Shown here: positions 1 to 64,000 of the stretch, one piece after another
Layout of the letters: the number at the start of each line of letters is the position of its first letter
Position numbering within the stretch: the first letter of the stretch is position 1
Origin: Lunularia cruciata
Taxonomy: Eukaryota > Streptophyta > Marchantiopsida > Lunulariales > Lunulariaceae
Direction of reading: 5' to 3'
DNA length: 64,000 nucleotides
NCBI GenBank assembly: GCA_948567375.1
Contig: OX419756.1
Span: forward strand, 60,898,333-60,962,332
The notes under the pieces: generated by a model
The model's input: only the letters and a program-made list of their open reading frames with translations
What the model was told of the DNA's origin: nothing
The model's database searches: none
Position numbers and translations under genes: made by a program

Positions 1-1900
1 ACTCCATTCACAACCAATTGGGGCACTTTCGCTTACAATCAAATGCCCTTTGGGTTGTGTAATGCTCCTGCTACTTTCCAGCGGATGATGAATTCGATCT
101 TCAAAGATTTCTTGCACAAATTTGTCGAAGTTTTTATTGATGACTTTTGTGTGTTTGGGCGAAGGGATGTACATATAGATTACCTTCGCCAAACATTTGA
201 AAGGTGTTGTTTTGCCGGCTTGTCATTACACCCGGAGAAATGCTTCTTTGCAATGAAGGAGGGAATTCTTCTGGGGCATCGGGTGTCAAGCCGAGGTATT
301 GAAGTCGATGTTGAGAAGGTTAAGATAATCGCAGCTTTGGAATCCCCGAAGAACATCCGGGAGCTGAGAGCCTTCTTGGGACATGTCGGATATTATAGAT
401 GCTTCGTGTCAAACTATGCAGTGCTTGCTGCACCACTTACAAAGCTTCTGAAGAAATCCGAAGACTATCTGTGGGAAGCACATCAAGAAGAAGCCTTCCA
501 GGGTTGAAGAAGAAACTGGTTGAAGCACCAGTCATGAGGGCCCCAAATTAGGACGTCCCTTTTCATGTGTATGTGGACACTTCGTCCATGGCCATCGGGG
601 TTGTCTTAAGTCAGAAGGATGAGAAGAAGAAGGACTACCCGGTGTATTAAGCCAGCCGACAACTTTCAGTTTCTGAAAAGAATTATTCAACGACTGAAAG
701 AGAAGCACTTGGAATGGTGTATGCCTGCAAGAAATTTCATCATTATTTGTCGGGGTATGAGTTTGTCTTCTATGTTGACCATTATGCATTGCAACATCTG
801 GTCAAGAAGGTAGATTTATCGGGACAAATTGCAAGATGGATCTTGTTATTACAAGAGTTCACGTATATTGTACAAGTGAGGAAGGGAGGCTTTGCATTTG
901 AATGCGGACTTCCTGTCCAGGTTAGACACTCAAGACCAGGAGTGGGAAATTGACGATCGGTTCCCTGACGAAGAGTTGTATCACTTATCAGCAATGAGAA
1001 GTACAAGGTATGCAGATGAATATAATTATTTGAATACTCTCCATTGTCCTGAGTAGATGGATCCGGAACAGCGGGCAGTCTTTCTCCGGAAAATGGGGTC
1101 GTACCAGCTTAAACACAACATTTTATTTAAGATGGGCAAAGACGAAGTACTTCGGCGATGCTTGGAGTCATACAAAGTAGGAGGAGTGATTGAATCTTTA
1201 CACTCCGAGGCATCGGGAGGACACTATGCTCTGAAGAATACTGTAAAGAAAATTCTTTCGGCAGGGTATTGGTGGCCTACAATGTACAAAGATGTACATG
1301 CTCATATCCAAAGCTGTGATGCGTGTCAGAGAACGGGGAAGCCGACGGCTACTTCTCAATGGCCTTTGAGACCAATTTTGCCTTTGGCCCCCTTTGAGAA
1401 ATGGGGGATTGATTTTGTGGGTCCCATTCAACCAGTGACCCAAGTCACAAGAAAGCGCTACATTTTGGTTTGCACTGACTATGCTACCAAGATGGTTGAA
1501 GCGGAAGCAACTCGCAGAGATGATGCTGAAACTGTGGCGGAATTTTTCTTTTGAAACATCATCTCCTGATATGGGTGTCCTCTGGAATTGGTCAGTGACC
1601 AAGGAACACATTTTTTGAACTCTGTAATGGAGGCGTTAACCAAGTATTTTCAGATTAAATATCAGATGACGACTCCTTATAACCCAAAAGCAAATAGCTT
1701 AACAGAAAAAGCGAATGGGTTACTTTGTAAAATTTTGAATCAATTATGCCTATGACTGGGATACAAAATTACCAGCCGCGTTATGGGCCTATCGGATGAC
1801 AGAGAAGATTACAACCAAACAAACACCATACTTCTTGACATATGGCTTGCATCCCATACTGCCAGTTGAATTTGAAGTTCCGACTTATCGGGTTCTGTGC

Positions 1901-2577
1901 TGTGAGCCGGCCTGTCTCTCACTCAGGATGAACCTCCGATGGCTATTATGGTAGCGCACCATGGACTAAGAAGGCAAGGAACCCCAACTCCATCATACTC
2001 CTCCAAGGCTAACACTCCAAGACTCAAGACATTGCTCACTAGAGAACTCAATGAGAGAGATAGTTGCAAATGAAAGGATGATGAGTACCTCCTCACCCCT
2101 TGTTTATATACTTGTGAAATAGTTACGTACCAAAGTTACTAATTACCGTAATAACTCAAGTTACTAGACTAAAAGTCAAGTAAAGTCAAAAAGTAGAAAG
2201 GAATATCCATTCACATGGGCATATTCCCCTTATCTTGACCCAACCACTAAAGCAAGGATTCCTTCACATGGGCTATCCTTGGACTAAAGAAGAATCCAAA
2301 ACAAAAAGGCTTGCGGGCCCAAGAGTTCTCAACTCTTTCCCCAAAGCCAAACACCTAGGAATAATACCAAGTCAACACACTAAAATCCAAAATAGTGGTG
2401 CTCATCTTTTCTACTTCCTCTAAAGTAAGGTCCCATCTATCTTAGCTATGACTAACTTTAGCTAACCATGACTAATATAGAACCATCCTTTATCTCTATA
2501 TAAATAATATCTCTTAAGTACTTGTAATACCAAGCTAAATATTACAATACCACACACATGCACAAATGGGTGTTACA
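1901..2577 (-). repeat. 3' LTR of element B1
   Basis: The 677-bp terminal repeat begins TGTGAGCC and ends GTGTTACA on the plus strand. It matches 9024-9700 almost base for base; I see about four substitutions. A TATA-like stretch (TTATATAGAG on the minus strand) lies near 2500 and could be the LTR promoter. Confidence 0.95.
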
Positions 2578-2625
2578 TTTACTCCCGGACTAAGTTTTCA
2601 CTTTGTCCTCAAAGTGAAGGTCTCT

Positions 2626-4530
2626 CTACCTTCTATGGTACATCTTCAACTTATCATGGTTAATCCTATCAAAGTATCTTCCTCCCAACTCCTTGAGATC
2701 ATAGGTGTAATTGCCCCACACCTTCCCCACTATGAGAGGTCCAAAGTACTTAGGCAAAAACTTCTTTTGCACTCTCTTGAATCGAATGGAATCAAACAAC
2801 ATTACCCAATCACCTTCTTTGAAAGGCTCCACCTTCTTCTTGTCTTGCCTCTTGTCATAGCTCTCCTTTTGTTTCCTTTGGGCTTGCTCCACTCGAACCA
2901 TAGCAACTGCTCTTGCCTCTTCCAACTCCATGAGTTGATCCTTCCTTGACTTCTCTACATCACCTCCTTGTGCTTTCTTCAATCTCCTATGAATGCTTTG
3001 GAAGGTAGGAAGATCAAAGTGAATAGGTAAGGTAGACTCAATACCATACACCAATTGAAATGGAGAATATCCAGTGGAAGTTTTCATGGTTGTCCTATAC
3101 TCCCACAAAACTGCATGAATCCTCTTGTCCCAATGATGTTTAGCCCCCTCCATTTCTGCATCTTTGGCCAACATCATGCACAAGGTCTGATTGGTTCTCT
3201 CTACCAAGCCATTGGAATTTGGCTTATAGGATGTAGTTACTCTATGTGTGATAGAGAAATGTCGTAGAATGGCTGTAGTAATGCTTCCTGTAAACTCTCC
3301 TCCTCTATCAGAAACCAACTCCAAAGGGCATCCAAACCTAGTGATAATGCATTCATAAAGAAATCTACCCACTTCATCTTCATTCTTGTCCCTCAATGGT
3401 CTAGCCTCAACCCACTTGGTAAGGTAATCAGTAACTACCACAATGTACCGATTGTTCCTTGGGGTTCTATTGAGAGGACCTACAAAATCAATTCCCCACT
3501 TCTCAAAAGGTCCTAGCAATGGAATTGATCTAAGTGGTGGAGTGGATGTAGACTTTCTAGCAAAAGCTTGACAAACATGACAAGTTTTGCAATAATCAAG
3601 ACAATCCTTGAAAATCCCTCTCCAATGGTAACCTGCATCTAGAATCTTGAAAGCAGTCACCTTTCCTGCAAACTGTCCTCCACATACTAAACCTTCATGA
3701 AACTCCTTTATGAGTAGGATAGACTCTTCCTTACCCACTGCTCTTCGAAGTAGACCATCTGCTCCTTGGTGAAAAAGAATATCCTCCACCATTGTGTAAG
3801 GTCTAGATCTTGTTGCAAGGGCCTTCCTCTCCCTAGCATGCATCCCTTCTGGATAGTTACCTTTTGTCACAAAATCCACAATCTCCTTGTACTCCATTGG
3901 AACCTCTTGAGTGACTGAGATCGTCATGAGCTTCTCATCCGGGAAGGAATCATCCACTGGCTCATCTCCATCATGATCATAGGCTCTAGATAATAAATCA
4001 GCATTTGCATGTTTCTTTCCTGGCCTATCTTCAATGGTGTAGTCATACTCAGACAAGAGTATCATCCACCTTGCTAGTCTCCCTTCAACATTAGGCTTGT
4101 TGAAGATGTACTTCAAAGCCTTGTGATCCGTGACAATGGTGGCTTTCCCTCCAATCAAGTAGTGTCTAAACTTCTTGAGACCAAAGATCACTGCCAACCC
4201 TTCTCTCTCCGTGACAGAGTAGTTCTTCTCTGCTGAAACCATCTGCCTACTAGCATAAGCTATTGGATGATCATGCCCATCTTGGTCTAATTGACTAAGA
4301 GTGCATCCTATAGCTACATTAGAAGCATCAATGTAGAGGATGAAAGGTTTACTCCAATCAGGTTTAGCAAGAATTGGAGCTACAACAAGGGATTGCTTGA
4401 GCTCCTCAAAAGCTTTGAGAGCCTCCTTGTCTTCCAAAATCACCATGTAATCTACACCCTTCTTCATGTAGATAGTCAATGCATAAGCCTTGTTGGAAAA
4501 TGAGAAGATGAACCTCCCTATAGTACCCAA
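2626..4530 (-). CDS. Element B1 pol, RNase H and integrase part
   Basis: This reading frame encodes the C-terminal half of a Ty3/gypsy polyprotein. An RNase H domain comes first (ILYIDAS near 4330, VTDHKALK near 4110). Next come an HHCC zinc-binding region (HEGLVCGG to CHVCQ, about 3560-3700) and the integrase core (WGIDFVGP near 3490, VTDYLTKW near 3420, VSDRGGEF near 3290, and ERTNQ near 3190 with the catalytic glutamate). The final 100 residues form a basic C-terminal domain with GDWVMLFD and no chromodomain. Integrase would insert the cDNA into host chromatin. The frame reads cleanly through all integrase motifs, consistent with a recent insertion. Confidence 0.9.
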   Translation of the reverse strand: MGTIGRFIFSFSNKAYALTIYMKKGVDYMVILEDKEALKAFEELKQSLVVAPILAKPDWSKPFILYIDASNVAIGCTLSQLDQDGHDHPIAYASRQMVSAEKNYSVTEREGLAVIFGLKKFRHYLIGGKATIVTDHKALKYIFNKPNVEGRLARWMILLSEYDYTIEDRPGKKHANADLLSRAYDHDGDEPVDDSFPDEKLMTISVTQEVPMEYKEIVDFVTKGNYPEGMHARERKALATRSRPYTMVEDILFHQGADGLLRRAVGKEESILLIKEFHEGLVCGGQFAGKVTAFKILDAGYHWRGIFKDCLDYCKTCHVCQAFARKSTSTPPLRSIPLLGPFEKWGIDFVGPLNRTPRNNRYIVVVTDYLTKWVEARPLRDKNEDEVGRFLYECIITRFGCPLELVSDRGGEFTGSITTAILRHFSITHRVTTSYKPNSNGLVERTNQTLCMMLAKDAEMEGAKHHWDKRIHAVLWEYRTTMKTSTGYSPFQLVYGIESTLPIHFDLPTFQSIHRRLKKAQGGDVEKSRKDQLMELEEARAVAMVRVEQAQRKQKESYDKRQDKKKVEPFKEGDWVMLFDSIRFKRVQKKFLPKYFGPLIVGKVWGNYTYDLKELGGRYFDRINHDKLKMYHRR

Positions 4531-7453
4531 CCATCCCCAAGAATTGGCGTAACTTTGTCAAGCTTGAAGGGAATGGAAGGTCTGAGATTTTCCTCACCTT
4601 CTCAGGATCAAATGCTATTCCATCCTTGGAGATGATATGCCCCAAAAGTAGACCTTCTTCACATCCAAAAATGCACTTCTCTGGGTTGAGTGATGCATTT
4701 GCCTCATCCAAGCGTTGCAAGACTTTGATTAGGTGCTCAAAGTGCTCCTCCTTGCTCCCATAGACACAAAAGTCATCAATGAAATCTCTCACAAATTTCC
4801 CAATGAAAGGTTCAAATACCTTGTTCATGAACCGTTGGAATGTGGCTGGAGCATTGCAAAGCCCAAAAGGCATGACCTTGAAAGCGTAAGTTCCCCAAGG
4901 TGTGGTGAATGTGGTGAGTTGTTGATGCTCTGGTGCAATCTTGATTTGGTTATATCCACTATAACCATCTCCAAAACTGTACCTCTCATGACCTACAACC
5001 TCCTCCAAGATCTCATCAATGAATGGCAATGGGTAGTAGTCCTTCTTGGTAACAGCATTGAGCTTCTTGTAATCCACACATACCCGAAGCTTGCCATTCT
5101 TTTTCTTCACAATGACAATTGGAGACACCCATTCTGAATTCTCCACCTCAAAGATAAATCTAGCCTCCTTGAGCTTATCAATCTCCTCCTTCACAACCAA
5201 AGATATTGGTGGGTTAATGCGACGTTGCTTTTGGCGGATTGGTCTTGCATGTGACTCCACCTCTATCTTGTGCTCCTCCAAGGTGACTTCCTTCAAATCC
5301 TTGTAACTAAAAGCAAACACATGGATGAACTTGCGGAAAATCTCCTCAAATCTCACCTTCTCCTCCTTGGTAACATTTGGGCCATACTTGAGGGTAGATA
5401 ACCTTCTCTCTACCTCCTCAAGTGTCAATGGTGATTTATCTGGGTCCTTCAAAACCTCTGGCTTAGGTGCAAAATCCATAGCACACAAAGGATACACATC
5501 TGAATCAGATTCAGACTCATCCTCCTCCGTGGAAGTCTCCTCTTCCATGCTTGTGTCCACACCTGAAGCTCTTTCTTCAGAATCTGATTCCCAATAATCA
5601 GAAGATGGTGTATCTGAATGTGAAGTGTTGGTGGTGTTAGTCACAGGAATAGTGACTCTATGGTTTGATGGCCCAATCCTCAAGAACCCTTTGTGCCATC
5701 GATCAGTTGTGCATGCTGCTCTCAACCATGGCCTCCCAAGAAGTAAGTCATAGCTTGAATCCTTCAAGACTTGGAAAGTCATGAGATTTTGAACTCCCAT
5801 AATTGAAACTACCACCTTATCCATCACCCCTACTGGTCGAACTTGTTGCTTGTTTGCCATGCTCACCACATATGTTGAAGCTCTTGAGGGTATCATACCT
5901 AACTTCTTCATCAACCTTTCTGACATGGCATTTACTGCTGATCCTCCATCAACCAATGCATCCTTGATGTTGCGACCATTCACTCTCACATCAATCTTGG
6001 AGGCATATTCACAAGCCTCCCATGGTGTTGGCTTGGCATCCACCACCCCCATTGATACTGGAACTTTTGCCTTCTTCTTCTTCTTGCTCCTTGTAGAACT
6101 CAAACCACCTCTAAGCTCCTTTCTCAAGGTAGGGTTCAAAGCAATTAATTGGCGCACTGTGATGTTAGCCTTGTGACTACCAACATCCTCCAACACATTG
6201 TAGTTCCATTGCTGCTTTGAGATCAAGAAGTCCTCCATCCCCAACTTCTTCCTTGGAGTCTTTGTTGTTGATGGTGTTGAGGTGCGAGTGCTCCTAGTAG
6301 ACATAGGAGTATCCTTGCTTGAAGTAAATCCTTGAGAAGAGTGAACATCCTCTGCAAAACCAGCTCTCTTCTTCTCTTGTGCCAAAAGCTCCAAATTAAG
6401 ACCCTTGGAGTTTGAGCACTCTCCCTTCTCATACTTGCTCTCAACCACATCTATGGATGCTATCCCCTTACCTTTGTTGGGATTAGGAGCCACTTGGGTT
6501 TCACTACCTCCCTCTTTCCCTCTATTGGCTCCCTCATAACCCCTTCCTCCATGGTAAGTGGAATTTGGGCAATTCCTTTGGATATGGCCTCTTCCTCCAC
6601 AACCAAAACAATTTCTATCATTGAAATTGTTGGCTGGTTGGCCTCCTCTATATGGATAGTTTCCATAACTCCTAGGCCATCTCCCTACATTCTGATCCAC
6701 CTCTCTCTTCTCCCATAGTTGCACCACATTGATCTTGAGATCCGCAAGTTGTTCTGTGATGGTTTGGAGTGGATCTTTTGGTGGAGGTGCAAGAACTGGA
6801 GCAACTACTACTTGTGGTGCAACCCTTGTCACCAAAGTATCAGAAGTTCCACCATACTTGTAGCCTTGAGGAGGATGCACAACCTCCTTCACCACCAAAT
6901 CACTCTCATCCCCTTCCAAACTCTCCTCCATACGAATTGCAATCTTGATAGCTTCAACCTTGGAAGAAAGTTTCTCATATCTCACCTTACTTCTAATTTG
7001 TGGTCTCAACCCTCCCACAAAATTCTTGGTGAGCATGGCCCCTATGCCAATCATTGTAGTCTCCACATCATCCCCACCCTTCCTCAACACTATGCAAAAT
7101 CTGGACTCTAACTTTTCCACTCTTTCCACATATACTCTCACTTTCTCTCCATCTCCTTGCTTGAGAAATGTAACCTCACTCATCAATCTCTCATAACTCT
7201 CATCAGGAAGAAAGTTTTCAATGAGTGCTGAAGTCAAAGTCTCCCAAGACTCCTCTTCCCCCTCTCTCCTCTCTCTCTTTTGGTATTCTGACTCATACCA
7301 TGTAAGTGCTGCATCCTCAAAGAAATCTGGTAATAATGAGGCCCACTCATTCTTCCTCCTCTCATTGTTTCCTATGCAAGCTCTCTTGAAGTCTCTCACA
7401 AAGGCCTCCACATCTTCTCCATCCTTGCCAAAGAAAACCGGAAGTTTCCCCAT
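4406..7453 (-). CDS. Element B1 gag, protease and reverse transcriptase part
   Basis: This frame starts at MGKLPVFFG with a retrotransposon gag (capsid) domain over about the first 190 residues (AALTWYE, FLPDESYE). A CCHC zinc knuckle (CFGCGGRGHIQRNC) follows near residue 285. An aspartic-protease-like fold sits near residues 500-590 (ALVDGGSAVNAM, LLLGRPWL), then a long acidic linker, then reverse transcriptase (VCVDYKKLN, MPFGLCNAPATF, FIDDF) to about residue 990. It is the structural and replication polyprotein of B1. The start fits the first methionine before the conserved gag domain and follows a leader of about 1.5 kb holding two other small reading frames. Confidence 0.9.
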   Translation of the reverse strand: MGKLPVFFGKDGEDVEAFVRDFKRACIGNNERRKNEWASLLPDFFEDAALTWYESEYQKRERREGEEESWETLTSALIENFLPDESYERLMSEVTFLKQGDGEKVRVYVERVEKLESRFCIVLRKGGDDVETTMIGIGAMLTKNFVGGLRPQIRSKVRYEKLSSKVEAIKIAIRMEESLEGDESDLVVKEVVHPPQGYKYGGTSDTLVTRVAPQVVVAPVLAPPPKDPLQTITEQLADLKINVVQLWEKREVDQNVGRWPRSYGNYPYRGGQPANNFNDRNCFGCGGRGHIQRNCPNSTYHGGRGYEGANRGKEGGSETQVAPNPNKGKGIASIDVVESKYEKGECSNSKGLNLELLAQEKKRAGFAEDVHSSQGFTSSKDTPMSTRSTRTSTPSTTKTPRKKLGMEDFLISKQQWNYNVLEDVGSHKANITVRQLIALNPTLRKELRGGLSSTRSKKKKKAKVPVSMGVVDAKPTPWEACEYASKIDVRVNGRNIKDALVDGGSAVNAMSERLMKKLGMIPSRASTYVVSMANKQQVRPVGVMDKVVVSIMGVQNLMTFQVLKDSSYDLLLGRPWLRAACTTDRWHKGFLRIGPSNHRVTIPVTNTTNTSHSDTPSSDYWESDSEERASGVDTSMEEETSTEEDESESDSDVYPLCAMDFAPKPEVLKDPDKSPLTLEEVERRLSTLKYGPNVTKEEKVRFEEIFRKFIHVFAFSYKDLKEVTLEEHKIEVESHARPIRQKQRRINPPISLVVKEEIDKLKEARFIFEVENSEWVSPIVIVKKKNGKLRVCVDYKKLNAVTKKDYYPLPFIDEILEEVVGHERYSFGDGYSGYNQIKIAPEHQQLTTFTTPWGTYAFKVMPFGLCNAPATFQRFMNKVFEPFIGKFVRDFIDDFCVYGSKEEHFEHLIKVLQRLDEANASLNPEKCIFGCEEGLLLGHIISKDGIAFDPEKVRKISDLPFPSSLTKLRQFLGMVGYYREVHLLIFQQGLCIDYLHEEGCRLHGDFGRQGGSQSF

Positions 7454-7689
7454 CTTAACTCCTCACTATCTTTCTTTTCTCTCAAATATTTTTTTTCTCT
7501 TTTCTTTTCTCTCACTCTATTACTAATAGAGTATATACATGACTAACACCATCTGAGAATAATCCACTCTAGGGAACACAAAAGGGTCAGGTTGCTCCAA
7601 GATTTCTTTAGCAACATCAAATCCTAGAGTGCATATTAATCTAACTCTCATGGATAGTTTATCCATAAGTTGAAAGATTATCTCCATCA

Positions 7690-8164
7690 CTAATCTTGAG
7701 AACTAGCTGATGAAGGTGGTAGTATTTCTGTAGCTGTACTAAGACTCTCTCCAAGATCTTTCACCAAAGTTTCCAAAAGTGCTTTTACTCCACTACACTC
7801 ATGTCCTTTTGGAAGTCCTTCAACTCCACAAACCTCACACAACTCCTTGGTCTTAGATCTTCTCCCTCCCAATCTTGGTGAAGAAGGTCCAACATGCAAA
7901 ACCCAAGTCAAGTAAGCCTCTCCTTTCCCTCAATCTCTTGCTCTCAAAGGTCAATGGACATGAACTTGCCTTATGTCCCTTCTCTCCACATAGAAAGCAC
8001 TTAGACTCACTCTTTCCTCCAAGTGGTGTAGGTTTTTGGATCCTCTCAATACTCTCTTCAAATTCTATTGTAAACTCTCTTTTCTTCAAATCAACCCCTA
8101 CAATCACCTCAAACCCTTGGGGAACCTTGTATAATCTCAATTTCCACTCTTGATGACCCTCCAT
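7690..8164 (-). CDS. Element B1 leader protein with CCHC zinc knuckle
   Basis: Between the primer-binding site and gag, B1 carries an extra coding region. Its N-terminal part (from 8164) starts MEGHQEWKLRLY and reaches a clear zinc knuckle, CFLCGEKGHKASSC, near 7990-7950. Further along, about 7820-7790, is a second cysteine/histidine cluster, CEVCGVEGLPKGHEC. The equivalent region of copy B2 (about 41460-41870) keeps the same knuckle (CFLCREKGHKARSC) and surrounding residues. A nucleic-acid-binding role is inferred only from the zinc knuckle. I do not recognise the family. It is separate from gag, which has its own knuckle. Confidence 0.6.
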
Positions 8165-8811
8165 GTTCCCAAGATGAATCTAAACACTCAAACATGCTTT
8201 TTGTTGATCTCAAACTTCTCATGCATGAGATCTCCACTCAGCAGAATTGACCCTTCCTCACAATGTCACTAAAATCTCCCAACCAATATGTCACAGTCCT
8301 CTGAAATTTTGCACACTTGATTACAACTCTAGGGCGTCCCTCCTTGCAAAATTTCAGATCTTTTCATTGAGCCATTTGGCTTAGACACCTTTCTATTCAG
8401 CACCCATATTTCAGATTTGGTCTGAAAACCACCCCCCTCACTTCAAAAACTCATAACGCCCTGCGCAAAAACAATCTCTCTCTAATTTTTGTAGCAGCAA
8501 GTAGAATACAATGCACTGAATTTTCTTGAAAATTTTCAGGACAATTCACTGAAAATAGAAGAAATGGCTGACTCTGTACAAGTTTCTAGAGAGCATGCAG
8601 TTGCGGGAGCAGTTTACCCTATTAACTTTCAAAAATTCTAGCCCAGTGCGCATAGAAGCTCTCATAATAATTTCAAGTGTGCTAACTAAAAGATAACCCA
8701 AACTATCATGTGTAGAAATCTCATGTCTAAATCTCAAACTTGAGATTTTGCCCAAAATCACCTTAATCCCCTAAATCTGCAATCCACCTCACACAATCTC
8801 TCCAATTCCTC
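8165..8811 (-). other. Element B1 untranslated leader
   Basis: This stretch between the two small leader reading frames shows no convincing coding signal. Its sequence is conserved in B2 (about 41900-42560), for example around the short tract near 8600-8760, but that can be explained by shared descent of the element. Packaging or translation-control signals would be expected in such a leader; none can be pinpointed by eye. Confidence 0.5.
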
Positions 8812-8982
8812 TCATGTGTACAAGATGTACAAAATCACCTCAAAGATATCATAATTAACTACAGGGTATACAAATGGATCTTGGTTCTCTAACATAAGTT
8901 CAGCACTCTCCTCTCCTAATGTTCTCTCCAAGTGAGCTCTCATAGCCTCCTTCTGCCTAATGTAGAATTGGACGCGGAACAT
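8812..8982 (-). CDS. Element B1 small leader ORF (56 aa), shared microprotein family
   Basis: About 20 bases inside the primer-binding site a 56-residue frame begins MFRVQFYIRQK and ends YILYT. An upstream in-frame extension would run back through the primer-binding site into the LTR, so the internal methionine at 8980-8982 is the likelier start. Copy B2 has the same protein (about 42598-42770). It aligns with two small leader proteins of the unrelated chromovirus C at 62588-63017. Shared features are a hydrophobic strand followed by arginine (YIR or YIQR), MR, an LGEE or FGAE motif, and a proline-rich hydrophobic end P-hhh-P-V-V-x-Y. Function unknown. Confidence 0.55.
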   Translation of the reverse strand: MFRVQFYIRQKEAMRAHLERTLGEESAELMLENQDPFVYPVVNYDIFEVILYILYT

Positions 8983-9002
8983 TATCTTGCCTTCTAGAGA
9001 GG

Positions 9003-9019
9003 TCCCGGCAACGGAACCA
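9003..9019 (-). promoter_or_regulatory. Primer-binding site of element B1, tRNA-Asp-like
   Basis: Four bases inside the 5' LTR the minus strand reads TGGTTCCGTTGCCGGGA. This resembles the TGGCGCCGTTGCCGGGGA site that many plant Tat/Athila-type Ty3 elements use to pair with the 3' end of tRNA-Asp, with a few differences. It marks 9024-9700 as the 5' LTR and fixes the element's orientation. Confidence 0.7.
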
Positions 9020-9023
9020 AAAA

Positions 9024-9700
9024 TGTGAGCCGGCCTGTCTCTCACTCAAGATGAACCTCCGATGGCTATTATGGTAGCGCACCATGGACTAAGAAGGCAA
9101 GGAACCCCAACTCCATCATACTCCTCCAAGGCTAACACTCCAAGACTCAAGACATTGCTCACTAGAGAACTCAATGAGAGAGATAGTTGCAAATGAAAGG
9201 ATGATGAGTACCTCCTCACCCCTTGTTTATATACTTGTGAAATAGTTACGTACCAAAGTTACTAATTACCATAATAACTCAAGTTACTAGACTAAAAGTC
9301 AAGTAAAGTCAAAAAGTAGAAAGGAATATCCATTCACATGGGCATATTCCCCTTATCTTGACCCAACCACTAAAGCAAGGATTCCTTCACATGGGCTATC
9401 CTTGGACTAAAGAAGAATCCAAAACAAAAAGGCTTGCGGGCCCAAGAGTTCTCAACTCTTTCCCCAAAGCCAAACACCTAGGAATAATACCAAGTCAACA
9501 CACTAAAATCCAAAATAGTGGTGCTCATCTTTTCTACTTCCTCTAAAGTAAGGTCCCATCTATCTTAGCTATGACTAACTTTAGCTAACCATGACTAATA
9601 TAGAACCATCCTTTATCTCTATATAAATAATATCTCTTAAATACTTGTAATACCAAGCTAAATATCACAATACCACACACATGCACAAATGGGTGTTACA
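9024..9700 (-). repeat. 5' LTR of element B1
   Basis: This is the partner of the LTR at 1901-2577, with the same 677-bp length and the same TGTGAGCC and TGTTACA ends on the plus strand. The adjacent primer-binding site at 9003-9019 identifies it as the 5' LTR of a minus-strand element. Immediately to its right, sequence of element A's pol resumes. Confidence 0.95.
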
Positions 9701-10118
9701 ATGCGAAGAACAAATGTTGGAAGAGGAAAGTCAGGATCTTCGGATTCATCAACTGATGTGGTTAGAAGAGAAAAGAGACGATGCAATGCAAACCACAAAA
9801 GAAGTACAAGCACAGAGGAAAGTCAGGCATGATCACAGAATCAAGCCTATGACTGTATGAGAAGGGGATTTGGTTTTGTTATATGACAATCGCCGAATAT
9901 TTTTTCCAGGCAAGTTGCATTAGAGATGGATGGGTCCCTATCGAGTTCGTCATCTTTAACGAAAATAGATCCATGCAACTCGTCGATTTGGAAGGTAATC
10001 CTTTTGCCACTCGAGTAAACAGGTGGAGAGTTCGGAGATATTGGACCATAGACTCGGAAGTTTCTAAAACACCCAAGCTCTATGTTCGCGGGGACGCTCA
10101 CATTTGAGGGAGGGGGTA

Positions 10119-13100
10119 TGTGGTGCCCACATTTTTTGTTTTTTTCAAAAATAAAGGAGAAGAAGTGTATAGAGAAGTCGGATTGCGCCTTTATGGCCAA
10201 AGAAGGTGAAGAAAATTGTCTTCGGGATGAAACCCGAAGTAAAGTGACTTCGGGTCATAAGGCGAAGTACTCAGAAATGCCGTGTCAGCATACAATACGA
10301 AGTAAATTGTCTTCGGCTCAAGGGGAGCTCAACCCAAGGCAAAGACAGTCTAACAACCTTTTGTCGGGGTGAGAAATTCAATAAGGGGCCGTTTCAAAAC
10401 TGGCGGCTCATACGCGCGAAGGTTGAGTGACAGTGACAGGTGCATGCCGGAGGTGTGATTTCTCGGTAGAAACTCAAAGTGACGGAAGATGAAGAAGTGC
10501 AACTCTATAAAAATCAAAACTGCAACGACAAAATGTTGAGCAATTTTCCTTCGCCGTTGAGGAGTCGTCTTGCAGGTGATCGGGGAAAGGGAAATAGAGT
10601 TGGACTCGTGTTAGTGCACAAGCGAGAAGTCGCAAGAGAGAAATCAAGAGACAATAAGAAAGCAGAAGAGATGGGAGGAGGGAAGAAGAACTCCGAATTT
10701 GTAGTGAGAAATCATGCAATTCGGAGATTAGATATAGTAGCGAGGATCGAAGTCTTGAGCCGACTTCGGATCACTTTTTTGGCATGGAACTGGAACGTAA
10801 GTTTTCCAGGATTCATGACAGAAATCATCAAGAGTAAATGTCTTGATGGTCCCAAGGAAGAAGGGAAGAGAGGAAATCCGGCTCGCTGGACAGAGTCGGA
10901 TTGGAGACTCGTACTCGGGAAGGAGGCAGGCTCGGAGCAGGGAGCCATGTTCTTGGGGAAAGGAGAGATAGCCCAAGAAACACAGGAGGTGAGAGATGCC
11001 TTCTTGTCGAAGAGGACGAAGAATGGGTATAAAGTTGAGAGCTACAAAGACCCTGTGAGGAGAGGAATTGTGAGTGCACTAATGGCCATCCTGAAGCCGG
11101 AGAGAACTACCTATGTGATGAAACACCAAGCGGTGTTCTTTCACAAGTTATTTGCAGGAGAACCAATCAATTGGGCAAGGTGCTTTCACGGAAGAACGAG
11201 GCAGATGGTGTGGAATCTGCGGGATAAGTCACCTCCACACTACATTGTACCATTTGCAGCACATTTTTACCTCGGGTTAAATCTGCTCAATTTGGCGGAG
11301 CACAATAGAATGGTGTCTCATTTCCATCCTGATTTGAGAAGAGAAGTTGACGCGGAGGAGCAGCAATGCATTCTCCAACTCCGGAGCACAAACGATTACT
11401 ACGCAAAGACAGGGAAGAACGTGGAGGTCATTGAAAGTACCCCGACAAAGAAGAGAACTCAGCAAGCAGAAGCTGAAGAAAACAAGAAACCCCGGAAGAT
11501 GCAAAAAATAACCCGAGGCGAGGAATGGTGGTGATTGAGTCAGAAGATGAAGACTCAGAAGGCAAAGCCGAGCTCAAGACGGAGGACTCAGAACGTGAGG
11601 AGGAACCTAAGCTGACATTGCAAAGTGGAGATACGAGCAGTGACAGTGAGGAAAGAGGAGAGATGACATCAGTACCAACGGCTGAAGTATACGAAGAAGA
11701 AATGCAAGCCGAAGTAGAAACCGAAGACAATGTGGTGCTGGAAGACGAAGTACCAGTGCACGAGGAGAAGAAGATCGCAGTACAGCAAGGAATTTGCTCG
11801 AGACGTAAGGTGAAGTGTGAAGCGGGACCGAGTAGAGTGAAGGAAGAGGTAGAAGAAAGCTCGGGCAGTGAGGCATCGATCCCGATACAAAGACTCCAGA
11901 GAAGAAGGCAAGTATCGAGAGAACACGAGGAAAGAAGAGAGACCACTCCGCGGGAGGACGAAGTTGCCAGTAATGGAGTAGATTACCTGCAGATGGTAGT
12001 ATGCCCATTGTTGGTGAAGATGGAGAAGAAGAAGAAGGAGATGCAGTCTACTTGTCCAGAGGTAAAGACTGTGTTGCAGGTCTTATCAAGATTAGAGGAA
12101 GAAAACTCGGAGTTGAAGAAGAGTATAACCCGAGGTGAGGAAGAGAGAGAAGTACTGCGAGCAGAAGCAGTTGAGAGGAGTCAGGTAATCGAAGACCTGA
12201 AGAGAGAAGTGAGTTATTGAGAAGATCTTGCGAGGAAGAGTGACATTGCAAGGGAGAGACAGGTAGCGGAGCATGAAATCTTGAAGCAGCAGTTTGCTGA
12301 TTCAAGAGTCGAACTTATCCATGCTATGGCGAGGGTAGCATTGAAGGATCAAGAGCTCGATCGAGTGATGGAGAGTATGGAGGAGAAGAAGCAACTCTGG
12401 CAACGAGAGTTGGCTGCGAGATATAGAGAAGAAGAGAGATTACGAGAATTACTTTGTAATCAGGAAGAGAAGGCTGAACAGAAGGAGAAAGAGAAGGAAG
12501 CGGTGAAGGCCGAATTCGAAGAAGAATTGGCAATGTACAAAGAGGAATGGCTTGTAGATCGGGAACAAGAACGCAAGACAAGATTGGAGCCATTGAAGGA
12601 AATAGTCCTCAAAGTGAACGCGATGTTAAGTACAGAGGCCAGCGTTTGAATTGAAGAGACGAGACTGCACGAGTTGAAATTGTTGGTGGAGGAGACGAGG
12701 CAAAGATAAGCAAAAGACACCGAGATGAACGCTTTGTTGATTAAATTGAGAACTCGTGTAGATAGGAAGATATTAGAGGTAGAAGACAATATTGCGATTA
12801 GATTAGACTTAGTGAGAATAGAGTTAGAAAAGCTTCGGCAGGATGTTAAGGCAAAACCCGAAGTAGATAACATACGAATCTAAATGTCTTCGGAGTTGCC
12901 CTCAGAGACATTAGGGAAGAGTGGGTCGAACAATGAAGAGTTAGATAAACTACCCACTAGTGCAATTTCAGATCAGGAAAGAGAATTGCTGGATCCAATA
13001 GAAGATGTAGGAGATCTAAAACCCAAGGAAAAGATAGTAGGAAGTAAGATTACTTTGGGTTCGGGTTTGAAAGCCGAGGAAGAAGTAGACATTGGATCGG

Positions 13101-13896
13101 ATTAGTAACCAATTTGAGATTTGAAGGGGCAGATATGAAGAGGTGCATTGTCATTTTGGATTTGCAGGTTAGAACAGTTGTTGTAGAACGGTATAGTTGT
13201 TAGAACTGTTGATTGCTTCACTGTTTAAGAGTGACATTCGCAGGAAAATGTTGTTCAGTGCTCATTATTTCTGAGAATAGATAAAGCAAAGTGTTGTGAA
13301 GCAGTGCTCATTGCTTGAGCTTTATTCCGAGTATCAATTTTGCAATTGTATTTTTGAATGTTTGGAGAAATTCAAAGTGCAAGTTAAAGTGTTTGTTGGA
13401 TGTTAGATTCCACAGCCTTGATCTTCATTCTGTGTTTTTGATCCTGAGTGAAGTGCAATCGAAGCAATGCTTGACAGATCTGAGAGGAATTGTAGTGTTG
13501 GTAGTATTCTACATTTGTGAGTGCAGTGCGAAGTTGATGTGAAGCAATTTTGATCGAGGAAGTTGTGCCTTCAGTGGAGGGGTGGAACACAATTTTGAGG
13601 CGAAGTTGTTTTGCAGTGAAGTGCCGTTTTGGGAGAGCCTGAATCATCACAATCAAGATTGTTTGGAAAGAATTGAAGGATTTGTGATTAAGGAGTGTGA
13701 ATTTGTGACAAGACTGCAAATCAGTGCTTGTTACTCTCTTCTGGGTGTGGTTTCTACCTGAGAGACTAAAGAAGAACTCAAGAAGAACTGAAATTGTTAC
13801 TTTGCTTTGTATTTGACCAATTCTAACTCGTATCTCCGTGGGAACGAGCTTTACTTACCCGATTACCGCAAAAGTGATATTTGCCGGGTTGTCACA
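10119..13896 (+). repeat. 3' LTR of element A, about 3.8 kb, carries a coding region
   Basis: The repeat begins TGTGGTGCCC directly after the polypurine tract at 10106-10118 and ends at GTTGTCACA (13888-13896). A second copy in inverted orientation, 15711-16577 plus 26514-29382, starts at the matching TGTGGTACCC and stops at the matching GTTGTCA. Its length without the later insertion is about 3736 bp against 3778 bp here. Co-terminal ends with TG..CA and the neighbouring polypurine tract support an LTR rather than a separate gene next to an LTR. The LTR contains the coding region described at 10479-13105. The partner 5' LTR of A lies outside the window. Confidence 0.75.
10479..13105 (+). pseudogene. 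LTR-encoded coiled-coil protein of element A (broken)
   Basis: Most of the giant LTR is protein-coding in style. The first part (about 10479-11530) looks globular, with motifs such as RLDIVARIEVL, NPARWTESDW, KNGYKVESYKDP and LKPERTTYV. A strongly acidic, glutamate-rich stretch follows (about 11530-11960). A long heptad-type coiled coil then runs to about 12870, and a short acidic tail to 13105. No RT, integrase, gag or envelope signature is visible. The same motifs recur in the inverted LTR copy at 26782-28857, so the reading frame belongs to the repeat family. I believe similar uncharacterised proteins are abundant in liverwort gene sets, but this is from memory. Broken by several disruptions; function unknown. 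Confidence 0.65.
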
Positions 13897-15710
13897 AAGG
13901 GTCTCTACTCAATTTTCCCAAGGTCTTCTCCTTCTTTCACTTCATGGATGATGGTGAAGTCACTCAATTCCTAGTTCAAGAGCAAGAACCCTAAATACTT
14001 GCTTTGGATTACCTCACTCCTACAATGGGTTGCTCATTTATTGATTGTGGGGGGCTTTCCTATAGTTTCTTGGAGTAAACACAATGTTGCTTATTAATTA
14101 TAGAAGAAGATTGATGAAAAGACTAAAACAACTCCAAGTGCTAGAAAACTTCAAAGACTAGAAGTACTATAAATGTTTATTAAGACTTAGGAAATTTTCC
14201 TCAGTCAAATTTGAAAGTGAAACTGCTTCTATGGAAAGTGAAATTGGTCAATGTGTAGTTTGTTTTTAATCAAATTCCCTAGTCATTTGGTGGTTGAGTG
14301 GGTGGTGGGCACTTTTATTCCACACAAATGCAAAGCCCTTGGTAGACAACAAGGAGTCTCTTTCTACACATATCAAGCCTTTGTTTGAGTAGTCCCTCTC
14401 CACATATATGATCACTCTTGCACATGCAAGCCTTCACTAAATGAAAATAGTCTTCTTGAGTGCCAATGGTCTTTGGTGGTAATTCTTTGTCTAGGTTGCA
14501 TCACAATCAAATTTGTGTACAGCCCTCAAGTACAAAGGTACTCAAACTTGTGTTTTTTTGCCTCCAACCATTCTTTAGGTTTAACCTCTTTGGCATCCTT
14601 CTCTCCAAATACCATTGGCTTCTTACTTCTTCTATTTGGACTTGTACCCACTCAAACCAAACTTCAAAGAAGGTTCTCACTAAGAAGTTTTCCTTCCTAA
14701 ATAATAAGTTATTCTATTATATCTTTACCAACAAGAATGAATTAGAAAAAAATAAAAAATTTGTGAAATATAGGCACCACAAAGATCCTCTCCATCTCCT
14801 TCAAAGATCCAAGAAAAAACAATGAGTGAAGAGTTGGGAGTCACAAAGACCAGCCCTAAATGACCATAGTGGAGGCAATTAAAATTTTATTCAAGCCTAA
14901 GAGACCACCTACCTAAACAATAGCCAAGCAATCTTCTTTGAGTACATATACCAAGGAAAACTAGTGAATTTGAGGTATATGTTCTATGTCTAGACCAAGA
15001 GATTCTTGAAGGAATAGGAAGAAGATAGTGGATTTACTTACCTTCAAACCTTGGTCATCCACTTTTTCATGAGGTTAAACCTCTTGACCAAGGCAAAGCA
15101 AAAGAAGTTCCCTAGTCCCTAGTATTTGATGGCCTACTTCACCATTCAACCCAAAAGTAAGGCTCTCATTTGCAGAGATCAGTTTGCAGATGAAGAGTAC
15201 AAGCAAAGTAGAAAACTCATGCTAGAAGAGGAAGATGTTCACACCTACAAGATCACAAGAGATAACCAAGAGAACCAAGAGAAATCCACAAGTGATTGAT
15301 GAATCTTTGGAGGAGGAAGCCAAAGATAAAAAAAGCAAAGAGGAAGAAAAAGAAGAAGTGTCCAGATTGTAGAAATACATATTGGGTTCAAAACGGAGAG
15401 AGAAATATGAAGATGACCAATCTATTCCAAATATAGAGTAAAGTGATGAACTCAAAAATAAAACCAAAGACTAAGAGTAGACTTTGCATCAACCCAAAGC
15501 TCCTTCTAGTCCAAATCAAGAAGTGAAGGATCCCAAAGAAGAGCAAGTGGAGGCCAAAGGAGAAATGTGTGAAGTGAAGTGGACCCACTCAAGAAGAGGA
15601 GGAATGAGTGGAAGTAAAGGAAGACTATAAAGACTACAAACCCTCCAAGTGCAATGCTTGCCAAAGGAGAAAATTTCATAATTCATTTGGTAACCTAGCA
15701 AGTATTTATT
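13897..15710. other. Intergenic, repeat-derived, no gene recognised
   Basis: This 1.8-kb stretch lies between two A-type LTRs in opposite orientation. Weak, decayed lysine/glutamate-rich coding texture is visible on the plus strand near 15200-15650, but no domain is recognisable. Short tracts repeating TGTAG or CTACA occur throughout. A partial echo of the LTR terminus (CTAGCAAGTATTT) stands just left of 15711. Confidence 0.4.
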
Positions 15711-16573
15711 TGACAACCTGGCAAGTATCACTTTTGCAATAATCAATAAGAAGTTCATTCCCACAAAGGTACAAGTAAAAAATGGTCAAACACAAAGAAA
15801 ACAGTAACACTTAGTTCTTCTTGGTTGCATCTTTAATCTCTCAAGTAGAAACCACACCCAAAAGAGAGTAACAAGTAGTGATTTGTAGTGTAGTTACAAA
15901 ACCTCACTCTATAATGACAATACTATCCAATGTTTCCAAACAAACTTTGATTGTGATGATTCAGATTCTTCCAAAGATGGCTAATTCACTATAAAAAAAA
16001 CTTTACCTTAGAATTATGTTCCACCCCTCCATTGAAGGCACAACTTCCTCAATCAAAATTGCTTCATATCAAGCTCACACTACACTCACAAATGCAGAAT
16101 ACTACAAACACAACAATCCCTCTCAAATCTGTCAAGGCATTGCTTCAATAACACTTCACTCAGGATCAAACACACAAAATAAAGATCAGCGCTGTGGAAT
16201 CCAACATCCAACAAGCTCACTAACTTGCATTTCAAAATTCTCCACACACTTACAAACACAAACACAAAATTGATACTTGGAATTAAGCTTAAAAATTGAG
16301 CACTAACATATAGCACTTTGCTTGATCTATTTTCAGAAATTATGAATATTGAACAACATAACACTACAAATGATTCCTTTAAATAGGCAAAGCACTGATA
16401 GTTAACTAACAACTATACCATTCTATAACAACTCTACCAACCTACAAATCCAAAATGACAATGCAACTTTTCATATTTGCCTCTTTAAATCTCAAATTTG
16501 TTACTACTCCAATCCGATGTCAACCTTAACTTTGGCTTCCAAACCCAATGTTCCTTCAAGAATTCCCTTTCTT

Positions 16574-16577
16574 TAGG
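16574..16577 (+). other. Left target-site duplication of element E (TAGG)
   Basis: TAGG precedes the first base of element E and recurs at 26510-26513 directly after its last base. Joining the two flanks with a single TAGG restores continuous A-type LTR sequence, which supports these being the true insertion boundaries. Confidence 0.75.
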
Positions 16578-17022
16578 TGTCACGCCATTTGTAGTTCCGC
16601 ATCTAGATGCTCGGACACTGGAGTTCCAGTGATGGTAGTTAGAGTTATTCTAGCTGTTTCTCAGGGACTACTTTCCGACGGTTAGATTTTGTGTTCGGGG
16701 TACTGACTTCACGGTGGGGCCCACCGTCACTTTGCACCGTTTGCACCGTCGAGTGTGCCGTCAGCGGGACCATTAGGGTTTCAGGGCTAGCTCGAGTCCA
16801 AGGGGTATAGTTTCGAAGTGAGCTCCAGAGAGCTCACTTCTCTGATGTTGAGCCTTCGAGTTCCTGGCTATGGTGGACAGAGGCCGGCGAGCGTCACCTG
16901 GATTCTCTATGCTTGAGTGGGTGTGGCTTGACTGTAATCAGTGCCCAGTTGTTGGCAGTTTATAGAGTGACAGATCAAGTACTGATCTGAGTTGAGTTGA
17001 GTTGAAAGTGTTAAGCAATCTG
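16578..17022 (+). repeat. Left terminal repeat of element E (segment B)
   Basis: This 445-bp segment, from TGTCACGCC to AAGCAATCTG, recurs at 25955-26399 with about six differences. The right-hand copy is flanked on both sides by a 105-bp segment that is absent here, so the left end is not a plain full LTR. The sequence after it (ATTACATCAGAGAAG) weakly resembles a tRNA-Met primer-binding site. Confidence 0.85.
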
Positions 17023-17424
17023 ATTACATCAGAGAAGTGAAGTCAAGGGGAAATCGGGTGCAGGAACGTTGAGTGTTGGTGGTATCTCCAAGCTCGGTGG
17101 ATCGTGGTAGCTCGATTCAGGTTCTATGTTTCCCTAGTGTGCAGAAGCTCGTGTAGTTGATGCAAATTTGGCAGTTAGGCGGACGGTGTGCGGAAGCGCT
17201 GGCCAAATTTTGAGCAAAGAAGGAGCAATTTTCGAGCAGTGTTGTGATTTTGAGCTCAGGAGGTGAAGGCAGAACCAATTTGCTGCGAGTTGGGCTCAGA
17301 AAGTGAAATTGAAGGTGGAGTTGGAAAGCTCTTCTCATGAAATTGTGATTTAGAAAAACCCGTTTTGTCAATTTGGCTCGAGTGGAAAGTTAGCGGGGGA
17401 TTTGGCGGACATCCATCTTTAGGG

Positions 17425-17460
17425 TTTACGTCAGATTTTACGTCAGATTTACGTCAGATT
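17425..17460 (+). repeat. Triplicated TTTACGTCAGA in the leader of element E
   Basis: Three tandem copies of an 11-12 bp unit each contain ACGTCA, whose complement TGACGT is the core recognised by plant TGA-type bZIP factors. Whether it is regulatory here is inference; position downstream of the left terminal repeat would be compatible with transcriptional control. Confidence 0.5.
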
Positions 17461-17763
17461 TTTGGGCCAGAATTGGAGGAGTTTCGCTGTTTGGCCAGAT
17501 TTGGAGAAGTTTCGCTAGTTTGGAGGAGTTTCGCAGATTTGGAGAAGTTTCGCCAATTTTGGAGGAGGTTCGAAGTGGCAACAAGAAAGGCCTCATTTGG
17601 CTGAATTTCGGCGTTTAGAGGCATAGGGCTGTGGGCTATGAGAGGCTACGAAGGCCTAGAAGGGCCAGAAGGGCTAGCAAGCCAGCTTGCTGGCGTGAGG
17701 CTAGCTAGTTTAGTGTAGATCTTGGTCATTGGTTGGCAAAAATCTGCCTTTCTTGCTAGATTG

Positions 17764-17834
17764 TGCGCAACAGGGTTTGACCCCTAGATCTCTTGTTCCT
17801 AGACTGGTGCCCTAGCCAACTGGTCCACCCTCAC
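17764..17834 (-). ncRNA. tRNA-like, SINE-type head with Pol III boxes
   Basis: On the minus strand, TGGACCAGTTGG (17816-17827) resembles an A box and GGGGTCAAACCC (17773-17784) resembles a B box, about 32 bases apart as in tRNA genes. The first and last bases can pair partly, but the cloverleaf is imperfect and no clean anticodon loop is evident. It could be a tRNA-derived SINE head or a decayed tRNA gene carried inside the leader of element E. Confidence 0.4.
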
Positions 17835-18331
17835 TTGTTGTCATAGTGACTGTGCCACTGTTATCTATACACATGTAGCTTTGGCTAGGAGAGGCAGTTT
17901 GATCCCATTCTTGGTGATCCTGGTAGCTTAGGACTTAGATACGAACTACTCTTATGTCAAATGCCAAATGGTGGCAGAGTCAGTCCCGTGTTGTGTTATG
18001 AGATGGAGGGTTTTCATTTAGATTTCTTGTGATTGGATCCCCTCCATTCTCTGCTTCCTGTTTGTGCACCACGTTTGTGTGAGGTGCCTTGACTTTTGAG
18101 CGTTGGTGCTCTGGTGTGCTCTCGGTGGTGAGGCTGGAGTGATGACCAGTCAGACTACCTTTGTTTCTCTCCGGTGAGGTAGGAAGTGATGACCTGCAGA
18201 CCGTGAGAGTGCATGTTATGATGGCAGGTTACAGGTTGCCCTTCCCCTAGTGTAGTTATCTCGGTTAGAGTTACATTAGTGGGTGGTGTCTAGTTGGTGT
18301 TGGCACTTGGTGGGGCACTTGCAGTTGCGAC

Positions 18332-20017
18332 TTGCGGTTGCAGTTGGTGGTTCGGGTTTGCTGTTGCAGTTACGTGGTCACGACGGAGTTCTTTGGAGAT
18401 TCCAGAGGAGTTAGCCCTACAGTACGCAGTGGGTTTGCTCGGAGTGGTACTCGGTATCAGCCTGTATCTCAGGTCCCAGTGAGGGAGGAGATTGACTCTG
18501 AGTTGGAGTTCGACACAGGAGCTGATTCAGTTGAGAGTGCACTTGGTGTGTCCGCACCGTTGTTGTGGGACATGGACGAGATTTATGGGGCCTCCAAAGG
18601 CCCTAGGCGTTACTCTGGTACAGTGGGTACCATTGAGTTGGATGACTTCATCCAGGAGTTCGATAGTTGGTGTGATCTGCAGCAGATGCGGAACCCGACT
18701 TTGTTCACACCCTTCATGGCATGGAAGGGGTTGTTTCAGCACTTGGAGGGTCCACCAATGGACGACTACCATGAGTTCAGGAGAGCTCATTTGGAGGAGA
18801 TTGAGTTATGGAGACAGTATTGGTCTCCACACTATGTCTCCATCACTTCAGGTTCGGTGGCCATGAGTAGGTCGGCTGTACCTACGAGTTCTAGCTCGAG
18901 TAGTGTTGGTGGAGCTAGTGGAGGTGCACTAGCTGGAGATAGTGCTACTACGAGTGGAGGTACCACTGCAGGAGGTGGTGTGGTACCGGGGTTTAACCCC
19001 ATGGTTGAGTTCTTCCTATGTTTGAGGCAGAACTACCAGGGACTGCGGACTGACAAGCTGAGGAGCTTGCAGGAGTTCCAGCGGAAGGCTGGAGAGAGCC
19101 TACGCGAGGCATACACTCGCATGAGGCGGCTGATCAGTTTCACTCAGGGAGTTACTGAGGCCCAGGCAGTCCAGTTTTGGTATGGGATACTGGACAGGGA
19201 GTTGCGACGTAGAGTTTGTGATGCTACGTTGTTGCAGGCTACTTCGCCCACTTTGGCAGTAGTCTTTGGTTTGGCTGAGCGTATTGAGCTCAACATGGTG
19301 GAGGAGAGAGTGGTGACAGCTGGATTTGGTAGAGAGACCTCATCCACGGTTGTGACTTCTTCTAGAGTGCAGCAGAGTGCACCACGCCCAGTTGGTTTTC
19401 GAGGACAGGGTGGACAGCCCAGATCCTATGGAGCGAGTGGAGGACCTAGTGGAGTTAGACCCTTACCCTCATTTTCGGGTCAGCAGCAGCCAGTGAGTGG
19501 TGGTGTTGCTTGTTGGACTTGTGGTGGACCTCACCATAGGAGAGAGTGTACTCAGGGCAGCGGACCTGATACCTCTGGTGCATCACAGCCAGCACAGAGG
19601 CAGTGTGAGCACTGCCACAGATTTGGTCACACTAGTGACCGGTGTTTTGACCTACACCCGGAGTTACGGAGTGGTAGGGCTGCTATGGCAGGTAGTAGAG
19701 GAGCTCCAGTTCATGGAGGACGAGGTGGTAGAGGTGGTGGTAGAGGATCTACACCTAGTAGGGGTGCGGTACCCGCCCTTACTTTTGACACATCTATGGC
19801 TACTCGGATTGAGCAGTTGGAGCAGAGATTGGCTAGTATGGCTATTGCTCAAAGGAGATCAGATTCGGGTGCTGAGGCTTCCACCTCATATGCTGGTGAT
19901 AGAGATGCTTTGGACTTCATGTGCGGAGCAGCACAGGTGGATGCATCTGCAGCAGTGACTAGGAGTGCAGTACGTGCTCCAGAGCCTAGAGGAGCATCAA
20001 TGGAGTTGGACCCATAG
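18332..20017 (+). CDS. Element E gag with two CCHC zinc knuckles
   Basis: This frame encodes the structural protein of element E. The retrotransposon gag (capsid) domain covers roughly residues 90-330 (ELDDFIQEFDSW, MAWKGLFQHLEG, REAYTRMRRLI, WYGILDRELRRRV). A glycine/serine-rich linker separates an N-terminal subregion from the main capsid part. Two zinc knuckles follow: CWTCGGPHHRREC near residue 392 and CEHCHRFGHTSDRC near residue 424. An RGG-rich nucleic-acid-binding tail comes next. The exact start is uncertain because the first 50 residues look poorly conserved. The twin knuckles are distinct from the single knuckles in B1 and C. Confidence 0.85.
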   Translation: MRLQLVVRVCCCSYVVTTEFFGDSRGVSPTVRSGFARSGTRYQPVSQVPVREEIDSELEFDTGADSVESALGVSAPLLWDMDEIYGASKGPRRYSGTVGTIELDDFIQEFDSWCDLQQMRNPTLFTPFMAWKGLFQHLEGPPMDDYHEFRRAHLEEIELWRQYWSPHYVSITSGSVAMSRSAVPTSSSSSSVGGASGGALAGDSATTSGGTTAGGGVVPGFNPMVEFFLCLRQNYQGLRTDKLRSLQEFQRKAGESLREAYTRMRRLISFTQGVTEAQAVQFWYGILDRELRRRVCDATLLQATSPTLAVVFGLAERIELNMVEERVVTAGFGRETSSTVVTSSRVQQSAPRPVGFRGQGGQPRSYGASGGPSGVRPLPSFSGQQQPVSGGVACWTCGGPHHRRECTQGSGPDTSGASQPAQRQCEHCHRFGHTSDRCFDLHPELRSGRAAMAGSRGAPVHGGRGGRGGGRGSTPSRGAVPALTFDTSMATRIEQLEQRLASMAIAQRRSDSGAEASTSYAGDRDALDFMCGAAQVDASAAVTRSAVRAPEPRGASMELDP

Positions 20018-20074
20018 AGAGGAGAGGTTGGGAGACAGGTCAGACTTCCCCAGTCTTTCACGCTATCTGAGGCA

Positions 20075-21260
20075 TTGCAGACGACATCCATGGTTCCTAG
20101 ATGTCCAAGTGCAGGTGTGGTAGGTGGTGATGGAGTACCTGATGGAGTACCTGCTAGTCAGCCACCTGCTACTACACAGACTGAGTCTAGCATGATGTTG
20201 GGGGCGGCTCAGCTGATTATGCGGCATCCTTTATTTTCAGCCAGTGACATGTTTACATTAGGAGTTGACCCAGCCCCAGTGTTCCGGTTGGCTGCCACGT
20301 TGTGTGAGAGTAGGGATGGTGCAGTTCCTACTACTAGAGCAGAGGTGGTTGGTAGTGGAGCTGACTTGGTTGAGGAGCATGGGATCCGTTCAGCGACCAA
20401 TGGTTTATGGCAGGCAGCAACGGCTAGACTGGAGGAGTTGCCAGCTAGACCGGCCTTTGAGAGAGCGCGGTTTACACCTGGTGTTGTCCTATTGGATAAC
20501 CAGAGGGGGATCTTTCGTTTGGTAGGACCTTCAAGGAAGGTCTATACACCACAGAGAGTCTTGTTAGACTCTGGTGCGCAGCCTCTTATGTTGGGGAAGG
20601 CTGCAGTTGTTGGTCTGGAGTTACGGAAGACCGATGTGGAGAGGTGTCCATTTCAGATCCAGACATCTCTTGGTGGTGGTTCGACACAATACATCACACG
20701 TGGAGAGCTTGTTGTCCAGGTTCAGCCTGGTCATCCGACTGATAGCTCGGTGGTGAGAGCTCAGGCTATTGCGACGATAGCTGAGTCCTATGATGTGCTA
20801 GTTGGGGGAGCAGTGTTATACCCTATGGGTTTCAGTATTGACTATTGGGAGGAGATAGCCTCTTATAGACATGGTTGGCAGTCTGGTGAGGGACGGGTAT
20901 GTCGCCTACCAGTACGCTTTAGTAGTGGCAGTCTTGGCTCACTACAGTCCGGGACCATGGCAACATCAGTTTTGGCTTTCAGCGGTGCAGTTACTTGGCC
21001 TGGTGACTTGTTGGAGGGGAACGCCCATGCAGAGGATACTCCAGTACCAGAGGAGATCACTCGGCTATGGAGTACGAGTGGGATTGTTCCATCCACCTTG
21101 GATGTTCCATTGTGGAGTTCAGAGGAGGCATTGCAGCAGCATGCAGATCAGTTGGTGCAGCAGGCTTGGAGTGGAGCCTTCGTACCATCAGGGGATGAGT
21201 GTGAGGATGAGCCTCCAGAGGCGATTGCTTTGACACCTCTGGATACCACACTCATTGCTT
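20075..21260 (+). CDS. Element E aspartic protease region
   Basis: This part of the polyprotein contains a retropepsin-like core with the catalytic LLDSGAQPLMLG near 20560-20600. The conserved hydrophobic segment YDVLVGGAVLYPMGF lies near 20790-20835, with WEEIASYRHGW shortly after. The protease would cut the element's polyproteins. About 130 further residues without a recognised domain link it to the methyltransferase region. The first 150 residues also have no recognised domain. Confidence 0.75.
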
Positions 21261-21269
21261 GGCAGTATC

Positions 21270-22240
21270 CAGTAGAGGGGATATGTCTATTAGAGTTGTT
21301 TGGTGGGATCAGCACCGGACTAGCTGCGGTGTTACAGGCGGGTATCCGAGTACAGAGGTACTTGTATGTAGAGAGAGATGAGACTGCTAGGCGAGTCTCT
21401 CTACATCATGTGGCACACTTGGCCTATTGGTATCCGGAGTTATTACCGATGTCAGCAGTCAGAGGTTACCAGAAGGCCTTACCATGAGACATTTCCTTAT
21501 TGGGGGCGCATGACCTAGAGAGACATGGGCCTATTCACTTGGTGATTTCTGGATGGCCATGTCAGGGACATACACGTGCGGGCCGCGGTTTGGGTCTTCA
21601 GGATCCTCGTTCTGGTGTGTTTTGGGAGATGTTACGGATACTACGACATCTCCAGGTTCATCAGTCTGTTTCTCCAGCTTACCTTTTGGAGAACATTCCA
21701 TTGATGGGTGATTCTCGCACTAGAGTGGTGGCGAGTACACATCAGGTCCATTCTTAGATGGGACCTGCTGTATTGTTAGATGCAGCCAGAGTGGGATCAC
21801 GGGCTCATCGTCTTTGTCTTTGGTGGACGAACCTTTTACCCAGAGAGGTTCTACAGCGTAGTTATGATGGGATTCAGCGACTAGACCACATTCTTGTTGA
21901 TGATATCTTGGATGCTGGACGTCAGTCTCAGACAGTGGTAGTGGCTGATAGGTCACCTATGGCAGTGGTGAACCTAGTTGGACAGCCTAGAGCTGCATTT
22001 CCCACACTCATGAGTTTCCCAGGCTCTCATGCTTTTTGAGAGGGAGGACCTGGACTTGTTTGGGACTCATAGTTACAGCAGTTGGTGGAGCCCAATGCTG
22101 ATGAGAGAGAGCGGGTGATGGGTTTTTGCACCGGTATTACCGCTGTTCCAGCAGTGTCAGAGGCATCCAGGCGTCAGGTGTTAGGTCAGGCTATGGACCT
22201 GAACTGTTTGACCTGGATTGTGAGCCTTGGTTTGGCAGAG
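21270..22240 (+). pseudogene. Element E C5 cytosine methyltransferase domain, DNMT3-like order
   Basis: Between protease and RT lie the ordered landmarks of a C5 DNA methyltransferase. Motif I (LELFGGISTGLAAVLQAGI, about 21285-21340) would bind S-adenosylmethionine. VERDETARRV follows near 21370. Motif IV contains the catalytic Pro-Cys in SGWPCQGHTRAGRG near 21550-21590. Motif VI reads YLLENIPLMGD near 21680-21710. A motif VIII-like stretch (VLLDAARVGSRAHR, then WWTNLLP) is near 21770-21840, and a motif IX-X-like end (ERERVMGF, SEASRRQVLGQAMDL) near 22105-22200. The order I to X is canonical, as in DNMT3, and not circularly permuted as in plant DRM enzymes. The region spans about 320 residues, the normal domain size. 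It is mildly broken. Captured retroelement methyltransferases have been reported in a few algae and protists. Confidence 0.8.
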
Positions 22241-22672
22241 CAGCGTAGGATGCGCTTGATAGGCATCACCACTCGGACACTTGTGAGCCTTGTGCCTATC
22301 GAGACGATTCAGGCACATGCTGGGGGCGATGGACCGAGTGGACATGGTATTCTTGGGACACATCCAGTAGCTACTAGGGAGAGTGGTCTACTTGGAGTCC
22401 ATCTAGGTGAGCGTGGGCTACTTGGATTACACCCTTGGTCCACATGGGATGCAGCCAGAGGACGTATGGAGCTTGCAGCCAGAGTGGAGGGAGTTTTTCA
22501 CACAGAGGTTGGGACCTCTAGTGGTCGGGAGCATGACACCATTGCTCCCAAGGGCCCAGTGTAGCAGCCAGTCAGTACGTCTTCCACTCCTACTACAGTT
22601 ACAGAGGATACTTGGGAGCCAGATCTTGGACCCAAGCTTACTGGAGAGGAAAGACGGAGGGTTTGGAGGTTC

Positions 22673-25333
22673 TTGAGGAGTCACACGAGTTGTTTTGCCT
22701 TTAGTATGAAGGATTTGGGTGCTCTGAAGGGACCTGGTATACGGATTGAGCTGACTAGCGACACACCTGTTTTCCGACGTCCCTATCAATATAGTGAGAT
22801 GGAGAGGACATTGATTCAGAGCCGGAGTAGTGACCTTTTTGAGGTTGGTTTGGTGGAGATTTCACATGGAGAGTATGCATCAGCGACAGTGATGCCAGCC
22901 AAGAAGGATATGCATGGCAACTATACAGATAGGCGGATGTATGGAGATTACCGTCCTATCAACCGACAGACCAGGGCTGATCGGTATGCCATGCCTACAC
23001 CGGAGGAGATTTTTGATGCGATTGGGCATGCAAAGGTCTTCAGTACTTTGGATCTTCGAGCGGGATATCATCAGTTGCCGATCAGGGAGGAAGATAAGTC
23101 CAAGATAGCATTTTGGGCTATTGATCCTCACGGCAAGGATGTGTTATATCAGAGGAGATTCTTACCATTTGGGTTGAAGAATGCTCCTGCTGAGTTCCAG
23201 AGGGTCATGGATAGGATCCTAGCTGGACTGGATTTTGCTCGGTGCTATATTGATGACATTTTGGTGTATAGCACTACTGTGGAGGAGCATGAGAGACAAT
23301 TGTTGGAGGTGTTTGAGAGGTTGAGATCTCATGGACTCAAATTACATCCTGGGAAGTGTAGGTTCTTCCATGAGCAGGTTGAGTATTTGGGTCACACTAT
23401 CTACCCCGGAGGACTTGGTGTTCAGCAGACCAAGGTAGAGGCTATTGCACGTATTCCTCGGCCTACGGATGTGAGCAGAGTGCGAGCATTCCTTGGGTTG
23501 GCGAACTTCTATCGCCGCTATGTTAGAGGATTTAGTGCCATTGCCAAGGCCTTGACGAAGCTGACCAAGCTTACACAGGAGTGGTGTTGGGGAGATGAGC
23601 AGGAGAGAGCTTTTGTAGAGCTCAAGGAGAGGTTGACATCTGCTCCTATTTTGAGGAGACCGATCAGGGGACGACCATTTCAGGTTCACACTGATTGGAG
23701 TATGTTGGGGCTTGGAGCGGTGCTCACCCAACATGATGATGAGGAGAAGGAGTTTGTGGTGGCCTATGCTAGTCGCTCCAACAATTCAGCGGAGGCGAAG
23801 TATAGTTCATATGAGGGAGAGTGCTTGGCAGCAGTTTGGGCAGTAGCACATTTCCGATGTTACCTATTTGGTAACCCCTTCACTCTCATCACTGATCATC
23901 AGCCGCTGAAGTGGTTGATGGAGTCCGACAAGCTTTCAGGGAAGCTTGCACGATGGGCTCTGATTTTACACGAGTATGATTTCACGGTTGTTCACAGACC
24001 TGGAGTGGTGAACCGTGATGCAGATGGGTTGAGTAGAAACCCATGTCCCAGCCAGCAGGATCAGACCGGAGCACGTTGGCATGGTGAGACAGATGAGGAG
24101 ATGGTGCCAGGTTGGCATGCATCGGCCTTTCTGTGTATATTTGTAGAGACTTTGGTGGTATCTCTCTCAGTGCATACAGGAGGAGTTATTGAGGTCACAG
24201 ATCCAGAGAGTGAAGATATTGGTACAGTTCAGCGAGACATTCATGATGATGTCTTAGTGATGGACTATCTTCGCACTGGTGTTGTGGGTGGCACAGTTGG
24301 GGCCAAGGAGAGAGACCGTGTTCTTCAGCGAGCCAGACGGTTCAGATTGGAGGGTAGACACCTTTTGCGTGTATGGGAGGATGGTAGAGTGCGAGTAGTA
24401 CCACTTCCATCACAGAGACCACAGTTGGTCCGTCATGCTCATGAGGAGCTAGGACATTTTGGAGTAAAGCGTACATATAGCTTACTCCAGAGTCATTATT
24501 GGTGGCGCGGTATGCAGACCGAGGTACAGCAGTTTGTTGCCAGATGTGTGGTTTGTGACCGAGTTAGAGCATCATTCAATGCTCCTACGCCACAGTTACA
24601 CCCATTACCTATCATGGGATTGGGTTACCGTTGGAGTTTGGACTTTGCCGGACCTTTACCGCTGACTGTGAGACATCATCGTTATGTTTTGGTGATGGTG
24701 GAGCACTTCTCCAAGTGGATTGAGTTGGTGGCACTTCCTGACAAGTCTAGTGAAGGGACAGCTTACTCGTTCCTAGATCGAGTTCTTAGTCATTTTGGTG
24801 CACCAGCTGAGGTTTTGACTGATCAGGGTACAGAGTTCTTGGGAGAGTTTCAGGTCTTGTGTGACAAGGCTTTGATTGATCATCGTACTACATCCCGAGA
24901 TCACCCTGAGGCAGATGGCTTAGCAGAGAGAGTGGTTCAGACGGTGAAGAGAGGATTGCGAAAGTATGGTTTGCAGAGAGGCCACTTGGGAGATTGGGAT
25001 CTCCATTTATCTTGGTTGGCCATGGGCTATCGGTTCAGCCGGCAAGCCTCCTTAGCATCCTTCTCTCCATACTTTCTACTCTATGGACGAGATCCAGATT
25101 TACCTGCAGCCATTCGTCGAGATGCTACTGTAGTTTTGGACTTGGATGACCCTGATGTATGGATGAGCCCATGTTCTCAGCGGGCAGAGATCTTTCAGAG
25201 AGTGATGCCGATGGCCTTCGAGAACTTGGCGATTGCTCAGCATAGAGATACTTTACGCTATGCTACCATTCGAGGAGGAGGTTATAGACCCTCGATCCGT
25301 CGCTTTCATCCAGGCGACTATGTATATCTATAG
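22673..25333 (+). CDS. Element E reverse transcriptase, RNase H and integrase
   Basis: One long frame of about 886 residues carries the replication enzymes. Reverse transcriptase covers about residues 80-260 (YGDYRPINRQTRADRY, FSTLDLRAGYHQ, LPFGLKNAPAEFQ, YIDDILVYS with the catalytic Asp pair). RNase H covers about 340-460 (FQVHTDWS, YEGECLAAVWA, LITDHQPLKWL). The integrase zinc region (HEELGHFG to CVVC) lies near 600-640. The integrase core follows near 655-800 (WSLDFAGPLP, LTDQGTEF, HPEADGLAERVVQ with the catalytic Glu). The DDE integrase explains the target-site duplication. The frame appears intact along its length, so the element was active recently. Confidence 0.93.
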   Translation: MRSHTSCFAFSMKDLGALKGPGIRIELTSDTPVFRRPYQYSEMERTLIQSRSSDLFEVGLVEISHGEYASATVMPAKKDMHGNYTDRRMYGDYRPINRQTRADRYAMPTPEEIFDAIGHAKVFSTLDLRAGYHQLPIREEDKSKIAFWAIDPHGKDVLYQRRFLPFGLKNAPAEFQRVMDRILAGLDFARCYIDDILVYSTTVEEHERQLLEVFERLRSHGLKLHPGKCRFFHEQVEYLGHTIYPGGLGVQQTKVEAIARIPRPTDVSRVRAFLGLANFYRRYVRGFSAIAKALTKLTKLTQEWCWGDEQERAFVELKERLTSAPILRRPIRGRPFQVHTDWSMLGLGAVLTQHDDEEKEFVVAYASRSNNSAEAKYSSYEGECLAAVWAVAHFRCYLFGNPFTLITDHQPLKWLMESDKLSGKLARWALILHEYDFTVVHRPGVVNRDADGLSRNPCPSQQDQTGARWHGETDEEMVPGWHASAFLCIFVETLVVSLSVHTGGVIEVTDPESEDIGTVQRDIHDDVLVMDYLRTGVVGGTVGAKERDRVLQRARRFRLEGRHLLRVWEDGRVRVVPLPSQRPQLVRHAHEELGHFGVKRTYSLLQSHYWWRGMQTEVQQFVARCVVCDRVRASFNAPTPQLHPLPIMGLGYRWSLDFAGPLPLTVRHHRYVLVMVEHFSKWIELVALPDKSSEGTAYSFLDRVLSHFGAPAEVLTDQGTEFLGEFQVLCDKALIDHRTTSRDHPEADGLAERVVQTVKRGLRKYGLQRGHLGDWDLHLSWLAMGYRFSRQASLASFSPYFLLYGRDPDLPAAIRRDATVVLDLDDPDVWMSPCSQRAEIFQRVMPMAFENLAIAQHRDTLRYATIRGGGYRPSIRRFHPGDYVYL

Positions 25334-25378
25334 CAGACAGCACCGACGACACTTGATGTTTCTACAGGCCGCACTATC

Positions 25379-25678
25379 TTGAGAGTGCGCGAGGTTTTGC
25401 CATCTGGAGTCCTTGTGTTAGAAGGACGTGATGGTGTTGTTTGGAAGGATCATGTACGCAATTGTGCGCCATGCCACCTCCCAAACATTGATGGTACTAT
25501 GGACCCAAGCTTGGCACTTGTACGTGCAGGCTTGAGGTGTATGTTATGTGGCTCTTCTGGTGGAGCTGCTACTATGTTAGTGTGTGATAGTTGTTCGAGA
25601 GGATGGCATATGGCATGTATGACTCCTCCCCTCACGGTGGTTCCTCAGGGACAGTGGTTATGTCCTAGATGTACTTGA
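25379..25678 (+). CDS. Element E PHD finger, C-terminal module
   Basis: A 99-residue frame after integrase ends with a C4HC3 zinc finger: CMLC, an 11-residue loop, CDSC, SRGWH, MAC, then LCPRC. The WH before the histidine-linked cysteine and the tryptophan (QW) two residues before the last cysteine pair are hallmarks of PHD fingers, which read histone H3 tails, often at lysine 4. The upstream 45 residues (VREVLPSGVLVLEG) resemble a small beta-rich integrase C-terminal tail. A role in steering integration by chromatin state is inference. A PHD finger in a Ty3 element has, as I recall, a precedent in the Chlamydomonas element REM1. Confidence 0.85.
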   Translation: MRVREVLPSGVLVLEGRDGVVWKDHVRNCAPCHLPNIDGTMDPSLALVRAGLRCMLCGSSGGAATMLVCDSCSRGWHMACMTPPLTVVPQGQWLCPRCT

Positions 25679-25847
25679 CCTATAGCTAGTTCATTCTTTA
25701 TATGGTATAGATTGCAGACAGGTGACTAACGATGGGGCTCCATAGCACCCGGCCTCCTGATCTTTGCCCATTAGAGGGTATACTATATACTTAGAGTAGA
25801 TGGCTATCTGGAGTTAGAGGGACCTAACCGCCAGCTAGGGGGGCGAT
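25679..25847 (+). other. 3' untranslated part and polypurine tract of element E
   Basis: After the PHD frame a short non-coding stretch ends in the purine run AGGGGGGCGA (25837-25846), the likely primer for plus-strand synthesis. It abuts TGTGGCAC at 25848, which would then be the start of the 3' LTR in the conventional reading. Confidence 0.6.
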
Positions 25848-26509
25848 TGTGGCACTTTAGAGTCTATGTATGACTTATGTGTGAGTTGTGCTTTTATAGT
25901 GTATGATGTTGACAGCGATGTATGTTGTGTAGCGATGTATATACGCACAACAGCTGTCATGCCATTTGTAGTTCCGCATCTAGATGCTCGGACACTGGAG
26001 TTCCAGTGATGGTAGTTAGAGTTATTCTAGCTGTTTCTCAGGGACTACTTTCCGACGGTTAGATTTCGTGTTCGGGGTACTGACTTCACGGTGGGGCCCA
26101 CCGTCACTTTGCACCGTTTGCACCGTCGAGTGTGCCGTCAGCGGGACCGTTAGGGTTTCAGGGCTAGCTCGAGTCCAGGGGGTATAGTTTTGAAGTGAGC
26201 TCCAGAGAGCTCACTTCTCTGATGTTGAGCCTTCGAGTTCCTGGCTATGGTGGACAGAGGCCGGCGAGCGTCACCTAGATTCTCTATGCTTGAGTGGGTG
26301 TGGCTTGACTGTAATCAGTGCCCAGTTGTTGGCAGTTTATAGAGTGACAGATCAAGTACTGATCTGAGTTGAGTTGAGTTGAAAGTGTTAAGCAATCTGT
26401 TTATTGTGGCACTTTAGAGTCTATGTATGACTTATGTGTGAGTTGTGCTTTTATAGTGTATGATGTTGACAGCGATGTATGTTGTGTAGCGATGTATATA
26501 CGCACGACA
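25848..26509 (+). repeat. Compound right end of element E (segments A-B-A)
   Basis: Three blocks follow the polypurine tract: A1 (25848-25952, 105 bp), a GC dinucleotide, B2 (25955-26399, 445 bp), a TTTAT spacer, and A2 (26405-26509, 105 bp). A1 and A2 differ at one position; B2 matches the left end B1 (16578-17022) with about six differences. The whole element therefore reads B ... A-B-A, the split-direct-repeat topology. The outer ends are TGTC on the left and GACA on the right, flanked by TAGG on both sides. The A1/B2 joint contains the palindrome ACAGCTGT. Confidence 0.85.
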
Positions 26510-26513
26510 TAGG
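26510..26513 (+). other. Right target-site duplication of element E (TAGG)
   Basis: TAGG follows the last base of element E and equals the bases at 16574-16577. The minus-strand A-type LTR sequence continues from here. Confidence 0.75.
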
Positions 26514-26781
26514 TCTCTTTAATACTACTCCTATATCTTTTGTTTCTACTATCTCTTCACTACAAACTACGATTACACTCATATCTAGTCTATCTATGTA
26601 TTTATCTTCTAACCCACTCTTCTCTAATATCTTATGTAACTCAACTAAAGGGACTTACAATCCTACTTCTACTACTTTGGACTTCTTCTCTTCCTTCAAC
26701 TCACTACAAATTCTATCTAAATTTGATCTTACTAAATCTAATCTAAGACTCATAGTATCTCCTACCTGTAACATCTTCCCA

Positions 26782-28857
26782 TCAACTTGATCTCAAACAA
26801 ATCAAAAGATTATTCAATTCAGTGTCCTTCACCTTCCTCTTCCAAGTTTCTTGCACAAGCAACTTCAATTTTTGCAGTCTCGCTTCCTCCATTCTGATCC
26901 CGGCTTTAGTACCAAGCATTGATTTGAACTCCTTCACCACTACTCCTATTGCATTTGACTCCACATTTAGCACTACCTTCTCCTTACTTCTATTCTCCTC
27001 CAACTCATTCTGATACATCATCAACTCATCCTCAAACTCTACCTTCAATGCTTCTTTCTCTTGTCCATACATGACTAGTTGATCCTCCACTCCTCTCAAC
27101 AATCTCCACAATTGTTCTTCCTCCCAACTATGCTCTATTAACTCTCATTGCCAAGCTTGGTCTTTCTTTACCGCACTCTTCTTCATACTCTCCAAATCTT
27201 GCTCCATCATTGCTACACTCTCCTTTGAATTTATAACCTCCACTTGTGCATTAGCAAATTCTCTTTTCATTATCTCAACCAATGCCAGCTTCTCCTTTAA
27301 TTCCTCACTACACTTCACCAAGTTTTCCTTCACAACATCCAAGCTTTTATTCCAAAGAATTGCTTTTGCCCAAAGTTCTCTGGCTTCCTTCTCTCCTCAA
27401 GTTCACTTACTTCTCAACACCAAGGTCTCCTCACTCTATTTTGCTATGACTGCTAACTCATCCCTCACTTCAGTATGAGAACTCTTAATCTCTACTTTCT
27501 TCTATTGTAGAAGCACCAATAGAGGACACATGATCTTTGAAAAATACTTGACCCCATCATATTTTCTTCACTGTCACTTACATCTTTGTCCTTGACCGGT
27601 AGTTCTTCAATAGATGCCTTACCCCAAAGATGGGATCTTCATATCTTGAATGTCTCTCCATCCAAACTCTCCTCCTTGGCCACAACTTTGCTCAGTCCAA
27701 CAATGACTACTTGCATATTTCTCTTCTCCTAGCTACCCTTGGAAATACCAAGGTACCCTCTTCTCCTTTCTCCTGCTCATCCTTGGTTGTGGGCAACTCC
27801 AAACTTAGCTTGTTTTCTTCACAAATCCATCCTCATGATTGCTGAACTTTAGTTTCTCCTTCATTGCCACTAATCTACTCTTTGCTTTGTAGTGTAAATT
27901 CTTCTTCTTCTTCCAAAGCTTCTCCCTTCAACTCAGTTTCTCCCTTTGATTTCTCCTCCAAAAGTTGATTCCTTTACTTCTATAGGTGCGGGCTTTGGAT
28001 TAAGTTTTTTGTAGCTTCTAAGGCTACACTAGCATAATTTGTCTGTTGGGTCTACTTCTCTTCCAAGGCATGTGGATATCCATGGCTACTATCTTGTCCT
28101 TCTCCCTCTTCAGATAGTAACCATCACCTTCACAAACCCACTCGATGTAGTATCGTTCATCCTCATTGGCTTCCCTTTGTAGATCAAAGTGCAAGTGGGA
28201 CCGCATTTGTCCTCTCTCCTTTGTGCTTAGGAGATTCAGCCCAAAGTAAAAATGAGCTACAAAGGGTACAAAGTAGTGGGGCTGCATATCCATTCTCCAA
28301 CCAATGATCATCTACCAAACACGTTGGTGCAAACATTTTGCCCAATCTACCGCCTCTCTTGCAAAAATTTGATGGAAGAACACCACTTGCTGCATCATTA
28401 CATAGGTGGTTTGCTCTAGCTTGAACATAACCATCATTGTGCTCACAATCCCTCTTTGAATTGCACCCTTATAACTATCCACCTTGTACCCATTCTTGGT
28501 GCAAGGTCTATTGATAGAATTCCTCACCTTGGCAGTTTCTTTTGAAGCATCACACTTCTCATAGAAGGTGACACATTCTACCTCTCCTACTTCTCTCCCC
28601 ATGACTAATCTCCAATCTGACTCAGCCCATCATGCCGGATCTCCTCTCTTCCCTTCATGCTTAGGCCAGTCTTTGCAATTACTAGCGGCAATTTTTGCCA
28701 TGAACCCTAGAAAACTCAAATTCCAATTCCAAGCCATAAATCTGATACAAAGTCTCAATAAGACTTCAATCCTTGCCACTACATCTAATTGATGCATTGC
28801 AAGACCTCTCACCGCACTCTGATTATTCACTTTTGGCGCAATCATATGCTTCCTCAC
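26782..28857 (-). pseudogene. Second copy of the LTR-encoded coiled-coil protein (broken)
   Basis: On the minus strand this region matches the coding part of the LTR at 10479-13105 piece by piece. Motifs LDVVARIEVLLRL, KNGYKVDSYKGA, KLEQTTYVM and YFVPFVAHFYFGLNLL lie at about 28790-28230. The acidic middle is largely decayed, and coiled-coil heptads lie at about 27340-26790. It is clearly homologous but more diverged than the first copy, with many breaks. Its presence in a solo LTR shows that the gene travels with the LTR itself. Confidence 0.6.
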
Positions 28858-29382
28858 TCTCTACTTGTGAAAGATCAAACCCAAGACTCTAACCAACTCT
28901 TCTTGCATACTTGTAGTTTTCATTCCTTTGGGTCGACTTTGAATAGGGACAGGATAGCATCTAGACATTGCATCACTTCCTCTTTGAAATCTCAATTTTA
29001 TAGTCCTTTGTTGATCGGTCATCCTTTAGTTGCTTCTCCATGTTACTCGCCAATTTTGTGTGTTTGTTTCTTATCACTTCCATGAACATCTTGATCCCAA
29101 GGTAGTCAATTTCTTCTCGTGTACTTTCTTGATTGGCAGAACCCAAGGGAGGTTGTTACAGGTTCTTTAGATCCAAGGGCGCCTCTCAATACAAAGTCCT
29201 CTATCATTGTCTTTTTACTTCCTTTTGTTTGACCCAAGTCCTTCTAACTTTGACCCAAGGTCAACTTCTATTTTACCCAAACACATGATTACTCTTGTTT
29301 TTTCCCCATTTAGCCTTCCTTTGGCTTTAACAATGCAATTCTTCTTTAAAACTTGGAAAAAACAAAAAATATGGGTACCACA

Positions 29383-30469
29383 ATGACCAAGCAAAGAGGA
29401 ATTGGGAAAGGTGAGAAATTTGTATAAGAAGGAGAAAAAGAAGGCCAAAAAAACATGAAGTCAAATGAAAAAACACCTCTCTTGCAATTGATCACAAGCA
29501 ATACAAGGGGGACATTAAAAGACTACAAAGCACATTAAGTATTCTTCGGCTAAAGACCAAATGTAAGCAATAAGCATAAGAAGAACAACTAAAGGCCTTA
29601 TGTGAAGAGGTGGTTAGCATTTGGTGAAGGCCAAGATTCAATTGGTGACTCCCAATATCCAATTCAACAAGTACAAGAGTAAAGTGGGTATCCAATTGTG
29701 GGGAGGGCTACAAAGCTCAAGGTAGAGAAGGAAGAGAGACCATTGAACCAACCCCAATTGAGGGAGGAACTTGTTGTAGAATTTTGAGAAGAAAGTAGCC
29801 ATTTAGAGGAGGAGAGTGTGAAGGTCTTAAAGCAACTAGAAGAAACTAGAGATGAGTTTGTGGCCATGTTGGAGGAAGTAGCACAAGGTAGGCCCACAAA
29901 GAAAAAGTTGCATAAACTGAACTTGTAGGTTCAAAAGTACAAAGAGGATAAGATAGATTAACTTGCAGTTAGATTTAGGGAGCATGAAGACAAGAAGTCT
30001 ACTAAGATAGGTGACACTTATCAATCAAAGATAGCAAGTTACAAGGAGAGGATCAATGTCCTCATTCGGAACTTTAAAGGCAATAGTAGTTCTTTGTAGT
30101 AGTGCTTTAGGCCAAAGACACTTCACTGAAATAATTTCTTTTTAGGTATAGAATCACTATGTAAAAGCAATCCAATAACCTTTGTAGTTGTAAATATCTT
30201 TGGAGGGGAAGTCACTTGGAGTTGTACAAACCTTCACTATTGTCACCTTCCAAGTTGTAAGTCCAAAGAAGTGTAAATTGCAAGTTATCTTTAGGGAAGA
30301 TTTGACATCTTCCTTGACATCTAATTAACCTACATATGATAAGACATATAATTAACCCACATGAGATCAGGATAAGAGATGATTAGAATCCTTATAATAA
30401 TATAGATTGAGTTAGAAGAGTTTTGAAACCCACTTAACCACCAGATCTCTTTGGTGCAAAGCATGAAAT
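29383..30469. other. Repeat-derived sequence, no intact gene
   Basis: The plus strand shows decayed, glutamate/lysine-rich coding texture at about 29700-30090 (for example VKVLKQLEETRDEFVAML), suggestive of a coiled-coil protein fossil. It carries several stops and has no recognisable domain. The remainder is AT-rich. Confidence 0.35.
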
Positions 30470-31060
30470 GCATCTAAGGCTTTGATTCTAATACCATTAG
30501 CTAGACATGTTATCCAAACATGGAAATTGGCTTGATAATATCTTTAGGGATCTTATATATAATGATCTAGTTAGATCAGATAGAGGTTTCACCAAAAGAA
30601 TACTTCCATTAGTAAGGTAATGCCAAAAGTACCTTGAAAACTTCAAAGCCAATTTTGGATGCCTAAACAAACAAATTAGGCCTCAAAAAATTGAACATCC
30701 TCCCCTCCAAAGATGAAGGTGTTGCATTCTCCCTCCTTGTTTATCTCATTGAGATCTTTCCAACAATACCTCACTCATGCTATTCTGAGCTTCATACAAG
30801 AAGATTCTCCAAATATTCCCTTTGGTCAAACTTTGTTGACCAACCAAAAAAGACAAACATTAACATGTCACCAATCCATGCAGCTAATCTAAGGGTGGAG
30901 TTTATTGACATATTACCAATCTATGTATTTAAACCAAGGGTGTAGCTCTCTTTGAGGGGATACTCTTTGCTATGTAATAAAAATAAGATGCTAGTTTGAG
31001 ACATCAAAGTATTGAGGAATGAAACCTTTTGTTTCTCCTATATTTCTTCACTTATGTTTC
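30470..31060 (+). repeat. Degraded solo LTR of the element C family
   Basis: Short blocks here are the reverse complement of the LTR of chromovirus C (57289-58026), in the same order. One block is AGATAGAGGTTTCACCAAAAG near 30580; others are near 30690-30790 (TTTATCTCATTGAGATCTTTCC) and around 30950-31010. The block order runs the length of the LTR, and no internal element sequence adjoins. It is an old solo LTR in plus orientation. Confidence 0.55.
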
Positions 31061-31689
31061 TCTTGGAGTTTCTCTTTTCCTCAAAAAATTATATCAACCA
31101 ATGTTATTCATGTTCACTTTGATGCCAATCAAAGTTCAAGAAAAAGACTCCAAGTTCTTTGTCATTGTCTTCCCTCATTCTTAGTGTTGGTGAAAGTGTG
31201 TTTTGAGTAATAGAGAAGAATTTTTTATTAAGCTCACAAGTGCTAGAGTGTGGGGAGAGGTATTTTTGCTTGATCAAATGTGTGATTTTCTAAGGGATCT
31301 GAAGGAATGAATCAATGCATGGATGAGTTGATTCTTATTTGGAGTGTTAAAGAGTACCATAAAATTGAAAAGTAAAGACTTTAGGTTGATGCAAAGACAC
31401 CTTTGTAGTTGTGACTTTGGGGAAGAGTAGTACAAAAAATTTGGAGTCAAAGTCTTTGAGGTGAATTGAACCATCACCTTCATGATTAACTTAGAACCTA
31501 CTTGTAGTGAAAGTGATCTTTAATTGTCCCTTTTCTAGATTGTGCCACAAGAGATGACACTTTTAGGGGTAGTCCTACTCCAAAGGTGAAAAAGAAAATA
31601 ATAAAAAAACTACAAGATAGTGACACTTCTCTTCATTTTTGGTCATTTCCGACCTATATCCTCACAGGAATGGCCTATTACTTACCATT
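31061..31689. other. AT-rich intergenic stretch, nothing recognised
   Basis: I see no coding region, RNA gene or clear repeat boundary here. Confidence 0.4.
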
Positions 31690-32330
31690 ATATCACTTGT
31701 GACAATCCAATGCCATACTCTTTGTAGTAAATTGGTAGAAAAAACTCATTCCTATGTAGATACAATGTGGAAATAGATAGATTTGAAAAGAAGTAACACT
31801 AATGTAGTTCTTTATTATTTACTATTTAACCTCTTAAGCAAAACTCACTCCTATAAGAGGGTAAAATCACCAATTGTGTTTCACTATTGCAAAAACAAGT
31901 TCTAAAATCACTTTTAAGTAAGCTAAGTTCCAACTAATTCTTGAACATGATGATCTAGTAAATCCTAGGCATGTGCTTCACTACAAAAAATACAAAATCC
32001 AAATAATGTGTTCTACCCTTCCTAAAAAGCACAACTACAAAGATTCTTCACATTGGTGGTGAAATCTTTGTCTTTTGATTTTATGGTACTCTCAACACTA
32101 GAGCTCACTTAATACCCATCAAGGCATTGCTCCATTCCTTCAAAATTACAAAGGATCCTAAACCATAGCCACAAGTTTAGTGATCACACACACTCAACTA
32201 CTTGAGTTTTTACTACAAATTTTCTCACCACTACTCCCCAAAGAATCACTAGTTATATTCAAAATTCAACAAAAGTGACAAAAAGCTCTTGTTCTTTCAC
32301 TTTACTCTCTTACATTGATTAAATAAATAT
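31690..32330 (-). repeat. Decayed fragment of an A-type LTR end
   Basis: The plus strand starts TGACAATCC and contains blocks resembling 15711-16270 in the same order, such as the ATGTGTTCTACCCTTCC region near 32005 and ATCAAGGCATTGCT near 32117. It is a third, much older partial copy of the 3' end of the giant LTR, on the minus strand. Confidence 0.4.
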
Positions 32331-33979
32331 TTACAATGATAAAAAGCCTTAAAATAGCTTCTCTTACTCCTAACCAAAGAAATCTTATTGTTACAAAAGT
32401 GCTAAGATATATGAAAATTGCACTCCTTATATGTGGACTATACAATCAAGATTTCATTATCATATCTTATCTTTATTTGTTGATATGTATACTATCAAAT
32501 AACCAACACTTTGTTTATCATACAAGATTTTCTCTCTTTGGGAACACACCTAGTGCCTAGCTATGGAACTTACAAATAAGATTTTTTGTGTAGGCATATC
32601 ACTAAAAGTTTGAGCTTCTTTATTTGCCCAATCACTGGAACCTTCTATTCTTATTTCTAGTGTTCTTCTATTGGGTAGGGAGGTAACAAGCAACCTAACC
32701 TATCATCACAATACATATTCTTGGTCTATTACTAATCGCTTCCAATATTACTAAGGAAAAATATATAGCATGCTTAGAAGGAAAGAACCTAAGGGCAATG
32801 CATGCACATTAATCCAAGCCAATTGGGCATACAATCAAGCATGCAAGCATGGAGAGGGTCCAAACATAAGCAGCTTAGGAAAAAATCTCCATGATTTTGG
32901 TATAGATGGGCTATAAATGAGCTTCCTTGCTTTATCCAAGGGTTTATCTCAACTTTTCTCTAAGTTTGGATCCAATATGTTCTCCATGAAAGGAAATTCT
33001 ATACCATTTTATGGGGAAATCTATGTGAAACTCAAATCAGTATATATATTTTTCTATAGTTCTAATTCAAATGTTCTTAAACTTGATAGAAAGCTTGTGG
33101 ATAATATTTCTAATGATATAAAACAAGATTCAGTTTGATTACTATAGTTCCCTTGACAAAGTCTTAAACTTGGTTAAATTTTTGTAGCTCCAATTTCAAT
33201 TTTGAAATCCTATGTAAGGCTCAAGTTTGGATTCTTGTATAGGATTTTTGCCAAAGTATTGCCTATGGATTCATGTAAGTCAATAAGGAAAATTTTAAGA
33301 TGCTATAATCCTTTCATTCATGACTTCAATTTGGAGATTTGACACTCAATTGGAGTTGGACTTGATCCATTAAGCTTATGATAATATTTCCAATAGATTT
33401 TGTTGCACAAGATCTCACTTTCAATGAACCTTAAGCTAACCAAATTTTACCCAATAATTTTTTGTAGTTCAATCTAAATCCTTGTAAAGTTTGATAGCTT
33501 AATCTAACTCCAATCTTGAGGTATAGATCTAAGTGCAAGTTGAGGCTAACAATTGAGCTTTATAGACCCATATATACTTGATCCAAGACATAAATATGAA
33601 TTCTCTATTTGAACAATTCATATGAAACCTTTGCATAAAGGTACAAGATCTAACCATCAATAATACAAGAACGAATACATATGCTAATTCAAACCAAAAC
33701 TTAAGATGTGATAAAAACTCCAAACCTAATCATAATCTTATTCCCAACACCTTGAGTTCTAATGCTCTAAATTCAGTCGATTGCTTCAATTTGAGATTAA
33801 TCCAAACATGAAGTTTATTAAGCTCAACATAACTAGCATTTTATCTAATCTCCAATTCCATTGATAGATCATGAAAATCAATGAAACTATCACAATAGTC
33901 CAATTTGTGCATATAAAAGACCAAGACCAAAGAAAGAAATAGGAGAATGGAAGATCACATTGGGAGACTTGAATGTGAT
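32331..33979. other. AT-rich stretch, probably including the rest of the element D LTR
   Basis: No gene is recognised. If the promoter at 34012-34271 is the U3 part of the D LTR, its R and U5 parts should lie to the left within this interval, but I cannot place the outer LTR edge. Confidence 0.35.
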
Positions 33980-34011
33980 TAAACTCCAAATGCCTAGCAT
34001 GAGTTTTGGCT

Positions 34012-34025
34012 CTTGTATTTATAGG
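34012..34025 (-). promoter_or_regulatory. TATA box of the element D LTR promoter
   Basis: The minus strand reads CCTATAAATACAAG. It stands about 20 bases downstream of the heat-shock-element array, a normal spacing for a core promoter transcribed leftward. Function is inferred from position and sequence. Confidence 0.6.
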
Positions 34026-34323
34026 GATCCTACAAGGCTCTTGAGAAGCTTCTCAAAAAGCTTCCTTGAGCCACTTTCTTGGAGTGCACTCAAGCTAAGT
34101 TAATCAAGAAGATTCTCAAGAAGCTTCCTTCTAGAAGCTGCTTACTTGGCATGCAAGGTAAGCTAGTTGGAAGCTTCTAGAAGCTTCCTTTTAGAAACTA
34201 TCTACTTGGGGTACATGCTAAGCTAGTCGAGAAGCTTCCCAAGAAGATTCCTAAATACTTCTAGAATATTCTAGGTTAATTTGTCTTATTTGCTACTTTG
34301 TCGCTAAACTCCATATTGTTACA
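34026..34323 (-). repeat. 3' LTR of element D, U3 part
   Basis: On the minus strand the LTR starts TGTAACAATATGG at 34323, directly after a purine tract (GGAGGAATA, 34324-34332). The U3 region then holds the heat-shock-element array and TATA box. The other edge of the LTR is unresolved. Confidence 0.55.
34045..34271 (-). promoter_or_regulatory. Heat-shock-element array in the element D LTR
   Basis: Within 227 bp I count five GAAGCTTC (34045, 34120, 34170, 34180, 34231), two GAAGATTC (34108, 34243), three TTCTAGAA (34129, 34175, 34259) and one GAATATTC (34264). All fit the GAAnnTTC or TTCnnGAA core bound by heat-shock factors; a single such core would be expected far less than once by chance in this length. 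Three imperfect units of about 60-66 bp (sharing AAGCTA) make up most of the array. It lies just upstream of a TATA box on the minus strand. Confidence 0.7.
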
Positions 34324-37300
34324 TATTCCTCCATTGCTAGTTGTTGATGTCCTCGTCACAAGTGAAGTTTTGAACTCCTGAATGGCCAATTGTGCATTTT
34401 GGGGATGAGAAAGAGGTTCTTATATGGCATCATGAAGGGGATACCCTTTCCACAGGACCTTGTACTCCTTGTATTGTTGACAGCCTCATTGAATGTGGTA
34501 ACATGTAACGATACGATCAACTTTGTACTCCTCATGATCATTGATAGGGGTAGGAGGAGGGGGAGGTTGGACTCAAGAGGAAAAAGAAAAGGAGTTAGGA
34601 ACAAAGAGTTTCAACTTGGAAAATGAAAGATAAGATGGATGTGCATATGATAAGGCAAGGCAAGGCAAGTCGATAAGCAACAAGAGAGACAATTTGGGTG
34701 ATATCAAAGGATCCAATTAGAGGCAAGTTTACAAACTTGGGTATCAAGTGGGAGAGGGAGGTTATTGGTTGAGAACATGACCTTATCACCAACTTGAAAA
34801 CTTAGATCAGAACAATGGTGATCCACATATTGTTTCTGCCAATCTTGAGCAACAAGGAGATGAGATTTGGCTTGTTGGAGGGATTGGGAGATGGTGGTCA
34901 AGAAGGTTGAAGTATGAGGGACATGAGATGGAAGAGAAGCAAGAAGGGAATCTAGAACAAGTGGGTCTTGGCCAAAATTAAGAAAGAAAGGAGAGAATTT
35001 GGTGCTTGCCTATTTGAAATCATTATATGCAAACTCTGTAATTGCAAGACACTCATCCCAATTGGTATGGTGAATGTTGACAAAGGCACAAATCATATCT
35101 TCCAAGGTGCAATTTGCACATTCAGCTTCTCCATTAATTTGAGGATGATAGGCTGTGGACAAAGCAAGCTTGGTGCTGAGTATTTGGAAGAATACTTGCT
35201 AAAACTTTTTAGTGAAGCAAGGATCACGGTTGGAGATGAGTAGACGTGGCATCCCATGATGCTTGAATATATTGTTGAAGTAGATTTGCACTAAGGTTGG
35301 AGCATCCATAACATCAACCGTTGGTGCCAAATGGATTTGCTTGCTAAGCTTATCCACAAACACCACAATTGTTGTGTGACCTTGTTGTGTCTTGGGCAAG
35401 GAGGTGATGAGATCTAAGCTCACATGTTCCCAATGAGTAGATGGAATGGGGAGTGGTTGAAAGAGTCCACTCAGTTTTTGGTTACTAGCCTTGTTGCGTT
35501 GGTAACTCTCACACAATTGGACAAACTCCCAAACATCTTGTGCCATGTTGAGCCACCACCATTGGTGTTGGAGGATACCAAGGTCATGTCTACACCCATA
35601 TGACCAGCAATTGGTAAATCATGGGATTCTTGAAAGCACACGAGTCAGAGATCACTTTTGGTTGGAACATAGATCTGGTCCTCATGGAATAGAAGGCCTT
35701 CCTTGAAGGAGAAGGTGTTTTGCTCCTTGTTGCATGTTGTCAGACAACCATGTACCATTTGGAAGAATGGATCTTGTTGTAGAGCTGACCAAAACTTGTT
35801 TTGGACCTCGAATCAATTGACACCATCATAATTGCCACCGTGATGAGGGGAAGAGATTTTTCAAATCAGGTCATCATGATAGAGAATCAAGGATGACATG
35901 GAACCAACCTGGTTTGCACTCAAGTTTGATGTCAAACAATTGGAGTTGCTCCTCTCATCAATGATGTTGACTCTTCATGTGTTCCAAGTGTCAGGTATGC
36001 AACAATGGTTTGTGATCAGTTTGCATGATCACTTGTTTCCCCAAGAGATAATGCCTCCATATCTTGGTGGCATATACCATTGCAGGTTGTTCCTTACTCA
36101 AGCAAGGTAATTTCTTTCAGTTTTATTTAGTCAGCAAGACACAAAGGTAATGGGATGCAGTCCATTTGGGAATTCTTGTTGCAACACAAATCCAATTGCA
36201 AAGTTAGAAGCATCAAAATCAACCACACAAGGTAGTTGAGGATCATATAGTTGAAGAATGTGTCTTGAAAACACCATATGTTTCAACTTTTGGAATGCTT
36301 CTTTGTGCTTGGTGGTCCACTGGAAGCTCAAGTTCTTCCCCAAGAGGTTAGTCAATGGTGCAACCACATGAGCATGATAGTGGATGAACCATCATAAAAA
36401 CTGGCCATTCCATTAAATGCCCATACTTTTGTAGCATCTTTTGGAGTAGGAAAATCAGTAATGGCCTTGATTTTCTCCTCCTCCATCTTGATCTCCTTTG
36501 ATGAGATCTTATGACCCAAGAAGGTAACTTCCTTCTGCCAAAAGGCACACTTTGACTTCTTGTAGTAAAATTTCCATTGTCGTAGTCGGCTTAGGACTTC
36601 TCACACGTGATTTATGTGTTCTACCTCTATCTTGCTATAGATTAAGATATCATCCAAGAACACCACAATTTATCAATCCAATAGTCCAGCCAACACCCAA
36701 TGCATCTGATCCATGAATCTTGTTGGAGCATTAGTGAGCCCAAAAGGCAGAACTCTCCACTTGAAATGCCATACCTTGTGCAAAAGGCAATCTTTTGCAC
36801 ATCCTCCCTATCAATAAGGATTTTCCAATAGCCATTGCAAAGATCCAACTTGGAAAAGTATCATGCTCCACTCAATTGATCAAGCAAGTCATTGATCCGA
36901 GGCAAGGAATATGCATTCTTCACTATTTTCTTATTGAGCCCACGATAATCAATACAAAAACAAAGTCCTCCATCCTTCTTCAAAATGAATAGTATTGGTG
37001 CTCCCCAAGGAGAGGTACTATGTCATTGAAGTCCTTCTCTAACTCCATAAGTGTTGTTTGCAACTCCTCCAACTCCTTTGATGAGAGTCAATAGATTGGT
37101 CTATTCACTAGAGTACTCCATGGCAATAACTCAATCTTGAAGTGCATACTAAGATTGGAGGGTAGTCCCTTTGGTAGATCATCCATAAAAAAGTCCGCAA
37201 ACTCTTGAACTATTTGATCAATCATTGCTTGATGAGGCTCTTGGCCCTCCTTAGATTGTCCTTGTGCAAGCGGCTTGATCCACACCATGAAAATCTTCCT

Positions 37301-38290
37301 CCAAAGCTTGCTCTATGGCTGCTTCACTAACAAACTTCTCATCTTGGGACTCATCTCTCTTCAAGGCTTTCTCTATGGTTACCTTCTAAACAGACTTCCC
37401 ATCCTAGGATTGACTATTCTTAGGTGTCTTACTCAAAGGTGCCAAATAACCTAATTGGAAACTCCTACCTTGGTGTTGTACTTGAATTTGTCATTGGGTC
37501 CAATCAAATTGAACCTTATGACATTCAAACCAAGGTAGTCCTAGAATGATATCATAGTGTAGAGGTGCCACTACAAACCTCATACACTCCAAATACTCCT
37601 TCCCAATCTTGAAGGTAACATGATGCAAGGTATGAAATGCATAACCCTTTCTACCATCTGCCATTCAAACCAAGGTAGTCCTAGAATGATATCATAGTGT
37701 AGAGGTGCCACTACAAACCTCATACACTCCAAATACTCCTTCCCAATCTTGAAGGTAACATGATGCAAGGTATGAAATGCATAACCCTTTCTACCATCTG
37801 CCATCATCAATCAACTTCCAATTATGGGCTTGATAGGAATACCCAATTCCTTTACTACTTGAATAGACATGCAATTCTCTAAACTTCTAGAATCAACCAA
37901 AATCCTACAACCATAATTAGATATCATACTTTGCAAGTGAAGCAAACTTGCATAGGTCAAGCCTTCAAATCCCATTGGAACTAATCAAGCTCCCAATAGA
38001 CGGCTTGAAATCTCCTATTGGGATTCCTTGTTTCCTTGATCATTCTACTCCACAAATTCCATTTGGACGACTTGTCAAGGTCACCTATTCCTAAGTGGAC
38101 ATTATGGAATATGATGTTCAACTTGGCAATAATAAAAACAACCACCATTTGGTTGCAATCTTTATCTATCCATTGTACCAAGTGGTCTTTGTTGGATAAC
38201 ATCAATCTCCTTTGGTGCAAGTTCCTCCACCCGTGCGTAGTGTATTAGTAGGCTTTGTGTAGGTCAAGGTCAAGACCAAGTTGTTGCAAC
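34324..38290 (-). mobile_element. Ty3/gypsy chromovirus-like element D (fossil)
   Basis: On the minus strand the order is gag remnant (about 38220-37980), protease region (about 37810-37450, YDIILGLPWFEWQM), RT (about 37290-36400, MDLCNGYWKI), RNase H (about 36370-35600, VDFDASNFAIGFVLQQ), integrase (about 35550-34950, HWEHVSLDLITSLPKT, VVFVDKLSKQIHL), and a C-terminal part before the purine tract at 34324. The integrase closely resembles that of chromovirus C. It is heavily broken and old. Its 5' part and 5' LTR are missing; at about 38290 it is joined to the 3'-truncated element B2. Confidence 0.8.
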
Positions 38291-41200
38291 CAAGGAATCA
38301 AAGCTTGAAGGGGATGGAAGGTCTGAGATTTTCCTCACCTTCTTAGGATCAATTGCTATTCCATCCTTGGAGATGATGTGCTGCAAGAGTAGACCTTCTT
38401 CACATCCAAAAATACACTTCTCTTGGTTGAGTGATACATTTGCCTCATCCAAGCATTGCAAGACCTTGATTAGGTGTTCAAAGTGCTACTCCTTACTCCC
38501 ATAGACACAAAAGTCATCAATGAAGTCTCTCACAAATTTCCCAAGGAAAGGTTCAAATATCTTGTTCATGAACCATTGGAATGTGACTGGAGTATTGCAA
38601 AGCCCAAAAGGCATGACCTTGAAAGAGTAAGTTCCCTAAGGTGTGGTGAATGTGGTGAGTTGTTGATGCTCTAGTGCAATCTTGATTTGGTTATATCCAC
38701 TATAACCATCTCCAAAATTGTACATCTCATGACTTGTAACCTCCTCTAAGATCTCATCAATGAATGGCAATGGGTAGTAGTCCTTCTTGGTAACAACGTT
38801 GAGCTTCTTGTAATCCACACATACTCAAAGCTTGCCATTCTTTTTCTTCACAATGAAATTTGGAGACACCCATTTTGAATTCTCCACCTCAAAGATAAAT
38901 CCAGCCTCCTTGAACTTATCAATCCCCTCCTTCACAACCAAAGATATTGGTGGGCTAATGCAACATTGTGTTTGGCGGATTGGTCTTGCATGTGACTCCA
39001 GCTCTATCTTGTGCTCCTCCAAGGTGACTTCCTTCAAATCCTTGTAACTAAAAGCAAACACATGGATGAACTTGCAGAAAATCTCCTCAAATCTTACCTT
39101 CTCCTCCTTGGTAACATTTGGGCCATACTTGAGGGTAGATAACCTCCTCTTTATCTCTCAAGTGTCAATGGTGATTTATTTGGGTCCTTCAAAACCTTTG
39201 GCTTAGGTGCAAAATCCATAGCACACAAGGGATACACATCTAAATCATATTCAAATTCATCCTCCTCCGTGGAATCTCCTCTTCCATGCTTGTGTCCACA
39301 CTTGAAGCTCCTTCTTCAGAATCTGATTCCCAATAATCAAAAGATAGTGTATTTGAATGTGAAGTGTTGGTGGTGTTAGTCATGGGAACTATGATTCTAT
39401 GGTTTGATAGCCCAATCCTCAATTACCCTTTGTGCCATTGATCAGTTGTGTGTGATGCTCTCAACCATGGCCTCCCAAGAAGTAAATCATAGCTTGAATC
39501 TTTCAAGACTTGGAAAGTCATGAGATTTTGAACTCCCATAACTAAAACTATCACTTTATCCATCATCCCTATTGGTGAAACTTGTTATTTGTTTTTCCAT
39601 GCTCACCACAAATGTTGAAGGTCTGGAAGGTATCATACCCAACTTCTTCATCAACCTTTCTAACATGGCATTCATTGTTGATCAACCAATGCATCCTTGA
39701 TGTTGTGACCATTCACTCTCACATCTTGGAGGTATATTCACAAGCCTCCCATACTGCTGGCTTGGCATCCATCATCCCCATTGATACTTGAGCTTTTGCC
39801 TTCTTCTTCCTCTTGCTCCTTGTAGAACTCAAACCACCTCTAAGCTCCTTTCTCAAGGTGGGGTTCAAAGCAATTAATTGGCCTATTGTGATGTTAGCCT
39901 TGTGACTACCAACATCCTCCAAGACATTGTAGTTCCATTGTTGCTTTGAGATCAAGAAGTCTTCCAACCCCAACTTCTTCCTTGGAGTATTTGTTGTTGA
40001 TGGTGTTGAAGTGCTTGTGCGAGTGCTCCTAGTAGGCATAAGAGTATCTTGGCTAGGAGTAAATCATTGAGAAGAGTGCACATCCTCTGCAAAATGAGCT
40101 CTCTTCTTCTCTTGTGCCAAAAACTCCAAATTAAGACCCTTGGAGTTTGAGCACTCTCTCTTCTCATGCTTGCTCTCAACCACATCTATGGATGCTATTC
40201 CTTGACTTTTTTTGGATTAGGAGCCACTTGGGTTTCACTACCTCCCTCTTTCCCTCTATTGGCTCCCTCATAACCTCTTCCTCCATGGTAAATGGAATTT
40301 GGGCAACTCCTTTTGATATGGCCTCTTCCTCTACCACCAAAACAATTTTTATCATTGAAATTGTTGGCTGATTGGCCTCCTCTATATGGATAGTTTCCAT
40401 AACTCCTAGACCTTCTTCCTACATTTTGATCCACCTCTCTCTTCTCCCATAGTTGCACTACATTGATCTTGAGATCTATAAGTTGTTTTGTGATGGTTTG
40501 AAGTGGATCTTTTGGTGGAGGTGCAAGAATTGGAGCAGCTACTACTTGTGGTGCAACCCATGCCACCAAAGTATCAGAAGTTCCCCCATACTTGTAGCCT
40601 TGAGGAGGATGCACAATGTCTTTCACCACCAAGTCACTCTTATCTCCTTCCAAACTCTCCTCCAAAAAAAATTACAATCTTGATAGCTTCAACCTTGGAA
40701 GAAGGTTTCTCATATCTCACCTTGCTTCTAGTTTGTGGTCTCAACCCTCCCATAAAATTCTTGGTGAGCATAGCTCCTATGCTAATCATAGTAGTCTCCA
40801 TATCATCCTCACCCTTCTTCAACACAATGAAAAATTAGGACTCTAACTTCTCCACTCTTTCCACATAGACTTTCACTTTATCTCCATCTCCTTGCTTGAG
40901 AAAGGTAACCTCACTCATCAATCTCTCATAACTCTCATCTGGAAGAAAGTTCTCAATGAGTGTTGAAGTCAAACTCTCCCAAGACTCTTCTTGCTCATCT
41001 CTCCTCTCTCTCTTTTTGGTATTCTGACTCATACCATGTAAGTGTTGCATCCTCAAAGAAATCTGGTAATAATGAGACCCACTCATTCTTCCTCCTGTCC
41101 TTTTTTTCTATGCAAGCTCTCTTGAAGGCTCTTATAAAGGCCTCCACATCTTCTCCATCCTTGCCAAAGAAAACTGGAAGTTTTCTTATCTTAATCCCTC

Positions 41201-43436
41201 ACTATCTTTCTTTTCTCTCAATTTTTCATTTTCTCTTTTATTTTCTCTCACTCTTTCACTAATAGAGTATGTACATGACTAACATCATTTGAGAGTTATC
41301 CACCCTAGGGAACACAAAAGGTTAAGGTTGCTCCGAGATTTCTATAACAACATCAAATCCTAGAGTGCATATTAATCAAACCTCATGGATAGTTTATCTA
41401 TAAGTTGAAAAATTATCTCTATTACTAATCTTGAGAAATGGTTGATTAAGGTGGTAGTATTTCTATATCTGTACTAAGACTCTCTCCAAGATCCTTCACC
41501 AAAGTCTCCAAAAGTGCTTTTACTCCACTACACTCATGTCCTTTTGGAAGTCCTTCAACTCCACAAACCTCACACAACTCCTTGGTCTTAGATCTTCTCC
41601 CTCCCAATCTGGTGAAGAAGGTCCAATATGCAAACCCAAGTCAAGTAATCCTCTCCTTTCCCTCAATCTCTTGCTCTCAATGATCAATGGACATGATCTT
41701 GCCTTATGTCCCTTCTCTCTACATAAAAAGCACTTAGACTCATGTGATCCTTCCTCCAAGTGGTGTAGGTTTTTGGATCCTCTCAACACTCTCTTCAAAT
41801 TCTATTCTAAACTCTCTTTTCCTCAAATCTACCCCTACAATCACCTCAAACCCTTGGGGAAACTTGTATAGTCTCAATTTCCACTCTTGATGATCCTCAT
41901 GTTCCCAAGATGAAACTTAACACTCATACATGCTTTTTGTTGCTCTCAAACTCATGCATGAGATCTCAACTCTGTAGAATTGACCCTTCCTCACAATATC
42001 ACTCAAATCTCTCAACTGGTAAGTCACACTTCTCTGAAATTTTGCACACTTGATCAAAACTTCAAGGCATCTATCCTTGAAAAATTTCAGATCTTTTCAT
42101 CAAGCTATTTGGCCTAGAAACATCTCTATTCAGTACACATATTTCAGATTTGGTTTGAAAACCAGCCCCTCACTTTAAAAACTCATAACTCTTTGAGCAA
42201 GAATGATCTCTCTCTAATTTTTGTGTCAACAGGTACAATACAATGTATTGAATTTTCTTGGAAATTTTCGGAAAAATTGACTTAAGATTGAAGAAATGAC
42301 AAACTCTACACAATTTTCTAGAGAGCATGCAGTTACGGGAGCAATTTACCCTATCAACTTTCAAAAATTCTAACCCAATGCGCATAGTAGCTCTCACAAT
42401 AATTCCAAGTGTGGTAACTGAAAGAGAACCCAAAATATCATGTGTAGAAATTTCAAGTCCAGATCTCAAACTTGAAATTTGCCCAAAAATCACCTTAACC
42501 CCGAAAATCTGCAATCCATCTCAAACAATCTCTCCAAATCCTCTCAAGTATACAAGATGTACAAATTCACCTCAAAGACATCATAATGAATTAGAGTTTA
42601 TACAAATAGGTCCAAGTTCTCTAACATAAGTTCAGCCTTCTCCTCCCCTAAAGTTCTCTCCAAGTGAGCTCTCATAGCCTCCTTCTGTCTAATATAAAAT
42701 TGTACACGGAACATTATCTTGCCTTCTAGAGAGGTCCTAGCACGGAACCAAAAATGTGAGCCAGCCTGTCTCTCACTCAAGATGAACGTTTGATGGCTAG
42801 TATGGTAGCACACCATGGACCAAGAAGGCAAGAAATCCCAACTCCATCATATTCTTCCAAGGCTAACACTCCAAGACTCAAAACATTGCTCACTAGAGAA
42901 CTCAATGAGAAAGAGATAGTTGTAAATGAAAGGATGATGAGTACATCATCACCCCGAGTTTATATACTTATAAAATAGTTATGCACCAAAGTTACTAATG
43001 ACTTGAGTAACTCAAGTTACTAGGCTAAAAGTCAAGTAAAGTCAAAAAGCATAAAGGAATATCCATCCACATGGGCATATTCCGCTAAGCATGTGATCTT
43101 ATCTTGACCCAACCACTAAGTCAAGGATTCCTTCACATGGGCTATCCTTGGACTCCAAAACAAAAAGGCATGCGGGCCCAAGAGTTTTCAACTCTTTCCT
43201 CAAAGCCAAACACCTACAAATAATACCAAGTCAACACACTAGAATCCAAAATAGTGGTGCTTATCTTTTCCACTTCCTCTGAAGTAAACTCTCCTCTATC
43301 TTAGCTATGAATAAATTTAGCTATTCATGACTAATGTAGAACCATCCTTTATCTCTATATAAATAATATCTCTCAAGTACTTGTAATACTAAGATAAATA
43401 TCATAATACCACACACATGCACAAATGGGTGTTATA
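38290..43436 (-). mobile_element. Element B2, 5' half of an older copy of B1
   Basis: This minus-strand copy matches B1 from the 5' LTR through the leader, gag, protease and the first part of RT. Gag landmarks include the knuckle region near 40340 and AALTWYE-like sequence near 41060; RT landmarks are IDYKKLN-like sequence near 38810 and EKCIFGCEEGLLL near 38420. It stops inside RT at about 38290. The rest of pol and its 3' LTR are absent, replaced by element D in the same orientation. It is more diverged than B1, with many breaks. Its right edge lies in LINE copy L1. Confidence 0.85.
42755..43436 (-). repeat. 5' LTR of element B2
   Basis: This 682-bp repeat begins TGTGAGCCAG and ends GTGTTATA on the plus strand, aligning over its whole length with the B1 LTRs but with many substitutions. 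A primer-binding-site remnant similar to that of B1 precedes it at about 42735-42750. LINE sequence begins immediately after it. Confidence 0.85.
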
Positions 43437-46241
43437 GGACGAGTTAGTATGGTTCATATTCCTCTTACTTCCTCAATAGTGTCTTTGTTATGCTAAAGGA
43501 GGACGTGCGGGGCATAGAGAGGTGGTTGCTACATTTTGTTGATTCCGAGCGGAGGATTGGGCAACCCTTCAAGAGGAGTCTGTTAGGGCTACCCAATTTA
43601 GGAGACATGCATCGCCACATGATACCATAGAGTCCACTCGGAGTAAGGGAAAATGTTTTATTTTAATAAAAAATAAGACCCTAGATACATTTATTATATA
43701 ATATATATATATAAATTTATATATACATATAGCCTGCTTTAGTTCCATTGGAAATTTTTCAGTTTTTATTGGTTAGCTATTTTTTCATATTTTTAGCAAC
43801 AAATTATATATCTTAAATGATATAAGCTTTAAATTATAATATACAATGCACTAGAAATTTACGACGGTGTAGGACATTAGGTCAGGTGGGAGAGTTTAGT
43901 AGAGCAGCATGAGCGCTACACCCTTTGTCTATGGCGAGTCCTATTGATGAGACTATTTCTTCTCTATGCTCACTACATCCTATAGCAATAGAAGGACTAC
44001 CACTAGAGGTCTTAGATTATCAGCTTGAGCAACCTTAATGTCCTAATAGGTTGCTATCTTCACAAGCATTGTGCATTGCCCCTTGCCTTCTTTAGGAGGC
44101 TTGTCAAGGATGGTTTATGAGCACCTTAGAGATTGCTTCAAGGTAGATGATCATTCTAGTGGTTTTATCGAGTTGTTTTAGGTGGCTACAATAGTAGCAA
44201 GAGGAAACATTCCTATGTCTATTAGTCAGGTGTTAGGTGTTAGTCAAATTCTTGCAATGGAGAAGGACATGGAAGCATTAGACCAATTGCTATTGGAGAG
44301 ATCTTTTTGCATTTGGTCAATTGTACCATTATCCTTCACCATGTTCTCACTTTTGATAGCACCTTAGTCCACATTAGTTTGGAGTAGCTACACCTGGAGG
44401 ATGTGAAGCTATATCTCTAGGGATTAGAGCACTCCTAGATATCCATCCAGAGTGTGTCGTCCTATAGGTGGATGTTGAGAATGCTTTTAATAGCATCTTA
44501 GGGGCATCCATCTTTAGAGAGCTTAGGGAGGTTAGTGGATCCTTGGCGAGTCTCATTCCTTTTGTGCGGTCTTTTTATGGCTCTCTTGCTTCCCTTTACT
44601 ACCAACATGGTGGTTCACAAGAGGGAGTCACCGACTCGGAGTCAGTTATTTGTGCATGTCAGGGAGATCCTTTGGGGGGGGGCTCTTATTTGCCATGGCT
44701 CACTTTAGAGCTCTCCTATCTACTACTTTGGCCATGCCAGGTTGTGTATTTCCCTCCTTAGCAGATGATACACATCATAGGCCCTATAGATCAGATTAGG
44801 CAGGCCTTTGACTACTTGATTACCGAGCTATATCTAGTAGGCTTGAGAGTCAAAGTGTAGGGCATGGTCCCCTTTAGGTATCCTTCCCCACCTTGAGCTT
44901 CCAGAGGGGTGTATCATATCCACATATGGACTTTGTGTTCTTGGAGTGTCAATAGGATTGGAGGATTTTGTCACACGCTTCTTAGATGTTGCCTTTGTAG
45001 AGTATGTTCTCCATGTGGATGACCTTCCATTACTAGGAGATCTTCAAGTGGCATTTGGTATACTCTCCTCCAGTATTGCTCGTCAACCATCTTACCTTAT
45101 TTGTACAATTCCCCCCTCACCATCCTTCTTATCACGTTTGAGAGCATTTGATAGGAGGATTATGGGAGTCTTTGGTGATATTATTGGACCAATTACTTTT
45201 GAGTATGTAACAAGGGATTTGGCAAGTAGACAAATGGCTCTGCCAATCTCATGTGGTGGGGTTGGCTTGCTATTTATGGAGGAGATGACACCTATAGTGT
45301 TTTTGGGTAGTTGGGCTCTCTTGGCACCCCTACTTTCCTCTCATTTTGTGGTTGCTGATAGGCCAGTTTTGGAGACTTATGTGATAGAGGTGGAGGGAGG
45401 ATCCTTTTCTCTCCAAGTGTTATTGCGGCAAACAAGAGATAGTTTATCTCCATGAGCACAAGAGGATATTCCACCTTTTTCTTCACTATCGTCAAATTGG
45501 ACTAGAGGTTTATAGTCTTCCTTGATGGAGCAACAATGTGAGCATACACTACATTCTCTCTTAGTCGACTTGTCCATTCCTCAGGCTACTAGAGTACATC
45601 TTTGCTCTTGCTTTGGCAAGGGTACATGCTCTTGGATCCTAGCTCGACCGTGCATTAGGGCATTCCGACTCGCACCAATTACTTTCTCTACAATGATGAG
45701 GTTTCACTTGGGTTTGGTCCACCCATCTACATCTTCATTACTCACTTGTGAGTGTGGTTATATACTAGATGCAGCCGTGGTCCACATGACACGGTGTCCT
45801 TTTGGAGGACGAAGGATAGCTACCCATGATGCCATTAGGGACATAGTGTTTGCTATGGCACGAGAGAGTGGATACTTGGCTTGGCGAGAGCGTTCGTATG
45901 CTTTGCAGACGACACGTGTCAGGGCAAATTTATACTTGGTCCGAGATGATCAGGTGATAATAGCGGATGTCGTGGTTACGGACCCTAAACGGGATATAAT
46001 TTTGGAGGGAGTGATTACCCATCCCCTTGGATGAGCGGCGAGTGCAATAACAAATCGTAAGGTTTCCAAGTATAAAGGCATGCAACAAGGTCACCTCTTT
46101 GTTCCTCTAGCCTTGGAGTTATATGGAGCGATGGACACTACGGTTGACACATTTGTTAGAGAGTGCACGAGAACTTATCATGTTAGGGTATTAGGTATCA
46201 CTATCATTCTGAAACTTTGTAATATATTTAGCATATTTTAA
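43437..46241 (+). pseudogene. LINE copy L1 with restriction-like endonuclease (broken, 5' part missing)
   Basis: From 43437 the sequence matches LINE copy L2 from about 55992 onward, so the N-terminal part was cut off by the element B2 insertion. RT motifs are visible: VDVENAFNS (motif A, near 44470), CQGDPLGGG (motif B, near 44660), and an ADDTHII-like motif C near 44765. A thumb-like region follows (LRAFDRRIMGVFGD near 45140). The C-terminus (45522-46241) has a CxC-x10-H-x3-C zinc cluster near 45750 and an endonuclease-like segment ending ADVVVTDP near 45965-45990. This layout, with endonuclease after RT and no APE domain, matches the R2/CRE-type LINE group. There are several frame changes, and an in-frame TGA at 46032-46034, after which the frame continues to TAA at 46239-46241. 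Confidence 0.75.
43639..43856. mobile_element. AT-rich insertion in LINE copy L1
   Basis: L2 lacks about 218 bases present here, between CCACT and TTACGAC. The insert is extremely AT-rich with a TA dinucleotide run near 43697-43735. CACT appears on both sides, a possible 4-bp target duplication. No inverted ends or coding region are seen; it may be a small non-autonomous transposon. Confidence 0.4.
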
Positions 46242-46669
46242 ATCACGTGTGTCTATTGCTCTATTGGGGCTTAGCCCATGTTACCTTTATTGTCTCTCCA
46301 TTGTACGGCTTGATGGGGGCTTCCCATCCTTCGGTTTTCCTACGCGGTCGCCTACTTCACACTTAAGAGGGCGGAAGGGACAGTTTTAAGTTTTCCTGAA
46401 GCATGTCGAGGTTCCTGACCGCGATACTCGTTTATGTTAGACTTTTGGGCCCTCTTTTGCTTCATGGACTTCCGAGGAATGTAGCTGCAGGAGGTCACTG
46501 GCGGTGCGAGAGTGCACTGCCTGACGTTGTACTTCACAATGTATGCTGTTAGGGTGATGGACGCCATTTCAGCAATTGAGTTTCCCAGTCGAGCTTGTTA
46601 CCAGGACTCTCAATGATCGGTTTAGATGGAACATGATTTTAACTGCCATTAGTTGAATTTAAATTCTGT
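46242..46669. other. Upstream region of the mTERF gene
   Basis: The base composition becomes less AT-biased than in the neighbouring repeats. No coding region is seen. The promoter and 5' untranslated region of the mTERF gene should lie here, but no TATA box stands out. Confidence 0.4.
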
Positions 46670-49600
46670 ATGATCATAGTTACAATGCCTGTTCAGCGCA
46701 GCGTAGGCTGTGCCCGGGTTGTAGTTAGAAAGGCAATGTTGACCTGCATTGCTGGTGGATCATTACCGACCTTAGAGTCGAATTTGATGAGAATAGCTCT
46801 CAGTTCCCCTTTCTCAACTGTATGTAGTGAAACAATTCTAGTTTCGCATTCCAGAGAGTCCGCGTCCAGCGCAAGCTCTGTGAGCACTCTTAGATCGGAT
46901 TCGGACACCGTTAATTGTTCTACCAACAGTTATTGGAGTTTACTCGGCGTTTACCCCGACTCAAAATGTGCAGACCTAGACAATTTTTTCGGCAGAGGAG
47001 ATGTTGCCAAGAATTTTGGGTCACCACATTTTGCTGAAAATCACTTATTTCATGATGGGGAAGGTGTTGGCAGAAGGAGGTCTTTTCCTTTGTTGCCTTG
47101 TCACAAGTTCGTATTTTCACTGTTGAGACGGTCATCCACGGCTGTAGACGTTATCCTTGAAAATGAAGGTGTTACCAGGGGAAAGAGCTGGAAAGGAAAG
47201 GGTTGGAATCGGGCCCCTACGAGCGAGGTGGTTGGAATAGTTACTGATGCCGCTGCATCTCAGCTTAGTGTTAGCACACAATTCGACAATATCCCAGATT
47301 TAGAAGAGAAGTTGAAATTTCTAGAGACTTGTGGACTTGGAGACAATCAACTACTGCAAATGCGGAAGCGCCTTCCCTCCGCTGTGAAGAACACGTTTCT
47401 CAAACTTTCCATGAAAAAGCTGATCGAGGTTGCCACTTTCTTAGACGAGGAGGTAGGAGTAGAGAAGAAAGACTTCGGTAACCTTCTCTTTGCGAATCCT
47501 TACATTGCTGGAAGTAGCGTGGAAGAATGTTTGCGGCCGAAGGTATCCTCGTCGATCTGTTTTTCTCATCCTGCAGTTCACGATATTTTCCCAGGGAGCA
47601 ACAGCCAACTCTTGTTCTCGAATTGTTCGCTAATATTTCATGCGCCTCCTCCTTTCCAGGTCGAGTTTTTGCGCAAACGAGGAATCACAAAAGAGGAAAT
47701 GGGTAAGATGGTCCTTCGGTCTCCACAAATCCTGACATACAGCTTGGAAGGGAAGTTGCTTGCTATTGAGAAGAAGCTTCTAGAAGTTGGCCTGAAGGTT
47801 TGCATCTACCATCTGCCTGAGATATATCTTACTTCATGAACCTTTCAAGTGACTTATTGAGTTTTCAAGGTGATTTCTTCGGTCCAGTTAATTCTAGAGT
47901 TTGAATCCTCTGATGCTGAGTGTTGTGCTGCTAGTAAACGCTGGTGAGTTCACAAACGAATGTAACTTCTGTGACCTGTAAGATCACCGTCTTGTCTAAT
48001 CTGTTTTGTCAGTTAGTCGTCTGTGACTTGCTCTCTTCTGTTGCTGATGCTTGGTAATTGGGCCTCCTTTTGCCAGGATGAAGAGATTGGGAGGGTCTTT
48101 GTCAGGTATCCTGCCCTCATTGGGACGAGTATTGGTAAATTCGATAAAAACGTACAATCTTTAAAGGAGGCAGGGATCTCTGAGGTGGCACGAGCAATTT
48201 TCAAAATCCCCCAGGTATTCTTTTTTCTGTTACGGCTCAGAAAGCGCTTTTGAAGTTTGTGCCCCTCGACAAGAATTCTCAAGGGTGACGTGCCTACTCC
48301 TCGTCTGCACGTCATAATAGGCCTTGATGTTCAGACGAGGGGCAGGAAATTTATGTACTCAAATAGCCAGTTTCCATGGTTTCCAGGCCTATGGTGGTTT
48401 GAGTTAACAATATACTTTATCTCACGCTTCACGTGACGGAAGGTATTATATCACACACAGCCAAGACACCATCCACTCCTCTCCCACTTCGCACCACTCC
48501 ACCCTCCTCAACTAAAGCTTTGTCTTTTCCTCCTTGTCCGATGTTTCTCTCTTTGATAGTCCTCCTCTGCTTTCAATTTCAGATGCTTAATGGGTTGTGT
48601 CTTGGTTCTTGTTCCATGACGAATACTAGGTCTTTGCAGGTGCTACTTATGAAATGTATCAATTATGATGAGAACTGCTCTTCTTGCTCCTGGAAGTAGA
48701 AGGTCTATCCTCGCTCATTCTGACTTCTGATGGATTAGACATCCTAGCACTCAGCTTTCTCAGTCTCACCAGAGTAGACACCCTTGATTGCACACAGCAA
48801 TAACTCACTCTCTCTCAGTGCCTTGAAAGATAGTCCACAGCAGTTCATTCACGCAGCATGAGAGCCACCCCAAAGTTAAGCAGCATAGAATACACCTGAA
48901 ACAAGGTACAAGGCGCAGGGAATGACCCTTTCAGGAGAACTTAATTAAACATGAGCAGAGAACATTCATATATACACTCAAGCAAGTTCTAGGAGGTTGC
49001 TTTGCAGAACCCTAATTAGGGCTGCGCCCTCACTTTACCTTAATCATTTATCTAGCCTAATAATGTATCTAGCAGAGCTCTAGAGGAAACAAACAAAGCC
49101 TTAAAAAGAAACTAGAAAAGTCATTAAACTAGAGATTAACTAAACTAACAAATTATGTTATGACTTCTGCTTATCTCCATAATGTTAGATTCTCTTACAT
49201 TCCATTTGCTTAGATTCAATTCATTTCGATTTGCATACGGTCGTGCATGCCTGTCATATGCACTTCATATGCAAGTTCTTGGTTCCAAACTTAGTTGAGT
49301 TCGGGATCCCCCCTTCCTCGAACGGCATTTGCTCCCATTTCTCAAACATACCTTATCTGAACGAGAATACTGGTGCACAATTGATAGTTTGCGTCACTGG
49401 ATCTGTTCTTCCTTTTGCATACATTCTTTCCTCTTAATCTCGAGTGAGAAATGTAAGGAGGAATGCCAAGAAGAATGATATGTAGTCAATTTGCCCTGTC
49501 ATGAACAGTTTGATGCTGTTTCTGAAGCCACATCTTGTTACTTTCTGCTGTCCATCGCCTCTAGAATCGCAACGCCTTTTAAGTTGTTCAAGCAGCAGGG

Positions 49601-50851
49601 GCATTGAGTCGGTCCACGATGAGGAGCAAGTTGAGTGTACTTTCTCTGTCAAGTTACGGAAGGTATTCTCTGTTTCTCTCTATGATATCTGTATTCCTGA
49701 CAGACATCTAGACCCTTTCAAGCAGAGAATGAGGAACTCGGACGTCGTCTCCTAGACGTGTAGACCTGCTTGGTTCCGGAAGCAATGCCATCTGTGCAAT
49801 CCGGGCTCCCTTCATTTTGAACTAAGCAGCAGTGTTCTACTTATGAAGCCACAGACCCTGAACGCATAGGGCAACTTGTCTCTATTACTGGGCATTCAAA
49901 TATTCTTCTATAAGAGTAGAGACTAGGTAAAAGTATGACCCAAAACTCTCCAATTAGCTACCCCATCCCAACATAATCTCATAAGCTCAGGCATTTGTTC
50001 CGCACTCCTGTGACAGAGGTAGCCAACGTGAAGTTCTAACTACTAAGGCTTAAGTTCAGAGGCCAATTGTCTTTTATCATGCAGCTACAGCACATGTTAC
50101 ATCAGCTTCACTTACTGGTACCTATCCATGTGATCGTACATTTCCTCTGTTTCTACTGTTTGTGCAGATCATGAGTCTTAGCCTCGACAACAAGTACAAA
50201 GGCATTTTGCAGTTTTTGCAAGATGAATTAAATTTGCAAAGTGAGCAGATATCCAAAATCGTGAGCTCTCAGATTTCCATTCTTTCTTTCAGCGTAGAGA
50301 CAAATATCCGGCCGAAAGTTGGCTTTTTCTCAGAAATGGGCCTTCAAACTGACGACATTGCCAGGTAACACACGCATACCATCTCCCTTGTGGCGCTACT
50401 GTACTAAAACATGAAAATGACATCCTGACGTTTGTCTATTCGCCCACGGTTTACAACGTCCTTCTGCTCTCGCGGGTGTAGGTTTAGCTAGTTTCTCATC
50501 TGTACTTCATCCACAAGATAAACCTTGACATTCTGAGATGGTTGTGTGCACAGGTTAGTTGTGAAGTACCCAAATATATTCTGCCACAGCTTGGAGAAAT
50601 CCATTAAGCCGAAGGTGCAGTATCTTGTCAAGGAAATGAACCTTCAAGTAATGGAGCTTATTTCCTTCCCCCATTACTTGAGCTACAGTTTGCCTGAGCG
50701 AATCCGACCACGCTATGAGTATGTGAGCAAGTATGGATTCAACTTTCGACTCAGTTCCCTCTTATCCTGTTGTGAGAACGTCTTTCATAAGCGTTATCCT
50801 AAACCCCCTCTATCTGTCCTTAGCGGCGATACTCTAGGCAGCGTACCTTGA
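46670..50851 (+). CDS. mTERF-family protein, five exons, probably organellar
   Basis: Mitochondrial transcription termination factor (mTERF) family proteins bind organellar nucleic acid through repeated helical motifs and act in plastid or mitochondrial transcription, splicing or translation. My exon model is 46670-47542, 47660-47797, 48077-48214, 50168-50364 and 50554-50851. All introns are GT-AG and the frame stays open throughout, giving about 547 residues. Repeat landmarks are LRSPQILTYSLEGKL (exon 2), VRYPALIGTSIGKF (exon 3), SSQISILSFSVETNIRPKV (exon 4) and VVKYPNIFCHSLEKSIKPKV (exon 5). The first 200 residues are serine/arginine-rich without mTERF repeats and probably hold a transit peptide. 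The first ATG is used; an in-frame TAA stands 30 bases upstream (46640-46642), and a second ATG is at 46685. Intron 3 is about 1.95 kb. Exon 2 and exon 3 are each 138 bp, one repeat unit and a half. Confidence 0.88.
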
Positions 50852-51930
50852 CGTACCGAGCATGGTTGCAGCTTGTGCGACACAATTTTGATGAAGCATT
50901 AAAGTTTTCTGGATTTCTTCATAAACTCCGGCGGAAGGCTTTGTAGTATGGAATGTGGATGTGATAGTAATTGTTGATTGCTCAAGGCACCAATCATGCC
51001 GATGTATCTCACATTGAGTATTGCATTTCTCATACCACCTGTCTGCGATCTAAACTGGGCATCAATGGAATACTATATGTTAGTGGGTGTGGGTGTTTAC
51101 CAGATTAGTACATTTTCCAATGCACCTGGAGCGAGAATCGCTTGTCCCATTTTCCGGGGGCGAAACTTCGGCCACTGCAAGATTTTTCGTTGGCTGCTAA
51201 CATGAATAGTTGATCTTTTTGCAGCGGGGAAAGCAACCATGCAAAGATCGCTTACGTGTACTACCTATGTGGGCACAATTGTCAGCTGTTAACATTTCAA
51301 ATTGAACTTGATATACTCCAATCGGAGTATCGGTAAGTTTGCGTTGAATAGACAATTGAGTAGAGAGTGAAACTCGAATGGGTCGCTTGTCTACAAGTGG
51401 ACTCCAAGTATGGAGCAAAAGCTGCGCACGAAAGATATCTTATTTTGTATCATCACAGGCTACTCATGTTACAAGGCCGATTGACGACTTTAAGAGGTCA
51501 CTTACACACTCTCGATCCAGACACTTGGATTCCCTCTGGTTGACAACATTCGATTTTATGTCGATTTCCGACTTGTGTGGACATGGAATCTACACCGAGG
51601 CACAGCTTATGTTAAAGCCAAATCAGCGAGCTTTGAATCTGGGAACAGAAATGAATGGTAAAGTCGATCCCTATAATACCGTTTCCTACAACTAGGCAAT
51701 AGTTCATTGCCTTCGCCTTTTTCTCGACCATAGCAAACTATCACATTTGGACGTCATATGCGCCACAAAATCCAAGTTACAGATATGCACAAAATCGGTT
51801 CTGAGCGTTGTCCGCGTTCGCTAGTCTTACACTTTTCTACATCTCACCCAAAACGAGCTGTGGCGATAATGCCTTGCCTGCGTGCGCAGCTGAACGAATT
51901 CTGGTGTTTCCGCCAGACTTTCTATGGTCC
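50852..51930. other. Convergent 3' region between mTERF and tetraspanin
   Basis: This stretch holds the expected 3' untranslated regions of both convergent genes. Short open frames here have no recognisable domain. No repeat or RNA gene is seen. Confidence 0.5.
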
Positions 51931-53289
51931 TTACGCTTTACTGTACCCACCTCCACCTCTTCGAGCATTTCTAAACGCACAGCAACCGATAGTGTACACG
52001 ATGATCATGATGACCAATGTGACAATTAGAATGGTAGCCACCTTGCGCCAGTCTTTCTTCACGTTCTGCAGAACTCCAGCTTTGCATGAGTCGCATTGAA
52101 AGCAAAGCACCTTTTGATCATTAGTCGCGGACCACTTTCCACAGTCCAAGTTGGTTGAGTTTGTCGGTACCACAGTCCAAGTAGTGGCGTTCACGAACTT
52201 GAAACCACACTCTACAGGTGGCTTGCAGCATCCAGACTGCACATGAAAAGGACATGGACATTAGAATTGTGAAAGCCGCACAGGCACCAAACCACAAAGT
52301 GGAGCCGATAAACGCTTTATAATAGCATGCTTAGTATACCCTACACCAAATCCCGAACACAAAAAACGGAGTTAGTGCAAAGAAGGCATTTACAATCTAA
52401 ACCGGTAGGCTAAAAATTTGAATAGGCCAAGAGGAGCCGGGAAAAGGCACTCCCCTACAGATCAAAACTGTCACATAAAAAAAGATGGGTTTTTCCAATC
52501 TAATGTCACAATAACCTTGAAAACTACTCAAAATGGCGTTCGATTGGCCAGGATTGCCGCCAGATCGCACAAGTGATTCAGATGTACTCGCTGGAGACCC
52601 AAGTGACAGAAGTAGTGGACTACATTGGTGGACGGTTGGCTGAATACAGAGTCTGTTCAAATCATAAGAGAGAGACTTCGATGTGCTTCAATGAGGGAAA
52701 TACATCCTCATACATATATGCATCTCGAGCTTCAGTGATGCAATAGATGAGAAAATGGAGCACATTTCAGAGAAGTAATAATATTCACCTCGAGTGGAGA
52801 TAGCTTGGCAGCGTTGAACTGCGTCTCGGTTGGGTAGTCCTTGGCCAAATCTTTGCAGACCTTAGCATCAGAAAGGCAGCTCTGGATCTTGTTCCAGTTG
52901 CTCTGCTTTTCTACTCGCTTTTGTAGCCAGTTCGAATAATCCCCAAGTCTGTACTCCTTGAATCCTCTATTAGACAGAGTTTCCCCGGCGCCTTTATTCG
53001 TCACAGCGAAGGCAAAGATGGTGAAAATAATGAGCAGTAGAATCAGGAGAAACGTCACAGCGAGATAAATCCACAGGAAGACGGCATTTTTCGTGCACGC
53101 CCCGACGAATCCAAATATCGAAACCACGAGAATGAACACTCCGAGAATGATCACCGGCCACTGTAAGAATTTGATGCATGTGGTACTCTCATGCCTCGTG
53201 GCCAACCATATCCCAGCTCCGATAATCGCAGCCGAACCGAGAAGTGTCACGAAATTCCATATCACAATGAGTTGATTGCTGAGCTTCAT
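51931..53289 (-). CDS. Plant tetraspanin, two exons
   Basis: Tetraspanins are four-pass membrane proteins that organise membrane microdomains and, in plants, act in cell identity, reproduction and secreted vesicles. Exon 1 is 53289-52789 (167 codons) and exon 2 is 52236-51931 (101 codons plus stop), giving 268 residues, the usual length. The intron (52788-52237) has GT-AG ends and phase 0. Membrane segments are about residues 8-30, 43-66 and 72-97, and one near the C-terminus (VATILIVTLVIMIIVYTI). The large extracellular loop carries the plant signature GCCKPP at the start of exon 2, plus further cysteines (LDCGKW, LCFQCDSCK) for disulfides. The start MKLSNQLI is typical of the family. A single intron just before GCCK is also typical of plant members. 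Nothing looks broken. Confidence 0.93.
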
Positions 53290-55099
53290 TTTTCGAAAGC
53301 CCGCTGTTCGCCTTCAGATCTTTCCTTTTCTCTCTCCCTTACTACAAGGCTGTTTTCCTAGAGTTTTGTGATGCCTATTGATCGTCCTTCTAGTTGACTA
53401 CAACGGATACTAAGATCTAAATCAAGTTCCTATCCCGGGGTGTCTAGAGATAACACATGTATCCACAACTTGTGGGTTCGCTTTTTCTGCTGTTCTATGT
53501 ATCGTCGCAGTGCAGCTGCTGCTAATCACGAAGTTGTTCTAAACAAAGACTCCCGACGAATTGAAGTTTCGTATGTGGGTAATAAGAGGCTGGATCGCCA
53601 GAGCCGGCGAAGGGCGGACGTACGATTCTGCTATTTGAAATGGGTGGACCAGATCAACAAACACAGTCAAACGAAGAACCGAGTAACGGGCATTCCGCAG
53701 CAGCCACCTTGTGTGTGACCACGTCAAGTTGTCATCAAAGGGCTTTCCTACCTTCGCGCTCAAGCTGTCCCCCTCTTCCTCTCCTTCGCCCGGGACGACC
53801 ACTCGTGTCCAAACTGGACTCACCTTTCGCGACTCGCTCTGCGCCGGTCCGAGCGATTGCGCATCAAACTGCGGCGCCACAGTTCCGGGCCGGGAATTCC
53901 TCTTTCAATCTGCAGGGGCGGTTTTATCGGCATTCACGGTTTTAAGCACGGAGTTCCTTGATTGGACCCATCCACTTTGATCTACGTTCGAAACGTCCTA
54001 TCCAAGGGTTGCACTGATATACGGGCCCATTGAAGGAAACTATGCTACTCTGAGGTGCCCGGCTTCAAGTCATCCAGCCCGGCTTTGAGGTTACCTGGGA
54101 CTTCCGTGTTCGGATGAAGTATTCGGGGAATTTTCGCGGGAGTCCACCGTTATTAGCAATAAGCTAATCATTCGACGACCAGAATCTTCAAATTTGACCG
54201 GAACAAGGTGCAACGTCTGATGGATCACGCCGCGTCACGCATCTTGCCTCTCCTTTCCGTTGCCATGGACGTTTACTTGCGGTGCCTTCTTTCCTCGGTT
54301 CCATGGCCCGGGTGGGACGGACGAGATTGACCCGGCAGGGCTTTCCAGTTTACGGCACTCCACTGTGACCACTTCTCACGCTTTCCTCACTGGCGCAGAA
54401 GAAGTAGTAATTTCAACCACACCACTGTGACCGTCAATGTATCTCGATGCCTACAGTCAGGACTTGGAGCTTTCACTCGCCTGTCACAGATCTGAACTCC
54501 TTCCTGTCTGTCCCAGACAGGCAGTTGTGGGAGGATGTACAGACACTTCAAACGTTTATCATGATCGAGCCAAAAAGATATGTTATGCGTCGACATTAGT
54601 GAGGCCCTCACTGTCTATCCAGTTTACTTTTTCTTCGTACAAAGAACTTAGTATTAGTCTTGACATCCTCTCTCTTGATCGTTCCCTAAATCAACCCTAG
54701 GCACCCAGCAGAATCTGCTGTTCCTTGAAATCTTTTAAATCTCTGTTTGTTAATATTTGATAGCGTGATTGCGGTGATCTCTCTCCCCCTCCCCCATCTA
54801 CTTTATATACCATTGAATATTGGATTATCTACTCATTACTTTGTGTCTTTCCCCTTTTGCTTTTGCTATGGGACCGTACGGGTTCTTGCACTTCTTTCTT
54901 TGAAGGTAGGTTCTCATTCTCCCCTCTTGCACTTCTGGTGCCTTATATTCCTTTTACTTTTTCGTTTTTCGTTTTCGCAGACTCTTCTTCCATCTTTCTT
55001 CCTTGCGATTTTATATATAGATGCGCTTCAGCATTATTTTTAGCTGTGAATTTTATTTTAACTGAGTATTGTGTTATTATCATATTATAGTGGCTCTAA
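53290..55099. other. Intergenic region upstream of tetraspanin
   Basis: The part nearest tetraspanin (53290-53450) should contain its promoter. From 53440 to about 54400 the sequence is relatively GC-rich, with open frames on both strands (for example 53539-53880 minus) but no recognisable domain. From 54700 to 55099 it is pyrimidine-rich and AT-rich. No gene can be supported. Confidence 0.4.
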
Positions 55100-55505
55100 T
55101 AATCGTCTACTCTATAGACGATTTAGGACCAAGGACTGCGGGAGAGTGTGGAGACGGGAGAGGAGAGGGAGAGACCTTGAGACAATATCTGTAATTTCTA
55201 AGGGCTCTCTAGCAGGTAGCATTTGAGTGAATAGTCTATTCTCTTCATTTATCAATTTCGGTTCTAATGGCACCTAGATTGAAGACTATGGAGAATGGAG
55301 TAGAAAGTTATGAGGATTTTTAGATTTTTTAGGGTTTAGAGTGATCATTATACATTGAGAGTGATGGGTCGGGGATTTCCATTTCCAATCTCTGGTTTTC
55401 ATGATTAAGTTCCATGTGAATTTAGTTTGAAAATTTTGGAGATGGAAATTGAACGTTATGGAGTTATAGATTTTAGGGTTTGGAAAGGTTGTTTTCTTAT
55501 GTGAG

Positions 55506-57288
55506 TTGGGATGTGAGGTGTTGTGGTTTTACAGATATGGGGAGATATGGAGAGGAGCAGCATGTGTTACTATCATTATTCTTGTGCTAGCCATGGCTAC
55601 ATCTTCCCATGTGGGGTTGTCTAGAGCGGGTCGGGATACACCATGCCCGGTGTGTCACCGATGCCTTACCTCGCAAGGGGTAAAGACCCATGTGGGAAGG
55701 ATGCACAAGGACTATGATTGGACCACTTGGGATGCCCATGTGAGACGAGTGACCACATCGACAGCAGTGACACTTGGGATTATGCATGCTTCTTCTATAC
55801 CTTTGTTGATCGTTCCAAGGATACCGATCGAGTTGTGGGAGTGGTTAGCTTCTCAGGCGGGTTGCATTTTGGGGTTATTTGAGACTAGTTTTCCATGTCC
55901 ACGTCTATTCCATAGGCTACCTCGCACACTCCATGATGAGGCTAGACAGGCTTTTTGCCTACCACTAGACCGTTTGGCACGTGATCTCTTGGATGAGTTA
56001 GCATGGTTCCTATTCCTCTTACTCCCTCGATGTTGTCTTCGTTATGCTAGAGGGGGACGTGCGGGGCATAGAGAGGTGGTTGCTAGATTTTGTCAATTCT
56101 GAGCAAGGGATTGGGCAGCCCTTCAAGAGGAGTCTATTAGGGCTACACGATTTAGGAGACAAGCATCACCACAGGATACCACAAATTCCACTTGATTACG
56201 ACAATGTAGGACATTGGGTCATGCGGGAGAGTTTAGTAGAGTAGCACGAGCACTACACTCTTTGTCTATAGCGAGTCCTACTGATGAGACCATCTCTTCC
56301 CTACGCTCACTATATCCTATAGTAGTAGAGGGACTACCACTAGAGGTCTTAGATTATCAACCCGAGCAGCCTTTATGTCTTGATAGGTCGCTATTTGCAC
56401 AAGCATTGCGCATTGCTCCTCGCCTTTACTCAAGAGGCTTGTCAGGGATGGTTTATGAGCACCTTAGAGATTGCTTCCAGGCAGATGATCCTTCTAGTGG
56501 TTTTACCGAGTTGTTTCAAGTGGCTGCAACCATGGCGAGAGGAGACATTCTTATGTCTGTTAGTCGGGTGTTAGGTGCTAGTCAACTTCTCGTGATTGAG
56601 AAGGACACGGGAGGCATTAGACCAATTGCTATTGGAGAGATCTTTTTGTGTTTGGTCAATTGTACCATTGTCCTTCAGCATCGTTCTGAATTTTGATAGC
56701 ACCTTAGTCCACATCAGTTTGGAGTAGCTACACCTGGAGGATGTGAGGCTATATCTCTAGGCATTAGAGCACTCCTAGATATCCATCCGGAGTGGGTCGT
56801 CCTACAGGTGGATGTTGAGAACACTTTTAATAGTGTCTCATGTGCATCCATCTTTAGAGAGCTTAGGGAGCCTGGTGGATCCTTGGCAAGTCTCATTCCT
56901 TTTGCGTGGTCTTTTTATGGCTCTCCGGCTTCCCTTTACTACCAACATGGTGGTTCACATGAGGCAGTCACCGTCTTGGAGTCAACTGTTTGTACACGTC
57001 AAGGAGATCCTTTGGGTGGGGGTGGGGGGGGGGGCCTTATTTGCCATGGCTCACTTTAGAGTTCTCCTAACTACTACTTTGGCCATGTTAGGTTTTGTAT
57101 TTCCCTCATTGGCAGATGATACACACATCGTAGGCCCTGTAGATCAGATTAAGCAGGCCTTTGACTACTTGACTACTGAGCTACACCTAGTAGGCTTGAG
57201 AGTCAAGGTGTCAAAGTGTAGTGCATGGTCCCCTTTAGGTATCCCTCCCCACCTTGAGCTTCCAGAAGGTTATATCACATCCACAAAT
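55506..57288 (+). pseudogene. LINE L2 zinc-finger and reverse transcriptase coding region
   Basis: The protein probably starts at the internal methionine MATSSHVG near 55593. A C2H2 zinc finger (CPVCHRC to HVGRMH) lies at about 55640-55705, as in the N-termini of R2-type LINEs. A linker of about 250 residues follows, then RT. RT motifs: GGIRPIAIGEIF near 56610; FGVATPGGCEAISLG near 56720; VDVENTFNSV (motif A) near 56810; RQGDPLGGG (motif B) near 57000; LADDTHIVGP (motif C) near 57110. Within one frame there are stops at 56100-56102, 56193-56195 and 56694-56696. A run of G at about 57015-57035 shifts the frame just after motif B. A C-terminal zinc knuckle and endonuclease are seen only in copy L1. 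Confidence 0.75.
57284..57288. other. Left target-site duplication of element C (CAAAT)
   Basis: CAAAT directly precedes the left LTR and recurs at 63901-63905, a perfect 5-bp duplication as made by Ty3/gypsy integrases. Confidence 0.9.
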
Positions 57289-58026
57289 TGTAATACTCCG
57301 AGGACAAGAGAAGAGAGAAAACACAGATTGCACACTCAAACATTTGATGCCCCAAGGGAGCACCTTCTCTTTATTATATAGACAAAGAGGATCTCCTCCA
57401 AGGAAGCTCCACCATAGGATTAGGGACACAGATAGGTGACATGTCAGCAAGCTCCACCCTTGGATTACTGACTTGGATGGGTGACCTGTCTGGTCTAGGT
57501 CCTATCTGGTTGGTCAAACGAGCTTTGACCGGAAGGAATCTTTTAGGGAATCTTCCTGTATGAATCTCAGAATCACATGAGTAAGGTACCGTTGGAAAGC
57601 TCTCGATGAGATAAACAAGGGGGAGGGAAGGCCAGCCTTTCCTCTGTTGGGGGGGGGATCTGCACATTTTCGAGGCCTAATTCATCCGTTTAGGCCTCCA
57701 AAATTGCCTCCAAAGATTTTAGGCATATTTCGGTTCCTACTCTATTAGTAGAAGTCCCCTTTTGGTGATACCTCTTTCTGATCTGTTTATTCCATCATGT
57801 GTAACATCCTTCCAGATGTTACCAAACCAATTCTCACCTTTAAATCATATGTCTAGCTATTGGTTCTAAGGTTCTCAAGTCTATTTCGGTTTCTGCCCTA
57901 TTAGTAGAAGTACTCTTTTGGTGATACTTCTATCTGATCTATTTTGACCATCATGTATAACATCATTCTAGATATTACCAAACTAATTTTCACATCTAGA
58001 TCATATGGCCAACCCTTGGTATTACA
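57289..58026 (-). repeat. 3' LTR of element C
   Basis: The repeat runs from TGTAATACTCCG to GGTATTACA on the plus strand and matches 63158-63900. The neighbouring purine tract on its right marks it as the 3' LTR of a minus-strand element. Confidence 0.95.
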
Positions 58027-58041
58027 GACTTCCCTCCTTTT
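58027..58041 (-). promoter_or_regulatory. Polypurine tract of element C
   Basis: The minus strand reads AAAAGGAGGGAAGTC immediately before the 3' LTR, the expected primer for plus-strand DNA synthesis. Confidence 0.8.
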
Positions 58042-59956
58042 AAGACACAACGTCCTCGTTGTGCAATTGTTGCTCAAATGCTTGCACCAACACTGGTGCA
58101 TGGGCCAAATTGGCAGCGGGTTCCCAGGTTGCTTCATAGAGAGGGTAACCTTTCCATTGTACTAGATATTCCACCCGCGGATGGCGAGTACCACGCATGC
58201 GCTTTTGGAGAATCCGCTCTACTTCATATTCCTCTGTGCCATCAATGATTGTCGGACAAGGTCGAATGTCCTGTGTGGAAGTACCTTGGCCTGATCGGGG
58301 AGCATATCTGCATAATAGGGAGACATGGAACACTAGATGGATCTTCATGTGTGGTGGTAGCTCAAGGTGATAGGCCACAGCGCCGATGCGACGAAGAATC
58401 GAGAAAGGCCCAATAAAACGAGGTCTGAGCTTACAAGATCCAACTAATGTGAGGTTGGTTGTCGATAGCCACACTTGATCCCCAACATTGAACTCCATGT
58501 GCCTACGGTGTGCATCAGCATATTGCTTTTGTCGATTTTGCGCAATCTGTAACCTGTGCTTGGCGCTCTCCACACCTTGTTGGATTCTAGAAACAAATGT
58601 GTTGACTGCATCAACCTTGGTAGTCACTGGACGGATCTTCATCAAGCTAGAAGGTGTGAAGGGATGCTCACCATACATGAGGAAGAATGGAGTGACCTGG
58701 GTGGAGGCATTCACTGAATTGTTGTAAGAAAATTCCACCAACGGTAGTAGGGTGTCCCACCTCTCTTGCTCTTCTAAGGTGAAGCCGCGTAACATGTCTT
58801 CAATCATGCGATTAGCCCGCTCTGTTTGGCCATCTGTTTGTGGGTGGTAAGTTGTAGACATGGCCAACTTGGTTTTGAAGAAACCAAAGAGTGTTCGCCA
58901 AAACAAACTGGTGAATTGGGTGCCTCTATCGGTGATGAGTACTCTAGACAAGCCATGGTGAGCAAAGACTGCATCTAAGTATAGTTGAGCTAGTTGTGGA
59001 GCGGTCACCTCCTTGGTGGTAGGGCGTACATGAATCATTTTGCTGAGCCGGTCCACAAAGACCACAATGGAGTCAAACCCTGAGGTGGTCTTGGGTAATT
59101 CACAGACGAGATCCATACTCACTTGTTCCCAACGTTGGGTAGGAGTGGGAAGAGGTTGAAGGACCCCTGCAGGGTCTTGATTAGAAGCTTTGTTCTGTTG
59201 ACAAAGTAGGCAGCTACGCACATAGTCCATCACGTCGTTGCTCATCTTGGTCCAATAGTAATGGCGCTTGACTACCTCCAAGGTCTTGTCCACTCCGACA
59301 TGAGCTGCAATGGCCGAATCATGACATTCCGCTAGAATGGTGGTGCGTAATTCTGGGACATTTGGGATCCACAATCGGCCCTCTCGAAAGGTGAGTCCTT
59401 GGGTGCTGGTGACACCTTTGGACGCTTGCGCTTCTACAATCTGTGGGTTAGTTTTTGTAGCAGCTAGAATCTCTTGCCAAAATTCAGGGTTAATCTTAAC
59501 CTCTGCCGCCAAGTTGTTGGCCATTGGCATGCGGGTGAACGCATCTGCAAGTTGCTTCTTACCTTCCACGTAGGTGATTGTCATGTTGAAGCATTGTCGC
59601 CACTCTGCCCACCGAATTTGGCGATGAGATAGATCCTTCTGCATCTCGAGGTAGACTAGAGGTTTGTGGTCTGTCTCTACTACAAATGCCTTCTCGCCCA
59701 AGTAGTGCTTCCAATGCTTGGTTGCTAGAACAATGGCCAGCTCTTCTCGTTTTGTGGTGTGGTAGTTGCGCTCTGCCGGTAACAACTTTTGAGAGAAATA
59801 TGCAATTGGATGCCATCCGTCATGCCACTCTTGTTGTAGGACTACTCCTATTGCTACGCCTGATGCATCCGTAGCCAACTTGATTGGACGTTTTGGGTCA
59901 TACCACTTCAAGATTGGTGCATGTAGCAAGGCGGCCTTCAATTCTTGAAAGGCCAA
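58040..59956 (-). CDS. Element C RNase H, integrase and chromodomain
   Basis: This 638-residue frame starts in RNase H ([27 protein letters not shown]). It continues through the integrase zinc region ([10 protein letters not shown] to CLLCQQNK) and integrase core ([47 protein letters not shown]). It ends in a chromodomain at about residues 575-632 ([27 protein letters not shown]). The chromodomain, with its aromatic residues, marks the element as a chromovirus; such domains bind methylated histone H3 and bias integration towards heterochromatin. All catalytic landmarks are present. Confidence 0.95.
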
Positions 59957-61475
59957 CTCTTGTGCAGTTCCCCATGTCCACTTCTTCCCCTTGCCAAGTA
60001 GTGCCGTTAAAGGCTGTGCAACCTTTGGAGAAGTCCTTGATAAATCTACGATAGAATCCCGTCAACCCCAAGAAGCTCTTAAGTTGAGTCTGATCTTCTG
60101 GGGCACTCCATTTTTGAATGACCTCTATTTTATCTGTCAATACTTGAATGCCCTCTGCACTTACTCTATGCCCTAAGTAGTCTACTTCAGACTTGCCAAA
60201 CTCACACTTTGAGATTTTGGCGTACAACTGATTCTGTCTTAGAATCTGGAGGACCTCTCGTAGATGTTGTTTGTGTTCTGTCATCGTGCTACTATATACT
60301 AAGATATCATCCAAGAAGACAATAACAGACTTATCCAAGTATGGACGAAATATGTCATTCATTAGGCTCATGAAAGTGGCAAGCGCATTGGTGAGGCCAA
60401 AAGGCATCACAAGATACTCAAAGTGGCCATACCTGGTTCGAAAAGCAGTTTTGTACACATCCTCCTCTGCAATTCGGATTTGATTGTAACCGCTCTGCAA
60501 GTCCAGTTTGGTGAAGTATCTCGCTCCATGGAGTTGATCAAACAGGTCATCCATGCGAGGTAAGGGGTATTTGTTCTTCACTATTTGCTGATTGAGACCC
60601 CGATAGTCAATGCACATGCGCATTGTACCATCCTTCTTCTTCACAAACAAGACAGGGGCCCCATATGGTGATACGCTAGGTTGGATGAACCCTTTCTGTA
60701 GCATCTCCTCAATTTGAGTCTTACACTCCTCCAACTCCTGAGGTGATAGGCGATATGGGGCCTTACAAGGAGGTGTCTTCCCCGGGAGTGTCTCTATTTT
60801 GTGATCTACTCGCCTTTTAGGTGGTAATCCTGAGGGTAGATCATCGGGAAAGACATCTTGAAACTCATCCACCACATCCTTCAATTTCTCAGGAATTTGT
60901 CCAGCGAGTTGTGCACTCTGGACTTCTCTTATTAGACCCAGAAAACATCTATCGGTCTTATATACAGTTGTCGTCCCTACGACATATAGAGGCAGTTTCT
61001 GCCTGTGTGATTTTTCTTTAACCCCAATGATTGACCATTGGTGGGTTCTCACTACTTTCTTCCTCCATTCCACCATTGGGTTGTACTGCTCCATCCATGG
61101 CATGCCTAAAATTGCATCATAACGGGCTAACTGTATCACTCGCCACTCAATTGCTTCCTGATATTCTCCTACAGAGAGGGTTACCCGTCTATGTAATGAT
61201 TCAATCCTCTCTGTTTGCCCATTTGGTAACTCTACTTCTTCACTTCCATCTCTCTCTAGATCCATTCCCAATCTGATTGCAACAGAGCGAGACAAGAAAT
61301 TCTCTGTTGCTCCCGGATCTATTAATACTCTCACTTGATTACCTTCTAGTATTCCATTCACAACAATCAATTGTGAGGTTACCTTTCGGGATCTTTGCGC
61401 ATTATTCTTCTTCCTTCCCTCGCTTCTTTGCTTCCTTATTGAGCCAGTAAGGCTGCGAGGTACATTTATTGGCAA
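59898..61475 (-). CDS. Element C protease and reverse transcriptase
   Basis: This 525-residue frame carries a retropepsin-like region ([13 protein letters not shown] near residue 50, [13 protein letters not shown] near 125). Reverse transcriptase follows at about residues 235-460, with [46 protein letters not shown] and FLDDILVYS, which contains the catalytic aspartates. It overlaps the gag frame at one end and the RNase H-integrase frame at the other, as often seen in Ty3/gypsy pol arrangements. Confidence 0.93.
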
Positions 61476-62572
61476 TCTTTGTTTTCCGAAGTGGTTTCCA
61501 CCTCCTCCTCTTCAATGTGCCTCTCCATGTTGTTCAAAGATCGCCTGTACGAAGGCCGAGGGCCTCTAGGGAAACGAGTGCGACAATTGGTAGATATGTG
61601 CCCAATACGGCCACAATTGTAACAACGGCGTTGTTCTCCTCGAGTCCCTTCTCCTCGTGGGACTCCATCTCTTTGTTCTTCTACCCGTCCTCGCTCTCCT
61701 TGAAGCGGCCGTGCTCCTTGATCCCGGAATCGAAGGTTGCCCAATTCCATCGGTACTGGTCCACCCATGTGTGGCATTTCTGCCCGATAATATTGAGGTG
61801 GAACTACTCCTTCACCTCCACCTAATGCTCCGGCTATTCTCTGCGCACAAGCAATGGCTTCAAATACCGTGCGAGGGTTTTGCACCATGACTTCTTGGCA
61901 AATCCGCTCTTTCAACCCTCGTTTGAAATTGTCAAGAGCCTCTGCTGGACTCATGTCGGTAATTGCAACTTGTAGATCCAGAAATGCCTCCACATACTCT
62001 TGTATGCTATTCTTCTGTCTCAATCCCCATAGTCGGGTTCGAGCCATCTGCACAGAATCCACCGATTGGAAATTCTTGAGCAGTCCTTCTTGCATTGCTG
62101 TCCATGTGACCTCCCTTCTCTCTGCCAGCATGGATTGTTCCCAAGCATCATACCATGTGAGGGCTTTATCGGTCAAGTACCCACATGCAAACACGCCTGC
62201 AACATGCTCTGTGATCTCTGTTGAGAACAATCGAAAATATCGATTCATTCTCGAGATCCAATTCTCCACTACTCCCATCGTACGCTGCCCCTTGTAAGGC
62301 TCGACGTTGCAGGTCTTCTTCATCCGGAGTAGCAATGTGGCTTCATCGTTGATAGGGTTCGTAGGCACGGGTGCCTCTCCAAGTACTTCAGTCGCAGGTA
62401 CTGGGTTTTGAGACGGCTCTTCTTCTTGCATGGCTTGATCGTTCCTAAGGATCTGCACTTGACTTTGCAATGTCTCCATGGTCATCTTAATCTCTCGAAA
62501 TTCATTCAACATCCCTTGCATTCCTTGCACCAGCTCTTGCAACTGCGGATCCATGGTGCCTGCAACACCCAA
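61466..62572 (-). CDS. Element C gag
   Basis: This 368-residue protein begins with a short coiled coil ([14 protein letters not shown]) and continues with the retrotransposon gag (capsid) domain ([46 protein letters not shown]). It ends in one zinc knuckle, [14 protein letters not shown], near residue 325. The frame looks intact. It forms virus-like particles in related elements. Confidence 0.93.
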
Positions 62573-62587
62573 TTGCTAACGTCTACT

Positions 62588-62791
62588 TCAATATAGAGTC
62601 AATATAATCACTCTGGAAGGCGCATGAACTATCGGAACTACCATTGGGACCTCAGAAGCTATAACTTGTTGATAATACTCCTCACCAAAATTCCTAACCA
62701 CAAAATCCCTAAACATCAATTTTGGCCTCACTACATAACGAATTTCTACTTGAGTGTTGAAAGGGAGAGGATTTGGGACATTCATATCCAT
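62588..62791 (-). CDS. Element C small leader ORF 2 (67 aa), microprotein family
   Basis: Directly upstream of gag, this short protein starts MDMNVPNPLPF and contains RNFGEEYYQQVI and VPMVVPIV. It aligns with its neighbour at 62796-63017 (HFGAEFMDRVM, NPVILPVV) and with the leader protein of element B1 (LGEESAELML, PFVYPVV), so all three are one family. No known domain is recognised. Leader location, between the primer-binding site and gag, suggests a role in translation or packaging, but that is speculation. Confidence 0.55.
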   Translation of the reverse strand: MDMNVPNPLPFNTQVEIRYVVRPKLMFRDFVVRNFGEEYYQQVIASEVPMVVPIVHAPSRVIILTLY

Positions 62792-62795
62792 ATTA

Positions 62796-63017
62796 TCATA
62801 ATAGAATGTAGATCGTCAAATCCCACTCTCTGTCATATATCACCACAGGTAGAATCACCGGGTTTGGTGAGTTCATCACTCTGTCCATGAATTCCGCACC
62901 AAAGTGATAAACTAGCAATACTCTCATCTGCTCACGCTGGATGTACATAACCTTGATGTGGAATGGGTTTGAGAATGGAAAGCTAGGTGCGGGAAATTGT
63001 CCCCCCGGCGCATCCAT
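62796..63017 (-). CDS. Element C small leader ORF 1 (73 aa), microprotein family
   Basis: This frame starts MDAPGGQFPAPSFPF and contains YIQREQMRVLLVYHFGAEF and PVVIYDREW, ending YILL. The end of the protein is close to that of the B1 leader protein (PVVNYD then YILYT). It lies 4 bases upstream of leader ORF 2, its paralogue, suggesting a tandem duplication within the C leader. Confidence 0.6.
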   Translation of the reverse strand: MDAPGGQFPAPSFPFSNPFHIKVMYIQREQMRVLLVYHFGAEFMDRVMNSPNPVILPVVIYDREWDLTIYILL

Positions 63018-63144
63018 CCCATCCGCTCTCTAAAGTCCTTCCTAAGTCTAGCGATTACTCTATGTTCTCCACCTCAAATTACTCAGTTTCAGTAGTTCGT
63101 GCTATTCCAAGAGGGGTGATCCACTCTCTTGGACTAGAACACTC

Positions 63145-63156
63145 GCTCTGATACCA
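63145..63156 (-). promoter_or_regulatory. Primer-binding site of element C, tRNA-iMet
   Basis: The minus strand reads TGGTATCAGAGC one base inside the 5' LTR, an exact match to the site complementary to the 3' end of initiator tRNA-Met used by many plant Ty3 and Ty1 elements. Confidence 0.93.
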
Positions 63157-63157
63157 T

Positions 63158-63900
63158 TGTAATACTCCGAGGACAAGAGAAGAGAGAAAACACAGATTGC
63201 ACACTCAAACATTTGATGCCCCAAGGGAGCACCTTCTCTTTATTATATAGACAAAGAGGATCTCCTCCAAGGAAGCTCCACCATAGGATTAGGGACACAG
63301 ATAGGTGACATGTCAGCAAGCTCCACCCTTGGATTACTGACTTGGATGGGTGACCTGTCTGGTCTAGGTCCTATCTGGTTGGTCAAACGAGCTTTGACTG
63401 GAGGGAATCTTTTAGGGAATCTTCCTGTAGGAATCTCAGAATCACATGAGTAAGGTACCGTTGGAAAGCTCTCGACGAGATTAACCAAGGGGGAGGGAAG
63501 GCTAGTCTTACCTCCGTTGGGGGGGGGGGGAATCTGCACATTTTTGAGGCCTAATTCATCCGTTTAGGCCTCCAAAATTGCCTCCAAAGATTCCAGGCAT
63601 ATTTCGGTTCCTACTCTATTAGTAGAAGTCCCCTTTTGGTGATACCTCTTTCTGATCTGTTTATTCCATCATGTGTAACATCCTTCCAGATGTTACCAAA
63701 CCAATTCTCACCTTTAAATCATATGTCTAGCTATTGGTTCTAAGGTTCTCAAGTCTATTTCGGTTTCTGCCCTATTAGTAGAAGTACTCTTTTGGTGATA
63801 CTTCTATCTGATCTATTTTGACCATCATGTATAACATCATTCTAGATATTACCAAACTAAATTTCACATCTAGATCATATGGCCAACCCTTGGTATTATA
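63158..63900 (-). repeat. 5' LTR of element C
   Basis: This 743-bp partner of 57289-58026 has the same TGTAATACTCCG start and a GGTATTATA end on the plus strand. Length differences come mainly from a G run near 63521-63530. Confidence 0.95.
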
Positions 63901-64000
63901 CAAATGGAATTTGTGTTCTTGGAGTGCCAATAGGATCGGAAGATTTTATCACACGCTTTTTAGACGTTGCTCTTGCACAGGATGTTCTTCATGTGGATGA
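63901..64000 (+). pseudogene. Right target duplication of element C and resumed LINE L2
   Basis: CAAAT (63901-63905) repeats 57284-57288. From 63906 the sequence matches LINE copy L1 at about 44934-45030, in the region after RT (for example TTTGTGTTCTTGGAGTG and CATGTGGATGA). It is therefore the continuation of L2 beyond the element C insertion and runs past the window end. Confidence 0.88.

Follow-up and report, generated by a model that had tools for sequence, protein, structure and literature searches.

The window, a stretch of 64,000 nucleotides of the liverwort Lunularia cruciata, contains a young, multi-copy Ty3-type LTR retrotransposon that carries a cytosine methyltransferase (MTase) domain between its protease and its reverse transcriptase (RT), and a PHD finger after its integrase. 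The order RT, RNase H, integrase and the DDE integrase itself, both features of Ty3/Gypsy elements, are present. The parts of the element are listed below with their strands.

16574..16577 (no strand): left 4-bp target duplication TAGG, from repeat-end comparison
16578..17026 (+): repeat A1, the left terminal repeat, beginning TGTC; 98.4% identity to A2 (442/449)
18269..20014 (+): Gag region, an open frame with CCHC motifs recognised by eye; Retrotrans_gag match weak (0.037) and below the cut-off
20495..20929 (+): protease region with a DSGA motif, matching relatives that carry Pfam Asp_protease_2 (P0139)
21272..22258 (+): DNMT3-type cytosine-5 methyltransferase domain with four in-frame stops in the window copy, from profile, sequence and fold
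22562..22570 (+): conserved TAG CAGCCA of the type I readthrough form (UAG CARYYA), in 34/34 host copies
22925..23401 (+): RT (RVT_1), from Pfam
23588..23977 (+): RNase H, from Pfam
24410..24907 (+): integrase, zinc-binding domain and DDE core, from Pfam (rve)
25538..25672 (+): PHD finger 3' of the integrase (PF00628, E 7.5e-12)
25846..25952 (+): repeat B1, with a G-rich polypurine-like tract just before it, from repeat comparison
25955..26402 (+): repeat A2, from repeat comparison
26403..26509 (+): repeat B2, the right end, ending GACA, from repeat comparison
26510..26513 (no strand): right 4-bp target duplication TAGG, from repeat-end comparison

A Pfam search of the window piece gave no protease match over 20495..20929. 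The window copy is broken by in-frame stops at 20015, 21485, 21755, 22037, 22070 and 25331, besides which its frame has a family-wide stop at 22562 and its end at 25676. The TAG at 20015, which follows the Gag region, is missing from several other copies, and open copies have sense codons at those stop sites that were inspected by eye. Elsewhere in the window, another Ty3 element is present at 4560-9698 and again at 38301-43434, the two being 90% identical and very low in CpG (observed/expected ratio 0.08), and a chromovirus-looking Ty3 element with a C-terminus that appears chromodomain-like by eye occupies 58040-62575 on the minus strand. Reverse-transcriptase-like open frames are found at 44847-46034 and 55470-57381, together with repeats at 57287-58024 and 63156-63898 that are 97.6% identical. 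Two likely pieces of host genes were recognised by eye, one mTERF-like (46643-47839, plus strand) and one tetraspanin-like (52732-53313, minus strand).

The MTase domain at 21272-22258 is complete. Motif I is followed by motifs IV, VI and IX-X in one frame, which is the canonical order, and a DRM-type domain is ruled out by the lack of rearrangement. The closest known enzymes are DNMT3A and DNMT3B, both by sequence and by predicted fold. A first-pass annotation, made from the letters of the window, had proposed a DNMT3-like rather than DRM-like cytosine MTase in canonical order between the protease and RT of a Ty3 element, and had named a profile search as the check; that search gave significant MTase matches, and the comparisons of sequence and fold bear out both the type of the domain and the order of its motifs.

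The domain belongs to the element family and not to one copy. In a search of the host assembly (565.8 Mb, 74 contigs) with the DNA of the MTase region, all 40 of the 40 scored matches, the window copy included, are at least 98% identical (from 5507 first-look candidates) and are spread across large contigs. A genome search with PF00145 gave 123 scored matches from 2161 candidates, of which at least four are host methyltransferase genes. Thirty copies with 1.5 kb flanks and four loci from the Pfam search were examined, and the order protease, MTase, RT is found in 34/34. The survey of other copies that the first-pass annotation had called for places the domain at the same point in all 34 loci examined. 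The alternative that a piece of a host DNMT3 gene was inserted once into a single Ty3 copy has the resemblance to DNMT3 in its favor and nothing else; the 40/40 near-identical matches, the 34/34 loci and the separate clade of the element MTases described below rule it out, to which relatives in other species and the absence of introns may be added, and its probability is close to nil.

The 366-codon MTase region is free of stops in 9 of the 30 copies, four of which are also open across 500 codons upstream, and stops other than the equivalent of 22562 are scattered among the copies. In seven copies, the identity between repeats A1 and A2 is 97.3 to 99.1%, which indicates young insertions, as had been claimed at first reading. 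The L. cruciata genome is described as 580-581 Mb in size and expanded through Ty3/Gypsy bursts in the relevant part of PMC9985172. One copy, at C12:3.77 Mb (L050/L051), is inserted within the B repeat of another copy of the same element.

Among the young copies, the singletons of the MTase plus linker are nonsynonymous in 124 cases, synonymous in 40 and stops in 9; for C-to-T and G-to-A changes the neutral expectation is 510 to 188, which is close to what is observed. Variants common to at least three copies are few: 10 nonsynonymous, 4 stop and 7 synonymous in the MTase plus linker, 11, 2 and 12 in RT, and 4, 2 and 10 in the protease, respectively. At these small counts, no greater constraint is apparent on the MTase than on the protease or RT of the young copies.

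The repeats of the element are arranged as A1-coding-B1-A2-B2. A1 at the left and A2-B2 at the right are found in 7/7 copies, and B1 precedes A2 in the six copies for which the fetched stretch reached B1. The ends are TGTC...GACA, flanked by 4-bp target duplications, in all seven (TAGG, ACTC, AGGA, ACAT, CCTC, ATGA and TGTC). The repeats are therefore split, in place of the two plain long terminal repeats usual at the ends of Ty3/Gypsy elements, and correspond to the DIRS-like A-coding-B-A-B pattern described for KnitGypsy-Dnmt3 of the alga Klebsormidium nitens. Inspection by eye of the stretch behind A1 revealed no canonical primer-binding site. A DIRS element is ruled out by the rve integrase and by the target duplications in 7/7 copies; DIRS elements leave no target duplication according to the account in PMC3266345. 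Reverse transcription would yield B-A repeats, and a circle with two of these may be opened by the integrase at its inner B-A junction. A tie between split repeats and methyltransferases was also considered, and the link is not clean because Ngaro and Viper elements, as treated in that account, lack an MT domain (PMC3266345).

The TAG at 22562 closes the frame that holds Gag, protease and MTase, and RT lies downstream in the same frame. The letters at this point are TAG CAGCCA in 34/34 host copies, and a distant relative, L042, has TAG CAATCA at the corresponding point, where both the letters and the flanking protein differ from those of the host copies. UAG CARYYA is given as the type I readthrough signal of tobamoviruses in the part of PMC5382211 concerned, and both UAG CAGCCA and UAG CAAUCA fit it. 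Because a conserved stop after the MTase fits this signal, the MTase is probably made with Gag, at the level of Gag, and RT, integrase and PHD finger at a lower level. A minority of ribosomes would read through the UAG, giving abundant Gag-protease-MTase and scarce RT-RNase H-integrase-PHD product. Several long metagenome proteins stop 60 to 180 residues past the MTase, which fits this layout, although contig ends could also truncate them. In 15 relatives, however, MTase and RT are within one predicted protein. Nine of these are gene models, eight of Riccia, Marchantia and Sphagnum and one of Closterium, which may reflect splicing across a stop; the other six are from metagenome sequence, which argues that expression on the Gag side is not general.

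The PHD finger is also present 3' of the integrase in L042 (PF00628, 4.3e-10). The match in P0171 is weak and below the cut-off; in P0166 of Closterium a short stretch aligns, but Pfam gives no PHD match. The finger may steer the integrase to chromatin. Chromoviruses are Ty3 elements with a chromodomain at the C-terminus of the integrase, and thus likewise have a chromatin-reader module behind the integrase; the liverwort element has a PHD finger where these have the chromodomain, and carries the MTase in addition.

A protein search with the MTase domain gave 140 relatives at E <= 1e-3, of which the best 120 were listed, and one with a longer open stretch gave at least 60 at the same threshold. 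The hosts named among the matches listed are Calypogeia fissa, Marchantia polymorpha, Riccia sorocarpa, four Sphagnum species, and Closterium sp. NIES-53 and NIES-54. Among these listed matches no vascular plant is named, transposon proteins often being masked in annotation, and neither search lists a match under the name K. nitens. The MTase follows the protease in most relatives long enough to judge. Two metagenome proteins have other orders, RT-RNase H-MTase-integrase in P0162 and RT-RNase H-MTase in P0163, so the domain has either changed place inside the element or been captured again. L042 (CADCWO010000201.1, 1-9285) is a Gag-protease-MTase / RT-RNase H-integrase-PHD element with an MTase about half identical to that of the host element. 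It occupies a 9,285-base contig, identical at its ends over 127 bases, of a cyanobacterial metagenome-assembled genome (MAG), and is most likely eukaryotic contamination there; P0023, from a bacterial MAG labelled Candidatus Obscuribacterales, probably has the same explanation. A scan of viral_contigs with P0019 confirmed no relative, and L043, a phage-like methyltransferase of 31% identity from a second scan, was set aside.

An MTase tree was built from 63 rows (37 element MTases, 15 plant DNMT3 and 11 others), with animal and K. nitens rows absent. The 37 element MTases form one clade with support of 100/100, and the 15 plant DNMT3 rows form a separate one with 100/98, so that there is no support for a recent origin of the domain from the DNMT3 gene of the host. 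The join of the two against the 11 other rows is weak (79/96, with a long element stem of 1.78 changes per column and no animal rows). In an RT tree, 12 RTs of MTase-bearing elements were set against those of two other Ty3 elements of the window and form one clade with support of 99/98; the groups are those of the MTase tree, namely liverwort, L042, P0159/P0161 and P0162/P0163. The branching of the two trees fits a single capture followed by joint descent, and horizontal transfer of the element among hosts is possible. The named bryophyte and Closterium relatives, in a single clade, suggest one old lineage across streptophytes.

Host methyltransferase genes were found on C7 (L001, L039) and C1 (L004, L002), among them two DNMT3-like genes, one of these with a DUF3444-like C-terminal exon, and one DRM gene with rearranged motif order. 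The host DNMT3 gene L039 shares 65% identity with its counterpart in Marchantia paleacea and 63% with MpDNMT3b of M. polymorpha, more than with those of Riccia, Calypogeia, mosses and ferns. This supports the land-plant host supposed in the first-pass annotation and makes a thalloid liverwort likely.

The explanation that we favor, and consider probable though by no means assured, is that the MTase methylates the element's own new DNA before or at integration. The enzyme is predicted to be made and packaged together with Gag and would act in the particle or the nucleus on double-stranded, perhaps circular, copies. With the methyl mark, new copies could be taken for methylated DNA already resident in the genome, or could be shielded against host attack. 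A comparison of 435 pairs of copies gives 5.9 transitions per transversion; the transitions are concentrated at CG and CHG (enriched 2.85-fold and 1.84-fold) and poor at CHH (0.41-fold), which is the footprint of methylated copies. An older Ty3 pair in the window that has no MTase shows the same bias (CG 3.80-fold, CHG 2.84-fold, CHH 0.82-fold). Host enzymes can therefore explain the footprint, which indicates that the copies are methylated and not by whom, and it was rejected as evidence for self-methylation.

Alternatively, the MTase may act mainly on the host, altering chromatin at integration sites or genome-wide or restraining the spread of the element, in which case the marking of new copies would be irrelevant. 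The DNMT3-like fold is compatible with such a role, as is a readthrough product that contains both integrase and PHD finger, and de Mendoza et al. also discuss, in the passages concerned, integration-site chromatin and slowed retrotransposition (PMC5890265). However, because of the UAG, the MTase goes with Gag and protease and is separate from integrase and PHD finger in the product without readthrough, an arrangement that a particle-borne enzyme fits better; the host-acting role is considered unlikely.

The MTase may also be enzymatically weak or lost and be retained for a structural, RNA-binding or dimerising role within the Gag polyprotein. The KnitGypsy enzyme gave no methylation in yeast, a result that its authors call inconclusive (de Mendoza et al. 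2018, PMC5890265, in the relevant part), and the long stem of the element clade points in the same direction, as does the occurrence of the GWPCQ pattern in only 54 of 70 extracted rows, a set that takes in decayed copies and gene models. Against this, the catalytic motifs are still recognisable in relatives of as low as about 38% identity, and in an alignment of 32 relatives the motif IV Cys stands in one of the columns that hardly vary (90% or more). This reading appears distinctly improbable.

The kind of element is already known from KnitGypsy-Dnmt3 of K. nitens (2018), and the statement in the first-pass annotation that retroelements with captured methyltransferases occur in a charophyte alga and in dinoflagellates is correct, the elements being those of K. 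nitens and Symbiodinium (PMC5890265, in part). KnitGypsy-Dnmt3, compared here by its description, likewise has Gypsy-type domains, a DNMT3-type MTase without the DRM rearrangement, and the A-coding-B-A-B repeats of DIRS elements. Its MTase is described as within the Pol polyprotein frame, whereas in the liverwort element the UAG, present in 34/34 host copies and in L042, separates MTase from RT; the part of the description available mentions no PHD finger, target duplication or readthrough (PMC5890265), and its host is an alga and not a liverwort. SymbioDIRS-Dnmt3 and SymbioLINE-Dnmt of Symbiodinium are also retrotransposons with cytosine methyltransferases, and the SymbioDIRS-Dnmt3 enzymes methylate CG in yeast according to the same portion of that paper (PMC5890265). 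DIRS elements, however, rely on a tyrosine recombinase, and LTRs are absent from LINEs, whereas the liverwort element has a DDE integrase and 4-bp target duplications.

PAT-like elements share the split direct repeats. The methyltransferase domain that DIRS1-like elements possess is of unknown function according to the part of PMC3266345 concerned and Dam-like according to de Mendoza et al. (PMC5890265, likewise in part); both groups differ from the liverwort element in their tyrosine recombinase and lack of target duplication (PMC3266345). The plant DNMT3 genes of Yaari et al. (2019, PMC6453930, in the part concerned) have the same DNMT3-type domain in canonical motif order and are host genes with DUF3444, which make up a clade distinct from that of the element enzymes. 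A passage of PMC12344493 mentions that streptophyte and dinoflagellate retrotransposons contain DNMT3, citing the 2018 paper. In the openly licensed literature no paper was found that names a DNMT3-bearing Ty3 element in a bryophyte, and term searches within PMC9516144, PMC8616336, PMC13182070 and PMC8282616 returned nothing on such elements. As far as this literature shows, the bryophyte range, the probable UAG readthrough on the Gag side, the PHD finger, and the combination of split repeats with integrase-type insertion are new.

More tentatively, and with considerable doubt, the element may represent a streptophyte lineage older than land plants in which a DNMT3-type writer dosed with Gag and a PHD reader fused to the integrase serve to methylate a free DNA circle that the DDE integrase opens inside the repeat. 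If so, new copies that acquire 5-methylcytosine on the free circle would resemble resident DNA from the moment of integration, and the recurrence of methyltransferases in elements with unusual, circle-making repeats (DIRS, SymbioDIRS and the liverwort element) would be explained by a requirement for marking such circles.

Cytosine methylation is the main weapon of plants against transposons, yet this transposon family, which multiplied recently, has a DNMT3-type writer of its own. The likely readthrough stop that would set the enzyme dose to the level of Gag, the PHD finger on the integrase, and the DIRS-like repeats with integrase-type insertion are concrete handles on this family, and its relatives in Marchantia, a laboratory model, make it testable what advantage methylating DNA brings to a transposon.
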